A stretch of 64,000 nt of DNA from assembly GCA_903826205.1 (NCBI GenBank), contig CAIKDP010000209.1, positions 1-64,000 of the forward strand, in the 5' to 3' direction. Below the pieces are notes generated by a model. That model had not been told where the DNA came from. It worked only from the letters and a program-made list of their open reading frames with translations, and ran no database searches. A program made the translations under genes and the position numbers. Shown in pieces: positions 1 to 64,000 of this stretch (positions within the stretch are counted from its first letter, which is position 1; each line of letters starts with the position of its first letter). The DNA is from Akkermansiaceae bacterium. Its GTDB lineage: Bacteria; Verrucomicrobiota; Verrucomicrobiia; Verrucomicrobiales; Akkermansiaceae.

Positions 1-15
1 GACTCGTGCCTCGCG

Positions 16-2334
16 TTGCTGCGGGCCATAGCCCACGCGGAAAACCTGTCGATCGGGGGAAGCGGCACGGGACGGACGCAGACATCAAGCAGTGGCTCGG
101 GAAGTAATGTTAGATCGTCTGCGTTGCGGGGCCAGCCGTTCTCGACACCTCCACCATCCAAGCACCTATCGCCCACTTCAAAAATTTCCCGAAGCAAGGT
201 CAAGCCATTGCCGTGGATTATCGCCGCGTGCGTTGTCGGCGCATGGGCGATGGTTGCGGCCTACAGAAAACCGGAAGTGAACACCGTTAGGATTGTGGAT
301 GAGGCCGTCGTACAACGCGAGCGCGACAAGGCGGAAGCAGCCACGGCCCAAGCCAAGGAAGCAGAACAACGCGCCGCCAAGGCTGAACAGGAGAAGCAAA
401 CACTCGCCACACAAGCTATGGCGCAAGAAGAGGCAGCCAAGCAGGAAAAGCAAGCACTTGCTGAGCAAGCCAAGGCGCAGGAAGAGACCGCCAAACAAGC
501 GGTTGAGCAACAACGCGCGGCGGATTTGGCCAAGGAGGAGGCATCGAATATCATCAAGACTGCGAAGGACCAACCTTTTGTGAACAGCCTTGGGATGAAG
601 TTTGTGCCGGTGCCAGGTACGAAAGCGCTGTTCTCGATCTGGGATACACGGGTGAAGGACTTTGAGGCGTTTGTGAAGTCAACTGGTTTCGATGCAACTG
701 GTGGAATGGTTTCGCTGCACAAGGGTAAGCCTGCGCAGAATGGCGCGACATGGAAGAACCCCGGTTTTCTACAAACGCCGGATCACCCTGTGGTAGGAGT
801 GAGCTGGGAGGATGCAAAAGCGTTTTGCAAATGGCTGACAGAAAAGGAGCGAAAATCGGCGAGAATAGAAGTAGAACAGGAGTATCGCTTACCGACCGAT
901 ATGGAGTGGAACGCAGCGGTGGGAGGTGGCAAGTATCCATGGGGCAACCTATGGCCGCCGCCGAAAGCGGCTGGGAACTATGCCGGGCGCGAGGCGAAAG
1001 ATGAGGACTGGCCTGATAAAATGTCCGTGATCGAAGGCTATCGGGATGACTATGCCCGAACTAGTCCCGTGGGGAGCTTTATCGCGAATGAATATGGCTT
1101 GTTTGATATGGGCGGTAATGTTTGTCAATGGTGCGAAGATTGGTATCGAGCGGAGATCCAGCCGAAAGAATTATTGGATAAATATACATTTTTGAAACAA
1201 GACGATGGCGGCAAGAAATACCGTGTAGTTCGCGGCGCATCTTGGAACATCAGTGATCCAGATAGTATATCGTCCTCGATCCGCGACTACGTCACTCCCG
1301 ACAGTCGCAGTGATCGTGGCGGATTTCGTTGTGTGCTGGTGATCGGGGCGGATTTGGCCAAGGAGGGTCGCAAACTGGAAGATGCACCTGAACTGACAAG
1401 AGCGACGTGGGATGTCAAAATTATCGGTGGCGATGACTATGTCTCCGTAGGGAGCATCAAGCAGTTTTACCACTTCACCAAGCTGACCCGCAATGGGCCC
1501 ACAAACACCTTGGAAAATGCCAAAATCATGGTGAATCTCAACGTCGGTTCCACCGAGTGCATAATGAACAAGGTGAAGTTTGTCCTTAGCAAGCCGGTGG
1601 GAGAAATTGACTCCAATGCCTATGTTTCACGCACGGATTTGGCCAAATTGATCGATCCGGTCTTGCGGCCGAATTTCATCAAGAACGCCGGAAACTTCAA
1701 AACCGTGATACTCGATGCCGGTCATGGTGGCAAGGATCGTGGCATCACCAGCGCCTACGGCACCGAGGCCGATTACACTCTCAAGGTTGCATACCTCATC
1801 AAGGAACAGCTCATAGCGAAGGGTTACAAAGTCTTCATGACCCGCGACGGCGACCGCACTGTTTCGGAACAGGCACGGGTGAAAGCGGCCAACGCCATCA
1901 AGGAAGACGCCATCTTCATCAGCATCCACTTTGGCTCAGGTGGGCAGGATATACGCGGAATTGAGACCTTCAGTCTTTCGCCCCCTGGTGTGCCAGACTA
2001 TGGCAAAGGGATAACTGACGCGGATAAATACCTACGCGCTGGCAATGAACACGACTCTGCCAACGTCGCCCTTGCCACCGCCGTGCATGGCCTCGAACTG
2101 CGCGCGCTGGGCACCAATACCGTTGACCGTGGCATCAAGCGTGCCCGCTTTGACGTGCTCTCCGGGCTCGACCATCCGGCCATCTTGCTGAATGGCGGTT
2201 TCATAACCCACCCCTATGAAGCCCGCTTGATCCATAACGAAAAATATCAGGCCGCCCTGGCCAGTGGTATCGCGGCGGCAGTGGAAAAATACCGCGCTGC
2301 GGTCTCCCGGGCTAGGGTTAATGCAAGCGAATGA
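16..2334 (+). CDS. Membrane protein with coiled coil, FGE/SUMF1-like domain and C-terminal N-acetylmuramoyl-L-alanine amidase (Amidase_3) domain; may be the C-terminal part of a longer protein starting before the window
   Basis: ORF 772 aa; TM segment WIIAACVVGAWAMVAAY; FGE-like GVSWEDAKAFCKWLT...YRLPTDMEWNAAVGGG...GLFDMGGNVCQWCEDWY...VVRGASW; amidase motif VILDAGHGGKDRG...VFMTRDGD...ISIHFGS. Confidence 0.85.
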   Translation: MLRAIAHAENLSIGGSGTGRTQTSSSGSGSNVRSSALRGQPFSTPPPSKHLSPTSKISRSKVKPLPWIIAACVVGAWAMVAAYRKPEVNTVRIVDEAVVQRERDKAEAATAQAKEAEQRAAKAEQEKQTLATQAMAQEEAAKQEKQALAEQAKAQEETAKQAVEQQRAADLAKEEASNIIKTAKDQPFVNSLGMKFVPVPGTKALFSIWDTRVKDFEAFVKSTGFDATGGMVSLHKGKPAQNGATWKNPGFLQTPDHPVVGVSWEDAKAFCKWLTEKERKSARIEVEQEYRLPTDMEWNAAVGGGKYPWGNLWPPPKAAGNYAGREAKDEDWPDKMSVIEGYRDDYARTSPVGSFIANEYGLFDMGGNVCQWCEDWYRAEIQPKELLDKYTFLKQDDGGKKYRVVRGASWNISDPDSISSSIRDYVTPDSRSDRGGFRCVLVIGADLAKEGRKLEDAPELTRATWDVKIIGGDDYVSVGSIKQFYHFTKLTRNGPTNTLENAKIMVNLNVGSTECIMNKVKFVLSKPVGEIDSNAYVSRTDLAKLIDPVLRPNFIKNAGNFKTVILDAGHGGKDRGITSAYGTEADYTLKVAYLIKEQLIAKGYKVFMTRDGDRTVSEQARVKAANAIKEDAIFISIHFGSGGQDIRGIETFSLSPPGVPDYGKGITDADKYLRAGNEHDSANVALATAVHGLELRALGTNTVDRGIKRARFDVLSGLDHPAILLNGGFITHPYEARLIHNEKYQAALASGIAAAVEKYRAAVSRARVNASE

Positions 2335-2445
2335 CAACAAAGCGAGGCGGAGGAGGATAATGGCAATGGTTTTTTTCCTGGAACTTGTGAACGACGAAGG
2401 TGCAAGTGCAGCGAGTTAAGCAGGGCTCGGCGAAGCAACCCGAGG

Positions 2446-3531
2446 TCATGGCAGTGGCACAATTTTCCAGCCATCGCTCTGGGTGAATTCGCGGGCGGCG
2501 AAACACCAGATGATGACCTTCTTCTTGGTGAGGAATCCGGGGTCCTTGCGCGCCTTGCGGTATAGGTTCACGCGTGCCGCTGTGGCTCCACTACCACGCA
2601 CGGCGATCACCTCGGGGACGCTTCCCAATTCCACGCCGAGGTGATCAGCCAGACCTCCGGCCTTGGCGAGCATGTCGCCGCCGGAGTGGAAGATGAGGCA
2701 ATGGCTGTCACCTAACAATATAACCGGTGAGTCTGGATCCGGTGCCGGGGGGTCGGTGGCACCAACCGCCTTCAACACAACTTGGAACGCCAGTTCCTCG
2801 GTGGTGCCGGGAGCTGCCAGATCGCCTTGAATAGTGAGTTGGGTTGGCGGGCCTGGAAGCGGACCATCCGCCGATTTTCTAACCACCTCGGGGAGGATTT
2901 CGCGAAGGTGGGAGGCGATGGCGCGAGCCAGCACGGCCGTCGTCCGCGGTGTGAAATGGGAGTCGGTCTTGCAGTAGACTGGATCGCCGCCGGCGGCCGC
3001 GCGGGCAACCTCGGCTGCCAGCACGGGGCTGACGTCCATGACATCCACGCCGTTTTGCCTGAGGGCTTCGATGAACCTGCCGCTGGCCTTGGCATAGCCA
3101 GCAGCAGCGGCCACGGCGGCGGGAGGAAACAATTGGTCGGCGCGGATCAGGGATTTTTCGGGGACGGGCAGGATCACCAGGCGGACGCCTTTGGCAGTCA
3201 GAGATTGTTGGAAATTGATAATGGCCGGCAGCGGATCGTTGTCACCGGTTAGAGCGGGAGCATCCGCCGCGGTGGCCAGATGGCGAATTTCGGCGGGTAG
3301 GAAAAGCCATCCGTCGCGGCCGGGCACGGCGCGCGCAGCGGCGTCCGCCAGCGCCGGCAAAGCTGGCAAGGCAGCCGTGGCCGTCTGCTGCGCTGGCGCG
3401 GGGGATGCAGCGCCGAGAATCGCCGCGGCTATGGGGAAAATAATACGTTCCGCGAGATTTGTCGGGTTGCGTTTGGAATTCATGAATGAGTGCATGACCG
3501 GATATAATTGGGGGCTAATCTTCAACGGCAA
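2446..3531 (-). CDS. AlgJ/AlgX-like SGNH-hydrolase-like acetyltransferase component
   Basis: ORF 361 aa; GRDGWLFLP, VILPVPEKS, YCKTDSHFTPRTT, VILLGDSHCLIF motifs typical of AlgX/AlgJ-like proteins. Confidence 0.75.
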   Translation of the reverse strand: MPLKISPQLYPVMHSFMNSKRNPTNLAERIIFPIAAAILGAASPAPAQQTATAALPALPALADAAARAVPGRDGWLFLPAEIRHLATAADAPALTGDNDPLPAIINFQQSLTAKGVRLVILPVPEKSLIRADQLFPPAAVAAAAGYAKASGRFIEALRQNGVDVMDVSPVLAAEVARAAAGGDPVYCKTDSHFTPRTTAVLARAIASHLREILPEVVRKSADGPLPGPPTQLTIQGDLAAPGTTEELAFQVVLKAVGATDPPAPDPDSPVILLGDSHCLIFHSGGDMLAKAGGLADHLGVELGSVPEVIAVRGSGATAARVNLYRKARKDPGFLTKKKVIIWCFAAREFTQSDGWKIVPLP

Positions 3532-5248
3532 ATTCCGCCAGCCAGTTCACAGGTTGGGTGATCAGGCCACCGGTCGGCTCGCAGCGGTGGTGGCGGGCGA
3601 ATTCATCTTCCGCAGACGTCCATGACCGCAGGTTGGCCCGGATGTGTTGACCGGGTCTCAAGTTCGCCAAAGCCGTCCATTGGTGGTCCTTCATGACCAG
3701 TCCATAAACGACCGCCTTGTGGCCGGTGAGCGCATGCCCTAAGACCGGCTTCAAATCCTCCAGCACAAGATAGCCTACGAACTCCTTGTAAACCGTCGCG
3801 CTCGGATGCGGAACCGCGCCGATTTCAGCCACCGTAGCGGACACCTGCTCGGAATCCTCATCCGCAACTTCCACAAACTGGCCGTCAGACGCAGGTGGTT
3901 TGACAAGCTCATACGGATAGGAGAGCCAGCGGCCCTCAGTGAGTTGTGAGGCGGCGAATTCCCAGACGACCACCCGTTTACCCGCGAGGCGGTCTTTGCC
4001 AGTTGCCAACTCCCGTGCCAATAGGGAGCGGGTGGCGGAGGCACCATCGCCATTGCGCAAGATGGCATCAACCGGCATGCCGAGTTCTGCGCCCAGGTGT
4101 TCCGCAAATCCAGCGTCCTGTCCCCAACCCATGCTGGCCAGGCTGAAAATGTTGCAAAAGCTATCTCCTAGCAATAACACCGGAGACTCGCGGTTGCACA
4201 GCCAGCGGATGCCCTTGTCGCCGCGCACCTCAGAGATTTCAACTTGCTCCGGCGGATACTGACGGGATCCTGACGGCAGCTTGAGCATGCGGGCCAGATC
4301 TCCCTCGTTGGTGATCGCGCGCGGTACCCGCGTCGCTTTTGCAGTGCCGGGTCTGACCAGTCCACGGTTAGTTAGAAAGCGTGCCAAATCCGCGGCGCAT
4401 GTCTGCATGGCCACTGGATTCCAGTGGCTGTCGGTTTTGAGATAGGCCATGCCACCGTGTGCGGTCTTGGCATCCATGAGCGAGTGGGCCGGATCAAAAA
4501 CCACCACTCCAGCCTGCTCCAATGCCTCACGCCATGCCGAGAACTCCGCAGGTTTCAAAACCTCAAATTGGCGATAAGCTGGGCCGCCCAGAAATTCGGG
4601 GTGGACGCTCAACTTCGGCCATGCTGGCACTAACACCAAACTGATTCCGCGCTCCCTCAGGGCCTGTGCAAAATGCGTAACCGCCGCCAGCGATGCATGG
4701 TAGCCCGCAGCCTCGGACGGTTCACTGCGCGCTGCAACGGCTCCAGGTCGTGCGGAACGCTCCGCGCGGCGTGTCAGAAAACGGAATGATGGCCGATAGA
4801 ACAGCCAGCCATCCTTGCCAGTCAGCACCTCGGTGCCGCCCTCGCCGCAAGCGGCCAAAACACTTTGCACGGCGGGTTGGACTGCCCGCACGAAGGGAGA
4901 ATGCTCGTCCACCTGACGCTCGGTGGCCTTGATCCAGTTGAGGATTTTGCGGTTTTCATTGAATAGTGGGTTGCTCCACTGTGGTAGTATGGACGCCATG
5001 GGGGTTGCCGAGGATGGCGACACTGGTGGTGCCGCTGCGGTTGCGCCGGCGATGCTCGGAACTCCTCGCAGCACGGGAAGATCCCACAAGAACACACCAT
5101 ACAGAAAGGCGATAAACAGTCCGACAAAGATCACCGCATGAGTCTTGCGGATCTCGGTGCGACCGATTTCCTCCATCGCCATGCGCTCGCCCCTACCTAT
5201 CATGGGTGAGGAGTTAACAGCGGCAGTTGCTGAGCGGTGCGGATCCAT
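3515..5248 (-). CDS. AlgJ/AlgX-like SGNH-hydrolase-like protein (second paralogue, N-terminal TM)
   Basis: ORF 577 aa; GKDGWLFYRPSFRFL, LVLVPAWPKLSVHPEFL, YLKTDSHWNPVAMQ, VLLLGDSFCNIFS; overlaps the downstream ORF by 17 nt. Confidence 0.8.
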   Translation of the reverse strand: MDPHRSATAAVNSSPMIGRGERMAMEEIGRTEIRKTHAVIFVGLFIAFLYGVFLWDLPVLRGVPSIAGATAAAPPVSPSSATPMASILPQWSNPLFNENRKILNWIKATERQVDEHSPFVRAVQPAVQSVLAACGEGGTEVLTGKDGWLFYRPSFRFLTRRAERSARPGAVAARSEPSEAAGYHASLAAVTHFAQALRERGISLVLVPAWPKLSVHPEFLGGPAYRQFEVLKPAEFSAWREALEQAGVVVFDPAHSLMDAKTAHGGMAYLKTDSHWNPVAMQTCAADLARFLTNRGLVRPGTAKATRVPRAITNEGDLARMLKLPSGSRQYPPEQVEISEVRGDKGIRWLCNRESPVLLLGDSFCNIFSLASMGWGQDAGFAEHLGAELGMPVDAILRNGDGASATRSLLARELATGKDRLAGKRVVVWEFAASQLTEGRWLSYPYELVKPPASDGQFVEVADEDSEQVSATVAEIGAVPHPSATVYKEFVGYLVLEDLKPVLGHALTGHKAVVYGLVMKDHQWTALANLRPGQHIRANLRSWTSAEDEFARHHRCEPTGGLITQPVNWLAEFAVED

Positions 5249-5251
5249 AGG

Positions 5252-6700
5252 TTAGAAGATAAAATAGATGAATGGATTGTAACTTTGGCTCGACAGCGTC
5301 ATAGTGCCGATCACCAGCAGGCCCAACAGGGCACCAAGTTTCAACGGGTGAAGTTGGCGGGTGAAATACCATGATTGAATGCCGAAAAATGCAATTACTG
5401 CCGCCAGCAGAAGGCTGGTCATGAGGTAAGGCGTGCGGGTGGCCGCGCTCACCAGTGACAGATCCGTCCCGCGTCCTGGCCACAGGCTGCCGAAATACCG
5501 CAGGGCTGTTGGCAGGTCGGCTGCGCGGAATGGAATCCATAACAATGAAACCCCGAGAAATGTCAGCGGACATTGCAGCCATACGGGTGGTCTGATTTTG
5601 AAGTTTCGCGTCCAAAATCGCTCGATGGCCAGCCATGTCCCATGGGCGCCGCCCCAGATGACGAAGTTCCAACTGGCGCCGTGCCATAGTCCTCCAAGCA
5701 ACATGACAACAATCAGATTGACATAAGTGCGACCGGTGCCCTTGCGGTTTCCACCCAGCGGAATATAGAGATAATCGCGCAACCATGTCGAAAGACTGAT
5801 GTGCCAACGTTGCCAGAAATCTGTCAGTCCGCAGGAGCGATACGGCGAATCGAAATTCTTAATGAACACAAAACCCAACATCAGGCCCAGGCCCACCGCC
5901 ATGTCCGAATAGCCACTGAAATCGAAATAGATTTGAAAGGTGTAGGCGAACATGCCGGTCCAGGCGTCCAGCGCGCTCAATACCCCGCTATCGAAGACGG
6001 TATCCGCGATGCGTCCGCAGGGATTGGCAAACAACACCTTCTTGCCCATGCCGAGCGAGAAAAAGGCCACTCCTCGGGAGAATTTGGCGAGGGTATGGGT
6101 GCGATACAGCAATTGGTCCGCGACGTCCTGATAACGGTTGATCGGCCCTGCGATCAATTGTGGGAATAGCGAGATGAAGCAGGCGAAATCAAGGAAGCTG
6201 CGCAGGGGTTTGGCATGACCGCGATACACGTCGATGGCATAACTCATCGACTGGAACGTGTAGAAACTGATGCCCAGCGGCAGCACCAGATGGAGAAAAT
6301 GCACCTGCCCGGCGCCCGTCCAACCCAGGGCCACGAACAAGCGCGCGAAATACTCAGCACCGAAATCGAAGTACTTAAAAAAACCTAACATTGTAAGGTT
6401 GCTCGTCATGCTCACCACCAGTGCGAGTGTTTGTCCGCGGGTGCGCGTGCCACCCTCTATAAGCGTGAAGTATTCGCTGCCGCGGTTACGGTGATCGCCG
6501 CGCGCGATAGCCCGTCCTGCAAAAAAGTCAATGGCCGTTGACGTCAACATCAACACCACGAACAAGGGGTTAGCCCAGCCGTAGAACGCGTAACTGAACG
6601 CCGTCAGCAACACCGAGCGTCCGCCACGCGGGCACGCGTAATAGGCCAACAACACAAGCGGCAAAAAAACAAACAGGAATATGTGAGAGCTAAAGACCAT
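5252..6700 (-). CDS. MBOAT-family membrane O-acyltransferase (AlgI-like)
   Basis: ORF 482 aa, multi-TM; DFWQRWHISLSTWLRDYLYIPLGGNRKG and GGLWHGASWNFVIWGG are MBOAT/AlgI signatures. Confidence 0.93.
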   Translation of the reverse strand: MVFSSHIFLFVFLPLVLLAYYACPRGGRSVLLTAFSYAFYGWANPLFVVLMLTSTAIDFFAGRAIARGDHRNRGSEYFTLIEGGTRTRGQTLALVVSMTSNLTMLGFFKYFDFGAEYFARLFVALGWTGAGQVHFLHLVLPLGISFYTFQSMSYAIDVYRGHAKPLRSFLDFACFISLFPQLIAGPINRYQDVADQLLYRTHTLAKFSRGVAFFSLGMGKKVLFANPCGRIADTVFDSGVLSALDAWTGMFAYTFQIYFDFSGYSDMAVGLGLMLGFVFIKNFDSPYRSCGLTDFWQRWHISLSTWLRDYLYIPLGGNRKGTGRTYVNLIVVMLLGGLWHGASWNFVIWGGAHGTWLAIERFWTRNFKIRPPVWLQCPLTFLGVSLLWIPFRAADLPTALRYFGSLWPGRGTDLSLVSAATRTPYLMTSLLLAAVIAFFGIQSWYFTRQLHPLKLGALLGLLVIGTMTLSSQSYNPFIYFIF

Positions 6701-6712
6701 CGCCGAACATCC

Positions 6713-7705
6713 CTAATTCTTAACCCTATGTCTGGTGAAGGTTGTATCCAGCATGCGGATGACCGGCGCGGCCCATGAGGCTGCCGCAGCATCGTTATAG
6801 TGGACGCCGTCCGACCCTGTTTTGCCAGCCACATAGTGAGTGTAGCGCCGGGACAAGAAGGTGTAAAAGCCATAGCGCTGGTTGGTGCTTGTGATCAAAT
6901 GATCCACTTCATCTTCCACCCATTTCGGGAATTTGGAAGAGTCCGGCGGCGTAATCCAGATCACCATTCGAGTCGACCCGCCCGGGCTATACACGGCGTT
7001 GGCGAAAGCCTCATAAATCGCCGCCAATTGCGGCAAAGAATTTTTGCCATCCTTAAGCAGGCTGTCATAATGGTTGGTGCCGAGTTGCACGATGACGATT
7101 TGAGGGCGATACCTTGCCATCAAGGTCTCGATTTTCGGAGTGCTAACAGGAGCGGGGCGGTGACCGTGCTGGTATTCTTCCAAGATATGGCGCTGCGTGG
7201 TCGTCTCGCGGTAGCCGCAGGAAGAGATGAAATTCTTGTGAGATGAGAGCCAATGCTCTGGCGAAGAGCCGCAGGCAGCGTAAACAGCCACTCGGTTCGG
7301 CCCAAGGTTTTGCAGGAGCCAGGCCTCAATCTGATCCCCAAATGGCCCGACCGTTAGGGAATCTCCGATCATCAATACCTTTGATGCGCGGTTCAAAGGG
7401 CCTGCTGTGATCGGTTTATAGGAATAAGTGGTCCTGCCATCGGAAAACGGTGGGACACCCTGACTCTGCGCCGCGGAATTTGGCTCATTGACGGAAGCAG
7501 AGCTGCCATCCGATAATGGCGCACCCTGTGCCGTTTGATTTGGATTGTAGGTGGAAGCAGGCCTGTCATCCGAGAGCGGCGGCGGCACACTCTGGTTATG
7601 CGCTGGATTCAGTGTATAGAGGGAAGAGCAACTGCCGCAGCAAGCCGCCATTAGCAATGCCAAGGGAATCCGAAACGGTTTGAGATGTCGAGAGAGCTTA
7701 TTCAT
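6713..7705 (-). CDS. SGNH/GDSL-type hydrolase-like lipoprotein
   Basis: ORF 330 aa; N-terminal lipobox-like LLMAACCGSCSS; VLMIGDSLTVGPFGDQIEAWL, VIVQLGTNHYD, DGVHYNDAAAASWA. Confidence 0.75.
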   Translation of the reverse strand: MNKLSRHLKPFRIPLALLMAACCGSCSSLYTLNPAHNQSVPPPLSDDRPASTYNPNQTAQGAPLSDGSSASVNEPNSAAQSQGVPPFSDGRTTYSYKPITAGPLNRASKVLMIGDSLTVGPFGDQIEAWLLQNLGPNRVAVYAACGSSPEHWLSSHKNFISSCGYRETTTQRHILEEYQHGHRPAPVSTPKIETLMARYRPQIVIVQLGTNHYDSLLKDGKNSLPQLAAIYEAFANAVYSPGGSTRMVIWITPPDSSKFPKWVEDEVDHLITSTNQRYGFYTFLSRRYTHYVAGKTGSDGVHYNDAAAASWAAPVIRMLDTTFTRHRVKN

Positions 7706-7716
7706 TTTAGGTCACT

Positions 7717-9075
7717 TTATCGGTTGCAATCAGCGCATTCCGAGCTGTCAGGATGCCGTCCGATGTCTTCATTTATCATGTAGGGAAACAAATCCGGCGC
7801 ACCGACGTCGTCCCGGCGATGGACGGGTGCCCATAGTGAGTCTTCCAGTATTTCCGATACCGTAAGGTCAAATTCCTTTCCTGTCCGATAGCGAGATAGA
7901 TCCTGCTTCAGATGTTTGATGTATGCCGGGTGCATCATCAGCAATTCCTTGTTTTCGTATTTGCCGGTCCGCACCTTAACCACGTCATACAAATACCCTA
8001 CTAGAAATTCTCCGTAGGGGGCAAAGGATTCCGGGGCGGGTACTTTCGTCATCGATTTCAAGCGCAACCGCAGCGAGACGTCGCCCTCTTTCGCCTTTGC
8101 CACCGGGTCCGCAAGTTCTAGGTTCCGCTTGGTGAGGACTAGAGCGGCGTTGATGTCATTGGCAATCAGGTCCTCTGCAATCAAACGGAAGATGTCGTCA
8201 CCCCAATCCAGCGCCGCCTTCCCCCAGAAGTGCATTTTGTCCCTATCCTGATTCTTGTATGGGTAACTGGTGATTTTCCGACTATCAAGCATGACGCCTA
8301 TTCTTGTCGCCTCGGTGCCGATGCGATCAAAGACGAATTGCTGGACGTCAGGCGTCACGTTGCCAGCCTGCGGTGATCCAACCCAATAAAACTTCCTGAC
8401 ACTGGAGCCGTTTGTAGCGAGCCACCGGATCAGGGGCGTGACATGTGCCCGAATCAGCTTGCCGTGCGTATCCTCAATAATGACTCGCCCTTGCTTGAAG
8501 ATATCGAAAAAGTTGTTGCCATTCTGGAATACCACGATGTCAGGCTTCACCCGCTCCATCAAATCCTCGATTTTGGGCACCCGGTGTGCCGCCGGCTTGT
8601 GCCCTTTGGTCATTCCGTAGAAGTCTTTTTCCTCTTCGGGCATTTTCTTGCCGGCAACCGATTCGATTCGCAAGAACCCGCAACGCGTTGAGGCCTTGCC
8701 ATACGGTGGCATTTTCATCCAGCTCAGCGGATTGGTCCCGCAGGCCACAATTGTATGCACTGCGGCCACGCCCGGGCAAGATCGGAAGCAGGCATCTAAC
8801 TCGGATGCAAAACCGCCGAGTCCCATCGAGTCCGATAAGATCAGCACCCGCAGCCCTTTTTCCGCAGGCGTTGTCAAACAAGTCGCCCCGGTGTTATTGG
8901 CGATTTCTAATCCCCTTGGAACAAGCGCCGTAGTTGCGCCGCATGCGAAAGCACCGCAAAACGCCATGCATGCCAATACTCCAACCACCCGGCCCAGCAA
9001 ATATCGGCTCATGGGCAGCGTGGCTGGGGTGTCGAGTGCGGAAACATGGTGTGTTCGATAGAAAATGTTAGCCAC
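7717..9075 (-). CDS. SGNH-hydrolase-like exported protein
   Basis: ORF 452 aa; VLILSDSMGLGGFASELDACF, IVVFQNGNNFFDI; adjacent to and similar in motif order to the 6713-7705 gene. Confidence 0.65.
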   Translation of the reverse strand: MANIFYRTHHVSALDTPATLPMSRYLLGRVVGVLACMAFCGAFACGATTALVPRGLEIANNTGATCLTTPAEKGLRVLILSDSMGLGGFASELDACFRSCPGVAAVHTIVACGTNPLSWMKMPPYGKASTRCGFLRIESVAGKKMPEEEKDFYGMTKGHKPAAHRVPKIEDLMERVKPDIVVFQNGNNFFDIFKQGRVIIEDTHGKLIRAHVTPLIRWLATNGSSVRKFYWVGSPQAGNVTPDVQQFVFDRIGTEATRIGVMLDSRKITSYPYKNQDRDKMHFWGKAALDWGDDIFRLIAEDLIANDINAALVLTKRNLELADPVAKAKEGDVSLRLRLKSMTKVPAPESFAPYGEFLVGYLYDVVKVRTGKYENKELLMMHPAYIKHLKQDLSRYRTGKEFDLTVSEILEDSLWAPVHRRDDVGAPDLFPYMINEDIGRHPDSSECADCNR

Positions 9076-9145
9076 AGGTTAGGAACCGCCATGGAAAGGG
9101 CAAGCAATATTTTGCATTGGAAGCACTGGTAGAAGGAAGGCTGGC

Positions 9146-11788
9146 TCATTTGACGTCAACACCGAAGGCAACCAGCTTCCAAGCCGAGCCTTCACAGATG
9201 AATTTTTGCTCAAAGTGAACTTGATTGGGTTTGGTAGGGTAATGTCCCCTGAGAACAAGGGTTCCTCTTTTGCCACGTATTGGCTCGCCTTCAAAGGTGG
9301 GTTCGCGCTGCTCCAACACCGTTAGGTCGATCTCTTTCTCGATAAACGGGGCGAATGCTTGCTTCAACTCCTCGCTGGTAACTTGATTTTGCCAGTACTG
9401 CGAGATTTCCCGGTGAAAATGTCCCATGTCTTTGCGGTTCACGCTGGTGGCGAAATTCTGCATGGATTGCTTGATGAGGGATGCTTGAGCGGTCTTTCCG
9501 GGCAAGGCACCAGGCGACTCGGAGACCGATTTCCCGTTAGCGAGAGCAATGGCTCGTTGATGCGTGATGATGACGGCAATGGCAGGCACGAGAGCGACGA
9601 GGACGGCAGTGATGACGAGCATTTTACGCTTAGAGCGGAACGCGCGCCCCATAGACACTTGAGGGATGGCGGGCGTGGCTGGCTTGTTGCGAGGAGGCAC
9701 CATTGTTGGTTGGTGTGACTTGTCCGCAGTGGTGTGGCGCGTGGAATTCTCGCGTCTAGGGCGGACATTTTCGCCGGCAGCGCTTTTGGCATCGGCAGCT
9801 TGCCGGGCTTGCGCATTGGTTTGCAGGTGTGCCTGTTCGGCCGCCACGCATTTCACGATTTTCTCTTCGGTTGTGGGATTTGTCGTGGCCGTGTGGTGCT
9901 TGATTTCGGCAACTTGTTCGCGGCGCGCCGCCGGGACGGTCTGTGATGCTTGCTTGGAGGGGGTGGATGGTTGGCTGACGTTGCTCCCGGCGAGGATCGA
10001 AATGGCCGATGGAGTAGGGGATGCCTTGCCGCTTTCGAGATCGGTGGCGGTGGGTGGTCCAACCAGGGGCGTGAGTTTGGCTAAAGGAAGCGATTCCAGA
10101 CGGGCAAGTTTTTGGACAAGGTGACAGGCAGGGGCTTGGGTATCCGTGGCACAGAGGGTGTTGGCGAGCAACGCGTTGCCGCCCTCCGAAAGTCCGCGCG
10201 CGGCCATGTAGCCGCTGGTGGTAAAGAAGGCGGAATACAAGACGTTCCTGCCGGTAAGCACGCGATAGATTAATGCGGCAAATTGGGCTAAAGGCACCAC
10301 ATCACGGTTCAATGGCGATAATGTGGAAGTGTCGGAGGACGCCCGATCAGCACTTGAGTGAAACAAAGGCAGGCTGCCTGCCGCATAAGGATCCAGGTCT
10401 GACCAAGCATGAAAGTGCTTCAGCTCGGAGCCTCCATCACGGGTCCGTAACAATATCTCGTCAGAGTTCACCTGAATGCCGAAGCTGGTCCACGCCTGGC
10501 TGGCGTCGAAACATCGCGCCAGATGGGCGAAAAATGGGAGCAGATCCGAAAAGCCGGCAGGCCCCAATTTTGTCAGAATGGTTCGGAGGCTGCAGCCCAC
10601 GGGCTTGGAAAGGACAAACACATCGTCGCCGGCGGAGATACACCAATCGCGGAATGCATAGGTTCCCATATTCAGCTTGCGACTGGCGGCGACACGCAGG
10701 CCAGAGAGTGTGTCCGGGGTCAGCGAGCAGTGTGCCACGACCGCCACCAGGGGTTGGCTGGTGAGGAGATGGGTGCACTGGTAAAGCTTGGCCTGCTTGA
10801 AAGCGCCAAGGAGGACGCCTAACGAATAGCAATTCTCCAATGCGGGAGGAGTGGGCAATGGCAATGGAGCTATACGACTTTCGTCTGGTCCGGAGATGTT
10901 CGGAGTAGCGCTTGATCCAAGCCGCTCCATCACCTCACCGGCGGTGGCGATGCGTTTACTGGCGTCTTTTTCAAGCAGCCCATCAAGCAGGTCTCGGGCC
11001 TCGGGATCGAGATCCGCAGGCAAGGAGGAGGCATAGGAAGCGGGTCCCAGACGATCGGCGACCATTGCGCCTGCCTTCATCCCGCTAAATGGGTTTTTAC
11101 CGAGCAGCAGCCACCAGAGCGAAATGCCGAGGGAAAACAGATCACTGCTCGGGTAGAGCGGCATTTCGCGAAGTTGCTCGGGACTGGCTGTGGCCAAATT
11201 GCCGCGGAATTTTCTCCGATTATCGTTGCGGAAGGTGATCGACGACTCGCTTTCGCAGGCAAAATCCTTGGCGAGGCCGAAATCGATGAGCTTGATTTGG
11301 CGCAAATCGCCTTCGCCGTGAAGCATGATGTTGCTTGGCTTGATATCGCGGTGAAGGAGGCCGCTGGCATGCGCGTAGGCCAACGCGGAGGCAAGTTGCA
11401 GGGAGATTTGGCGGACCTCGGGCCATGGCAGCGGCCCGTGGTGCCTGCACCAATGCTTGAGGGTGCCGCCATCGCAATACTCCATTGCATAGTAGAAAAC
11501 TCCGTTATCCAACCCGCAGTCATGGACCACCGCGATGCCCGGATGATGGAGGTTGCCGGCAGCGCGGGCCTCTTTCAAGAAGCGCTCGGTTTCCTCCTGA
11601 TCCTGCTTATTGCTATGATTGAGCAGGTCCTTGCGGATGAGTTTGAGCACATTGATGCGTCCCAACAGCATATGGCGGGCCTTGTAGGTGACCCCAAAAC
11701 AGCCCTGGCCGAGAATGCACGGAGAGCGGTCGGGGTTTTGCAAAACCTCGTATGAGCCGTATCTCAGTTTTTCCGGTGAAGTCATCAT
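9146..11788 (-). CDS. Serine/threonine protein kinase with C-terminal TM and extracytoplasmic domain
   Basis: ORF 880 aa; GQGCFGVTYKARHMLLGRINVLKLI, LLHRDIKPSNIMLHGEGDLRQIKLIDFGLAKDF, TASPEQLREMPLYPSSDLFSLGISLWWLL; TM MLVITAVLVALVPAIAVIIT. Confidence 0.92.
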   Translation of the reverse strand: MMTSPEKLRYGSYEVLQNPDRSPCILGQGCFGVTYKARHMLLGRINVLKLIRKDLLNHSNKQDQEETERFLKEARAAGNLHHPGIAVVHDCGLDNGVFYYAMEYCDGGTLKHWCRHHGPLPWPEVRQISLQLASALAYAHASGLLHRDIKPSNIMLHGEGDLRQIKLIDFGLAKDFACESESSITFRNDNRRKFRGNLATASPEQLREMPLYPSSDLFSLGISLWWLLLGKNPFSGMKAGAMVADRLGPASYASSLPADLDPEARDLLDGLLEKDASKRIATAGEVMERLGSSATPNISGPDESRIAPLPLPTPPALENCYSLGVLLGAFKQAKLYQCTHLLTSQPLVAVVAHCSLTPDTLSGLRVAASRKLNMGTYAFRDWCISAGDDVFVLSKPVGCSLRTILTKLGPAGFSDLLPFFAHLARCFDASQAWTSFGIQVNSDEILLRTRDGGSELKHFHAWSDLDPYAAGSLPLFHSSADRASSDTSTLSPLNRDVVPLAQFAALIYRVLTGRNVLYSAFFTTSGYMAARGLSEGGNALLANTLCATDTQAPACHLVQKLARLESLPLAKLTPLVGPPTATDLESGKASPTPSAISILAGSNVSQPSTPSKQASQTVPAARREQVAEIKHHTATTNPTTEEKIVKCVAAEQAHLQTNAQARQAADAKSAAGENVRPRRENSTRHTTADKSHQPTMVPPRNKPATPAIPQVSMGRAFRSKRKMLVITAVLVALVPAIAVIITHQRAIALANGKSVSESPGALPGKTAQASLIKQSMQNFATSVNRKDMGHFHREISQYWQNQVTSEELKQAFAPFIEKEIDLTVLEQREPTFEGEPIRGKRGTLVLRGHYPTKPNQVHFEQKFICEGSAWKLVAFGVDVK

Positions 11789-12163
11789 CTGTCTCTACTG
11801 CGCGGCTTTCGGGGCGACGGGGGGGGGAGGATCGCATCAAGCACCGCCACGCCCACCGTTAGTTTGCTACCACGTCGGTGGCAGTGGCGGTCGAGGGGCC
11901 GCCTCACCCTTGATCACGGATCCGTCGTTGAGTTTCAGGCTCGTTGGCTCCGCTTGGACAAGGCCACTCGCGATGAAAAACAAGAAAAGGAAACGGACGA
12001 GCTCGTTCATAACGCTGGCTCTATCAGACACAGCCCGATCAAGTCAAGGAAAAATCCACAGAGAAATGTGCCATGGGCACGTGAGGGAAGCAGGTGTTCG
12101 AGGACGGCTGTTCTAAAGGCATTGAGTGCTTGAATTCCCTGTCCGCCGTGTCCAGCATCCGCC

Positions 12164-12766
12164 ATGCTGCTGCTTCGCAATCTTTTCCTGGTGCTCGTGT
12201 GCCTTGTTCTGCCGTGCCGTGGCAACCCCGTGGCCAACAAAGATCCGGCCGTCTTGCTCCAGTCGTTGATCGATCCGGCCAAGCTGGCGACCCTGGGTGT
12301 GCGCGGAGCCAATTCGCGGGTGCAAAAAGCCACGGTGATTCTCTGGCAGGCGAAGAGCGAGGGTAAGGACCCGGCAAAAGTGGCGGACAAGGCCGTCGCG
12401 CTCATCGGTTGGGCGGGGCAGGCGAGAGGCCTGCTCACGGCCGCCGCCATGCTGCGCAACGTCACGATCATCGAGCGGCTTGGCTGCACGACGCCCGAGG
12501 ATTGTGAGAAAATGAGCCGCGGACGCGCCCCCACCGTGCGCAAGGGGCCGTATGCCGGCGACATTGTCTCAGTGGACCACATCGTTCCACGGGCGGTCGC
12601 TCCTGAGTTGGACAACGTGATAGCTAATCTGGAACTCATGCCACTCAAGCTGAACGAAGGAAAGAAAGATAGCATCGGTGAGCGGCAAATATCGATGGCC
12701 AAGGCATTCCAAGCCGCCGGGTTGTTGTCAGATGCAGGTTTGAAGCGTGTGATAGGAGAAAGGTAG
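12164..12766 (+). CDS. Predicted secreted HNH-type endonuclease-like protein
   Basis: ORF 200 aa; signal-peptide-like N-terminus MLLLRNLFLVLVCLVLPCRG; VDHIVPRAVAPELDNVIANLELMPLKLNEGKKDS resembles HNH motif. Confidence 0.6.
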   Translation: MLLLRNLFLVLVCLVLPCRGNPVANKDPAVLLQSLIDPAKLATLGVRGANSRVQKATVILWQAKSEGKDPAKVADKAVALIGWAGQARGLLTAAAMLRNVTIIERLGCTTPEDCEKMSRGRAPTVRKGPYAGDIVSVDHIVPRAVAPELDNVIANLELMPLKLNEGKKDSIGERQISMAKAFQAAGLLSDAGLKRVIGER

Positions 12767-12830
12767 GCGGGGGATCGCCGAATGACAAGGCTAACGAGCT
12801 AACGCGAAATTCCGCCTTGCTTGTCGCGCT

Positions 12831-13763
12831 GTGATGCATTGGACTCATCCATTCTCAAGCACGCCCATGATTCCTAATGGATTATCTCGCATCCTGCCGC
12901 TCCTTGCGGCCATTCCGATGATTGTTGGCTCGGTACTAGCAGGGGAATTGACACTTTTGAAGACCTGCAAGCTGATGCCGACGGAGTGGGCGGATGGAGA
13001 CAGTTTCCTGATCCAGACGGCGGACGGCGCCAGCCACACCATCCGCCTTTACGGCGCCGACTGCATCGAATGGCACGTGACCGATGAAACTGATGCGCGG
13101 CGGCTTCGGGCGCAGCGGCGATATTTCGGAATTTCAGAGTTTGGAGGGTCACCCCAAGCATCGATTGATGCCGCCAAGGGACTGGGTAAGGCAGCAGCAG
13201 AGGAGGTTGTTGCGGTGCTCGCCAAGCCCTTCACGGTGCATACCGCGTTTACCGATGCCCGCGGCGACGGGAAACACAAGCGGATCTACGGGTTTGTGAC
13301 CACTGCCGATGGCGAAGACCTTGCCGAACGACTGGTTCGGTTGGGTCTGGCGCGGGCCTTCGGGGTCTATCGGGAAACCCCAACAAAAATGTCAGCTGGT
13401 GATTACCGAGCTTTCCTCCAAGACGTCGAACTTCAGGCTGCCAAACGAGGGATGGGTGTCTGGGCGAAAACCAATTGGGATCGACTGCCCAGTGAGCGGC
13501 AGGCGGAGCGGGAGGAAGATGCCGACTTGAATCTGGCGACAGCCCGCCCCAAACGTGCTTCTGGAACCAGGATCAATCCCAACACCGCCTCTCGTGACGA
13601 GCTTATGAAGCTGCCAGGGGTCGGCGAGGCGACTGTCAATCGGATCATTGAAGCTCGACCATTCAAGAAGTCTCAGGACCTGCTGAACGTCGAGGGAATA
13701 GGTCCCAAGACCCTCCTACGACTCACTCCATTCCTGCAAATTCCACAGGGAGATGGCCCATGA
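12831..13763 (+). CDS. Exported thermonuclease (SNase-like) fused to C-terminal helix-hairpin-helix (ComEA-like) domain
   Basis: ORF 310 aa; ADGDSFLIQTADGASHTIRLYGADCIEW (SNase); INPNTASRDELMKLPGVGEATVNRIIEARPFKKSQDLLNVEGIGPKTLLRL (HhH); hydrophobic N-terminus. Confidence 0.85.
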   Translation: MMHWTHPFSSTPMIPNGLSRILPLLAAIPMIVGSVLAGELTLLKTCKLMPTEWADGDSFLIQTADGASHTIRLYGADCIEWHVTDETDARRLRAQRRYFGISEFGGSPQASIDAAKGLGKAAAEEVVAVLAKPFTVHTAFTDARGDGKHKRIYGFVTTADGEDLAERLVRLGLARAFGVYRETPTKMSAGDYRAFLQDVELQAAKRGMGVWAKTNWDRLPSERQAEREEDADLNLATARPKRASGTRINPNTASRDELMKLPGVGEATVNRIIEARPFKKSQDLLNVEGIGPKTLLRLTPFLQIPQGDGP

Positions 13764-13882
13764 GCGAATCCGCCCACAAAATCACTCCGAAGTTCTGGCT
13801 GGCGGAAGCTGTGATCGTGATTCTGGCAGTTGTCGCGCTTTACCAACCCGATTTTAAGGGCAGCGTCTTGGAGCTGAGGTGA
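13760..13882 (+). CDS. Possible 40-aa single-pass membrane microprotein
   Basis: Read directly: MSESAHKITPKFWLAEAVIVILAVVALYQPDFKGSVLELR*; ATG overlaps the upstream TGA (ATGA) of the nuclease gene. Confidence 0.4.
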   Translation: MSESAHKITPKFWLAEAVIVILAVVALYQPDFKGSVLELR

Positions 13883-14843
13883 ACTCTCCCGCTGCGCCAG
13901 CAGCTATGGCAAGTTCTCGACTTGGATATCGGGAGGTGGTGGAACCATCTTGAGCTATGGCGAACCAGTACTGGCTTTCCTTCTTTGTATCAAGCCCATA
14001 TCCGATCCTTCCCCATGTTTGAAGACGCTCAGTTGGTTGCGCGGATTTTCTTTCTACTGGATTAAGGTCTGGAGACGAGTGCCCGATTCCTACCGCTGCC
14101 TGTGGTATCGCCTTTGACACCACCTTTGGCACCGCCTGTGGGGTTTCAGGATTCACTGTCTTCACTGTTATCGGTTTGGCTTTCGACTTGTCGATTTCCA
14201 CCCTCAGTTTGTCGATTTCCGCTTTCAGTCGGTCCTGCTCGGATTGTGCATTCTTTTCAAGCTCATCAACTTTCGATTGATTGGCCGCTAATTCCCGTCC
14301 ATGAGCGGCATTTTGTTCTTCCTGTTTTCCTTGAATTCCCTTAATTTCTTCTTCTTTCAGTTTGATATCGGCATTCAGCTTTTTAAGTTCCCCCGCCTGC
14401 CTCGCCTGCTCGGACCGCGATGCGGTTTCTAAAGCCTGTAGTTTTCCCTTCGATTCTGTTTGCAAGTCACTCACTTCCTTAGCGTTAGCCTTTTCCATGG
14501 CCTCCACTTTGGCGCGAATCAATTCGACAATTGGCCCGTTCCCGGACTGCAAATCGGATTCTGATGGAATCGGGTATCGGCTGTAAAAGGCATATGCTGC
14601 TCCACCCATGGATACTGCGGCTAAGGCAGCCAAACCATATACCAAAGGGCCAGTCCGGGGCTTCCCAGCACTTATGTCCTTTGGCGGAATCACCCTCTCC
14701 GGGGGAGAAACCGCCCCTCCTCCCTGAGTTCTTTGCGGGGGCCTAACGGGCACAGAGCCGGTGGGCAGTTCTCCATCGTTTCCGGATTCTGAGACTACAC
14801 TTGTCTTCAAAGGCATTTGAGCGTCAATATTTTCTTCAGACAT
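13854..14843 (-). CDS. Coiled-coil membrane protein
   Basis: ORF 329 aa; TM LVYGLAALAAVSMGGAAYAFY, then long K/E-rich coiled coil; last gene of the minus-strand operon. Confidence 0.65.
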   Translation of the reverse strand: MSEENIDAQMPLKTSVVSESGNDGELPTGSVPVRPPQRTQGGGAVSPPERVIPPKDISAGKPRTGPLVYGLAALAAVSMGGAAYAFYSRYPIPSESDLQSGNGPIVELIRAKVEAMEKANAKEVSDLQTESKGKLQALETASRSEQARQAGELKKLNADIKLKEEEIKGIQGKQEEQNAAHGRELAANQSKVDELEKNAQSEQDRLKAEIDKLRVEIDKSKAKPITVKTVNPETPQAVPKVVSKAIPQAAVGIGHSSPDLNPVERKSAQPTERLQTWGRIGYGLDTKKESQYWFAIAQDGSTTSRYPSRELAIAAGAAGEFTSAPRRCP

Positions 14844-14917
14844 GCTTTGATTTAGAAATCCTTGACGTCAGCGTCAAGAAAAATACCAGTTAATTGGCAG
14901 GAAGATACGAGGAGCGA

Positions 14918-16717
14918 CTACTCGCACCTAGCGACAACGGCCGGATCCTTAATACGTAGTTTCATGGACGAGATCACGGCTGCAAACAGCGCGCAGGCCG
15001 ATGCCGAAAGAAGGGCAATGAGCCACTGGCTAAAGCCCAATTTGCACACAACCTCGCCATTTGCCAGGCCATTCCCCAGTGCGCTCTCAAGCAATTCCGA
15101 GCCACAGAGATAAAGTACAAAGGACACCAAAGCCCCACAAATGACGAGCAATAGCCCCTGAATAATTGTAGCAGCCAATACGTAAATTGTTGGAATTCCA
15201 AGAATTTGAAGCACGGCGAACTGCCTTTTCGAGCGCTCAATGCTAAGATAGAGACTTGTGAACAAGGCGCCGAATCCGCCAATTAGGCCGGCGAAGGCAA
15301 TGAAAAGAAATAGTTTCCCGAGTGACCGGTCAAGGGATAGGACTTGTGCAATACGATCTTCTTGGGTTGATAGTTCAACTCCATCCTGGGCACAGCGGAT
15401 ACGAAGTGGTTTGACATCTTCGAGGTTCTTGGCGTAAAGGCGTAGCCCGAGGTATTCCGTTCGCAGTGGCCTGAGGTCGTTTCTAGAGCCAAGAAACTCC
15501 ACTGGCCTTCTCCGGGCAATACCTAGAACGCCAGACTCCAGGGGGCCCAACACAATTGTGCCTGAATCATTGGGCGCATCAGGAAGCATCAGCTCCAAAC
15601 GAGAATCAAGTCCATCGTGACCGTCCACTCGAAACCTATAATTGCCAGCGTCAGGGTTTGGTTTGCCTGCGCTTGAAAAAAGTTCCGAAACTTCATCCGG
15701 CCTTAACCAAGTTTCGTCAGACGATTTGAGCCAAACATTCTTTATCTCCCGTCCTTGACCTTGTTCCAACGATGCCTTCACCTGATCGACGTGTAGGTTC
15801 ACTAACAGTTCCTTAAAGGGCAATTCTCGAAGGAACAGGTTCACCGCATCTTTTCCAAACCCATCTATCTCAGGCTTAAATTCCAGAAACCCAATTGAAT
15901 CAGCCCCGACTTGATTGGCTGGTTCCACGAGTTTCATGCGTTGGGTAAAATCACGAATCGATTTGCAAAACTCTTCCCACCGTGCCGGATCAATGGGTTT
16001 AATCCGCACTGAATCATATTGTTCGAGCGAAGAGGAGCCTCCCTGCTTCCAACCAAATATTCCGACTTTCCTTCCATCCTTATAATTTTCAATACGTTCG
16101 ATCACAGGGAGGGGTAGAAACACCACATTGGAATTAGAAACCGAAGCAGGGGCCACTTTCCGGATAACAGCCTTAAAGGAAGCTGTTGCAACACTTCCGT
16201 TTTCAGTGCGCGTTTGTTCGAGTATGATTTCGCTCCCTTCACCTATGGAGAGATTCTCGGCCACGCTTGAGGTGATCATGCATTGAACGGGGAGACAAGA
16301 TGCGAGATAGCCGTCTATGTTCCACTCGCCCAGAGGATCACCTTGCGCTGTGGGTAGATAAGCTACTTCGAGCTTGGTATTGCGCTTTTCTACGCCAGAG
16401 GCATTTCCATATAGGCTGATTTGCCTGACGCAGGGAACGATAAACCCTACCTGAGAATTTGAGCGCATTTTCTCAAACCACTGCACTGAAATGGTCCTTC
16501 CCTCTATCAGTGACAATTCACGGATTCTAGGGTCTTTCAGCAAACGATTTCTAAGCGCATCGACCACGCCAGTCTTGGCCCCCCACAGTAGCATTGTTGG
16601 GGTGAGAACAGAACATACAGCAAGAGCGACTCCACAGCCAAATAGCCATTCACTGCGCAATTCAGATAGCGCATAGCGAAGCGGCCAAAAAAGTTTACCT
16701 AACATTCGATTTAGCAA
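14918..16717 (-). CDS. ABC transporter permease (FtsX/MacB-like)
   Basis: ORF 599 aa; N-terminal TM then a large extracytoplasmic domain, then three C-terminal TMs (LGKLFLFIAFAGLIGGFGALFTSLYLSIERSKRQFAVLQILGIP); next to ABC ATPase. Confidence 0.75.
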   Translation of the reverse strand: MLNRMLGKLFWPLRYALSELRSEWLFGCGVALAVCSVLTPTMLLWGAKTGVVDALRNRLLKDPRIRELSLIEGRTISVQWFEKMRSNSQVGFIVPCVRQISLYGNASGVEKRNTKLEVAYLPTAQGDPLGEWNIDGYLASCLPVQCMITSSVAENLSIGEGSEIILEQTRTENGSVATASFKAVIRKVAPASVSNSNVVFLPLPVIERIENYKDGRKVGIFGWKQGGSSSLEQYDSVRIKPIDPARWEEFCKSIRDFTQRMKLVEPANQVGADSIGFLEFKPEIDGFGKDAVNLFLRELPFKELLVNLHVDQVKASLEQGQGREIKNVWLKSSDETWLRPDEVSELFSSAGKPNPDAGNYRFRVDGHDGLDSRLELMLPDAPNDSGTIVLGPLESGVLGIARRRPVEFLGSRNDLRPLRTEYLGLRLYAKNLEDVKPLRIRCAQDGVELSTQEDRIAQVLSLDRSLGKLFLFIAFAGLIGGFGALFTSLYLSIERSKRQFAVLQILGIPTIYVLAATIIQGLLLVICGALVSFVLYLCGSELLESALGNGLANGEVVCKLGFSQWLIALLSASACALFAAVISSMKLRIKDPAVVARCE

Positions 16718-16741
16718 ATGGTCATCCTGTAAGCACCGGGG

Positions 16742-17407
16742 TCAGCAAACATTCCAAATACGATCCGCAAATTTTGAGGCGATTTCCTGATTGTGAGTCA
16801 CCATTACCACGGATGAACCTAATTCCCTTGAAGCATCCCGCAGCGCGCCGCATACATCCATTGACAATTTGTAGTCAACCGCAGCCGTTGGCTCGTCCGC
16901 CAATACAACCGACGGGCTATGAACCAACGACCGCGCGATAGCAACACGCTGCCTTTGTCCACCAGATAGGTCTCGCGGCTTTCTGTCGAGAAGCGATCCA
17001 ATATCTAGAATGTCAATCAGGGAACAGAATCTAGTCCTGTCCAGCCGCCGGTTTGAAAATCGCACTGAAAGCATAATGTTTTCTCTAACCGACATACTCT
17101 GGATCAATCCTCCAGACTGGAGAATGTATCCAAAATGACACCTGCGGATTTTCATCAATTCCGAGGTGCCAAGTCGGTGCACTTGCCGGATCGTCATGCG
17201 ATCTTCAATCTGGAGCTCAAACACCTCAGCTGAAACAGGTCGAAAAACGAGCCCCAGCATATCGAGCAGCGTACTCTTCCCACAGCCGCTTGGTCCGAGT
17301 AGACAAAGAAATTCTCCCTTTTTAAGCGTGAGATCGGAGACGTTCATTGAAAAACCATCCTCCGCGGTCCCTCTCCTAAGCAGAGCGTTTTTGATGTTGA
17401 ATACCAT
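16742..17407 (-). CDS. ABC transporter ATP-binding protein (LolD/MacB-type)
   Basis: ORF 221 aa; Walker A LLGPSGCGKSTLLDMLG, signature LSGGQRQRVAIARSL, Walker B VVLADEPTAAVD. Confidence 0.95.
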   Translation of the reverse strand: MVFNIKNALLRRGTAEDGFSMNVSDLTLKKGEFLCLLGPSGCGKSTLLDMLGLVFRPVSAEVFELQIEDRMTIRQVHRLGTSELMKIRRCHFGYILQSGGLIQSMSVRENIMLSVRFSNRRLDRTRFCSLIDILDIGSLLDRKPRDLSGGQRQRVAIARSLVHSPSVVLADEPTAAVDYKLSMDVCGALRDASRELGSSVVMVTHNQEIASKFADRIWNVC

Positions 17408-17426
17408 CGGTTAACCCAGAGGGGGC

Positions 17427-19598
17427 TTAGAGCAATTGGCCTAACGGGATTGCCGTGACGTAGTCTCCCGCTTCTGCATCCTTATTCAGCGGTTTCCACA
17501 TGGAAGGATCTTCGTTTATTGCCCGGTAGTATGCTAGTTTCGCCTCCAGAGACTTGATAAACTCACCCTGTTGTTCTGCAGTCCTGGAACCCCACCAGTC
17601 AGCGGATTTCTCCATTAGATCACTTTTGTATGGCAGCCCCTTGATGAATTTTGGGAGTCTGTCCACGAGTGTTTTCGAACGTCCTCCGCTCGCCGATTCT
17701 GCGACAGCTCCCATCACCTGTGTAAAAAAGTCCCCCCCAAGGATCACATTTTTCTTGGCCTCTGCAAGGATCGAGCTCGCCACGGATTGTAGGCTGCTCA
17801 ACTCGTTCTTCGTAATCAGCAACTTTGGTTCAAGGGAGGGAATCGCCGGATTGAGAAGATCCCTGTCAACAACCCACGCAGTGATGTCACGAGGGGCAAC
17901 GACCTGCCCTTGTTTGTTGACGGTTTCGGATACCACTTCCACTTTGGCGGCAGCAAGCAATCCCCGAGCGATGTCCCGAGCCGGGTCGTCCGACGGCTCG
18001 CTTTCAGAAGAATTCTTAGGTGGCGGTTGCAGAGCCAACTCCTCTGTCAAGACATCGAGGATCCTTTTGAAAGGAGTTGTATCCTCAGAAGAAATACTTA
18101 GGAGTGCGGGAGGTCTGTTGCCGTTCTTAGCAAGAACCGTGAACTGTTCCTCGGCACGCGTGTTGAATTTTTTGTGGGCAGGGGTGTTGCCTGGAACCTT
18201 GATAACAATGGAGACGATCTTGACATTCGCATCCGTAGCCAACTGACGGACCTGGGGAGCGTCCAGATTGGAGGCGGCGCCTTCCTTAATGGAGGTATGG
18301 CCCGGAGCGTCGCCGATGAGGACCAGAATGCGGGAACTGGCACGCCACTTGGTCCGCTTGATCGCATCGGTTACACCGGCAAAGACGTCTTCTGGCCACG
18401 AATCATTGGTGAGGGCATTCACCTTGATGCTGGCAAGCTGGTCCGAAAACCCCTTGGGGGACAATAATGACGGCGTGAAGTTTCGCGTCCGATATTGAAT
18501 GTTGCTGAGCCCTGGGTCATCTTGATATCCCCAGAATCCAAGCTTCATACGTCCGGCCACCGTTGGATTTTTATCAATTTTCTGGGCGAGATCCCTAATG
18601 GCTGCAAGGGCACCGTTAACCCATGGTTGCATGCTGCCGGTCATGTCCATCACAAACACCAAGTCAATATCGACGCCCTCCAAGGCGGCAACACCGCTAC
18701 GCTTCTGAGCGGTTTGCTGAACATAGACCTTATCCTGGAGCGTTGTTGCGCCTCGATCTAGACCCGCAGCGGTCACCTTTAGAAGTCGGGCGGGATGACC
18801 TGCAATCTCAGTCTCCTTTGATTCGAGCACTGGCATGATGCGGAGATCCTTGATCTTATAGGGAGGTTCAATGGACAGTACCGGATAGTCGCTCTGAAAA
18901 ACAGATCCGGTTGCGCCCTTGTCTTCGATTTCCTTGTAAGAATTCCCGGCATCAGATGCCAAGCTTTCACTATCCAGTAAATTTTGAAGTCCAGATGCAT
19001 CTCTGAAAAACAGAACCGGCTTGCGGTTGTCAGGGGGGGTGTATTCAACCACCATCGAATGCGGCCAATCCACAGCATCCTCATCAGCAATCCAGCCGAG
19101 CGAGGACTTCAGGTCCTTGCCGACCCGAAGCCAACCTTCCTTCTTTTCGAAAACAAAGAGTCTCTCAAAGTTCTGTGGTTTTTGCGGCAGTTTCTGCTCC
19201 TTGGAGGCAGTCGCATAGAGTGCTGACTTGGGACGAGTTAAAATCTGGCTCACCAGACCCGTCCGTTCATCGGTCAGGGGCCCTATCGGCTTCTGTGGCG
19301 GGGTCTTGGCCGTCGTCTCCGGCCTAGGCGTTGTCTCCGGCCTAGGCGTAGGCTTCGCAGGCGGGGTGAGCATTTTCACGAGGATTAAGAGCGTTAGCAA
19401 CGCTGCCCCACCCAACAGTATGGGCTTGAGCATCCCCCTTATAGCACTAGGCGGCTTGGCCTGCAAACCGACATCAGAGCCACATTCGGGACATGCAAAA
19501 GTCCGCCCCTCTGCTATAAGTATTTGATCCTTAGCATCCGCCTTTGCGCATGCACCGTAGTTCTGGCACCTCCATTGAGTCATAATTTCTGCAGCCAT
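17427..19598 (-). CDS. Zinc-ribbon / TM / von Willebrand factor A domain protein
   Basis: ORF track gives 17427..19676; preferred start at MAAEIMTQWRCQ (19598) avoids overlap with the upstream gene. CQNYGACAK...CPECGS zinc ribbon; VDIDLVFVMDMTGSMQPWV (MIDAS) and VLIGDAPGH. Confidence 0.82.
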   Translation of the reverse strand: MAAEIMTQWRCQNYGACAKADAKDQILIAEGRTFACPECGSDVGLQAKPPSAIRGMLKPILLGGAALLTLLILVKMLTPPAKPTPRPETTPRPETTAKTPPQKPIGPLTDERTGLVSQILTRPKSALYATASKEQKLPQKPQNFERLFVFEKKEGWLRVGKDLKSSLGWIADEDAVDWPHSMVVEYTPPDNRKPVLFFRDASGLQNLLDSESLASDAGNSYKEIEDKGATGSVFQSDYPVLSIEPPYKIKDLRIMPVLESKETEIAGHPARLLKVTAAGLDRGATTLQDKVYVQQTAQKRSGVAALEGVDIDLVFVMDMTGSMQPWVNGALAAIRDLAQKIDKNPTVAGRMKLGFWGYQDDPGLSNIQYRTRNFTPSLLSPKGFSDQLASIKVNALTNDSWPEDVFAGVTDAIKRTKWRASSRILVLIGDAPGHTSIKEGAASNLDAPQVRQLATDANVKIVSIVIKVPGNTPAHKKFNTRAEEQFTVLAKNGNRPPALLSISSEDTTPFKRILDVLTEELALQPPPKNSSESEPSDDPARDIARGLLAAAKVEVVSETVNKQGQVVAPRDITAWVVDRDLLNPAIPSLEPKLLITKNELSSLQSVASSILAEAKKNVILGGDFFTQVMGAVAESASGGRSKTLVDRLPKFIKGLPYKSDLMEKSADWWGSRTAEQQGEFIKSLEAKLAYYRAINEDPSMWKPLNKDAEAGDYVTAIPLGQLL

Positions 19599-19632
19599 AG
19601 GACTTCCTTTCAAATGTCTGATTCTCTCAAGA

Positions 19633-22600
19633 TCACCGGGAGACCTGCAGAAACTCGCTTTCTGCACACTCCGCAAAGTGATGAAGCTTTCTTAACCGGT
19701 CATCATTGCCGGCGCTCAGGGTTCGGGCCAAGAGCCTCATTTCGTCGGAAATCCGTTGAAGCAACTCTTTGTTGCCCGCTCCTGCCTTGACTGCTGCGCT
19801 ATTTAATTGTTGCAGGTTATCGAGATCGTTGCGATTGCTACAAATCATCATGGATCCGTCAAAACCATTCCCAAGATCCTTTTGCGGAATGTCATTTGCA
19901 TTGACCATGACTAGTGGGCCATCCCAGCCAAGGCTCTCCCCGTTGTTGCTTTTCGGTCGTACTACACCCAGTTGCATGGCCAAGAGCAGTGACGGGCCTA
20001 CAAGCTCCTCCACAGGAGGCACGAACAGAGCCGGATAGTCCTTCGCGGCCCCCTCTGTGTGTAACTCAATTGTGCGTCTGCGTTGATCCCCATCCCTCAG
20101 GCGTGCTTCATACGTTGCCTTGAGTGTCGCAAGAACTTCGATATATCGCACAGGGAACAATTGGACAAAGCGCAGAATGGTGATTTCATGTCTGCGGGTC
20201 GATCCGGTGTCGATGAAGGCAACCGAGGAGCCATCGGGGACGGAGAGCCGCAAGGTCTCCCGAAGTTGGCTGGCAAACCCCTCTTCAGCCTCAGCATCCG
20301 GCATTAAAATAATCAAATTAACCTTCAGGTTCTGATTTGAATGCTCAGTGCCAGGCCCCTTCTTCTCATGCTCGGCGAGGTTGAATGGCAGGAGACTGCC
20401 GGCTTTCTTGAGGAATTCGTTGAGTTCCTTCCTCATTCTGTCGCTGTCACCGCTGTATCTCTCCTCAAGTTTGTCGATAATACTAACCGATAGCAAGCGA
20501 TTAAATGCACCAAATTCCGGTAATGCCTGATTCGCGCTCGCGTCATAATCTTTCAACGTGGCATGAGAGGACCTGGCAAGGATATCGTGGATCGCACCCG
20601 ACTCCTTGGAGGTGGGCAATGCCCTCAAGCTGAACTGCCCCATCATCAACTGTTCATGGAGTTCATTCCTGGCACGGCGCGACTGAAGATTTTGGAATTC
20701 TCGATTGGAAATAAGAGCATCGACGAATCGCGTCACTTCGTCACCGTTGTACAGCCGGAGACAAACCTTTTCCGTTTCCATGGACTTCTCTTCAGGAGTA
20801 TGGGATATGACACTCTCCTCGCAATGCAACACAGCATCCTTCATTGCCGTGATTGATTTCTTCACGTGGTCATAGGTCCGCAGAAGTTCATTCTGCAAAG
20901 ATCGCGACAAGAGTTGCGAGAATTCCCAGGCCACGACCTTGGTTGAGAGACTGAAGAAAATGATCATACCCTCCTTCCCGGCTTCAAAAATCTTTTGCTT
21001 GTTGGCAGGAAACATGCGGGCCAGCGGACCTAAGTCCTCAAAGCGCTGCATATTGTCCATCCACCGTATCTTTTCTTTTGCTGCTTGTTTGGCCTGGGTC
21101 TCGGTTTGGCGTTGCAAATCCGCCTCCTGCCGTTTCAGGTGTTCACAAAGCGCAAGCAGAATTGCCTCGACTTCGAGTAGGGAGCGTCGCCCGTCAAGCA
21201 GGTCCGCGCACAAACTTGTCTCGATAGCTGCGGAGATGTCACGGGCATACTCGCTGATCCTGTCTTTTTTCCAGTTGAAGTAATCAACGACTCCCTTTTC
21301 ATTCCGGAATTTTGAGCCATACCGTTCCTCACAATGCCGCCTGAGAACGGCGAGCCAATTTCCTTCATTTGTTTCGACAATGTCATCGGAAATCTTACCA
21401 ATGTAAGTCTTCCATTCATCATCAATCGGCTTCCACGACTGTTGATCGTTCTCCGTCTCCGAGCTTGAAAAGCGCTTTTCCAGAAAGAAAGTGGCTCGAT
21501 CCACATTGAGTTTGGCCTGATTCTCGGCAGATCCCACAAAACCTTCGATAACTACAGAGGCTGGTTCGTTTAGAAAGCCCTGTGCCCAATTGTTGTAAAG
21601 CATCTGCCGGAGCGTTTGTCTTGAGAGGGAATAGCCAATATAATCACGGATTTCCTCTTCCGGATAGGAAATCTTCTTGATGCCGAAGGATGCGAAGAGC
21701 CTGCTCCGTTCCGCGGTGACAACGCCACCCTTCATGCTCCCCTCGTGAGAGATTTCCATGTTTTCCCATTCCTGAATGCGACCGATGGTCTGGCCCATGC
21801 CTTGGACTTCTGCTAGAAGCTTCTGATAAATCATTTCTGCCATCAGATCGGGGATCTCCTTGTCCACGTCGAACTTCAGACCATTGCTGTTGTGATCGGT
21901 GACCAGGTAACAGATCTTGAACGGGTCAGAAAGGGATGTCAGCCTCTCGCCGCCACCAATCAAATTGTATGGCTTATAGGCACCAACGCTTAAAGCGTTT
22001 AGCTCCATTAATGCAGCATATCCATTCGCATGATAGTTGCCAGTGTCCCATCCTTGCTTCGGATGCTCGTCCGGCAAGAGAAGATACAAGATGACCGGAA
22101 ACTTCGTTGAATCCTTATATTCCTTACGGATCAGGGAAATTACATCGATAAGAGCACCGCTTCCCGTTCCACCAGCTAGGCCGCTGACAATATGAATCGC
22201 AACTTTGGCCATGGCATTGACCGTCAGGTCACCAATCTTCTGATTGAGCCGGTTCTTAAATTCGGCAGCTTGGCTGGCAAAGAGAAATCTTCCGAGACGG
22301 CGCTTTTGTCCACCCAAAACCTTGGCCCCTCCCTTTCCCAGATTTAGAATCGCGTTCCAATCCTGCGGATCGCCAATCCAAGGAGCAACTGCCGGATAGC
22401 TGTGAATGTCCTCCAAGCGTGCGCCAAGGTCCGCACCCTTGAGTAAAATTTGATCGGGTGGGTTCAGTTGCAGATTCTGTCCCAGAACTTTCCAATCGGG
22501 ATCATTGACTCCCATCAGTTCAGGGCTGGAGTCGATATAAAGGTAGTCGATTTTGGTTCCTTTGGGTGACTGGGAGCGACAATCCCGGTAGATCGTCTTG

Positions 22601-22665
22601 CGAAGATTGCGGATAACCTTTCCGCCGGTACCGCCAAGGCCAATGATCAGATGATTCTCACTCAT
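19633..22665 (-). CDS. Large tubulin/FtsZ-like GTPase-type protein
   Basis: ORF 1010 aa; MSENHLIIGLGGTGGKVIRNLRK nucleotide-binding start, VSGLAGGTGSGALIDVISLIRK tubulin signature-like G-loop. Confidence 0.8.
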   Translation of the reverse strand: MSENHLIIGLGGTGGKVIRNLRKTIYRDCRSQSPKGTKIDYLYIDSSPELMGVNDPDWKVLGQNLQLNPPDQILLKGADLGARLEDIHSYPAVAPWIGDPQDWNAILNLGKGGAKVLGGQKRRLGRFLFASQAAEFKNRLNQKIGDLTVNAMAKVAIHIVSGLAGGTGSGALIDVISLIRKEYKDSTKFPVILYLLLPDEHPKQGWDTGNYHANGYAALMELNALSVGAYKPYNLIGGGERLTSLSDPFKICYLVTDHNSNGLKFDVDKEIPDLMAEMIYQKLLAEVQGMGQTIGRIQEWENMEISHEGSMKGGVVTAERSRLFASFGIKKISYPEEEIRDYIGYSLSRQTLRQMLYNNWAQGFLNEPASVVIEGFVGSAENQAKLNVDRATFFLEKRFSSSETENDQQSWKPIDDEWKTYIGKISDDIVETNEGNWLAVLRRHCEERYGSKFRNEKGVVDYFNWKKDRISEYARDISAAIETSLCADLLDGRRSLLEVEAILLALCEHLKRQEADLQRQTETQAKQAAKEKIRWMDNMQRFEDLGPLARMFPANKQKIFEAGKEGMIIFFSLSTKVVAWEFSQLLSRSLQNELLRTYDHVKKSITAMKDAVLHCEESVISHTPEEKSMETEKVCLRLYNGDEVTRFVDALISNREFQNLQSRRARNELHEQLMMGQFSLRALPTSKESGAIHDILARSSHATLKDYDASANQALPEFGAFNRLLSVSIIDKLEERYSGDSDRMRKELNEFLKKAGSLLPFNLAEHEKKGPGTEHSNQNLKVNLIILMPDAEAEEGFASQLRETLRLSVPDGSSVAFIDTGSTRRHEITILRFVQLFPVRYIEVLATLKATYEARLRDGDQRRRTIELHTEGAAKDYPALFVPPVEELVGPSLLLAMQLGVVRPKSNNGESLGWDGPLVMVNANDIPQKDLGNGFDGSMMICSNRNDLDNLQQLNSAAVKAGAGNKELLQRISDEMRLLARTLSAGNDDRLRKLHHFAECAESEFLQVSR

Positions 22666-22708
22666 ATTTTAATCTTTCAGTTAGGGTGTATTGATGAATC
22701 CTTCAGGT

Positions 22709-23497
22709 TTAGAGAGCCGGGCGATTTGATCTATGCGCGAACCATCCGATAGCTCCAAAAACCAACAGTTGGGTGATGATGAACAGAGCGAGACTGAGCC
22801 TGCGAGTATAAGATGCAACGGGTTCCACCTGCTTCCCGGCAATGTCCTGAAGCATCTTTACCACGACTTCAACACCCCTGGGTGCCATATAGGGTTCCCC
22901 TGGATGTCCTGTGAACCAGACTAGGATGTCTTGCTTAAGAATATCACCTGGAATTTCTCCAGGTGGAGCCAGAATGCTGGCCAGATAGGGGTTTTGAGTG
23001 GTAAATTGCACCAAGGCCGAGTGCGCATAGACAGTTGCGATGGTATTCTTCGTTGTGGGGTTGGTCATCGGGAGAGTGTGAATACTTGAGTCTGTCCTTG
23101 GACTTGGCGAGAGGGTTACCCCTTCTTCCAGGCCGGTTTTTGCTACTGCGTCCCATGCATCCTTGAAGGCATCATCCTGCCATTTTTGTTCGGTCATGGC
23201 TTTCTCTTGCCAGACTGTCAGTCGATTTTTGACAGCCTCCGCAGTATTTTTGGTCGATGCGAAAGTCAGCGCATAAACAACACTGAGCAATGCTGCGAGT
23301 CCACACAGGATCTGAAGGCCAAGCTTTAAATAGAAGCGCTTGTTCCAGAGGCGTGCTGAATACGCGGCGAGCATCCAGCAGATAACGCCTGCGAATGCGC
23401 CTAATACGACCGAGATTGGAAACACGAGAGACCTATCCTTCATGGTGGCGGCGAGGCTTGCCCACCAGAGTTCGAGCAGTTCAACTGTATATTGCAT
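22709..23497 (-). CDS. Membrane protein of unknown function
   Basis: ORF 262 aa with TM segments near both ends; co-directional in the operon. Confidence 0.6.
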   Translation of the reverse strand: MQYTVELLELWWASLAATMKDRSLVFPISVVLGAFAGVICWMLAAYSARLWNKRFYLKLGLQILCGLAALLSVVYALTFASTKNTAEAVKNRLTVWQEKAMTEQKWQDDAFKDAWDAVAKTGLEEGVTLSPSPRTDSSIHTLPMTNPTTKNTIATVYAHSALVQFTTQNPYLASILAPPGEIPGDILKQDILVWFTGHPGEPYMAPRGVEVVVKMLQDIAGKQVEPVASYTRRLSLALFIITQLLVFGAIGWFAHRSNRPAL

Positions 23498-23537
23498 TGG
23501 TTGTTATTGGTTGATTCAAAGAATATTTAGAAAATAA

Positions 23538-25316
23538 TCAATTTCCAGTCCAATCCGCTGGAACGGAGATTGCGACCCTGAAACCGAGTTCCTCTTGTCG
23601 AAATTCCCCAATGCCAGAGGGCATCATCGCCGGAATGGATACCTTGAGAGCTGGGGTAAGGCCGCTTTCAGAAACCGATATATCTCCACCGCGCATCCAG
23701 TCCTCCTTATGGCCAGAGGATTCCACCAAGGTCATCTCCCTTACGTTTCCAAGCATGTCAGTTAGACCTAGTCGGTTAGGGGGCAGGAGCGCAACTTGCC
23801 GCACCTTTCCTTGGGATGACTGAGGACCGGCAAACCACTCAAATTGCGCGATTTTACCTGAAGGATATGCTCCAAAGCGATCATTCCAAGTTGCTCTTCC
23901 CAGTGTTTCGCAGCCTCCGCGAGCCGCATATTCCCATTCAGCGCTTGCCGGCAACCGTATTTGCCCGAACTTGCCGGTTTCACTCTTCGGCAGAATCGCA
24001 TTTTGCCCCAGCCAGATGGAGAACTTTTTGCAGAAATTCTCTGCATCCTCAACCGTTACCAATCGAACGGGCAAAGCTGCATCAGCTTCTATCGATTTTT
24101 CCGGTGCCATGAATTGACTGTACTGCCCAACCGTGACCTCTGTCTTGCCCATCAAAAAGTAGCTCCGGCCGCCATCATCCTTGAATGGAGCGCGAATCTT
24201 GGACTCCGATTGGTCATACTCTTTGAATTTCACATGACCCATGTCTTGGCCAAGGTAGATTTTCCGGAATAGCATGGAGTATCCATTTGGCATAGGGTAA
24301 GATACATCTCCGGCAGACGGCTTGCCTCCACATGCAGCCTCCGAATATGGTAACGGATGCAAATCACCGCGGAAGGGTGCCTTGCCATTAAAATACCAGA
24401 GCAGGCACGGCGCACCGACAAATGTCATGAATCCAAGTGCTAGAAATACCGGTAATTTACCAGAAGAAGTCTCCTCAATCCTGATTCCACTGAGACGTTC
24501 AATTGCTTCGTCCATTCGCTCTTTGTACGGAAGAAGTGTGGAATCCTCGACCGCGAGGGTTTCAAGCTCGCCTTTCGCTTGCATGATTTCCTCCAGCAAT
24601 GCACGGCGTTCGCGATCCTTCTTTATGACGGGTGCGGTGGACCGCATAAGAAGCGTTTCGCAGCCCAGCAAACGCGTGGTTTTCCCAACGTATTGACTCA
24701 AGCCAGGCTCATAGATTGCTGCCTGCGAAGATCCCGCCAATTGCCGCAGATTATCAAGTGTCACCTGCGCAGCCTGCCAATTGCTCTTCTGAAGTTCAGT
24801 TTGGACCTTTGCAACCAGTTCGATAATCTGCACCATCATGCCGTCAGCGGCGGCAGTTGGTTCCCCGAGTTTGGCCCAAAGTTCCAAGGCGTCCGGTATA
24901 CATGAGGTTTTTAGATGCGCGGCCACGGCAGAGACCTTCTCCTTGAGCAATGGATTTTCACGATCCTCCATCCCATTCTTTGCCATTAACAGCACGGGCA
25001 CGTCCCCGGTAAATGCCCTCCAATGGGGCAACTGGTTATCCAGTTCTGTCCGGATAACCTCGACTTCTATACCGTTCGCCAGCCGCTCGCGGATGAATCC
25101 TGATCTCGACTCATAAGATGCAACCTCAAACGAAACACCACTGACCAAAGTTTTCAGATTATCTTTGGCATCCTGATCGCTGGCGAGAGACACCAATTGG
25201 CCCAGCAAATGTCTGGCTTCGCCCTTTCTCTTGGTTAGCAAAGCAGCCCTCACCTGTCCCCTAAGTAATTCGAGGTGTGCGGATGCTGGACTGGAGATGG
25301 ATTCCGACGGACTCAT
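23538..25316 (-). CDS. FGE/SUMF1-like domain protein with internal TM
   Basis: ORF 592 aa; LMGKTEVTVGQYSQFMAPE, RLPASAEWEYAARGGCE, GLTDMLGNVREM, LGFRVAIS. Confidence 0.8.
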   Translation of the reverse strand: MSPSESISSPASAHLELLRGQVRAALLTKRKGEARHLLGQLVSLASDQDAKDNLKTLVSGVSFEVASYESRSGFIRERLANGIEVEVIRTELDNQLPHWRAFTGDVPVLLMAKNGMEDRENPLLKEKVSAVAAHLKTSCIPDALELWAKLGEPTAAADGMMVQIIELVAKVQTELQKSNWQAAQVTLDNLRQLAGSSQAAIYEPGLSQYVGKTTRLLGCETLLMRSTAPVIKKDRERRALLEEIMQAKGELETLAVEDSTLLPYKERMDEAIERLSGIRIEETSSGKLPVFLALGFMTFVGAPCLLWYFNGKAPFRGDLHPLPYSEAACGGKPSAGDVSYPMPNGYSMLFRKIYLGQDMGHVKFKEYDQSESKIRAPFKDDGGRSYFLMGKTEVTVGQYSQFMAPEKSIEADAALPVRLVTVEDAENFCKKFSIWLGQNAILPKSETGKFGQIRLPASAEWEYAARGGCETLGRATWNDRFGAYPSGKIAQFEWFAGPQSSQGKVRQVALLPPNRLGLTDMLGNVREMTLVESSGHKEDWMRGGDISVSESGLTPALKVSIPAMMPSGIGEFRQEELGFRVAISVPADWTGN

Positions 25317-25318
25317 TG

Positions 25319-26956
25319 CTACCTCCGATCTGTCCTTTCGCTTTGCGACTTGTCGATTTTTAGAGTGCTACAAATTCCATCATGATAAACGCAACCTAGA
25401 AATACGCCAAGGGCCAAGGCAACAATTCCCATAATTGTAAGCAATTGCCACGAATACTGTGATTGAGCCGGAGCGTGCGTTTGGCGCCATAGAGTCGGCC
25501 TGCTATTGGTGATAGTGGGTTTTCTATATAGAGCGTCAATAATCTTATCCTTGCCTCGCAATTCTTCAGCATGTGTTGCAATCTGTTTTCCTTTTTCTTC
25601 AGATGCCTTTGACAATTCACTGGCGATCTTTGACACGGCATAATATAAAACCGTAGCTCGGAACCTCTCTTCTAATATGCGTATGTCGCTCCTATATTGC
25701 TGAATATCAGAAACTATCAATTTATCGAAGCATGGCTGATTAGTCCCGGACTCCGCCGATTTTAGGAGACCTGTCATTGATCTATGTTTACGCGTATATT
25801 CTTCATTAGTCGCATTTGTTGTATATTCAGCCTTATTAATTGCATTCCCAAATTCAGATTTCGATTTATTAATGTATTCTAGGCGGTCCTTGAGAACATT
25901 TTCACAGTCAATCATTTGCAAGGCTGTATCAAACCCCTCAGCAGGTTCCTTATGCTCAATACATGCACGATCCAGCTTCGAGAAAATCTCTTCAATAGTG
26001 GCTCTTAATTCGGTGCGGCATTCCTCAATCTTTGCATCTTGAATTTGCCTTAACTCTCCCAATAGGCGGCAAATTCCCTCCGTTGCCCATTCCTCAGGGT
26101 TTTTAGACCTGGCCACAAGGAGGGATCCGATAGGTTCTCCAATGCGTTGTGTAATTATTGAATCATCCAGTGACTGCCATTCGGTTATGTCAAGGGTTTC
26201 AATATTTCCTGGGCTTTCACCTGTGAGGACTACCCATTGATAAGGATCTGGCCGCTCATTTCGGAGATTCGTGGTAAAAGTGCAATCCCAAGCGTCTGCC
26301 AACGAGGAATCAGGTTCGTCAAGATGGTCCCGATACTTGTTCTCCCCACGCCAGGGATCCAGTGCGATCCATGCCTGATGGAAAAGACACAGCATGTCAG
26401 CGGACTTGAGTTTTCCGGTTTTCCACGTCAGAAGCTTGGCTTGGGGGCTGCTGCCCCTTGGGTAGTCGAAGGCGAGAAGCGGAGCTGATGCGCTGCATTC
26501 CAAAGGAATCGGTGCTTTCAACAAATAGCTAGATATATCCCAGCAGATCTCCTCGTCCTCATCTTCCTTAATCCAGCGAGGTTTTCCGACCCATTTATCC
26601 TTCCATTCAAACCCGAGCATGAACTCGAATGGTGAGATTATACGGCCAGGATGCTGATCCATCCACAGTTTCAGATCTGTTAAACGTAGCGCGATTGTGT
26701 GTGAGACATAACTTGTACGGCCTGTGAAATCGGTTGCCGGAACAGTCCTATTCATGACAGCCCATTTTCCATCGGGATCTTCTATGTGTCTGAATGAGAA
26801 AATCGGATCGCCATCGGCATTAGAGTAATAACCCCAATCACGTGCTTGTTTCTTAATGGGGTCCGGCATGGTGCAGGAGCATTCGACCAATCCTAAGCCC
26901 TGTCGGCTTTCCAAGGTTTCAATGCTGCTGGTGACTATGGCTTGAAGGAGTTTCAT
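25319..26956 (-). CDS. GTPase-associated (GAP1-N-like) protein with C-terminal TM
   Basis: ORF 545 aa; LLQAIVTSSIETLESRQGLGLVECS..., RTVPATDFTGRTSYVSHTIAL reminiscent of GAP1-N domains; directly downstream of the P-loop GTPase gene. Confidence 0.5.
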   Translation of the reverse strand: MKLLQAIVTSSIETLESRQGLGLVECSCTMPDPIKKQARDWGYYSNADGDPIFSFRHIEDPDGKWAVMNRTVPATDFTGRTSYVSHTIALRLTDLKLWMDQHPGRIISPFEFMLGFEWKDKWVGKPRWIKEDEDEEICWDISSYLLKAPIPLECSASAPLLAFDYPRGSSPQAKLLTWKTGKLKSADMLCLFHQAWIALDPWRGENKYRDHLDEPDSSLADAWDCTFTTNLRNERPDPYQWVVLTGESPGNIETLDITEWQSLDDSIITQRIGEPIGSLLVARSKNPEEWATEGICRLLGELRQIQDAKIEECRTELRATIEEIFSKLDRACIEHKEPAEGFDTALQMIDCENVLKDRLEYINKSKSEFGNAINKAEYTTNATNEEYTRKHRSMTGLLKSAESGTNQPCFDKLIVSDIQQYRSDIRILEERFRATVLYYAVSKIASELSKASEEKGKQIATHAEELRGKDKIIDALYRKPTITNSRPTLWRQTHAPAQSQYSWQLLTIMGIVALALGVFLGCVYHDGICSTLKIDKSQSERTDRR

Positions 26957-26974
26957 GAGCTTAAAACGAATATT

Positions 26975-28834
26975 CTAATCAAACAGCGAAGGCTCTGCTT
27001 GTGAAAGCATCCATAGGAATGGAGCTTCTACAAGATAGGGACATAACTTCATTGGATCGGGGCCCAATTGAACTTCTTTATCTGAACTCTTGATTCCTAC
27101 AAGCTCTATTGCGTGGCTTCCGAAGGCGCTCGCTGGGAAATACATCACGCGGTTGGAAATGGTCTCAGCGGCACCCACAATGTCGGGGCAGTATGCCCGC
27201 AAGAACGATCGGGTGACCTCCGAATTAGATTCGATGGCCCCAGAAGAAAGTTTTCCCCCCGGACAAACATCCAAAGTGAGATTCTCAAGTGGGAGGTGAT
27301 TAGTCAGTAGGTCATGCTTCCCCACTACAAACGCCAACGGTACGTCACGGGCCTGTCCCAAGGACAACTGAAGCCATGCCTGAAGGCGATCTGCTATTTC
27401 CGCAAGAATCACATCCTGGTCAAACCTCAAGCCGGTTCCCTTTTTCATTTTTCTCACCTGAGGATCCATCTCATCGCTCATCAATACCAGCAGATCGCGG
27501 TGCTGCAGAGGATCAAAGAGAAATAGGATACCAGAGGCCCAAGCAAGGTGTTCAGTGGTGTTGGATTTGTCGCGTTCCAAGTTGCCTGGCCGAAAATGCT
27601 CTCCAGCATTGTCGTAAAACACGATGGTGGAGTTTCCCCGGCTTCTGGAAACCAGATTGTATGTGAAAGGCTTCGGGAGAAATGCCCTGACTCCGTGGCG
27701 TTCAAACTGTCGGTAGGTGTCACCTGCAAGATAGGTTTTAGCAATGAAGCTTTCTTCTGGCTTCTGGGAGGGATTGAAGAGTTTTGAGATCATTGCTGAT
27801 AGAACGTCATTTCCCCCCGGATCCGCATCTGTCAAATTGATATTGAACTTGCTTGGAAGGACTCGTTTCAACTGTCTCACGGCGACGGTGAGGAAATAAG
27901 ACTTTCCGGCCATACTGTCGCCGACGATCGAAAGCATGTGTGGAGCCTTCTCGATGAAGTGTGGAGGGAGTTCTCCACGGCAATGCGGGCAAGCAAGGCG
28001 GCTACAGGGTACTCCGTCTGCAGTGATTGGAATGCCATCGGCCCCGAAGTTTTTTGGAATGAATCGTTTCAACTCGGTTGGACCGAGAACTTCATCGCCG
28101 TACTCTGAAGGATGGATTGTGAGAACATTTGTGGTATTGAAACGCCTCCAGCAACGTGGGCACCTGTGATTTCCGGCATCCGGCAAGGCAGCTGGCTGAG
28201 CCAGAGTTTTGAATTGTGTGGCGAAAAATCCGGCTCTTGCGTCGTCACGATAGACCACCCCCTTCTGCGGGCCCCATGTACGTCTCCCCACCTCATCGAC
28301 TACCTCCAGAATGGTCATCGAGGACATCACCAGCATCTTCGAATGGTTAATTGGACAATCGAGTTTTTTCCAAGCATCAAAATCTGCTTCCGTTTCAAAA
28401 ATGCTGATCGACCAGGATTTTTGTCTGCTCGCCTCTAGCTTCTGAGCCCAAGCCTTTGATGTTTCGCCAACCTTAATGAGGAAGAAAGCGATTTGGTCGA
28501 TCACAAGGGAGCATTCCTCAAGTTTTGGTAATAATCCGCCTTTGAACACGGTCCCATCAATTTGCAGAACCGGATTGCCCGCAGTCACTGTAAGTTGTAT
28601 GCGGCCTTCCGAGCGACTTAATTGGACGCTCCCACCGCTGAAGCCATAAGAGCCAAGCTGAATATCACATTTCGAATCGGCTCCGAAAACCAAGGGGGAC
28701 TTGCCGAGCATGTAGGTCCGACCGGAGAGACAGTCAAACACAGCAACCCCAGCGCTTGGTAGAGGAGGGGGGGGGGCTGGCTTCGCTGTGGCAATAGCGG
28801 TTTCAGCAGAATTGCTTGAACGTTTACTGAGCAT
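26975..28834 (-). CDS. FHA-like / zinc-ribbon / P-loop GTPase-like protein (double-GTPase type)
   Basis: ORF 619 aa; FHA-like N-terminus, CPRCWRRF...CPHCRG zinc ribbon, LSIVGDSMAGKSYFL Walker A, later STIVFYDNAGEHF switch-like and FVVGKHDLL (NKxD-like). Confidence 0.7.
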   Translation of the reverse strand: MLSKRSSNSAETAIATAKPAPPPPLPSAGVAVFDCLSGRTYMLGKSPLVFGADSKCDIQLGSYGFSGGSVQLSRSEGRIQLTVTAGNPVLQIDGTVFKGGLLPKLEECSLVIDQIAFFLIKVGETSKAWAQKLEASRQKSWSISIFETEADFDAWKKLDCPINHSKMLVMSSMTILEVVDEVGRRTWGPQKGVVYRDDARAGFFATQFKTLAQPAALPDAGNHRCPRCWRRFNTTNVLTIHPSEYGDEVLGPTELKRFIPKNFGADGIPITADGVPCSRLACPHCRGELPPHFIEKAPHMLSIVGDSMAGKSYFLTVAVRQLKRVLPSKFNINLTDADPGGNDVLSAMISKLFNPSQKPEESFIAKTYLAGDTYRQFERHGVRAFLPKPFTYNLVSRSRGNSTIVFYDNAGEHFRPGNLERDKSNTTEHLAWASGILFLFDPLQHRDLLVLMSDEMDPQVRKMKKGTGLRFDQDVILAEIADRLQAWLQLSLGQARDVPLAFVVGKHDLLTNHLPLENLTLDVCPGGKLSSGAIESNSEVTRSFLRAYCPDIVGAAETISNRVMYFPASAFGSHAIELVGIKSSDKEVQLGPDPMKLCPYLVEAPFLWMLSQAEPSLFD

Positions 28835-29292
28835 TTTGACTGTGTTGGAGCTATTTGAGATTGGATGTCAATACCTTGCAGAGAACAAGGACGCTAAGGT
28901 GCCTGGTGTTATGTCGAAATTTCAGCAAGGATGATTGAAGACAATTCATTGTTAGGAAACACCTATCGACACGGCTGCCCAACCGCAATGAAAAAAATCG
29001 GAAAAATAACGGAGACAGCGCGGTTAGGGTCACTATTCGGAGAGGTTCCTTGGCGCGTGGGGAATAGGTAAGAAAGAATTAAATATCCTGCTATAACGAA
29101 GCAGATCGACAGCCTGCCAAGCATTTTGAGCGGCTATTGTGCGCTATGCTGACAAGCCAGCGTGCCTCCGGCACTCCCTACCAAGTTGGAATGGGAGGAA
29201 GCACAGAGGCTGGGAGGCTGGGGAGCCTCACGGGAAAACTGCGACTGGTAAGCAGCGGCTGGGCGCAAGTGAGACTTTCGCCATTGTCAGCT

Positions 29293-30015
29293 TCAATTTC
29301 CCACCACGGGCACCTTGTCCGACCAACTTAGGAGCGGCGGACGGCTCCCTTGTTGCACGATGACCTTCTTTTCAACAGGATCGGAAATCCTCATGATCCA
29401 ACCGCCAAAACTGGAGCCGCTCACAAAGCGCAGGCCCAGCGCGGCTAGTTTCAGATCCCGGCTGGAATAGACCATGGGCACTCGGACTTTCTGTGTTGCC
29501 CTGGCGGCCAAAACCAACTCCTTCCGGATGACCCCCATGACGCCCCGCACGTTTCCGTGACCATCGTCGGCCAGCCAAAGCGCCTCCACGACCACTGTAC
29601 GATCTGTGTCAGAAGAACTACGGACCGAGACCTCCACCACCCTTTTGTTATCGATGGTTTTGTCATAAGACCCCCAATAGGTCTGCCAATTGGTGGATTC
29701 GTTCCTTTCCGTGGCCACCGTCCGCGCCAAAAGCACCGGCAGCGCGTGGTCGGCCCCGGCGGCATTTCTCTCAGTCTTGTTTGCCAGATCTTGAGCCACC
29801 GCCCACTCACCATCGGCCAGCACGTCTTTTTTTAGCACGGTCTCTTTGCCGGTGGCCAGCTTGACCCGGACCCCGTCGCCCTCAAGAGCCACGAAGTCAG
29901 CCGACACAGTGCGCCCGCTCACATCCTTCCACTCCCTGGCGGGTGATGACTCCACGCCATAAAATAATGCAATCAGGCTCACGGGAATGGCGGAGAAAAC
30001 GAGGAATGGCTTCAT
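29293..30015 (-). CDS. Exported protein with SHD1-like domain
   Basis: ORF 29293..30141; start at MKPFLVFSAIPVSLIALFYG gives a signal peptide; REWKDVSGRTVSADFVALEGDGVRVKLATGKETVLKKDVLADGEW resembles SHD1. Confidence 0.65.
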   Translation of the reverse strand: MKPFLVFSAIPVSLIALFYGVESSPAREWKDVSGRTVSADFVALEGDGVRVKLATGKETVLKKDVLADGEWAVAQDLANKTERNAAGADHALPVLLARTVATERNESTNWQTYWGSYDKTIDNKRVVEVSVRSSSDTDRTVVVEALWLADDGHGNVRGVMGVIRKELVLAARATQKVRVPMVYSSRDLKLAALGLRFVSGSSFGGWIMRISDPVEKKVIVQQGSRPPLLSWSDKVPVVGN

Positions 30016-30217
30016 AGGAATAATAGTTGGTGGGGGAGATGTTCCAATCCGTGCCATGCTGGCGGATAGAACGACCTCTAGCAAGCCGGAAAGACCGGAA
30101 TAGTCGCTCATGTCATTTTCCGAGCGTTTTGAGGCCTTCACGGCCTCAGAGGAAGACTGCGGCGGGACGCGCGCAGCTACGGCCTGCGGCGGGACGCGCG
30201 CAGCTACGCGGGAGATG

Positions 30218-33200
30218 TCACGGCTTGGGCGTGAAGGCGGGGCCGACGAGGGTTTGACCTTCGGAGGTGATCATTGCGGGGACGCGGTATTTGTCCACAG
30301 CGACGGCATCCGCTGCGGCAAAGCGGCCATTTCTGACATACCATTTGTGTTGGACTCCGCCACTGTATCCGGTGGCCCGCACCTGGCTGCCTACCACCGT
30401 CAGATCGACGTCGTAAAGCTCGACATTGAAGTCGGGGCCGGTGGCATAGTCGTCGGTGACGGCAGGGGGGCGGACGATGTCGGATCCCCACGTCTGGGTG
30501 AGGAAGTCAATTTGATAGGCATCGCCCGCGGTGACGGACCACTGGACCCTGGCCACCTCCATGGCGCGCTCATACGGGGTGAGGGGTGGGTCCAAAGCCA
30601 CATAAGGATTTTTGAGCACCATGCGCGCGGCACCATCACTGTAGATGCACAGGACCTGATACTCGGTGCCCGCCTCATAATCGGTTAGTTGCCAGTATGG
30701 CAATGAGGATAACGGCACGGCATCGAGTGTGGGCTCGGTGGCGTGGAGGATTTCCGTCGGGGTCTCGGCATGCGGCCAGACGACGGAGCCTGGACCGCAA
30801 TAGAGACGCCCTTCGGGTCCGTCAAACTTGACGCGGAAGCGGCAGGTGGGGTCGGATGCGGTTAGATCGACATAGACGAGCATGGAATCGGCGCCGGGCG
30901 GAACGGAGCCGCCATGGGCGAGCAGACCGATGGCCAACTGGCCGGTGCCCTTGGCGAAATTGTCACCGGGATTGCCCATGACCATGCCATTGACGGGGAT
31001 GGCCCCGGTGACGCGCACGGGCACCTTGCCCGCATAGGCGACATGCATGGTGACATGGCCGGGAGTGGCGACCGGCGGATCGCCTACCGTCGGGCCATCA
31101 GTTACCGCGGGAGTGGCGACCACGACGCCCCCAAAGACGCCGCCATGCTTGGCAGGGGCTCCGGTGTGATCGAGCCAGACGAGATGGCCCGCCTTCCAAC
31201 CGCCCGCGGGAGCGGCGGCACCCGCCATGTCCACCACCCTGCGCGAGGACGAGTGCTCGGAACCCACGGGCTTTTCATAGACATCGGTGAATGTGGTGTG
31301 GGTGCGGGAGCGGGGGGATGTTTGGCCAGCCCGTTCCAGATTGGCAAGGGTTCGATACTGGCGGATTTCCCGCTTGAGGGCATCCTGGCCGGTGAAGAGT
31401 TCGTCGGTGCGCTGGATGCGTTGCAAGGTGCGCTCGGCAAAGGCAACGGACGAGGCACGGGCCTTCGTGAAATCGACCCGCTCGGTGACGCCGCCACCAA
31501 AGGTGATAGACACGCTGATGCGGTCGATAACGGGACTGAGCGCGGTGCCGGCCACGCCATTGCGGGTGAAGCCGCCACTGTGCTGGACGGCGGATAGAGT
31601 GAGGATGGGACCGGCGACGGCATCGGCCTTGGCAATGGCCCCCACGCCATCCTGATAGAGGATTTCCTTGAACTGTGCCTCATTGACGGCGGGCAGCCGG
31701 ACATCGGCGTCGTCGAAATTGACGACGCCCGCATCATCGAGGGTGACGTTTTCATCGACCTCGCAGAGGTGGAGATCCAAACCACTGGCGGAGACAACAC
31801 CCCGGCGCGGACCCTTGCCGTAATCCCGATAGAACCTGCCGAAGAGGAAACAAAAGGCGGCTTTGACATTGGCGGGAAGTATGGCGAAATCGGGGTTGGG
31901 GACGGCGACATCGAGGTAGTCACTATCCGCCCCGAGTGATGATGATAGATCGGTGCCGCCCACCTCGCCACGGTTTTCCATGATGTAGAGGGAAGTGCCT
32001 GCCTCCGGGTCGCCATCAATGAAGGTGGGGACATTGAAACGGATGGACTTGCCGATGGGATCGACCTCGAAGGGCGGGGCGTCCGTCCAGGTGTCGCGGT
32101 AGCTGGTGGAGGCGTTGCGATAGAAGAGTTGTATATCGCGGGCGGATAGAAGGTCCAGCGGCTGGCCCTGACAAATGGCTTGCGACTGGACGCCGGGATA
32201 GTATTGCAAGGGATCGGTGGCGTAGTCCTGCTTGTCGAGATTGTCCTCGCCCTCACCGATTTTGGTGGAGCACAACAGGCTGTCGGCAAACTCCAACGAG
32301 GCAAGCGGCACGCCATACAACACATAATCCTCCGGGATGCGATAGGAACGATAGACCAGCTCGCGGATATAAACCCACACCGGCAGGGAGTTGCGGGCGA
32401 TTTTTCCGAACGGTCGGGAGTCTAACATGGATGGCGAATTCCATTGCTTGGCAAACCCGGCAAGCGTCACCTGCCGGGCGAAGGCCGCCAGTTCCGCCTG
32501 ATCGGACTTGGTGGCGGTGGGCATTGCAAAGACGTCGGCGACTTGACGCAGCCAGGCGAGTTCGTCGATCCAGAGTTCGTAGCGAGGGTTCCAGTCGGGC
32601 TCCAACTCGATATTGAGTTTCTGGATGCGCATGCGTTCGCCTACGACGCGCAGCTTGGTATCGGCAGAGGTGAGGGCATAACCGGTGGTGAGCGGCGTGC
32701 ACGAGCCATCGGGGACGGGAAGGGCACCGACACCCTTGACGCCCCATTTCAACATGCGGGTGCCGGATAGATAGACTTCCAGCCCGGTCTTGGAATTGAT
32801 CTCGGCAATGAGGTTGGAGAGCTTGGTGCCGGCGGAGTGATCGAGGCCGGTGACAATGGAGGTGGAGAGGGACGCGTGATAATCACGGGTGAAACGGAAA
32901 TCCCCCCAGGCGTGATTGAACGCGGATTCGAGCACCTGAAGCGCAGTGTATGGCTCGTCGGTGAAGGTCCAGACGCCGCTCTCCCAATGTTGGGGAAGCA
33001 GATGCCGGAACCGGCGACGCACCGCCCACGGGGCTTCCGCAGGCGTGGCCGCCGGTGGCGTGGCTGCCGGGATGCGGGATTCCAACCGGGACGCTCCATC
33101 GACGCCATCCGCGCCATTCTGCACGCTGATTTCCGCGTCATCGGGATCGGCCTTGGGACGCGGCAGGAACTTGGCATAGGTATCGTCTTCAATGTTCCAT

Positions 33201-33484
33201 GCCCCAAACACCATTTGCCAACCCAGACGCACACGGTTGTCCACGACCTGGAATGTTTGGATGTGACCGGAACCAAACTCCGTGGCTTCGCTCACCTCGC
33301 TGACCACGCCGGGGAAGCTGGCGACCGAGCCGAATGAATATGTCACGTAGTCGCCAACACTCAGGCCGAAGACCGTCTCGCCGCCGCCCACAATGTCCAT
33401 GATGACCTTGCCGGTGGCGGCAGCAGGGTTGATGCCCCATGCCTTGGAGAAATTGAATTCGCTGATAATGCCGCCGCCGATCAT
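30218..33484 (-). CDS. Large hypothetical protein, possible phage tail/baseplate-like structural protein
   Basis: ORF 30218..33523 with internal start MIGGGIISEFNFSKAWG; repetitive beta-rich composition, lies at the edge of the element. Confidence 0.5.
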   Translation of the reverse strand: MIGGGIISEFNFSKAWGINPAAATGKVIMDIVGGGETVFGLSVGDYVTYSFGSVASFPGVVSEVSEATEFGSGHIQTFQVVDNRVRLGWQMVFGAWNIEDDTYAKFLPRPKADPDDAEISVQNGADGVDGASRLESRIPAATPPAATPAEAPWAVRRRFRHLLPQHWESGVWTFTDEPYTALQVLESAFNHAWGDFRFTRDYHASLSTSIVTGLDHSAGTKLSNLIAEINSKTGLEVYLSGTRMLKWGVKGVGALPVPDGSCTPLTTGYALTSADTKLRVVGERMRIQKLNIELEPDWNPRYELWIDELAWLRQVADVFAMPTATKSDQAELAAFARQVTLAGFAKQWNSPSMLDSRPFGKIARNSLPVWVYIRELVYRSYRIPEDYVLYGVPLASLEFADSLLCSTKIGEGEDNLDKQDYATDPLQYYPGVQSQAICQGQPLDLLSARDIQLFYRNASTSYRDTWTDAPPFEVDPIGKSIRFNVPTFIDGDPEAGTSLYIMENRGEVGGTDLSSSLGADSDYLDVAVPNPDFAILPANVKAAFCFLFGRFYRDYGKGPRRGVVSASGLDLHLCEVDENVTLDDAGVVNFDDADVRLPAVNEAQFKEILYQDGVGAIAKADAVAGPILTLSAVQHSGGFTRNGVAGTALSPVIDRISVSITFGGGVTERVDFTKARASSVAFAERTLQRIQRTDELFTGQDALKREIRQYRTLANLERAGQTSPRSRTHTTFTDVYEKPVGSEHSSSRRVVDMAGAAAPAGGWKAGHLVWLDHTGAPAKHGGVFGGVVVATPAVTDGPTVGDPPVATPGHVTMHVAYAGKVPVRVTGAIPVNGMVMGNPGDNFAKGTGQLAIGLLAHGGSVPPGADSMLVYVDLTASDPTCRFRVKFDGPEGRLYCGPGSVVWPHAETPTEILHATEPTLDAVPLSSLPYWQLTDYEAGTEYQVLCIYSDGAARMVLKNPYVALDPPLTPYERAMEVARVQWSVTAGDAYQIDFLTQTWGSDIVRPPAVTDDYATGPDFNVELYDVDLTVVGSQVRATGYSGGVQHKWYVRNGRFAAADAVAVDKYRVPAMITSEGQTLVGPAFTPKP

Positions 33485-34110
33485 GGGAGTGAGGGAGTGG
33501 GGGTGACACCGTGGCCGCGCCACGCGAACAAACGTCGAGTGTGGGAGCCGTCCATCCGTGAGAGGCGCGCCAGCGGCGTGGACGGGTCAGTGAAGGAATC
33601 TGCCGATGGGGTGAGGTTCACAATCTCCAGGCGGGCATCGACCGTGATATATTCGCCGGGCTGCAAGAGCACGTTGTCGGCAAAGGGACCATCGGCGATA
33701 CCGGTGACGGTTTGTTCTTCGCCCGCGGCCAACGCCATGGGCCCGAACCCGTAACACGCGATCATGGATTCCTGTGTGACCGCGACGGCAGAGAATCCAA
33801 CAGGCGAGGTGAAGGGCGCGTCAAGCGACTTGACGCGGAACCGGGCCGTGCCACGGGAGGTGTCGCGTAGCGTGGTATCGAGCCACGGGTCGGACTCCGT
33901 TGCACGCCACTGTGCCTCGACCACACATCCGGCAATCTCGGGATGGAAGATGACACGCGGGGAGCGCGACACACCCTCGCGCCACGCGAGGTAGGGCAGG
34001 GGATGGTCCCCGACAATGCGCCAGCGCCAATGCCAGGATGTCTGTTCCGAGTGTTCTACGTGGAACAACAGAGCGGCAACACCATTCACCTTGGGGACTA
34101 AATGAAGCAC
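33481..34110 (-). CDS. Hypothetical protein co-transcribed with the 30218-33484 gene
   Basis: ORF 209 aa overlapping the start of the downstream gene by 4 nt. Confidence 0.55.
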   Translation of the reverse strand: MLHLVPKVNGVAALLFHVEHSEQTSWHWRWRIVGDHPLPYLAWREGVSRSPRVIFHPEIAGCVVEAQWRATESDPWLDTTLRDTSRGTARFRVKSLDAPFTSPVGFSAVAVTQESMIACYGFGPMALAAGEEQTVTGIADGPFADNVLLQPGEYITVDARLEIVNLTPSADSFTDPSTPLARLSRMDGSHTRRLFAWRGHGVTPTPSLP

Positions 34111-34153
34111 GGCGGAATAGTATAGGGCAGGCGCGGAAAATCAACAATTTTAC

Positions 34154-34181
34154 GTTGTGCAAGACAATACTCTTGCGCAAC
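34154..34181. promoter_or_regulatory. Inverted repeat in divergent intergenic region, candidate operator
   Basis: gttgtgcaaga-caatac-tcttgcgcaac, 11-bp arms with one mismatch, between divergent genes at 34110 (-) and 34220 (+). Confidence 0.45.
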
Positions 34182-34219
34182 TTGGCGGATAGTCGCTATT
34201 TTGGCGTTTCACTTACGAC

Positions 34220-34444
34220 ATGAACACCAACAAGAAGAACTTGCTCTCCGCGTGTGGCATCGCCAAGGAATTGAGGCGTTCGGCACAAGGCGTGCGCGAT
34301 GCGATCGGTCGCCTGGGGATTCGTCCGGAATTCGAGGTTGCCAACGGCAACTACTACGCACCCGCCGTGGTGGAAACGCTGCGCAAGGAGATGCGGGCGA
34401 GAACCGGCGAGGGAACCAGGAGCCGTCAACAAGCCCGACGCTGA
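34220..34444 (+). CDS. Small putative DNA-binding (excisionase/MerR-HTH-like) protein
   Basis: ORF 74 aa MNTNKKNLLSACGIAKELRRSAQGVRDAIGRLGIRPEFEVANGNYYAPAVVETLRKEM. Confidence 0.6.
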   Translation: MNTNKKNLLSACGIAKELRRSAQGVRDAIGRLGIRPEFEVANGNYYAPAVVETLRKEMRARTGEGTRSRQQARR

Positions 34445-34451
34445 CACGGCC

Positions 34452-37400
34452 ATGGACAAGGAAGCACTGCGCCGAGCATTCGGTGAGGCGGTCGAGGCGG
34501 CGAAGCATTCACCGCAAGGGATGCTGCCGCGCTTGATGTCAGCCTATGCCATCGAGCTCAACGGCAAGGGCTATGCGCCACGTTGCCCGTGGTGCCAGAA
34601 GAAGGACACTTTCAATATCAATAACAAGAAGGGGGTGTGGCTGTTCGGTTGCTTCTACGACAAGTGTGAGGCCCACAGGGGAGGGGACGAGGTGGGATTC
34701 ATCGCATTGAAGGAGGGACTCACCCGACGCGATGCGGCGAAGAGATTGTTGGAAATCGCGGGGATAGAAAATCCCTTCGATGGGGTGAGGGGGAAGAAGA
34801 CGGAAGACAACAAGACTCAAGACGCAAGAGAAGAGGCTGACGAGGCTGACAGGTCTGAGAATGGGAACGAAGACGGCGAACCGGATTGGGAGGAATTGCG
34901 CGGGGGGAGGGGAGTGGAGGATGCGGTGGCAGCGGGGAAGTCGGGGGAGGGGGAGGGGCTGCGGTATTTGAAAATCCCTGAGAGCGGGAGGAATGCGTAT
35001 GAGGCTTTCTGGGTGGAGATGCGATTGAGTCAGGCACATCGGCAGGAACTCAAGTGGAAGCGCGGACAGAACGACAGGTGGATTGACGCGCTGGGATTTG
35101 TGACGGCCACGCGCGGGAACTTGGCGCGGTTGACGCAGTTGATAGAAAAATTTCCGGAGAAGGAGTTGCTGAAATGCGGGCTGGTCCAGAGGAACAACTA
35201 CACGCGCAAATTGGAAGTGGCCGGGATGCTGTGGGGCCACGTGTGGGATAAGGTGGCCAAGGAATACCGTGATGAGGATATTATCATCATCCCCTACCTC
35301 GACCGCGCGGGAAGGATCACCGGCCTGCGTCCGCATAAGCGCGGGTTGAGCACAAGCGACCACAGGAAGGAGGAAGTCGCCGAGTTCTATAACAAAACCA
35401 ACGAAAACCTGCGGACGATCTACGGCGAGCAATTTTTGTTGGATCGGCCCAAGGAGTTCGAGCATAGCTGCTTGATATGTGAGGGGGAATTCAAGGCGGT
35501 GGCACCGGCGATGTGCGGCATCCCGGCGATCGGCTTTCAAGGGATCGAATATTTTCTCCAGAACAAGGCCAGCCAGCAGGCGATCCAAACCACGGTGGAC
35601 TTGCTCAAGCGGAATAAGATCCGCGAGGTGATCGTGGTGTTTGACTCGGAGGCCAAGCTCGACAAGCCGTTTTCCGAGCGATTCAATGCGGAGATCTGGG
35701 CCAGATTCACGGCCTTGGTGCTGGAGGATCATGGGTTCAAGGCGCTCTTCGCCGTGTTGCCGGATGAGTGGAGGGTCGATGGCAAGGCGGATTGGGACGG
35801 ACGCCTGGCATGGCATGTTAGAAATGCCAAGTCCCACGCGGCGGGGCTGAAGGCGGCGCAAGCGGAGTTTCATAAATTCCTGCGCCACCGGACCGGTGAG
35901 CGGCCGTCGGTGCGCAAGCCGCCACGCCAGATGGACTGGATGTGTGATCTGAAGGAAGACGTGATCATGCAAGCGCTCAACAAGCTGCGGCATGTCCCGA
36001 AGATTTTCACCGGCGGCGCGTATGAGCTGGACCTGGCGACGGAATTCACGAACTGGTGCCACCCGGACTACAGGGACAAGCTGGCGATTTCCAAACTGAC
36101 CGCCGCGTTGCGTGAGACGTATGGTGGGTATTACAAGCCGAAACCGCCGAGCGAGGCGTTGGAGAAGCGGGCGCTGGACGCACTCAAGGAGGTCGAGGAG
36201 GTTTTGAAGAAGCATGATGAGGAAATGAACCTCAGCGAGGAGCAACTGCGACAATACCGTGCTGTGAAGAGCGCGGCGCTGACCACGCTCTACCGCTACC
36301 CCAAGGCGTTCACGGACTTCACGGCGGAGAGCAAATACAAGGTGCTTTGCCACGAACCGGATGGCAGCACGCGATTGGACCGGCTGATCGTTTTCAAGGA
36401 TAAGAACGGCAGAAGATCGAAACCTATCCAGATGGCAGGCGACAAACTCAACTCGTCACAGGAGCTGAGGAAGTTTTTTCCGAAGGTGGGCAGCTACCAT
36501 TGGTGGGGAAACCAGGAGGAATGCGACTACTGGCTCCAGGAGCTCGATGTGCAAAACTACCAGCGCACGATCACCGAGATCGATACCTATGGCTGGAACC
36601 GCGAGGTGGGACTCTATATCATGGGGGATTGCGCCGTGGGTTCTAACGGGAAATTCATTTTCCCGGACAAGCACGGGATCATTTGGCATAAGGATTTGGG
36701 CTACAAAAACTCGGAAGGCGTGGAATCCGGCACCGCGTTTTGCCACAAGCCCCCCATGCTCTTTCCCAATATGGCAGACGCTAGGAAAGCCCACGATGAA
36801 ATCGATTGGCTCACCGAGCAACGGGAAGTGGGAAAGATCTGGCGCACGTTGCAGAAGGATTTTGTGGATGCCTTCGGCGGTATCGCGGGCTACGCGGCCA
36901 TCGGTGCGATGCTCCAATACATGGCCCACCCGGAACTCATGCGCTCTATCAGCGGCAAGCCGGGCTTCTGGGTGCAGGGCCGCAAGGGGTCGGGTAAAAC
37001 CAAAACCGTGGAGGCGGGTATGCGGATTTTCGGCTTCCCGCGCAACTATGAGATCGTGGCGCTGGGTTCAACCAAAGTCGGCATCGAGCGCAACCTATCG
37101 CAGTTTTGCGGGCTGCCGGTGCATATCGACGAGTGGCGCAACCGCCGCGCAGACGACAATACCGTGGGTTTCATCACCAACGCCTTCAATGAGATAGGGA
37201 TTTCCAAAGGAACCATGGTGGGCACCAAGTCCACCCGCAAGTCCCGTGCCTCGACCATCCCCATTGTCACCGGCGAGGATGGGGCCACCGACCCCGCGCT
37301 GCGCTCCCGTTACCTGCGGCTTGTGATGTCATCCGCCCAACGTCAGGGCACACCCCAGGAGCAACGCCAGCGGTATTTCCAAATGTTGGAGAATGCTGAT

Positions 37401-38183
37401 AGCTATCATCGCGTGGGGCGCTTCCTGTTCAGGCACAGGGACGCCTTCGCCGCCCGCATCGTGCAGATGACCCGTGATTTCATCGCCGCCCCTGAGACCG
37501 GCAAGCGGATTCCGGGGGATCGCGAACAGGAAGTGGCTGGGATCTGTTTGTCCGCCGTACTCGCGGCCCAGGAATTCATCGACCCTGAGGGCATGGAGCT
37601 GATTGAAACGCCACAGATCAAGGAGTTCATGCTTAAGCACATGGCGGAATCCTGCTCCGATACGACCAATGATATTTTCATGGTCAATTTTTTTGCCGAC
37701 GCCGTGAACATGATCAATCGCGGTGTCCCGCATGTGGATAAATACCTGCGCATTTGCCGCGGCATGGTCGATGATGTCACCGGCCGCATCAATATCATCC
37801 CTGACGTGACGGCGATGAATGGCCGGGTCATCGTCCTCATTGCCTACCGCGAGCTCTACGACGAATTTATGGCCGACAAGGGCAAGCTGCGCGAAGTAGC
37901 CTCCATCGCCCGCTCCAATATCCAGGCGGAACTCAAGGCCGAGGACGCATGGGTCCAAATGACCGCCCGTCCCGGAGTCCATCGCTACCGGTTGCCATGG
38001 AAGAATGGGGCCAGAGACATTCTCCGCACCTACTGGGCACTTGATTACGAAAAGTGCCCGCCCGAACTCAGGGATGTCTTCCGCTCGATCTATGAGCGGG
38101 AACTGGAAGAGGTGGATTATGCGCTGAACGATAAGGACGAAGTCGTCCACCAGTCCGAAATGAACTGCGCTGAGGAGGACTGA
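34452..38183 (+). CDS. Primase-helicase: CHC2 zinc finger, TOPRIM-like and SF3/DUF927-like ATPase domains
   Basis: ORF 34299..38183, start at MDKEALRRAF; CPWCQKKDTFNI...CFYDKCEAH zinc finger; LICEGEFKAVAPAMCGIPAIGFQGI and EVIVVFDSEAK toprim; GFWVQGRKGSGKTKTVEAGMRIFG Walker A. Confidence 0.85.
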   Translation: MDKEALRRAFGEAVEAAKHSPQGMLPRLMSAYAIELNGKGYAPRCPWCQKKDTFNINNKKGVWLFGCFYDKCEAHRGGDEVGFIALKEGLTRRDAAKRLLEIAGIENPFDGVRGKKTEDNKTQDAREEADEADRSENGNEDGEPDWEELRGGRGVEDAVAAGKSGEGEGLRYLKIPESGRNAYEAFWVEMRLSQAHRQELKWKRGQNDRWIDALGFVTATRGNLARLTQLIEKFPEKELLKCGLVQRNNYTRKLEVAGMLWGHVWDKVAKEYRDEDIIIIPYLDRAGRITGLRPHKRGLSTSDHRKEEVAEFYNKTNENLRTIYGEQFLLDRPKEFEHSCLICEGEFKAVAPAMCGIPAIGFQGIEYFLQNKASQQAIQTTVDLLKRNKIREVIVVFDSEAKLDKPFSERFNAEIWARFTALVLEDHGFKALFAVLPDEWRVDGKADWDGRLAWHVRNAKSHAAGLKAAQAEFHKFLRHRTGERPSVRKPPRQMDWMCDLKEDVIMQALNKLRHVPKIFTGGAYELDLATEFTNWCHPDYRDKLAISKLTAALRETYGGYYKPKPPSEALEKRALDALKEVEEVLKKHDEEMNLSEEQLRQYRAVKSAALTTLYRYPKAFTDFTAESKYKVLCHEPDGSTRLDRLIVFKDKNGRRSKPIQMAGDKLNSSQELRKFFPKVGSYHWWGNQEECDYWLQELDVQNYQRTITEIDTYGWNREVGLYIMGDCAVGSNGKFIFPDKHGIIWHKDLGYKNSEGVESGTAFCHKPPMLFPNMADARKAHDEIDWLTEQREVGKIWRTLQKDFVDAFGGIAGYAAIGAMLQYMAHPELMRSISGKPGFWVQGRKGSGKTKTVEAGMRIFGFPRNYEIVALGSTKVGIERNLSQFCGLPVHIDEWRNRRADDNTVGFITNAFNEIGISKGTMVGTKSTRKSRASTIPIVTGEDGATDPALRSRYLRLVMSSAQRQGTPQEQRQRYFQMLENADSYHRVGRFLFRHRDAFAARIVQMTRDFIAAPETGKRIPGDREQEVAGICLSAVLAAQEFIDPEGMELIETPQIKEFMLKHMAESCSDTTNDIFMVNFFADAVNMINRGVPHVDKYLRICRGMVDDVTGRINIIPDVTAMNGRVIVLIAYRELYDEFMADKGKLREVASIARSNIQAELKAEDAWVQMTARPGVHRYRLPWKNGARDILRTYWALDYEKCPPELRDVFRSIYERELEEVDYALNDKDEVVHQSEMNCAEED

Positions 38184-38204
38184 GTCGGGAGTGCGGGCGT
38201 GTTT

Positions 38205-38545
38205 GCTACACGGGTGCTACATGGATTGCTACACGCCTTCTGGCTCTGTAACTCATGTTGTTTCAATCAGTTATTTTTCAATAATTCATTCTGTGTAGCA
38301 AATGTAGCGAATGTAGCAGTTTTCCATGCCTGCCACGCATGAGGATTTGCCGATCCGTTTCCAGCTCGCTCAAATCGCCGCTGGCTCAGGCACCATGCCC
38401 GTGCCCTGATGCTAAGAGCATGTGGCATTCCAAAATGCTACATTCGCTACATTGCTACATGGAGGCTCGTAAACCGTTGATTTACATGGTCACTGTTGCG
38501 TGTAGCAAAACAGTTGGCGCTACACAGATGCAGCGGTTTGCTACA
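38205..38545. repeat. Iteron-like array: 12 copies of GCTACA/TGTAGC, candidate replication origin
   Basis: Copies start at 38205, 38216, 38228 (+); 38294, 38303, 38312 (-); 38437, 38446, 38454 (+); 38501 (-); 38519, 38540 (+). AT-rich stretch 38246-38293 between the first two triplets. Confidence 0.75.
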
Positions 38546-38724
38546 CGGATTTGAACGGCTCTCCCCGTGCCCCGAATTTGGTGCCTTTGTGTTGCGACAT
38601 GCAGAGCAGGTTCGTCACGAAAGTCCCGCGCCCCAGCCTGGGAGGCCGATTTATTGATATTTTGGCGGTTTTCCATGCAAAACGTCTTGACGAGTTTTGG
38701 CAGAGGTGCTATTTGCCGACGGAC

Positions 38725-39177
38725 ATGAACACTCACCCCACCAAACCGGAAGAAGCCAAGCCAACCCGCCGCCGAATAGTCAAGCGGGTTGAGCCGTTCT
38801 CACCGTGGCAGGTCCTCATTCAGGACCGCTGCACTGAACTCGGCCTCAGTTCCCGCGCCCTGGCTGCCAAAATCGCCACCAAACGCCGCGAATACGAACA
38901 CACCACCGTCTGGGCCTGGCTCCGCTCGCCGGAGGGCGCTCCTCCCGGTAACACCTATACCCAGGATCTCAACCGCAGACTCGCCGCTGCCATCGGCGTG
39001 AGTCCTGACGTGCTCGCTGAGGCGTTCGAGGAGTCCCGCCGCAAGTTCATGATCACCAGCAATCCGACGCAGCAGGGGCCCCTCACCGTGCTCCGCATGC
39101 TCTTCGCCGAATCCAAGCGGGAATCTTGGAAAACCGCCGAGATTCTCAAGATCATCGACGACATTCGCGGCAACTGA
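38725..39177 (+). CDS. Putative HTH regulator
   Basis: ORF 38551..39177; start MNTHPTKPEEAKPTRRR; LIQDRCTELGLSSRALAAKIATKRREYEHTTVWAWLRSPEG...LAAAIGVSPDVLAEAF. Confidence 0.6.
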   Translation: MNTHPTKPEEAKPTRRRIVKRVEPFSPWQVLIQDRCTELGLSSRALAAKIATKRREYEHTTVWAWLRSPEGAPPGNTYTQDLNRRLAAAIGVSPDVLAEAFEESRRKFMITSNPTQQGPLTVLRMLFAESKRESWKTAEILKIIDDIRGN

Positions 39178-39520
39178 CCGCCGGCTTCGGCGCGATCTGA
39201 AAATCGCATGTGTCTCCGCCTCCTGCCCCCGATTATGGGTTGGCGGGGGGCGGCAACTTTTCCCCCTCCCCCCGTCATCTTGAAGCGGGTAAAGGTGCTT
39301 ACCGCCCGCGCTCGGTGGGTGCGTCGTCCGCGGCCATCCGCGCAAGGTGCGCGTGAATGGCTCACGGCTGGCGGGTCCATCCGCCGCCCGTCCACCGCGA
39401 AAAGATCGGTTCGGAAAAATGCGCTTTCGCGGGTGGCGCGATTGGTGAAAACAAATCTTGCATGTCGGCATCCTTTTAGATTGTGTAGTGCATGCCGCAA
39501 CGATGGCGGCACACAAGACA

Positions 39521-41161
39521 ATGAAAGCAAAGCAAAATAGAAAGTCGGGCGCGCTCACAAGTTGCGCAAAGTCAATAAGATATAACTTCCAACGGGCACG
39601 GGCGCGGGCGTCTGTCAACGTGATGTTCGGCCTAGTCACTGCGGGGGAGGCGGGGCAATCTCCGCCCCTTGTTAGACAAGCGGCGCGTGGCTGGTCCGAT
39701 TCGCCGGCGTGGATCCCCTCGGCCATCCATCGGGCGGGCGCGGGGGCTGCGGCTGAGCGGCGCGGATTTGCTGCGGCCGCGTCGGCTGCTGCGGCGATGG
39801 TGGCGACAGATCAGCAAGCGGCGCGTGATTGTGCGACGCGGGCGCGGGATGCGATAGCGGCGGCGGTGGCGCGGGCGGCTGGTAACGGTGCGGCGATTGC
39901 CCGGCTTCATCGTCTGGCGGAGTTGGGCGGCGCGGGGGTCGAGTTGCGCAAGGGTGCGCTTGTGGTGGCTCCGGTCATGGGGGCTGCGGCAATGGTGGCG
40001 GCGTCTTGTGCGGCTATCGGGGCACCTGATAGCGGGCGGCGGGCGGCCATCTTTCAAGCGCAAGCGGCGGCCAAGCGTGCGATTGGCAAGGGGTGGCATT
40101 CCAGCGAGTCGGCGCGTGAGCAAGTCCGCTTGCGTTCATTGTTGGCGGCGGAGACTCTAGCGAGGGGCGCGCGGCTGCTCCGCTCTGGGCTTCTCGGTCG
40201 GGCGTCGGCACGGGCGGCGCGGATTGGCTGGGCGATGGGGCGGCGGTGGCTGCGGGGCAACTCTCGGCGCGAAGCTCTGGCGGTGGCTGAGATTGGAGCG
40301 GCTGCGGGCGTGGATGACAAACAAGCGGGCGATGACTGGGCGGCGGAGTTGCAAGCCATTGCGGGCGCGGTTCATTTGCGGGCTGCTGCTTATGGGGTGG
40401 CGATGGTTGCGGCTCCTCTTCCGGCTTGTTCTGCCATCGTGGCGAGGGGCTATTCTGGCGGGCTGGTTTCCTCTCTTCGCTCCGCTGTGTTAGGGCGGGG
40501 GCGGCGTGTGGATGGCTTGCCCGTAGTCGAGTGGTCAGACAAAGGGCGGCAAGTTGCGGCGGATTCCATTGGCACCATCGGGCGGGGTTGCGTGTGGCTT
40601 TGGGCGGCACGCATCGCAGGGCGTGAAATGCATACGGCGCGGTATGGGCGCGGGGGGCGTGATGGGCGCGAAGTTGCGGCGGATTGGTCTATCCTTGGTT
40701 CTGTCAGGGTTCGGCCCTTTATGGTGGCGCCTTCGCGCCGCCCGTCTGTTGTGGTCGCCGTGCGTGACGAGTTGGCGCTCCGTCTCTGGTCAGCTCGGCG
40801 CGGTGTTGAGGTGGCACGGCGGGCGGCATTGGCGGCGGTGGGTCCGGTGGCTCGCCTGGCGGCTGGGTCGATGCTTGGTGCGGCGCGGATGGCGTTAGAT
40901 TCCGCCACAGATACCGCGCATTTGATAGGGCGGGCGATGGCTGGGCGCTCGGTGCCTTCTCATCAGTTGGCGCGGTGGGTTGAGTCTGACGCCGACGGTG
41001 TGCGGCTCACGCCTGCGGGGCGGACTGCCGCAAAACGGCTGCGCAAGTCACTATCGGCGCGTTTGCCGCTGTTGGTGCCAGTGCGGCGGGTGGCTGTGAT
41101 GGCTGGGGCATTGGCGGGGGATGAGTTGGCGGATGAGACCAGCGCGCCGCTTTCGGTCTAG
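39521..41161 (+). CDS. Ala/Arg-rich protein of unknown function
   Basis: ORF 39458..41161 (567 aa), alternative start MKAKQNRKSG; followed 18 nt later by an intrinsic-terminator-like hairpin; low complexity lowers confidence. Confidence 0.5.
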   Translation: MKAKQNRKSGALTSCAKSIRYNFQRARARASVNVMFGLVTAGEAGQSPPLVRQAARGWSDSPAWIPSAIHRAGAGAAAERRGFAAAASAAAAMVATDQQAARDCATRARDAIAAAVARAAGNGAAIARLHRLAELGGAGVELRKGALVVAPVMGAAAMVAASCAAIGAPDSGRRAAIFQAQAAAKRAIGKGWHSSESAREQVRLRSLLAAETLARGARLLRSGLLGRASARAARIGWAMGRRWLRGNSRREALAVAEIGAAAGVDDKQAGDDWAAELQAIAGAVHLRAAAYGVAMVAAPLPACSAIVARGYSGGLVSSLRSAVLGRGRRVDGLPVVEWSDKGRQVAADSIGTIGRGCVWLWAARIAGREMHTARYGRGGRDGREVAADWSILGSVRVRPFMVAPSRRPSVVVAVRDELALRLWSARRGVEVARRAALAAVGPVARLAAGSMLGAARMALDSATDTAHLIGRAMAGRSVPSHQLARWVESDADGVRLTPAGRTAAKRLRKSLSARLPLLVPVRRVAVMAGALAGDELADETSAPLSV

Positions 41162-41178
41162 GGTGGCGCGGACGTATC

Positions 41179-41212
41179 GCGCGGGCGGGGTCATTCCCGC
41201 CCGCGCTTTTTT
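41179..41212 (+). terminator. Rho-independent terminator
   Basis: gcgcgggcggg-gtcatt-cccgcccgcgc followed by tttttt. Confidence 0.8.
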
Positions 41213-41250
41213 GTGCTTTGATACCAAGGCGAAAAACACGGGCGGGCGGG

Positions 41251-41462
41251 GTGCTATGTCACGGGCTGGCCGCTCATGTTTGATGGCTGGCCGCTGGCCG
41301 CTTTGCTTCGCTCCTGCGGGGCTGGGGGTGCCATGTCACGGGCTGGCCGCTCATGTTTGAGGGCTGGCCGCTGGCCGCTCTGCTTCGCTCCTGCGGGGCT
41401 GGGGGTGCCATGTCACGGGCTGGCCGCTCATGTTTGAGGGCTGACCGCTGGCCGCTCCGCCC
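41251..41462. repeat. Tandem repeat, 77-bp period, about 2.7 copies
   Basis: gtgc(c/t)atgtcacgggctggccgctcatgtttga(g/t)ggctggccgctggccgct... starts at 41251, 41328, 41405. Confidence 0.9.
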
Positions 41463-41650
41463 CACAATCCCCCAGAAAATCCGGGGACAGGGAAAGGCGA
41501 TGCCGCCGATCCCACGACCGCCTTCCGCTCTGAATGTCATGTCTGAACATTCAGGCAATCCACTGAACGTCTGAACATTCAGACACTCCCCTTGTGAATA
41601 GCCGCGCCGCTTATCCAAGGAATTATTCACGGCGCTACCCTAGAAAAAAC

Positions 41651-42415
41651 ATGAAATTGTATAACACACTGTTGGGCTTGTCGAAAGACGAGCGGAATGA
41701 TGACATGAAATCCTCTTTCAATCGTGCCGTTGTTCTAACGGATGCGAAGGCGGAGCTTCAAAAACACGTCGCGAAGCTCTTCGTGGCGATGATTGCGGCT
41801 GGCGATTGCAAGCCGGGTGAAATGCGCAAGCACGGTATCCTTATCACGGGTGAGGACATTCGCGAAAAGCTGCAAGACATCTACGGTCTTGTGAATGTCT
41901 TTCAGGCCGTGGTCGATGGCACCATTGAAATCACTGAAGACGAGTTCGACAAGATGGATAGCTCGAAGCTCGCCTTGCTTTCACCATTCCTCACGAAGGA
42001 CGAGCTGAAAGACAAGCTCGCCGATGCCGTCAAAGCGGCGAAAACCGGCACCGCGAAGGACATCCGCGCCCTCAAGCCCAAGGCGGACAAGGAACCGGAA
42101 ACAGAAAAGCCGAAAGGCACGGAAATCCCCATCGGTTTCGTGGCCACAGACATCGCGCCAGGTGACCCGTTGGTGAACTCGAAACAATTCCGTGGCCGCC
42201 TCATGGCCGACTTCGCAAAGGCCATCGAAACGGGAAACGAAACCAGCCTCATGGCGATGATCGAGCTTTTCGGCAAGGCGTATTACTCCGCCTGCGAGTC
42301 GCTCGGCGAAGACCCGCTCGATTTCATCGCGGAATTGGCTGGCAAGTATGCCAAGCCCGTCGATGCCGCGGTGGTCGCGCCCCCAGCCATCGAAGCCGAA
42401 GCCGTCGCCGCCTAG
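41651..42415 (+). CDS. Hypothetical element protein
   Basis: ORF 41594..42415, start MKLYNTLLGLSKDERNDDMKSS. Confidence 0.7.
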   Translation: MKLYNTLLGLSKDERNDDMKSSFNRAVVLTDAKAELQKHVAKLFVAMIAAGDCKPGEMRKHGILITGEDIREKLQDIYGLVNVFQAVVDGTIEITEDEFDKMDSSKLALLSPFLTKDELKDKLADAVKAAKTGTAKDIRALKPKADKEPETEKPKGTEIPIGFVATDIAPGDPLVNSKQFRGRLMADFAKAIETGNETSLMAMIELFGKAYYSACESLGEDPLDFIAELAGKYAKPVDAAVVAPPAIEAEAVAA

Positions 42416-42621
42416 TCTGAACATTCAGACTCCCGCCTGAAGATGGCCCCGTTGCAAGGGCCGAAACGCCGTGAGGCGTCGCGGAAGCAAGCTGTTTCCG
42501 CTGCCAGGGGTCGCCGTGCGTCCGGTTTTGTGCTTTCCGGGCGCACGGCGATACCAGCTATGCCCGAAGCCCAACCGATGCAAACCACCATTTCTGAACG
42601 TTCACACAACCTAACAAACAA

Positions 42622-43398
42622 ATGAAATACAAGCTCTGTGAGTGGGAGGACAACGGCTATCACGACTCATACTTCTACGGTGTTTATTACGACACCGACG
42701 ACGGCCTCATGCACTCATGCGGCCTCGGTGCCACCGCCTATGGCGGAGGTGTCTCACCCGCATGGCAGGAATGCCAATACCCGTCACTTGAGATTGTCGA
42801 ACGCGCCAGACTGCTCCTTGCAGATCACATCTTTACCGTCATCCGCGCCGCCGAGCATAGCGATGTGATGGATCCCGAGGATGCCAAGGTAGGCGAAGTC
42901 CTGCAACTCCTTGTCCCACACACTCGCCAGCTCAAGAAAGTCATTCCATGCCACCGCTGCATGGGAAAATGTTACTGGCAGAATCCCCGCGATCCAAAGG
43001 ACCGACGGAAATGCTTCGCCTGCGATGGCACAGGTGCCTTTGCCAAAGGCGATGCAATCCGCGATGCCAATGGAAAAATCTCCCGCGAAACGATTCCTGA
43101 GGGAACCCGTCTTACCACGCTCAAGGTAATTGCCTATGGCTCGTTCTATCGGAAAGGCTACAACAAGCCTGGCCGCGAGAACCGCACTGTAACGGGCCGC
43201 ACCGATGCCGGCGATGTCATTTCCATCCCACTCAAGAAACTCCGCCTCGCCCGCGACCCCATGTCCGATTCCGAGTTGCGCGAGAGAGCCGCGACCCTGA
43301 GCCACGACCACCAATACGGTGCCATGTTCGGATGCCGGGCATGGCTCTCCGATAATTACGCTGCTGCCGCCGTGGCCAAAGCCAAGGCCGCTGCCTGA
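42622..43398 (+). CDS. Zinc-finger-containing hypothetical protein
   Basis: ORF 258 aa; CHRCMGKCYW...RRKCFACDGTGAF (DnaJ-type CxxC knuckles). Confidence 0.7.
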   Translation: MKYKLCEWEDNGYHDSYFYGVYYDTDDGLMHSCGLGATAYGGGVSPAWQECQYPSLEIVERARLLLADHIFTVIRAAEHSDVMDPEDAKVGEVLQLLVPHTRQLKKVIPCHRCMGKCYWQNPRDPKDRRKCFACDGTGAFAKGDAIRDANGKISRETIPEGTRLTTLKVIAYGSFYRKGYNKPGRENRTVTGRTDAGDVISIPLKKLRLARDPMSDSELRERAATLSHDHQYGAMFGCRAWLSDNYAAAAVAKAKAAA

Positions 43399-43498
43399 AT
43401 GTTCAGACTTGTCCTTGCTCAGCGCCCCGCACCGCACCGCCCCGCCCGCCCCTGGATGACTCCGGGCGCGGGCGTTTTCATTCTCCCCTAACAAAACA

Positions 43499-44662
43499 AT
43501 GAAACCGAACACCATAACACTGCCCAAGCGGCTCCTCGATGCCGCATCCACCGAAACCACCCGCACCATGCTCCACGGCGCACTCGTCGATGCCGAGCAT
43601 CGCTGTGTTGTCGTTTGCAATGGCCGCTGTCTGGCCATCCATCCCATCCCCGGCGATGCCACCATCAAGCCCGGCTACATCACGCCGGCGAAATGGAAAT
43701 CTGCCAAGGCCAACAACTCCAAGGAGATGATCCTTGATTTTGTGGCCGGCACGATCAACGGCGAAGCCCTCGATGCGCCCGATGTGAACGGCAACTACCC
43801 GGCATACCGCCAAGTCATCCCGGAATTCAAGCCCTGTTACCGCACGGTCCTCAAGCCCCCGCTCATTGCCGCGATTGCCAATGCGCTTGGCTATACCGAC
43901 GGCAATCTGGATGGCCTCGTCTTCGAGTTCGACAGCAGCGAGAAATCCCCCGTCCGCATCACCTACAAGGATACCCAGGCCGTTCTCATGCCCATGGGTG
44001 GCAGGGGCGAGGGCGGCTTGCTGGTTGCCGATGGCGAGTCCATCGCGGACCTCAACAAGGAGATTGCGCAACTCAAGGCTGCCCTGTCTGAACGTTCAGA
44101 CATCTCATCCGGCACTGACTCGGAGGATGCAGCGCTCATTGAAACACTCAAGACAGCCCTTCATGAAACGCGGGCACGGGTGAGCCAGTTAGAGGCCTAC
44201 ATCGACGCCAATCCACATGGCACCGCCCCCCGCCAGCCCGTCAAGCCACTTGACGCCAAGCCAGCCGGAAAGGCGAGCCCGCATGCCCCCAAGGCCAAGC
44301 GTGAAAAAACCGTGGTGCTGCCAGCCACCGAGCGCCCCACCGTCACCCGCAATGCCGCTCGCGACGGCATTGAGTTGCGCTTCAATGGCAAGCCCGACGA
44401 TGCCACGCGCCTCGCCATGAAGAAGCGCGGCTGGCGCTGGCTGCCAAGTCAGCCCGGCCAACCCTGGGCCGTCAAGTATCACGAGGAAGAATGGATCTTC
44501 GCTCAATCCCTCGCCACCGGTTCGCCCTTCACCCCGATGCCGGACACGGAACCCACGGCGCAAGAACCCGTCACGCCGCAGTCCTGCGACATGGCTTCCG
44601 CCACTCCCGAGGCAGTCATCTCCTCATCACGGGTCCGCCGCATCACCCTCCCGGACTTCTGA
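43499..44662 (+). CDS. Divergent DNA polymerase III beta (sliding clamp)-like protein with extra C-terminal domain
   Basis: ORF 387 aa; CNGRCLAIHPI, NYPAYRQVIPEF and AVLMPM resemble DnaN TDGHRLA, FPDYxxVIP and VIMPM motifs; C-terminal GIELRFNGKPDDATRLAMKKRGWRWLPSQPGQPWAVKYH. Confidence 0.5.
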   Translation: MKPNTITLPKRLLDAASTETTRTMLHGALVDAEHRCVVVCNGRCLAIHPIPGDATIKPGYITPAKWKSAKANNSKEMILDFVAGTINGEALDAPDVNGNYPAYRQVIPEFKPCYRTVLKPPLIAAIANALGYTDGNLDGLVFEFDSSEKSPVRITYKDTQAVLMPMGGRGEGGLLVADGESIADLNKEIAQLKAALSERSDISSGTDSEDAALIETLKTALHETRARVSQLEAYIDANPHGTAPRQPVKPLDAKPAGKASPHAPKAKREKTVVLPATERPTVTRNAARDGIELRFNGKPDDATRLAMKKRGWRWLPSQPGQPWAVKYHEEEWIFAQSLATGSPFTPMPDTEPTAQEPVTPQSCDMASATPEAVISSSRVRRITLPDF

Positions 44663-44773
44663 TCAGGCACAAGACTTCAAGACGCAAGACGAAGCAAGAG
44701 CAAGAGGTGCCAGTCCATCTCTTCTCTTGGGTCTTGCGTCTTGTTGTCTTCCCACCCCCAACCAATCACTCTT

Positions 44774-45280
44774 ATGAAACTCGCCACATCACGCCGAAAG
44801 CATCCGAATGCATGCCCCCGTTTTGTCACCACCTCTGTGGTGTCGGATGGGTCTTTGCTCTATCAGAAAGGCACGGCCATGGATTCACCGGAGAAATGCT
44901 CGGAATTCTGGTCCTCCTGCATCGCCATTCAGCCCGACCACGAACCGGACAAGGAATCGGTGGTGGTGGTGCTTCTCAACACCCGCCTGATTCCTTACGG
45001 GTGGAACAGGGTGTCCTTGGGCACCGTCAACGAATCCAACGCGCATCCCCGTGAAGTCCTGCGGCCTGTGATTGCCGGTGCTGCTTATGGCTTTGTGCTC
45101 ATGCACAATCATCCTTCTGGCGATCCAAGCCCCAGCCGCAGCGATGAGCAGACCACCCGGCGCATGATAGAGGCCGCCAGTTTGATGCAGATCCGCTTCA
45201 TCGACCACGTTATCACCGGGAAAAAGGAACCGGGGCGTTCCCCCTACTACTCATTCCGGGAAGCAGGCATCATTCCCTGA
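44774..45280 (+). CDS. radC: RadC-like JAB/MPN domain protein
   Basis: ORF 44741..45280; NTRLIPYGWNRVSLGTVNESNAHPREVLRPVIAGAAYGFVLMHNHPSGDPSPSRSDEQTTRRM. Confidence 0.9.
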   Translation: MKLATSRRKHPNACPRFVTTSVVSDGSLLYQKGTAMDSPEKCSEFWSSCIAIQPDHEPDKESVVVVLLNTRLIPYGWNRVSLGTVNESNAHPREVLRPVIAGAAYGFVLMHNHPSGDPSPSRSDEQTTRRMIEAASLMQIRFIDHVITGKKEPGRSPYYSFREAGIIP

Positions 45281-45320
45281 TGTCACTGTCTGAACGTTCA
45301 CACATTCTAACACAAACACC

Positions 45321-45845
45321 ATGAATGCCATCACCCCGTCCTCACTCCACCGCCTCAGTGATGCCGCCAGGGGGCCGATCCGCCACTTCGAGCGTGAAAG
45401 GAACCGTTGTCTTGCCTACACCAACTCGCTCTATGGTGCTGCCATCAGTCCTATGGAAGAAGCGATGCAGCGCTACGCGGAGGCCCTACGCCAAGTCATC
45501 GCCACCACCCACCGCATCGCGGACTGTCGGGTTTCCAGCAACTACATTACGGTCACGTTCCCATCTATCACGCTTCCCGGAAGACCGTATGCGCCTTCGG
45601 GTGAAATCACCGTATTTCTGCCACGCAGCCGCGACGAATGGGCACCCAGCCACGGAAAGGCAGGCGGCCATCGTGCATGCCCACGCGTCACCATCCGTCG
45701 TCCCGGCGATCCCGACGGCCACCGCCGCTATCAACTCCGACCCAACGAAACACCGGAGCAAATCTGGTCCCGTTGTGTCCGCTTCTTCGCCGTCCATGCC
45801 ATCGACAGCAACGCCATCGCCTTGTCCCGGCCCCAGGCCGCCTAA
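45321..45845 (+). CDS. Hypothetical element protein
   Basis: ORF 174 aa, preceded by palindrome and short leader. Confidence 0.6.
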   Translation: MNAITPSSLHRLSDAARGPIRHFERERNRCLAYTNSLYGAAISPMEEAMQRYAEALRQVIATTHRIADCRVSSNYITVTFPSITLPGRPYAPSGEITVFLPRSRDEWAPSHGKAGGHRACPRVTIRRPGDPDGHRRYQLRPNETPEQIWSRCVRFFAVHAIDSNAIALSRPQAA

Positions 45846-45872
45846 TTTGTCTGAAACCCACACCATGCCGCC

Positions 45873-46382
45873 ATGGTCCGCTATGTCACTCGCTATGTTT
45901 CGCCTCGCACCCGGCCCCTAACAGCCGCTGAGACGCTTATCCGCCAGACAGCCTACGATCTGAAGGTTCCAACGCATTCCGCCATCGAAATTGCGGTGCC
46001 GCTCATAGTGTCCCTGCTGGAACCAGCGCCTTGCTGGCTTATCCCGGTGCCTTCGTCATCCGGTAACACCGATGCGAATCTGGCAATTTGCCACGCCATC
46101 AAGAGTCTCAATCCCGCTGCCAGAATCATTATAGGAATCCGCCGCACGCATGCTGTGGAATCGTCATGTTCCCGCCGCCGCCGCGGCTTGAAAGGACTCA
46201 ATGTGAAGCAACACGCATTCCAGCGGTGTTGCGGCCCGCTCCACCGGATGCCGGTCTGGTTTGTCGATAATGTCGTCACCACCGGCAACACCCTGCAAGC
46301 CGCACACCTCGCATTCGGCACAGGTGATGGCCTCGTTTATGCCGATGCCTCATCCTATTCCATTTTTCGCCGGGATGTCTGA
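45873..46382 (+). CDS. Phosphoribosyltransferase-like (ComF-type) protein
   Basis: ORF 169 aa; VWFVDNVVTTGNTLQAAHLAF PRPP-loop motif; stop codon lies within the GTCTGAAC palindrome. Confidence 0.65.
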   Translation: MVRYVTRYVSPRTRPLTAAETLIRQTAYDLKVPTHSAIEIAVPLIVSLLEPAPCWLIPVPSSSGNTDANLAICHAIKSLNPAARIIIGIRRTHAVESSCSRRRRGLKGLNVKQHAFQRCCGPLHRMPVWFVDNVVTTGNTLQAAHLAFGTGDGLVYADASSYSIFRRDV

Positions 46383-46448
46383 ACATTCAGACATCGTCTT
46401 CCCTCTTCCCAATAACCTCTAACTCTTAACCTATAACTCACCCACTCC

Positions 46449-46919
46449 ATGCCCACCACCACCCCAACCGTAGCCCAGCGCATCGCCTCCGGCCTTGCCT
46501 CGCTTACCCGCATCAAAGCCTTCATCGGCAAAGATCAAACCACCGTCGTCCGTTCCATGATTCGCAACTCCGAGGAGCGCGACTTCTTCATCGACAAGAT
46601 GATTGCACTCGAGGCCCTGATTGCTGCCATGTCCGTCACATACGAGCAGGATGGCAAGGGTGATGCAGCCGTCGCCTATCTCCACTACTTCACTGCCGGC
46701 TGCGACTTCTACATCACCGAGAAAGACAAGGGTGATGCCGATGACTCACCAGAAGACGCCCAATCCCAAGCCTACGGCTACACCATCCTCAATGGCGATG
46801 ATGACATGGCTGAGATGGGCTACATCTCCCTCCCGGATATCCTCTCCTGCCGCGCCGAGCTCGACTTCTATTTCAAACCCACACCCCTAGGTGAAATCAA
46901 GGCCAGGAGAGCGGCCTAG
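46449..46919 (+). CDS. Hypothetical element protein
   Basis: ORF 156 aa. Confidence 0.65.
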   Translation: MPTTTPTVAQRIASGLASLTRIKAFIGKDQTTVVRSMIRNSEERDFFIDKMIALEALIAAMSVTYEQDGKGDAAVAYLHYFTAGCDFYITEKDKGDADDSPEDAQSQAYGYTILNGDDDMAEMGYISLPDILSCRAELDFYFKPTPLGEIKARRAA

Positions 46920-46939
46920 AATTCAAACTCCTAATTACC

Positions 46940-47287
46940 ATGTCCCTTACCCTCCACAACTCATCACTCCCATTCGACCCATGCGTCCCGTCAGTCCCAT
47001 TCTCTTCCACTAAATCACCGGTCCACCGAAATGCCGAACCACTGGCCTCCTTCACCGTTTTCTGTCAGGAGCGCACTGGCGAAGGCACCATTCACATCTG
47101 CTGTGTAAAGTCGCTTGACGCGGCAGCAGCCATCATCGCCGGAAAGCAGCAGTGCATGGATGATTGGAACGCCAGTCCCAAGTGCGCTTCGGGCGAACCC
47201 TTTTACACCGTGCAAAACATCCACTGCCTCGGCGTCGCCAAGGGCGATGTGGAAATCCTCGACTGGCAGGACATCTGCAATGTCTGA
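46940..47287 (+). CDS. Hypothetical element protein
   Basis: ORF 115 aa; stop codon within the palindrome at 47282. Confidence 0.6.
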   Translation: MSLTLHNSSLPFDPCVPSVPFSSTKSPVHRNAEPLASFTVFCQERTGEGTIHICCVKSLDAAAAIIAGKQQCMDDWNASPKCASGEPFYTVQNIHCLGVAKGDVEILDWQDICNV

Positions 47288-47350
47288 ACGTTCAGACGCC
47301 TCTTATCAATGACCATTGACCAATGACCACTGACCCATGACCACTGACCC

Positions 47351-49105
47351 ATGACCCCTCCCATGCACCAACAAGGCAACTCCATCCATCCCGGCAACAT
47401 CCAGCATTTCGCCGACTCCGCAAAGAACGCCATCCAGTTAGGCCAGCGCCAGTTCTTCACCCCGCCCGATCTCGCCGCCGCCCTTTGTAGCGTCTTCAAG
47501 GCCACCCAAGCCGGCATTGCCACTGATTTGATGGCGGGTGACCTCGCCCTGCTCAAAGCCGCCAAGCGCGCACACTCTTGCGGAATCGACGTTGACGAGC
47601 GCATCTCTTCACTTCATCCACAATCCGCTAATCCACGATCCCCCTCAGTCTATCAGGCCGACGTCACCCGTTTCTATCCGCTCGCTCATGCCGCCGGGCT
47701 CAAGCACGATCTGCTCCTGCTCAATCCACCCTTCTCGCTCCAGTGGTGGCTATCACGCCTCGCTCCTCTCGCCCTTTCCACGGTCACCGGGGTCAAGGAA
47801 ACCTACGCTGCCGCCCTCGTCAAGGGCGACACCATGGATTCCACTCTTGCCACACTCCTCATCGCCTTGGACAGCCTTTCCACCTATGGCGAGGGTTTTC
47901 TAATTTGCAATGGTAACACCGCCCGCCGCCTTATCGGCGACCCACAAGAGGGGATCGCGGATGGTGGATCGCGGGTAGCAGATAGGGAAAGGCGCGAGCG
48001 CACCTCTTCATCCACAGTCCACAATCCGCAATCCGTTATCTCTTCCCTTCTCATGCGCAACATCTGGTGTTGGCTCGACATCCCAGGCGCCATTTTCGAT
48101 GGCCAGGCCAGCGCCTTCCCCACCGCGGTCCTCTACTTCTCCGCCAGTCATGGCAACGCTGCCCCGCATGATAGCGGTCCGCTTTACCTCCGCTCGCCTT
48201 CCGCCGATCCCGGCACCGTCACCGCCACGCTGGCCACCGCCATCTCCGCCCGCCCCTTCGCCTTTTGCGGCCGTTCCATAGCCCACGAATACCAAGCCCA
48301 GAATTGGAAGGACAATTTTCTCCCCGTCTGGAATGCCGTGCGCGAAGAATACCACCAACTTCACCACGGGGCCAAGCCCGTTTGGAACCTCTCACTGCAC
48401 CAAGACGGCACCATCCGCACCTTCCTCGATCCATTCCGTCGCGCCGCCTATGTGCACAACCGCGACCTTCTAACCGCTTTCCGTTCCATGTCCGGCGAGT
48501 CGCCTGCCGGGTTGGTCGTCCAGCAAGCCAGTCGGGCCGCCCTCAAGCACGCCATGGTTTCCGGGTCCTGGCGCGTCCAACCGGAACTCATTGCCGCTGT
48601 GGATGCTGCCATCGCTGCTTATGAAAGCGTTAGAGCACCCTTCTATACCCCGAATGAAGTCCAGTCCCTCGGTTGGCTCGACGAGGAAAGCCTCATCACC
48701 TGTCACAAACCCGGCATCCCAGGGTTTGTTCCCGGTCAAGCCTATCCGCTTCGCACCTGGATCGAGGACACCGCATGGCATGACAAGAAAACCAACCTCG
48801 CCGGCCACGAGGAAGACCTTGCCCTCTCCGGCCGCGAACTCGTCGTTGAAGTCACTGACTCCGACGACCAGCCCCACCGCTTCCACGTCCGCCGTGCCGA
48901 TACCGACGATGCTCCCAAGCCCAAGGGCGTCCGCATGAGCCGCTCCACCATCCATTCCGAGCGCGGCCACCACCATCACATCCAATCTCTCATCGACCAC
49001 TTCCAAATCCCCATTCCCCGTGACGTCGCCCAAGTCAACCCCACCGCCTATCAAGCCAACCTCGCCCGTCTCGACCAGCTCCAAGCCCTGGTCTCCGCCG
49101 CATGA
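47351..49105 (+). CDS. DNA methyltransferase-like protein
   Basis: ORF 584 aa; QRQFFTPPDLAAALC, ATDLMAGDLALLKAA, LLLLNPPFSLQWWL (NPPF). Confidence 0.75.
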   Translation: MTPPMHQQGNSIHPGNIQHFADSAKNAIQLGQRQFFTPPDLAAALCSVFKATQAGIATDLMAGDLALLKAAKRAHSCGIDVDERISSLHPQSANPRSPSVYQADVTRFYPLAHAAGLKHDLLLLNPPFSLQWWLSRLAPLALSTVTGVKETYAAALVKGDTMDSTLATLLIALDSLSTYGEGFLICNGNTARRLIGDPQEGIADGGSRVADRERRERTSSSTVHNPQSVISSLLMRNIWCWLDIPGAIFDGQASAFPTAVLYFSASHGNAAPHDSGPLYLRSPSADPGTVTATLATAISARPFAFCGRSIAHEYQAQNWKDNFLPVWNAVREEYHQLHHGAKPVWNLSLHQDGTIRTFLDPFRRAAYVHNRDLLTAFRSMSGESPAGLVVQQASRAALKHAMVSGSWRVQPELIAAVDAAIAAYESVRAPFYTPNEVQSLGWLDEESLITCHKPGIPGFVPGQAYPLRTWIEDTAWHDKKTNLAGHEEDLALSGRELVVEVTDSDDQPHRFHVRRADTDDAPKPKGVRMSRSTIHSERGHHHHIQSLIDHFQIPIPRDVAQVNPTAYQANLARLDQLQALVSAA

Positions 49106-49112
49106 TTGATGG

Positions 49113-49164
49113 GTGGCGCACGCTTCCAGCGTGCCGCCTGCCGCATCCTGCGGCAGGTTCTTTT
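49113..49164. repeat. REP-like double hairpin (gtggcgcacgcttccagcgtgc...ccgcatcctgcgg)
   Basis: Related copies near 50275, 59447, 59560, 62139 and 63411. Confidence 0.75.
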
Positions 49165-49216
49165 CTCCTTGCAATTGCCCTGCAAACCCGCATCCTAACG
49201 CAGCTCGTGTAACATC

Positions 49217-49492
49217 ATGCACTCCCTCCATCAAATCAAACTCGTCATCCCTGGCGACGTGAAAGCCTGGGACACGCTCCGGCAGGAATTTGTCTCACCC
49301 AAAGGTCACGAATCCGAGTCCATGACGTGGGATGCGCTGCTGGTCAACTGGCCCAAGGCGCAGGCCGAAGCGGAAGAATGGTCCGCCAACTGGTCCCCCA
49401 CCGATCTCTTGGTGGAGTCATCCCTCATTCTTCCCAAAGACATTCCGGACTCCCTCGCCGCCGCCATCAACGATCACGCGTCCGTTGCCTGA
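49217..49492 (+). CDS. Small hypothetical element protein
   Basis: ORF 91 aa followed by terminator at 49537. Confidence 0.6.
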   Translation: MHSLHQIKLVIPGDVKAWDTLRQEFVSPKGHESESMTWDALLVNWPKAQAEAEEWSANWSPTDLLVESSLILPKDIPDSLAAAINDHASVA

Positions 49493-49536
49493 CACTTACT
49501 TACTTCACTTACTCACCTACTTACCGTCTTCCCATC

Positions 49537-49563
49537 GCCCGCCCTCACCGGCGGGCTTTTTTT
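49537..49563 (+). terminator. Rho-independent terminator
   Basis: gcccgcc-ctcacc-ggcgggc ttttttt. Confidence 0.8.
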
Positions 49564-49616
49564 GTCTCGAATCTCCACAACACAACACAACCAACAACCC
49601 CAACACCACAAACACC

Positions 49617-50261
49617 ATGACCACCACCACCGCCCCGAAACCCGCCGCCTCCGGCATCCAAATGCTCGACATCCTTGGCGATCTCGCCAAGCCCGCCGCC
49701 ACCAAGTCATCTGCCAAGACCTATCCTCCCATTCCCGATCCGGATGGTAGCGTCGGCCAGCTCGCCGACCAACTCGCCAACGACCTCGATGAATGGAAAG
49801 CGCTTGACGCCTCGGTCACCACTGGCAAAGCCGAGCTCACCGCTCTTGGCCGACAGGCATTCTACACCGCCAACCGCGGACTCAAGGAACCTGCTTCCTC
49901 CGTCGTTGCACGCGGCAAAAAGTCGGAGATTCTCGTAACCTTCCAGAACCGCTACACCGGTTCCGCCGATCCTGCGGCCGTCACCGCCCTCATTGGTGCC
50001 GATGATGCCGGCCGCTTCTTCTATCAGAGCTTTGAACTCAAGATCGACGGCGACTCGATCCCCGCCGACAAAGCCCCCGCGATCATCGCTGAAATCCGCG
50101 AAGTGCTCGCCCGTCACGATTGCCCGGCGGCTCTATCCGCCGCCGCCAAGGTCAAGCCCACCAAGGAATACCACGCCGCCCGCCATGCCTGGAGCCCCGA
50201 AATTAACCTCGGCCTCGACCGCCTGGTCCCTCCCGTCGCCGTCGTCAAAGTCAAGTCATAG
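49617..50261 (+). CDS. Hypothetical element protein
   Basis: ORF 49332..50261; start MTTTTAPKPAASGIQMLDILGDL. Confidence 0.7.
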   Translation: MTTTTAPKPAASGIQMLDILGDLAKPAATKSSAKTYPPIPDPDGSVGQLADQLANDLDEWKALDASVTTGKAELTALGRQAFYTANRGLKEPASSVVARGKKSEILVTFQNRYTGSADPAAVTALIGADDAGRFFYQSFELKIDGDSIPADKAPAIIAEIREVLARHDCPAALSAAAKVKPTKEYHAARHAWSPEINLGLDRLVPPVAVVKVKS

Positions 50262-50413
50262 GGGCCTTCCATCGGTGGCGCACCCTTCCAGGGTGCATCC
50301 TCCCGCATCCTGCGGGAGGTCTTCCTCTCTCCAGTCTCCTCCTCTAACTCCTCCCATGTTCCCCTCAACCCCCGCCGAATATGAGGACTACCTCGCCGTC
50401 CTCCGCCACTGCC

Positions 50414-51037
50414 ATGAACACCCTCTATCCGAACTATCCGACCTATCCGGCCCGTCCAATCAACGGCGGTCCGCCCCGACTTGCCCGGCCCAAGCCCGGT
50501 CATTGGATCACGCAACCGAAGTTCAACGGTTGGCGAGCCCTCGTCCATCTGGCCGGCGACGCCACGCCTATCTGGAACCGACACGGTGAACGCTTCACCA
50601 TCGCCGATGACTTCACCGAGGCTCTCACCGCCGCCGCCCACGCATTCCCTAGCGGCACCTGGCTCGATTGCGAGGCTTTGCAACGCCGCGGGTCCATCCG
50701 CAACACCCTCGTCATCCTCGACATCGTCGTGCCCGATCTTCCATGGACCGCGCGCAAGCAACTCCTAGCAGCTTCCGGCGTGCCGGTCCTGCCGTGGGAC
50801 TACATGCCCGCCAAGGACTACGGCTTTCCCCATGGCCGCCTCGTCGTTACGGATGAAATCCCCGCCGATTACACCCTGCGCGCCGCCTGCGAGTTCTTCG
50901 CCCTCGTCAACACCGACATGGACGAGACCGTCTACGAGGGTGTCGTGATGAAAAAGGCTGATTCCGTCTATCCGATTCAAACCCGTTCCCCGGACACCCG
51001 CTTCCCCTACTGGGTCAAACACCGCTTCATCGGATGA
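50414..51037 (+). CDS. ATP-dependent DNA/RNA ligase-like nucleotidyltransferase
   Basis: ORF 50381..51037, start MNTLYPNYPTYPARP; TQPKFNGWRALVHL (motif I-like), WLDCEALQRRGS (motif III-like), VYEGVVMKKADSVYP (motif IV), FPYWVKHRF (motif V). Confidence 0.75.
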   Translation: MNTLYPNYPTYPARPINGGPPRLARPKPGHWITQPKFNGWRALVHLAGDATPIWNRHGERFTIADDFTEALTAAAHAFPSGTWLDCEALQRRGSIRNTLVILDIVVPDLPWTARKQLLAASGVPVLPWDYMPAKDYGFPHGRLVVTDEIPADYTLRAACEFFALVNTDMDETVYEGVVMKKADSVYPIQTRSPDTRFPYWVKHRFIG

Positions 51038-51155
51038 CCACTGCATCCCGGCCCGCCGCAGGGTGGCGACCTCCAATGCCTGCCCCTCGTGGCTTCAAAA
51101 TCAACGGCGGGCCGGTTGCATGGTCAAAGCAATCGATTCCATCATGGCTTCGCTG

Positions 51156-51506
51156 TCAGATCCATGCGAAGAACGTAAGCCAGCAGAGCCAACAAAGCCC
51201 TCCCGAAATGCCAAGAAGGGAAATTACGGTGCCAATCTCGAACACTCGGTAGGCAGACAGAAGACCCCAACACCAACGGACATGCCCGAAAAGCCCGACG
51301 CTCGTGTAAGTCACACCAAGCGCCATCGCCGCTTGCCCATGCTCAACGATGGCACCGGAATGGCGATAGTAGCAGATTGCCTCTTCGGTGATCCAGGCAC
51401 GAATCCCGAAATAAGCGACGATCAGAGGCAGTAGGATGCCCAGAAGAACCAGCTTAACGCGACCTCCGTTAGGCGGGTTGAGAATGTCTTCAAAATCAAG
51501 TGACAT
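51156..51506 (-). CDS. Hypothetical membrane protein
   Basis: ORF 116 aa with hydrophobic segments. Confidence 0.5.
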   Translation of the reverse strand: MSLDFEDILNPPNGGRVKLVLLGILLPLIVAYFGIRAWITEEAICYYRHSGAIVEHGQAAMALGVTYTSVGLFGHVRWCWGLLSAYRVFEIGTVISLLGISGGLCWLCWLTFFAWI

Positions 51507-51545
51507 GGACTTTGCCTGTTTTTGTGAAAATTGTCTGAGCGAACG

Positions 51546-52031
51546 TCACTTCTCTGGCGCGGCGCTTGCGACGTCGCCATCAGAAGTTGGTTGTGCCTCC
51601 GTCTTATTCTTGAAGAGTCCCTTCGGGTGCGCCAAGAATCCAGCAATCATCATAGCCGCCATTCCGAGAATCGGTGCAATGACAATGTAGAAGTCCCAAA
51701 GCATCCCCCTCGGCGCATCGCTCATGTTGGCGTAAGAGACGTCAGTCTCAATGGCCATCCATGATGTCACGCCGCACGCCGCGATGCAGCCGAGTCGACG
51801 CGCGAGTCCTTCTCGTGCTGAGTATTCGTTCTTCAACAACCAGTGCCGCACAAAAAGGAAACCGAAGAGGGCCGTTGGTCCGAAAAAGGCGAGAAGCATG
51901 GAGAGGCCATAGGCAATACCCGAGATCGGGCCAAGAAGCCAGCACAGAACAAACCACACTCCGAGCATGATTGCATATGCGCGACCGCCGGTGAGTCGCC
52001 ATATCCGCCATTGTGTTACCGTTTCAATCAT
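51546..52031 (-). CDS. Hypothetical membrane protein
   Basis: ORF 161 aa, multiple hydrophobic segments. Confidence 0.6.
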   Translation of the reverse strand: MIETVTQWRIWRLTGGRAYAIMLGVWFVLCWLLGPISGIAYGLSMLLAFFGPTALFGFLFVRHWLLKNEYSAREGLARRLGCIAACGVTSWMAIETDVSYANMSDAPRGMLWDFYIVIAPILGMAAMMIAGFLAHPKGLFKNKTEAQPTSDGDVASAAPEK

Positions 52032-52085
52032 CGTCTATTCCTATGGGATGTCTGTGAAATCCAATTTTACTTCGCGACTGGCGGC

Positions 52086-53696
52086 TCATTCCTTGACTTC
52101 GTTCAAGTGGAACGGCGTCGGACTGACCTCCCATCCGGGGGAACCGTCTTTGGATCGCATTTCCGGATAGTGATGGCAGAGGAAAGGATAGACCAGATGG
52201 TAGGAACTGAGGCTGGTGTCCGAGAATTGTCGTGTGGGATTCGGGCCGTTGTACCACCAATGTGACGGATCGTCGTTCCACCAGACGCGTCCATCCGGAT
52301 ATGTTACCCCCGTCCACCTCGCCCCACCGTAATAGGATTTCCACGTCCTGTCGGGCACGGCCAACTTTCTATTATCCGCTTCGGGGCTTGATTCGAGAAG
52401 CCGCTTGACCAGCCATGGTTGGTCCACCGCATATGTCAGGGCCATGAGAAATCGGTCTGCCTCTTCCACTGTGAATCCATGCCATGACTCATGCTGGAAC
52501 GGGCTGCGAGTGGCCGTACTGAAGCTCCGAATCAGCGCTGCCGAGTCCTTCTTCCTCTCCATACGGATGATTTCTTGCTGGACGCCACCATAATCTCCGG
52601 TTCGGAATCGGATCTCGAAATGCCATTCAGGAGGGATCAGGATTTTGTAGTCAGGGCAATGGATTGGCGCATCCCCAACAAGAAGCTTCCACGCCTCCGG
52701 GCTGCGTCGGCCCTCCATTTCCACGCGGCGGAAATAATCCTCGCCCACTCCCTCCCACCACTTCCGGTAGGCGCGGGCCCGCAGACTGTCGGTTTCGTGC
52801 TGTCTGTTGAACGACATCCGCGTCAAGCATTCGAGTTGGGAGAATGGTATGCCTCCCTCGTCCCCTTTCTTCTCCAGATAGGTGATCACAGAAGGTATAG
52901 CTTCAGGCTTGGGGAGCGATTTCACATGAGGGTAATCGCTCTTGATATCATAAGTGTATTTCATCCATTTGGTGAAATCCCCCCACTCACCCTGGCGGGG
53001 AGTCTCTGTGGCATCGACCACCGCCTGCCGACTGGCCCGCCGCATCTTCACAGATGGATAATCCGCCCGGTCCTTCGGATTGGCCGGATCAGATAGACGG
53101 AAGAATCCCTCGCGAACGGTGAAATTATTGGGCTTTAATTTCCCTTTCCGGCGGTCATTATCTGCAATGTATCCCTCGATGAGGAGCACACGCAATTGAC
53201 TCCCTGGGGCGGGAGCAAAGAGGTTCCACTCTCGGCCGTAGAGGGTTTTCCTGTCTTTGTCATCCGGCATGCTGAGCAGGAGCGGCCATAACCGGATCAG
53301 GATCTCCGAGGCCTTTGCGGGATCTTTGAGATCATCGATAGCGGGAAGCCCGTCATAAAAGATGATCTCGTCGCTGAGCGAGCGATGATCGGACGGCGAT
53401 AAAGCGACCTTGCCAGGGTGTTCTTGCACGGGACCAATGATGTCGAACCGGACCGGCCCGGCCAAATTTGCGTATTCGTTAGGCGGCGAGCCGATGACGG
53501 TTTTCATTTCCCCGACCCAGTGCCGGCGGAGTTCCCATTCACCATCCGCGTTCCGGGCCATCCCCCCGGATTTCTCGACCAACGCGCGTGCACCGGTCAA
53601 GGATAGGATCGCGGTTTCGCCCGATTTTTCGTCAGCTTGCGCCATAGGAGCCACCGCAGCAAGCAAGATGGCGGCAAGTATGGATGGTGTCTTCAT
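52086..53696 (-). CDS. Exported hypothetical protein
   Basis: ORF 52086..53783; start MKTPSILAAILLAAVAPMAQA gives a signal peptide. Confidence 0.65.
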   Translation of the reverse strand: MKTPSILAAILLAAVAPMAQADEKSGETAILSLTGARALVEKSGGMARNADGEWELRRHWVGEMKTVIGSPPNEYANLAGPVRFDIIGPVQEHPGKVALSPSDHRSLSDEIIFYDGLPAIDDLKDPAKASEILIRLWPLLLSMPDDKDRKTLYGREWNLFAPAPGSQLRVLLIEGYIADNDRRKGKLKPNNFTVREGFFRLSDPANPKDRADYPSVKMRRASRQAVVDATETPRQGEWGDFTKWMKYTYDIKSDYPHVKSLPKPEAIPSVITYLEKKGDEGGIPFSQLECLTRMSFNRQHETDSLRARAYRKWWEGVGEDYFRRVEMEGRRSPEAWKLLVGDAPIHCPDYKILIPPEWHFEIRFRTGDYGGVQQEIIRMERKKDSAALIRSFSTATRSPFQHESWHGFTVEEADRFLMALTYAVDQPWLVKRLLESSPEADNRKLAVPDRTWKSYYGGARWTGVTYPDGRVWWNDDPSHWWYNGPNPTRQFSDTSLSSYHLVYPFLCHHYPEMRSKDGSPGWEVSPTPFHLNEVKE

Positions 53697-53783
53697 GGCT
53701 GTAGGATGGTAATGAATCGTTTTCATATACCGAAATGCCAACGTTAGATGTGGAGGCTCCGGCGGGACAAGCTCCGAATTCAA

Positions 53784-54338
53784 CTAGGGACGTCTTCGCC
53801 GGTTTCCTCGCATGACTTGTTGTGCCTTTGGTAACGTGATCGTCAGTTTTCCTTCGGTTGCTGAAATGACGATGTAGGATTTACCCTCCTTATCAATCGC
53901 CATCTTCACCCCTCCCGTCGTCGGTCTATCCCGTTCAATATGATCGCCTGACCAGAATGAATCTTGGTAGAAGATGACGCGATGCTTATCCGGGGCAGCC
54001 TTCTCGGAAACAGTGATGATTCGGGTGCAGTTCTTCTCGTAAAGAGTTGATGTCAGTATCATGCCTCCAGCTAATTCAATCGATTTCTGGGCAGCATACG
54101 GCTTCGATGGTGGCTCCGAGTGATACCAAATGATTCGACCGTCTTTGATTCCGTCGGGAACATTCTCCTTCAGAAAATCATTTGTTTGTTCCTCTGTGGT
54201 AATTGGCGACTGCGTTCCATCACGAGCGACGTAGAAGATGTTCGCAGTCGGTTCAGCAGTAGCGATCCCAAGAAGAAACGGAATGCATAGGACACCAGGA
54301 AAGAATATTTTGATAGGTCTCATTATTTGGCACAACAT
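53784..54338 (-). CDS. Exported hypothetical protein
   Basis: ORF 184 aa; hydrophobic N-terminus IFFPGVLCIPFLLGIATAEP. Confidence 0.6.
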   Translation of the reverse strand: MLCQIMRPIKIFFPGVLCIPFLLGIATAEPTANIFYVARDGTQSPITTEEQTNDFLKENVPDGIKDGRIIWYHSEPPSKPYAAQKSIELAGGMILTSTLYEKNCTRIITVSEKAAPDKHRVIFYQDSFWSGDHIERDRPTTGGVKMAIDKEGKSYIVISATEGKLTITLPKAQQVMRGNRRRRP

Positions 54339-54518
54339 TATTGCTCAATGACTCTCAGCATTTGTCTTGGATAAGCCGCCGTTGGTGCAACAGAGCGCAA
54401 ATGCCGCTCGCCACGCCAGGCATCGTCCATTGATGCTAAAAGGAATCGTTTTCACAAACAGTCGTCTATCACGACAAACCCCGCCCCACAAGCGAATTCC
54501 CCAGTATCTTCCCCGGCC

Positions 54519-54546
54519 GCCCGCCTTATCACCCGGCGGGCTTTTT
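54519..54546 (+). terminator. Rho-independent terminator-like hairpin
   Basis: gcccgcc-ttatcaccc-ggcgggc ttttt. Confidence 0.7.
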
Positions 54547-54704
54547 CAATGCTTCAGTCTGAACGTTCACACACGCTTCTCCGCATCCTCCCTTCAGCCT
54601 TCTAATCCAACAATTCTCATCTCCCCAATCTTCCTGCCCCTAATCTTCCCGCCTAACGTCTTCCTCTTCATTTCAGTATTTCAGCATTTACCCCAAACCA
54701 CCCC

Positions 54705-57700
54705 ATGTCCACACGCTCCGCCATCATCACCACCACCCCCACCGGCTATGCCGGGATTTACAGCCATTCTGATGGCTACCTCTCATGGACGGGAAACATC
54801 CTGTTCCATCGCATCACCACTCACGAACAGGCCGCCGCCCTCGTTGCCCTCGGCTCCATCCGGGGTCTCGACTGTCTCGGCGAGGCGGAAGCCTACGTCC
54901 GCGATTGCGGCGAAACCCCGTCCGATGCCAATGCCACCGTCATCGGCAAAACCGCCGCCGCCGTCGCCAAGCAAATCGGTCACGACGGCCACGTCTATCT
55001 CTTCGAGAACGGCGAATGGTCCCACAATGGCAAGCCCCTCATCGAAGTCATCACCCGTCCGGACATTGCCGCCGAGATTGCCAGACTCATTTCCCAATAC
55101 CCGGACCTCCCACCGCCACTTGGGGTCAATGGTCATCGGTCATTGGTCAATGGGAAAGAGGCTCCGCCACCCTCTGCACCAATGACTATTGACCAATCAA
55201 CCAGTGACGGCGGCAGCGCCGCCCATGCACGCTTCGCCTTCCGCTCCTACCAACGCGAAGACCTCGCCCGTTCCGCCGTTCACGATGGCGCCATCATTGC
55301 ATGGGATCCAGGTCTTGGCAAAACCATGGCCATTTTCGCCTGGCCCTTTCTCAAGCATGCCAAGCGCGTTCTCATCGTCGCCCCGGCCTCCTTGCACGAT
55401 CAAATCAAGAGGGAAGGGGAGTCCAAGTTCGGCACCAGCGTCACCCCCATCCCCGATCAGGAAACCGCCCTTTCCCTCATGCGATCTGGGAAGCTGCCGC
55501 TTCCCGGTCATCAGTCAATGGTCATTGGTCATTGGGAAGACAAGAACCGGGCCTTCTCTTCACCAGTGACCTATGACCAGTCAACCAATGACGGCGGCGC
55601 AGCCGCCTCTTCCTCTTCACCAGTGACTAGTGACCAGTCAACCAGTGACAACGCGGCTCTTCCGCGTTTCTTCATCACCGACTACCGCTGGCTCGGCTAC
55701 AATGGCGGCGACGAATGGTCCGATGGGGAAGGGGACATCACCGATGTCATTCGTCGCCGGCGCATGGCGGTCATTGCCCGCCACTTCGGCATGCCAGCCA
55801 GTGCCGTTGGCAATGCCGAAAAGGCCCTCTCTAACTGCAACAAAGCCTGCCCCGCCCATATTCTCCTCAGCGTGGCGGTCGATGCACCGCGCTCCGCCAT
55901 CAAGGCCGCCTATCGGGAACTCGCGCGTCTCTCCCATCCCGACCTTCACCCCGAGGACCCCACCGCCACTGCCCGCATGCAGCGTCTCAATGCCGCCCTC
56001 GAGTCCATGCTCAAGGGCCACGCCACCCAAATCGTCAAGGGACTTGACGATGAAGTCGCCGAAGCCGCCCCCACCATCGCCGCCCTCATGGCCGGTATCG
56101 GAGAAGAGAGATCGTGGATAGTGGATAATGGATCGCAGGTGAAAGATCAAGAACAGCGCGAACGCGCTTCTTCATCTACTATCGACAATCCACAATCTGC
56201 TATCTCTTCCACCCACTCCATCAAATGCCTCTTCACCCCCACGCTCTCCACCCTCCTCGCCGATTGTTTCGATTGCGTCGTCTGCGATGAAGCCGTCCGT
56301 CTCAAGAGCGGCGTCACCTACATTGCCAGTGGCGTCCTCGGCTTGCGGTCCAGGTATCGACTCGCCCTCACCGGTACACCTATCAAGAACCGCCTTCCCG
56401 ACATCTTCTTCCTCGCCTCATGGGTTTGCGGCAACTCCACCGAGCCCACCGCCCGCTGGCCCTATGGCAACACCACCGCCAACCGTGCCGCCTTCGCCAA
56501 CAACCACCTCGTCATGGAGCAAAACCTAACCAAGGAGGAAAAATCCCGCGACGAGGGGAACTTCAAATCCTATCGCAAGCAGACCAACAAGATCACCAAC
56601 GTCCATCGCCTCTGGAAACTCCTCGGTCCCATCGTCGCCCGACGCCGCAAAGACCAGATCGGCAACGACATCGTCAACAAGCTCATCCATCCCATCCGCG
56701 TCCAGCCCGGCACCGAACAACAGGCCGTCTATAAATGGCACCTCAGCAATCCGCCGGTCTGTGCCACTCCCATCGCCGCCCTCGGCGCGCAACTCCAATG
56801 CCTTCGCCAGGCCGCCCTCTGTCCGTGGTCCGCATCCCTTGCCCGCCACGGCCATTCCGGTGCCAAGTCCGCCATCAAGTGGTCGCCCAAAATGCTCGCT
56901 ATTCTCCACCTCGCCGCCGATCTCATGGCCAAAGGCGAGCAACTCGTCGTCTTCTCGCCCTTCCAGGAATTTTCCACTGCCCTTAAAGCCGCGCTCATGG
57001 ATGCCTCCGTCCCGTCACTTCTTTTGGATGGCCGCGTAAAAAACACACTCCGTGGTCCGCTCGCCGCCGATTTCAAGGCCCGCAAGTATCCCGTCCTCAT
57101 TGCCGGCATTGATGCCATGGGCGAGGGGCACTCCTTCGAGTGCGCCTCTCATCTCGTGATCCCATCCCTCTCCTGGGCCTACGACGCAAACCGCCAGGCC
57201 ACCGATCGCGTCCACCGGCTCACCTCCAAGAAGGATGTCACCATTTACGCCCTCATCACTGCCAACTCCATCGACGAACGCCTCGCCGCCATCTTCCAGG
57301 AAAAGGGCGATGCCTCAGATCTCGCCCTCGATGGCCGCCTCTTCGACGACGACAAGGAAGAAGTTTCCCTTGCCGACCTTATCCGCAGTGCTACCCTCGA
57401 TTTCGACCCCTCAGCCGCCACCCTGCCGGAATCTTCCCTCGTCAACGAATGGGATCTCACTCTCCGTTCCCGTCTCCAATCCGCCGCCCGTTTCTTCTCA
57501 AGGAGCGTGGGCGTCCCGCCCACATCCTCATCAATCTCTTCTCCCGTCCCAAGGAGTGTGGGCGTCCAGCCCACTACCAAAGCCACCACCAAGCCAGCCT
57601 CCGCTAACAAATCTTCTCTTGCGTCTTGCGTCTCCTCCCAGCCCGACCTCTTCACCCTCATGCCAAGCACCCACACACCCCCGGACTCGTCAGACAAGTC

Positions 57701-57842
57701 TGACTCTTCCCTTGCCTCTCCAAGCTCTGAGTCATGCGTCCCTCCTAACAAAATCATCCCATTCCCCGGCAAGCCCGTCAAGAAACCCCGACCCAAGCTC
57801 ACCCCCGAGCAAACCCGCCGCCTCGTCGAGCTCATGTTATGA
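54705..57842 (+). CDS. SNF2-family helicase with an inserted DnaJ J-domain
   Basis: ORF 1045 aa; Walker A IIAWDPGLGKTMAIFAW; J-domain HILLSVAVDAPRSAIKAAYRELARLSHPDLHPEDPTATARMQRLNAALESM; VVCDEAVRLKS, RLALTGTPIKNRLPDIFFL, EGHSFECASHLVIPSLSWAYDANRQATDRVHRL. Confidence 0.9.
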   Translation: MSTRSAIITTTPTGYAGIYSHSDGYLSWTGNILFHRITTHEQAAALVALGSIRGLDCLGEAEAYVRDCGETPSDANATVIGKTAAAVAKQIGHDGHVYLFENGEWSHNGKPLIEVITRPDIAAEIARLISQYPDLPPPLGVNGHRSLVNGKEAPPPSAPMTIDQSTSDGGSAAHARFAFRSYQREDLARSAVHDGAIIAWDPGLGKTMAIFAWPFLKHAKRVLIVAPASLHDQIKREGESKFGTSVTPIPDQETALSLMRSGKLPLPGHQSMVIGHWEDKNRAFSSPVTYDQSTNDGGAAASSSSPVTSDQSTSDNAALPRFFITDYRWLGYNGGDEWSDGEGDITDVIRRRRMAVIARHFGMPASAVGNAEKALSNCNKACPAHILLSVAVDAPRSAIKAAYRELARLSHPDLHPEDPTATARMQRLNAALESMLKGHATQIVKGLDDEVAEAAPTIAALMAGIGEERSWIVDNGSQVKDQEQRERASSSTIDNPQSAISSTHSIKCLFTPTLSTLLADCFDCVVCDEAVRLKSGVTYIASGVLGLRSRYRLALTGTPIKNRLPDIFFLASWVCGNSTEPTARWPYGNTTANRAAFANNHLVMEQNLTKEEKSRDEGNFKSYRKQTNKITNVHRLWKLLGPIVARRRKDQIGNDIVNKLIHPIRVQPGTEQQAVYKWHLSNPPVCATPIAALGAQLQCLRQAALCPWSASLARHGHSGAKSAIKWSPKMLAILHLAADLMAKGEQLVVFSPFQEFSTALKAALMDASVPSLLLDGRVKNTLRGPLAADFKARKYPVLIAGIDAMGEGHSFECASHLVIPSLSWAYDANRQATDRVHRLTSKKDVTIYALITANSIDERLAAIFQEKGDASDLALDGRLFDDDKEEVSLADLIRSATLDFDPSAATLPESSLVNEWDLTLRSRLQSAARFFSRSVGVPPTSSSISSPVPRSVGVQPTTKATTKPASANKSSLASCVSSQPDLFTLMPSTHTPPDSSDKSDSSLASPSSESCVPPNKIIPFPGKPVKKPRPKLTPEQTRRLVELML

Positions 57843-57907
57843 TGAATCCAAAATCCACTTCACCCTTCGTTTCAAATTTCATGCTTAATACTTAGTGCTT
57901 TCCCCTC

Positions 57908-58477
57908 ATGCTCTTCCACGCCCTCCCCACCAGACCCACCAAGAACCCTCGTGCCGTCCTCAACTGGTGGGCCGTCCATGCCGAGACCCTAACACCTATC
58001 CGCATCCACTCCGGCAGTGGTGGGCGCATCGCTTTGGACATCGTCATTGATTCCGCTGCCCAGACCGTCGTCTTCGCCTCTCACCCTGATGCCGTTGCCG
58101 ATCCCGCCGCCATCGCCGCCGGAATCATGGAAGACCTCTCCGCCCACATCTGCCCAGGCTGCATCCTCCACTCCTCCAAGATCATCCCTCCCGGGCAAGC
58201 CGATCTGCCGGAGCACTTGATTGTCTTCGATGCCCTGGGCGAGCATCCCCACTTATGGCGCACTGCCGATCCGCACATGATCGTCCCCGTGGAGCATCAG
58301 GACATCTGTTTCAAGACCGAGGCCATCCTTGGCCAGCCCACCTACTTTCGCACCGCCACCGATCTTCCCGCCACCGGCTGGGAATACTGGTGGACCGAGT
58401 GCCAGCTTGCCATGAGGGAACTCGCTCCGGCCGTCGAAGCCATCCTCGATAAAGCCCCGGCCAAGACAAAGCAGTAA
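57908..58477 (+). CDS. Hypothetical element protein
   Basis: ORF 189 aa. Confidence 0.65.
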   Translation: MLFHALPTRPTKNPRAVLNWWAVHAETLTPIRIHSGSGGRIALDIVIDSAAQTVVFASHPDAVADPAAIAAGIMEDLSAHICPGCILHSSKIIPPGQADLPEHLIVFDALGEHPHLWRTADPHMIVPVEHQDICFKTEAILGQPTYFRTATDLPATGWEYWWTECQLAMRELAPAVEAILDKAPAKTKQ

Positions 58478-58712
58478 GCCCTCCGGCCTCCGGCCGAAAA
58501 AAATTCTTGCCCTCCCCTGCAAGATTTTCCTTGTCCACCTCCGAGTTTCCGCGCAATGTTGCGCCACGCACCACACGGGACAAACACGCGCCACCCCATC
58601 CGTCTCCCATTTCAGCTTTCAGCTTTCCCAATTTCTGCTTTTTCCCATCCGTCCCATCCCTCCCATTCGTCCCATCCTCTTCTCTTCACCAATGTCCAGT
58701 GACCATTGACCA

Positions 58713-59894
58713 ATGCCCCCCATGAAATTCAAACCCACTCCACCCATCCCGGAAAACTCCCGGCTTAAGACCCTCGCCACTGGCACCGCGGAAGTCTTCA
58801 AGCTCGACCCCCGCAGCCTTTCCCGCGCACCCGGCTTCAACACTCGCTACGACTTCGGCGACATCGCCGCCCTCGCTGCCGACATCGAAGCCAACGGCGT
58901 CCTCGAAGCCCTCAAGGTTCGCAAGGACGGCAAGAAAATCTTCCTCGTCAATGGCCACCGCCGGCTCACCGCCATCGAACTCCTCATCAAGGAAAATCGT
59001 TGGCCCGCCGACCCCACCCGTCCCGGCTTCCCCATGCCCGTCCCATGCACCAGCGAAGGCAAGAACGTTTCTCCCACCGACCGCATTTTCATGATGCTCT
59101 CCCTCAACACCGGCAAGCCCTTCAATCTCCTCGAAAAAGGCGTTGCCTACACCCGCATCCTCGATGCCGACAAAGCCATCTCCGCCGCCGAAGTCGCCCG
59201 ACGCACCGGTGAAACCAAGCAGGCCGTCTCCAATGCCGTCACCCTCGTTAGAAAATCCAGTCCTCGGCTCATTGAGTTCATCAAGCAGGACATCCTCGCT
59301 CCCACCACGGTTCTTGAAATCGCCAAGGCCCACCACGACCACTCCGCCCAGGACCAAGCCGCCGCTGATGCCATCGCTGCCGCCACTTCCAACGGCCGCT
59401 CCCATGCCACCCCCAAGGACCTGCCCAAAGATCCATCCCTCCACCGGGTGGCGCACGCTTCCAGCGTGCCGCCCCCGGACCCGTCAGACCCGTCAGACTC
59501 CTGTCCACCTCCATTCATCGCCGATCTCTCCACAGAAGATCCATCCCTCCAAGGGGTGGCGCACGCTTCCAGCGTGCCACCTGCCGCATCCTGCGGCAGG
59601 ATCTTAAACCCCGACGCCCCCGCCGACCCCACTGCTTTCGAGCGTCTCCGCAACGCCCCTGCCACCAATCGCGACGGCTCATCCGGCACGGGTCCATCCG
59701 GCGGTCCGGGTGAAGGCTATGCCACTTGTGACAAGCGCCTCGCCAAAATCGAAACCCTTCTCGATGAACTCGGTCCTGCCGATTGCAATCAGGACCGCTG
59801 GAACACCATCGAACTCATCCTCGATTACCTCAAGGGCAATTACACCATCGCCACTCTCCGCACGCACCTAACCGAAGAAAGCACTAAATCATAA
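58713..59894 (+). CDS. parB: ParB/Spo0J-like partition protein
   Basis: ORF 393 aa; YDFGDIAALAADIEANGVLEALKVRKDGKKIFLVNGHRRLTAIELL; EVARRTGETKQAVSNAVTLVRKSS HTH. Confidence 0.85.
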   Translation: MPPMKFKPTPPIPENSRLKTLATGTAEVFKLDPRSLSRAPGFNTRYDFGDIAALAADIEANGVLEALKVRKDGKKIFLVNGHRRLTAIELLIKENRWPADPTRPGFPMPVPCTSEGKNVSPTDRIFMMLSLNTGKPFNLLEKGVAYTRILDADKAISAAEVARRTGETKQAVSNAVTLVRKSSPRLIEFIKQDILAPTTVLEIAKAHHDHSAQDQAAADAIAAATSNGRSHATPKDLPKDPSLHRVAHASSVPPPDPSDPSDSCPPPFIADLSTEDPSLQGVAHASSVPPAASCGRILNPDAPADPTAFERLRNAPATNRDGSSGTGPSGGPGEGYATCDKRLAKIETLLDELGPADCNQDRWNTIELILDYLKGNYTIATLRTHLTEESTKS

Positions 59895-60018
59895 ATCCTA
59901 AATTCTAAACCAAGACAAGAACACACCGACTGTTGGCCCCTCTTCATCTCCGTTTAGAACTTCATGCTTAGTGCTTCTCCTCTATCTCTTCCGTTTAGAA
60001 TTTCATGCTTAGAATTTA

Positions 60019-60591
60019 ATGCTTATGTCCCCTACCTCCATCATCATCGACATCGAAACCCTCTCCTGCGAGCCCACCGCCATCATCACTGAAATCGGGC
60101 TTCTTGCCTTCGACCGCTACAGTCTCGAACCCATGCTTCACACGAGCATCCCCGAGGCTTTCTCTGTCGTCGACGAATTCACCATTCATCCCGACCTCTT
60201 CGCGCAAATGGCTGCCGGTCGCACATCCTGTCCCGAGACCCTCGCCTTTCACCGGTCTAACGAAACACTCCCCACCTTCCGCGAATTGCAATCCCCGCCC
60301 AAGGTGTGCTGTCATCTCCTGCGCGATTTCATCGAGCGCATGCGACCCCACCGCATTTGGATCCAGGGTCCCGACTTCGACCGGCCCATCCTCGAAAACT
60401 TCTGCACCCAATTCGGCGACTCCCTCCCATGGGAATTCTGGCGCACTCGTGACAGTCGCACCCTCTGGGACCTCGCCTTCCCAGGCGAAAGGCATGCATC
60501 CCGTCCGCACCATGCCCTCCCTGATTGTCGCGCCACCCTCGCCGATCTAACCAAATCCCTCCAAACCCTCAACCGCATCGAAGCGGCGTGA
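60019..60591 (+). CDS. 3'-5' exonuclease-like (DEDD) protein
   Basis: ORF 190 aa; SIIIDIETLSCEPTAIITEIGLLAFD, IWIQGPDFDRPIL, HHALPDCRATLADL. Confidence 0.75.
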   Translation: MLMSPTSIIIDIETLSCEPTAIITEIGLLAFDRYSLEPMLHTSIPEAFSVVDEFTIHPDLFAQMAAGRTSCPETLAFHRSNETLPTFRELQSPPKVCCHLLRDFIERMRPHRIWIQGPDFDRPILENFCTQFGDSLPWEFWRTRDSRTLWDLAFPGERHASRPHHALPDCRATLADLTKSLQTLNRIEAA

Positions 60592-60731
60592 TCTTCTTCT
60601 CAAGGAGTGTGGGCGTCCCGCCCACATCTTCATCTCCTATTTCAGCTTACCCCGCCCATCCGTCCCATTCTCTTCTCTTCCTCCTATTTCAGCTTTCAGC
60701 TTTTCGAATTTCAGCTTTACCCCCTTCTCCC

Positions 60732-61046
60732 ATGCTCTCCCCCGATCAATCTCCGGTGCATCGTCTCGTCTCCACCTGGTGGGACACCCCGCCGCCCGCC
60801 ACTTGCACCACTGGCATCCGGCGATTTTCACTCTTCCTCGCCGCCACCGAGGAAATCGTCCTCAATCAGAGCCAGGGCAAAATTTACGACCCCCTCGCCG
60901 ACAACCGCTTCCGGTGGGCCGCCCAATGGCTCGACATCGGCGACCTCAGCATCCGCGTCATCGACCCCTCTATCCAGCTCGCCGCCCAATTCATCTTTGC
61001 TCCTCCTCGTCTCTCATCCCGCCAGCACCTCGCCGCCAACGATTAG
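60732..61046 (+). CDS. Small hypothetical element protein
   Basis: ORF 60525..61046; start MLSPDQSPVHRLVSTWWDTPPP; upstream part of the ORF is repeat-derived. Confidence 0.55.
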   Translation: MLSPDQSPVHRLVSTWWDTPPPATCTTGIRRFSLFLAATEEIVLNQSQGKIYDPLADNRFRWAAQWLDIGDLSIRVIDPSIQLAAQFIFAPPRLSSRQHLAAND

Positions 61047-61248
61047 CTCCGTAGCTGCGGCTTCCAGCCGCAGTCGGCTTCCAGCCGCTGTCCCATTCTT
61101 CATTTCAGCTTTACCCCTCATCTCTTCCTCTCATTTCAGCTTTCAGCTTTCCCAATTTCAGCTTTACCCCGCCCATCCGTCCCATCTCATCTCTTTCACC
61201 CATTTCAGCTTTCAGCTTTCCCAATTTCAGCTTTACCCCACCACCCCC

Positions 61249-62244
61249 ATGCCCCGCAAAGGATCCCTCACTCGTCGCAACCGCGAAACCCAAACCCTAA
61301 CCGCCGACAACCGTGTCGTCCTCTACGTGCGCGCCTCCACGCCCGAGCAAGTCAACTCCCTCGATGCCCAGCAATCCGCCGCCGCCCGCTTCGCCGCCCG
61401 TCACGAACTCCTCATCGACGCCACCTTCATCGACTCCGGCGTCTCCGCCATCAAGTCCGCCCTGCGCGACCGACCCCAAGCTGCCGCCATGCTTCGCCAC
61501 TGCAAGGCTCGCGGCATTCGCACCATCCTCGTCCTCCGCGTCGATCGCGCCTTTCGTTCCACTCTCGATTTCTCCCAAACCCTCGCCTGGGCGAGAGGGC
61601 AGGGGATCACCTTCCGTTTCATCGACCCCGACATCGACCTCGGCACACCCATCGGCGAAATGTTCATTCAGATCCAGGTCGCCCTTGCCCAGATGGAATG
61701 CGGCATTCGTTCCGCCCGCGTCGATGAAGGTCTCGACTCCCTCCGCGACCACCGGCTTTCCCGCAACGGTTCCGCCGCGCCTTACGGTTGGCGGGCCGTC
61801 CCGTGCGACGATGGCACCCACACCCGCAAGGGCCGCCCGCAATTCCGTCACCTTCCCATACCTGCCGAGCAAGCCATCCTGCGTCACCTCCAGGCACTCT
61901 GGGAAACCCACAAAGGTCACGGCGCGCTCAGCCGCATTGCCGCCATTCTCAACTCCCAAGCCATCCCCACCAAGCTCGCCGGTCAGACCATGACAAAGCA
62001 TGGCAAAACCCACACCTGCACCGGACTCTGGCATCCCGCCACCGTCAAGTCCGTCCTCGAGCACGCCATCCTCGCCACCGCCGCCGAACTCCCCGACGGC
62101 CTCCCCGATCTAACCACCGCCATTTCTCTCCTTGGGGTGGCGCACGCTTCCAGTTGGGTGGCGCACGCTTCCAGCGTGCATTCTCCCGCATCCTTGCGGG
62201 AGAATCTTCCGTCTGAACGTTCAGACCGCCTCATACTCGCATAA
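61249..62244 (+). CDS. Serine recombinase/resolvase
   Basis: ORF 60607..62244; start MPRKGSLTRRNRETQ; VVLYVRASTPEQVNSLDAQQSAAARFA, ILVLRVDRAFRSTLDF, GEMFIQIQVALAQMECGIRSARVDEGLDSLR, AAPYGW. Confidence 0.9.
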   Translation: MPRKGSLTRRNRETQTLTADNRVVLYVRASTPEQVNSLDAQQSAAARFAARHELLIDATFIDSGVSAIKSALRDRPQAAAMLRHCKARGIRTILVLRVDRAFRSTLDFSQTLAWARGQGITFRFIDPDIDLGTPIGEMFIQIQVALAQMECGIRSARVDEGLDSLRDHRLSRNGSAAPYGWRAVPCDDGTHTRKGRPQFRHLPIPAEQAILRHLQALWETHKGHGALSRIAAILNSQAIPTKLAGQTMTKHGKTHTCTGLWHPATVKSVLEHAILATAAELPDGLPDLTTAISLLGVAHASSWVAHASSVHSPASLRENLPSERSDRLILA

Positions 62245-62357
62245 CTCCTTCCTCCTCTTCCGTCTATAATTGCATGCTTAAAATTTAGTGCTTCATCTCC
62301 TCCTCCTATTTCAGCTTTCAGTTTTCCCGATTTCAGCTTTTACCCCCCATCCCTCCC

Positions 62358-62636
62358 ATGCTCTCCCTCATCCCTGCCGTCCTCTCCACCAAGCAAGGTC
62401 ACGACTATGTCGGTGGCCAGCGCATCTGGCTCGAACTCATTGCTGCTCACAGTGACATCCTCAAACCCTTGCGCACCTGTCCGCGAGGGGACGCCTACTG
62501 GCGCAGGGCCACCATTGATGCCGCCCTAACCATCGCCCAGCAAAGCGGCTCCCTCATCGCCAATCCCGAACCCGAAGACCGCATCACCCCCGCTCTCATC
62601 CGCTCCGGCCGCCGTTTCAAGCCTGTCTCCGCGTAG
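62358..62636 (+). CDS. Small hypothetical element protein
   Basis: ORF 92 aa. Confidence 0.5.
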   Translation: MLSLIPAVLSTKQGHDYVGGQRIWLELIAAHSDILKPLRTCPRGDAYWRRATIDAALTIAQQSGSLIANPEPEDRITPALIRSGRRFKPVSA

Positions 62637-62839
62637 TGGCATATCACTCCATCACTCCACCTCTCCACCTCTCCATCACTCCATCACTCCCATTGGAGTA
62701 TTGGAGCAATGGACTAATGGAGTAATGAAAGACCCCGTCTGAACGTTCACACTCCTCATCATCCGTCCCATCCTCTTCTCCTCCCATTTCAGCTTTCAGC
62801 TTTCCCAATTTCAGCTTTACCCCATTCACCCCTCCTGCA

Positions 62840-63385
62840 ATGCTCCCGCGCATGGATTCCGCTGCTCAGGTTTGCCGTCTTCCCCAATTCACCATCAGTG
62901 GCTTGGGCGACGTGCGCAACCACTCACGACAGGAATCGTTCTCCCATGTGGTTTCCATCTGGGACACAGCCACGCGAGGCGATGGACCGGACCAGATCAA
63001 ATCGTTCTTTCCCGCCTCCAGGTTTTATCTGGCGCGGTTTGACGACATCGAGTCCGAGTCCGACACCGCGGTGACGAAAGAAACCGTTAGGGCCATTCTG
63101 GAATTTGGTTCAGGCCTGTCCACCTCCGACAAAGTGCTCGTCCATTGTCTGGCCGGGGTGTCGCGTTCATCGGGCGTTGCCTTTGCCCTCGCCTGCCAAT
63201 TTGCCGGACCTGGCAACGAGGCAGCGGTTCTCCGGACCCTGATAGAGCGGGCACCATGGATCAAACCCAACCGCCGCGTCGTGCAGTTTGCCGACGCCAT
63301 CCTCCGCCGCGACGGTCGAATGGTCGCTGCAGTCGGCGTGATCTGGGCCAACCTGATGCGCCGTTGGGCATCTCTCCACACCTAG
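62840..63385 (+). CDS. Tyrosine/dual-specificity protein phosphatase-like
   Basis: ORF 181 aa; VLVHCLAGVSRSSGVAFALA matches HCxxGxxRS. Confidence 0.75.
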   Translation: MLPRMDSAAQVCRLPQFTISGLGDVRNHSRQESFSHVVSIWDTATRGDGPDQIKSFFPASRFYLARFDDIESESDTAVTKETVRAILEFGSGLSTSDKVLVHCLAGVSRSSGVAFALACQFAGPGNEAAVLRTLIERAPWIKPNRRVVQFADAILRRDGRMVAAVGVIWANLMRRWASLHT

Positions 63386-63527
63386 GGAGCTGAACTGCGG
63401 GTCAGGACAGGGTGGCGCACTCTTCCAGTTGGGTGGCGCACGCTTCCAGCGTGCATCCTCCCGCATCCCTGCGGGAGGTTCTTCCACCGCCAATTTCGTT
63501 CGCCCTTCGTTGGGTGGGTGGATCGGG

Positions 63528-63989
63528 TCACAATCGGGTGCTGATGGGCTTCTTGGCTCTCAGTCGTTTTAGCTTTGCTGTAAGCTCCTTTGGCTCCTTC
63601 GGAGGCGGTGATAATTGGACTCCGCCCGCACCCTCTGTGGATCTGAGGACCACGGCCTCAAACTCGGCCCATTTGACCTCTTTGCCCGCAGCGAAAATTC
63701 GCCCATCCGCATCGGCCGTGTAATAACCCGGCTTCTTGCGGATTTCGTGGTAATACTTGCTGCCATCCTTGTCATGGGCCAGACGCCGGACCCAAATTGT
63801 AACTTCAGTGGTGTCGGTCCAAAGAGCGCTGGAGAGAATACAACTGCAATCAGGCTCGCCAAGCGACTCAACTCCCAAGACTTTGGGAACATTCTTGGCA
63901 AACGTCGCCAACGTTTCCCGCTGAGCTGGAGTGAGCACAAGCTTCCGCTCCCGTCCGACTGTTGCCACCTGTTCGGGCGTAAGCTGCAT
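63528..63989 (-). CDS. Hypothetical protein
   Basis: ORF 153 aa; no family recognised. Confidence 0.5.
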   Translation of the reverse strand: MQLTPEQVATVGRERKLVLTPAQRETLATFAKNVPKVLGVESLGEPDCSCILSSALWTDTTEVTIWVRRLAHDKDGSKYYHEIRKKPGYYTADADGRIFAAGKEVKWAEFEAVVLRSTEGAGGVQLSPPPKEPKELTAKLKRLRAKKPISTRL

Positions 63990-64000
63990 GACGATGTGCG

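Follow-up and report, generated by a model that had tools for sequence, protein, structure and literature searches.

What is the function of the dense cluster of short repeats that lies directly behind a primase-helicase gene in this 64-kb stretch of Akkermansiaceae DNA (the whole stretch analysed, hereafter the window)? An earlier note on the same DNA had read the cluster as a candidate replication origin resembling those recognized by the initiator-primase-helicases of P4-like elements, with a different motif. We propose that the array at 38204-38546 is very probably the replication start site of a Verrucomicrobia mobile element, similar in type to those described for staphylococcal pathogenicity islands (SaPIs). 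Our literature search found no described replicon for the mobile elements of Akkermansiaceae-type Verrucomicrobia, and the array is a candidate origin for them.

The array holds twelve copies of the 8-mer RTGTAGCR, all twelve of them exact, and the first copy begins 22 bp past the stop codon of the primase-helicase gene, which ends at 38183. The core hexamer reads GCTACA in eight copies (at 38205, 38216, 38228, 38437, 38446, 38454, 38519 and 38540) and TGTAGC in four (at 38294, 38303, 38312 and 38501). Nine copies form triplets, namely set 1 (38204-38234, minus strand, steps of 11 and 12 bp), set 2 (38293-38318, plus strand, steps of 9 and 9 bp) and set 3 (38436-38460, minus strand, steps of 9 and 8 bp). 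The outer three iterons (38500-38546) are 18 and 21 bp apart and of mixed orientation, with 38501 on the plus strand and 38519 and 38540 on the minus strand. Set 3 is an inverted copy of set 2, the two being contained in a 30-nt inverted repeat that is 87% complementary, and the spacer between them measures 119 bp with 55% GC. Between sets 1 and 2 lies a 44-bp AT-rich tract (38249-38292, 77% AT), the proposed unwinding element, and 0.03% of the window's 44-mers reach its AT content. The earlier note had thus described the array correctly in its count of twelve hexamers in 341 bp, its position directly downstream of the primase-helicase, the near-perfect inversion of the second triplet in the third and the AT-rich tract between the first two; its statement that the copies stand mostly in triplets spaced 8-12 bp holds for nine of the twelve, but not for the last three.

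Dinucleotide-preserving shuffles predict 12.1 such hexamers in the whole 64 kb, or 0.065 per 341 bp, and the Poisson probability of at least twelve in 341 bp is about 1e-23. When all 341-bp intervals were scanned for copies of one hexamer, the array came first (11 at its best placement), followed by CGCCGC with 10 copies inside a GC-rich gene, and the triple motif has one occurrence in the 5.57-Mb assembly. GC skew, which had been suggested as a check, proved uninformative: it tracks gene orientation and flips near 42 kb (cumulative maximum), not at 38.3 kb, and it was rejected as an origin marker because its sign follows gene direction. Close to this sign change are a 77-bp tandem repeat (2.7 copies, 96% match; 41248-41457) and, after it, repeated palindromes of the type CTGAACATTCAG (41530-41590).

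The putative initiator is the primase-helicase encoded at 34299-38183 on the plus strand and recognized with Pfam, PHROGs and Foldseek. Its ORF runs over 1294 codons from 34299, with a likely start at 34452, for a product of 1.2-1.3 kaa made up of a CHC2-like zinc motif, a TOPRIM-like DUF3854 domain (25.8 bits), an MCM-like AAA+ DUF927 domain (PF06048; 41.7 bits, cut-off 22.6) and a C-terminal winged-helix-like domain; it also matches several PHROGs primase families. Foldseek returned the SCCmec Cch helicase (PDB 5dgk) as the top match of the helicase half (probability 0.99, E 0.012, TM 0.35), on a structural model that is weak (mean pLDDT 62). In this model the C-terminal region, which we propose as the iteron-binding domain (37710-38180, plus strand, approximate borders), has a helix-helix-strand wing pattern with weak forkhead winged-helix matches, a loose likeness to winged helices. 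A PDB sequence search with the verrucomicrobial primase profile gave no match, and the related phage helicase L020 matched 8tch, a 'Pathogenicity island protein', at 7.5e-18 and 5dgk at 2.5e-7. Among Pfam families only DUF927 and DUF3854 pass, with no match to D5_N or Primase_Cterm, the P4-family helicase domain. The closest kin of the window's helicase is SaPIbov1 Rep/Cch (DUF927) and not P4 alpha, and membership among P4 alpha-type replicons was rejected because the helicase family differs. The P4 comparison made earlier is therefore kept for its reading of the array as an origin, the same layout recurring behind the same helicase type elsewhere, and dropped for the family.

Around this gene and its array, the element's replication and recombination genes span more than 25 kb. 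To the left of the primase-helicase, a divergent gene (30218-33523) encodes a 1101-aa protein of no known function, a homologue of which occupies the same place in a related element. Right of an HTH-like gene that adjoins the array, a plus-strand run encodes RadC, a DNA-ligase-like domain, a SNF2/DnaJ-type helicase, a ParB-like protein and a large serine recombinase (60607-62244, plus strand; PF00239, phrog_95 integrase). A 1045-aa protein encoded at 54705-57842 combines SNF2/helicase domains with an internal DnaJ domain, and a tyrosine-type integrase gene, besides that of the serine recombinase, lies just beyond the window (L018:6830-7942, contig about 66829-67941). The 64-kb window contains no tRNA genes, so no tRNA attachment site was placed. 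Further to the left, a minus-strand gene block (13854-29033) with lower third-position GC than on both sides is possibly a separate acquired island; its products include a Tubulin_2 protein, an FGE-sulfatase domain, an FtsX-like permease and a small protein that matches PADLOC mad3 (8e-26).

Homologues of the primase-helicase were identified in three genomes of the same order, at 75% (a broken gene), 32% and 31% identity. Searches of relatives and searches with an alignment as query gave matches; a single-sequence primase search of the genome_contigs, viral_contigs and phages sets gave no match, and a phylum-wide DUF927 search at E <= 1e-8, which returned one genome and missed the window itself, is an undercount. 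Behind each of the three homologues there is an array in inverted sets together with an AT-rich stretch, and the word differs: L016 carries three copies of AATGTTGTG and three of its inverse, L017 has words of the TAGTAGCAC and TGCTACTAA types, and L005 has words of the TGTGACTAG types. Steps of 9 bp are found in all three, with 12-bp steps also in L005, and the words of the window and L016 agree at 7 of 9 positions. In L016 about 0.9 kb of intervening sequence, duplicated fragments included, separates the array from the last primase fragment, and the region analysed there was positioned by hand. Between the broken primase and the iterons of L016, a second copy of the primase C-terminal domain is fused to an unrelated N-terminal stretch (L016:3434-3904).

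The layout extends well past these relatives. With phages and then plasmids added, reached from the IMG/VR phage helicase L020, we had 26 further loci, gathered by helicase similarity alone from Verrucomicrobia, from Clostridia and Pseudomonas phages and from plasmids of five classes; in each we analysed the sequence that follows the helicase gene, whether or not it held repeats. An array was present in 21 of the 27 loci (the window and 20 of the 26 others), the 7-mer count there exceeding that of every one of 100 mononucleotide shuffles of the region. In each of these 21 loci a short repeat occurs 5-16 times shortly after the DUF927 helicase gene, always in both orientations, and in most relatives an AT-rich stretch lies within or beside the iterons. 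Examples of the words are AGGTGAAAC in FP_Epona, GGTAACCGA in THSA-485A, GGGGAACAG in phiAH14b, GTGTATTCA in Kosakonia, TTGGTTCAG in E. coli, GGTACCACC in Skermanella and GTCACACCT in Methylobacterium nodulans. The words generally differ without all being distinct, as a GTAAC core is common to several Clostridia and Bacillus elements and GGGGAAC is found in two elements. When whole loci were scanned, 11 of 15 had the interval richest in a 7-mer no more than about 250 bp from the helicase stop (897 bp in L016), and so did 10 of 13 plasmid loci. A clear array was missing in six of the 27 loci (L024, L032, L035, L037, L047 and L052), among them the Nitrosoglobus plasmid L047, which has a separate RepM initiator gene and whose DUF927 gene is followed by no array. 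In six complete plasmids (12-17 kb) that have both helicase and array, no other replication initiator is annotated, as far as the incomplete PLSDB annotation goes, and at least two of the six resemble satellites or islands in circular form. In the Geobacillus plasmid record (L053:1-13067) the genes recur as a second copy after 6675 bp, and the record may represent a dimer.

As a prediction from sequence, the reading of the array as an origin is strongly supported by this comparison, in which the same layout, with mostly different words, stands behind the same helicase type. Might the repeats instead be operators, through which the adjoining HTH-like protein (38725-39177, plus strand) controls its own promoter and the replication genes? 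In the window, L016 and L017 its gene is the array's immediate right-hand neighbour, and the protein is kept in Verrucomicrobia relatives at 67% and 35% identity. The change of word between the window and L016 would fit either binder: the HTH-like protein and the helicase C-terminus have diverged equally, at 67% identity each, so the word difference cannot tell the two apart. We nevertheless consider operators improbable, if somewhat less so within Verrucomicrobia, where this gene accompanies the array, as arrays follow DUF927 helicases in phages and plasmids whose neighbours are varied and mostly hypothetical and in which the HTH gene is gone, and as operators usually consist of one or a few palindromes rather than twelve direct and inverted 8-mers at 9-bp steps.

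Still less probable is a partition (centromere-like) site for a ParB-like or ribbon-helix-helix protein. Some centromeres are composed of short direct and inverted repeats, and the window does contain a ParB-like gene (58713-59894, plus strand; phrog_1033), but this gene is 20 kb from the array and has a 9-bp tandem repeat of its own directly upstream (TCCCATCCG, 58643-58677), a candidate that could be its partition site; arrays, moreover, track the helicase in elements of other phyla. We give equally little credence to a decayed, no longer used origin in a dead element. Such decay would suit the broken primase gene and duplicated C-terminal fragments of L016, and the window sequence is from a MAG only; against it, the window's gene is open throughout its 1294 codons, no iteron departs from RTGTAGCR and the serine recombinase gene is intact.

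We hold with high confidence, then, that the array is the origin of an integrative, phage-like element, driven by the upstream DUF927 primase-helicase by way of the iterons and the AT tract. In the mechanism that we envisage, this protein, of the MCM-like Cch/SaPIbov1-Rep type, would bind RTGTAGCR through its C-terminal winged-helix-like domain, and oppositely facing helicase rings would assemble on the inverted sets. The initiator would then melt the AT tract at 38249-38292 and the helicase would load itself on the single strands, both as shown for SaPI Rep, while the N-terminal primase part would make primers. We infer the C-terminal binding, melting and self-loading from the SaPI/PICI mechanism and from the Cch and 8tch matches of the helicases, and replication from the array is likewise a deduction.

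The spacing of the repeats suggests how such rings might form. Neighbouring copies in the same orientation in the 21 positive loci are separated by steps of 7, 8, 9, 10, 11 and 12 bp in 2, 9, 37, 3, 8 and 6 cases (n=65), so that 9 bp accounts for 37/65 and 11-12 bp for 14/65, with 10 bp rare (3/65) in this small sample. With 10.5 bp to the turn, sites 9 or 12 bp apart face about -51 or +51 degrees away from each other, not far from the 60 degrees that separate adjacent subunits of a hexameric ring. For this reason an array may act as a template on which rings assemble around duplex DNA, with perhaps one partial ring per set and a pair of facing rings on inverted sets. The code common to DUF927 replicons would then be one of geometry and not of sequence, the word being largely free across phyla; this is a tentative idea, which we think possible but less likely than not. 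The 9-bp preference could also come from simple duplication of 9-bp units, against which speaks the observation that the bases between the cores vary while the step is constant. From the conserved 9-bp step one can form a concrete hypothesis of how a self-loading hexamer assembles on duplex DNA.

Among known systems, the alpha protein of phage P4 combines primase, helicase and origin binding in one chain, and its iterons are direct and inverted (ori and crr). The window is similar in that one protein has primase and helicase parts and, as proposed here, would bind the origin, and in its direct and inverted iterons; it differs in having another helicase family, another motif and its repeats in one cluster 3' of the gene. 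The SCCmec helicase Cch (PDB 5dgk), the top structural match of the C-terminal half, is like the window's protein a DUF927, MCM-like AAA+ protein, and is unlike it in being without a fused DnaG-type primase. Cch is related to SaPIbov1 Rep, and Cch2 groups with SaPI5 Rep and D5-type helicases; until the work on Cch2, SCC elements had no recognized canonical origin (PMC7581432). SaPI Rep and Cch2 each contact their iterons through the C-terminal domain, and for SaPI Rep these iterons lie directly downstream of its own gene, the helicase apparently recognizing them as two hexamers (PMC7581432).

The closest likeness is to the origins of SaPIbov1-type Rep and the PICIs, which are also directly 3' of the initiator helicase gene, with a primase that adjoins or is fused to the helicase (PMC6092414, PMC7581432). 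In PICIs the AT-rich region is always flanked by two iteron sets (PMC6092414), and the same paper reports a comparison of plasmid maintenance between an E. coli PICI pri-ori and a construct that lacks the ori (p < 0.0001). In the window, sets 1 and 2 flank the AT tract and set 3 lies further to the right; the tract is between sets with steps of 11-12 and 9 bp and not between the two 9-bp sets, which counts against the proposed origin. The window also has a different iteron word, twelve copies in at least three sets and a very large fused primase-helicase, and its element lies in Verrucomicrobia; the likeness is one of origins and carries no assignment to phage satellites. A 2018 paper called the layout unique to PICIs; it occurs on full-size phages and plasmids too, and the open-access literature gave us no account of this wider distribution, which is weak evidence of absence. 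The layout and mechanism are already known, and the element, its host group, its word and its fused protein are new members.
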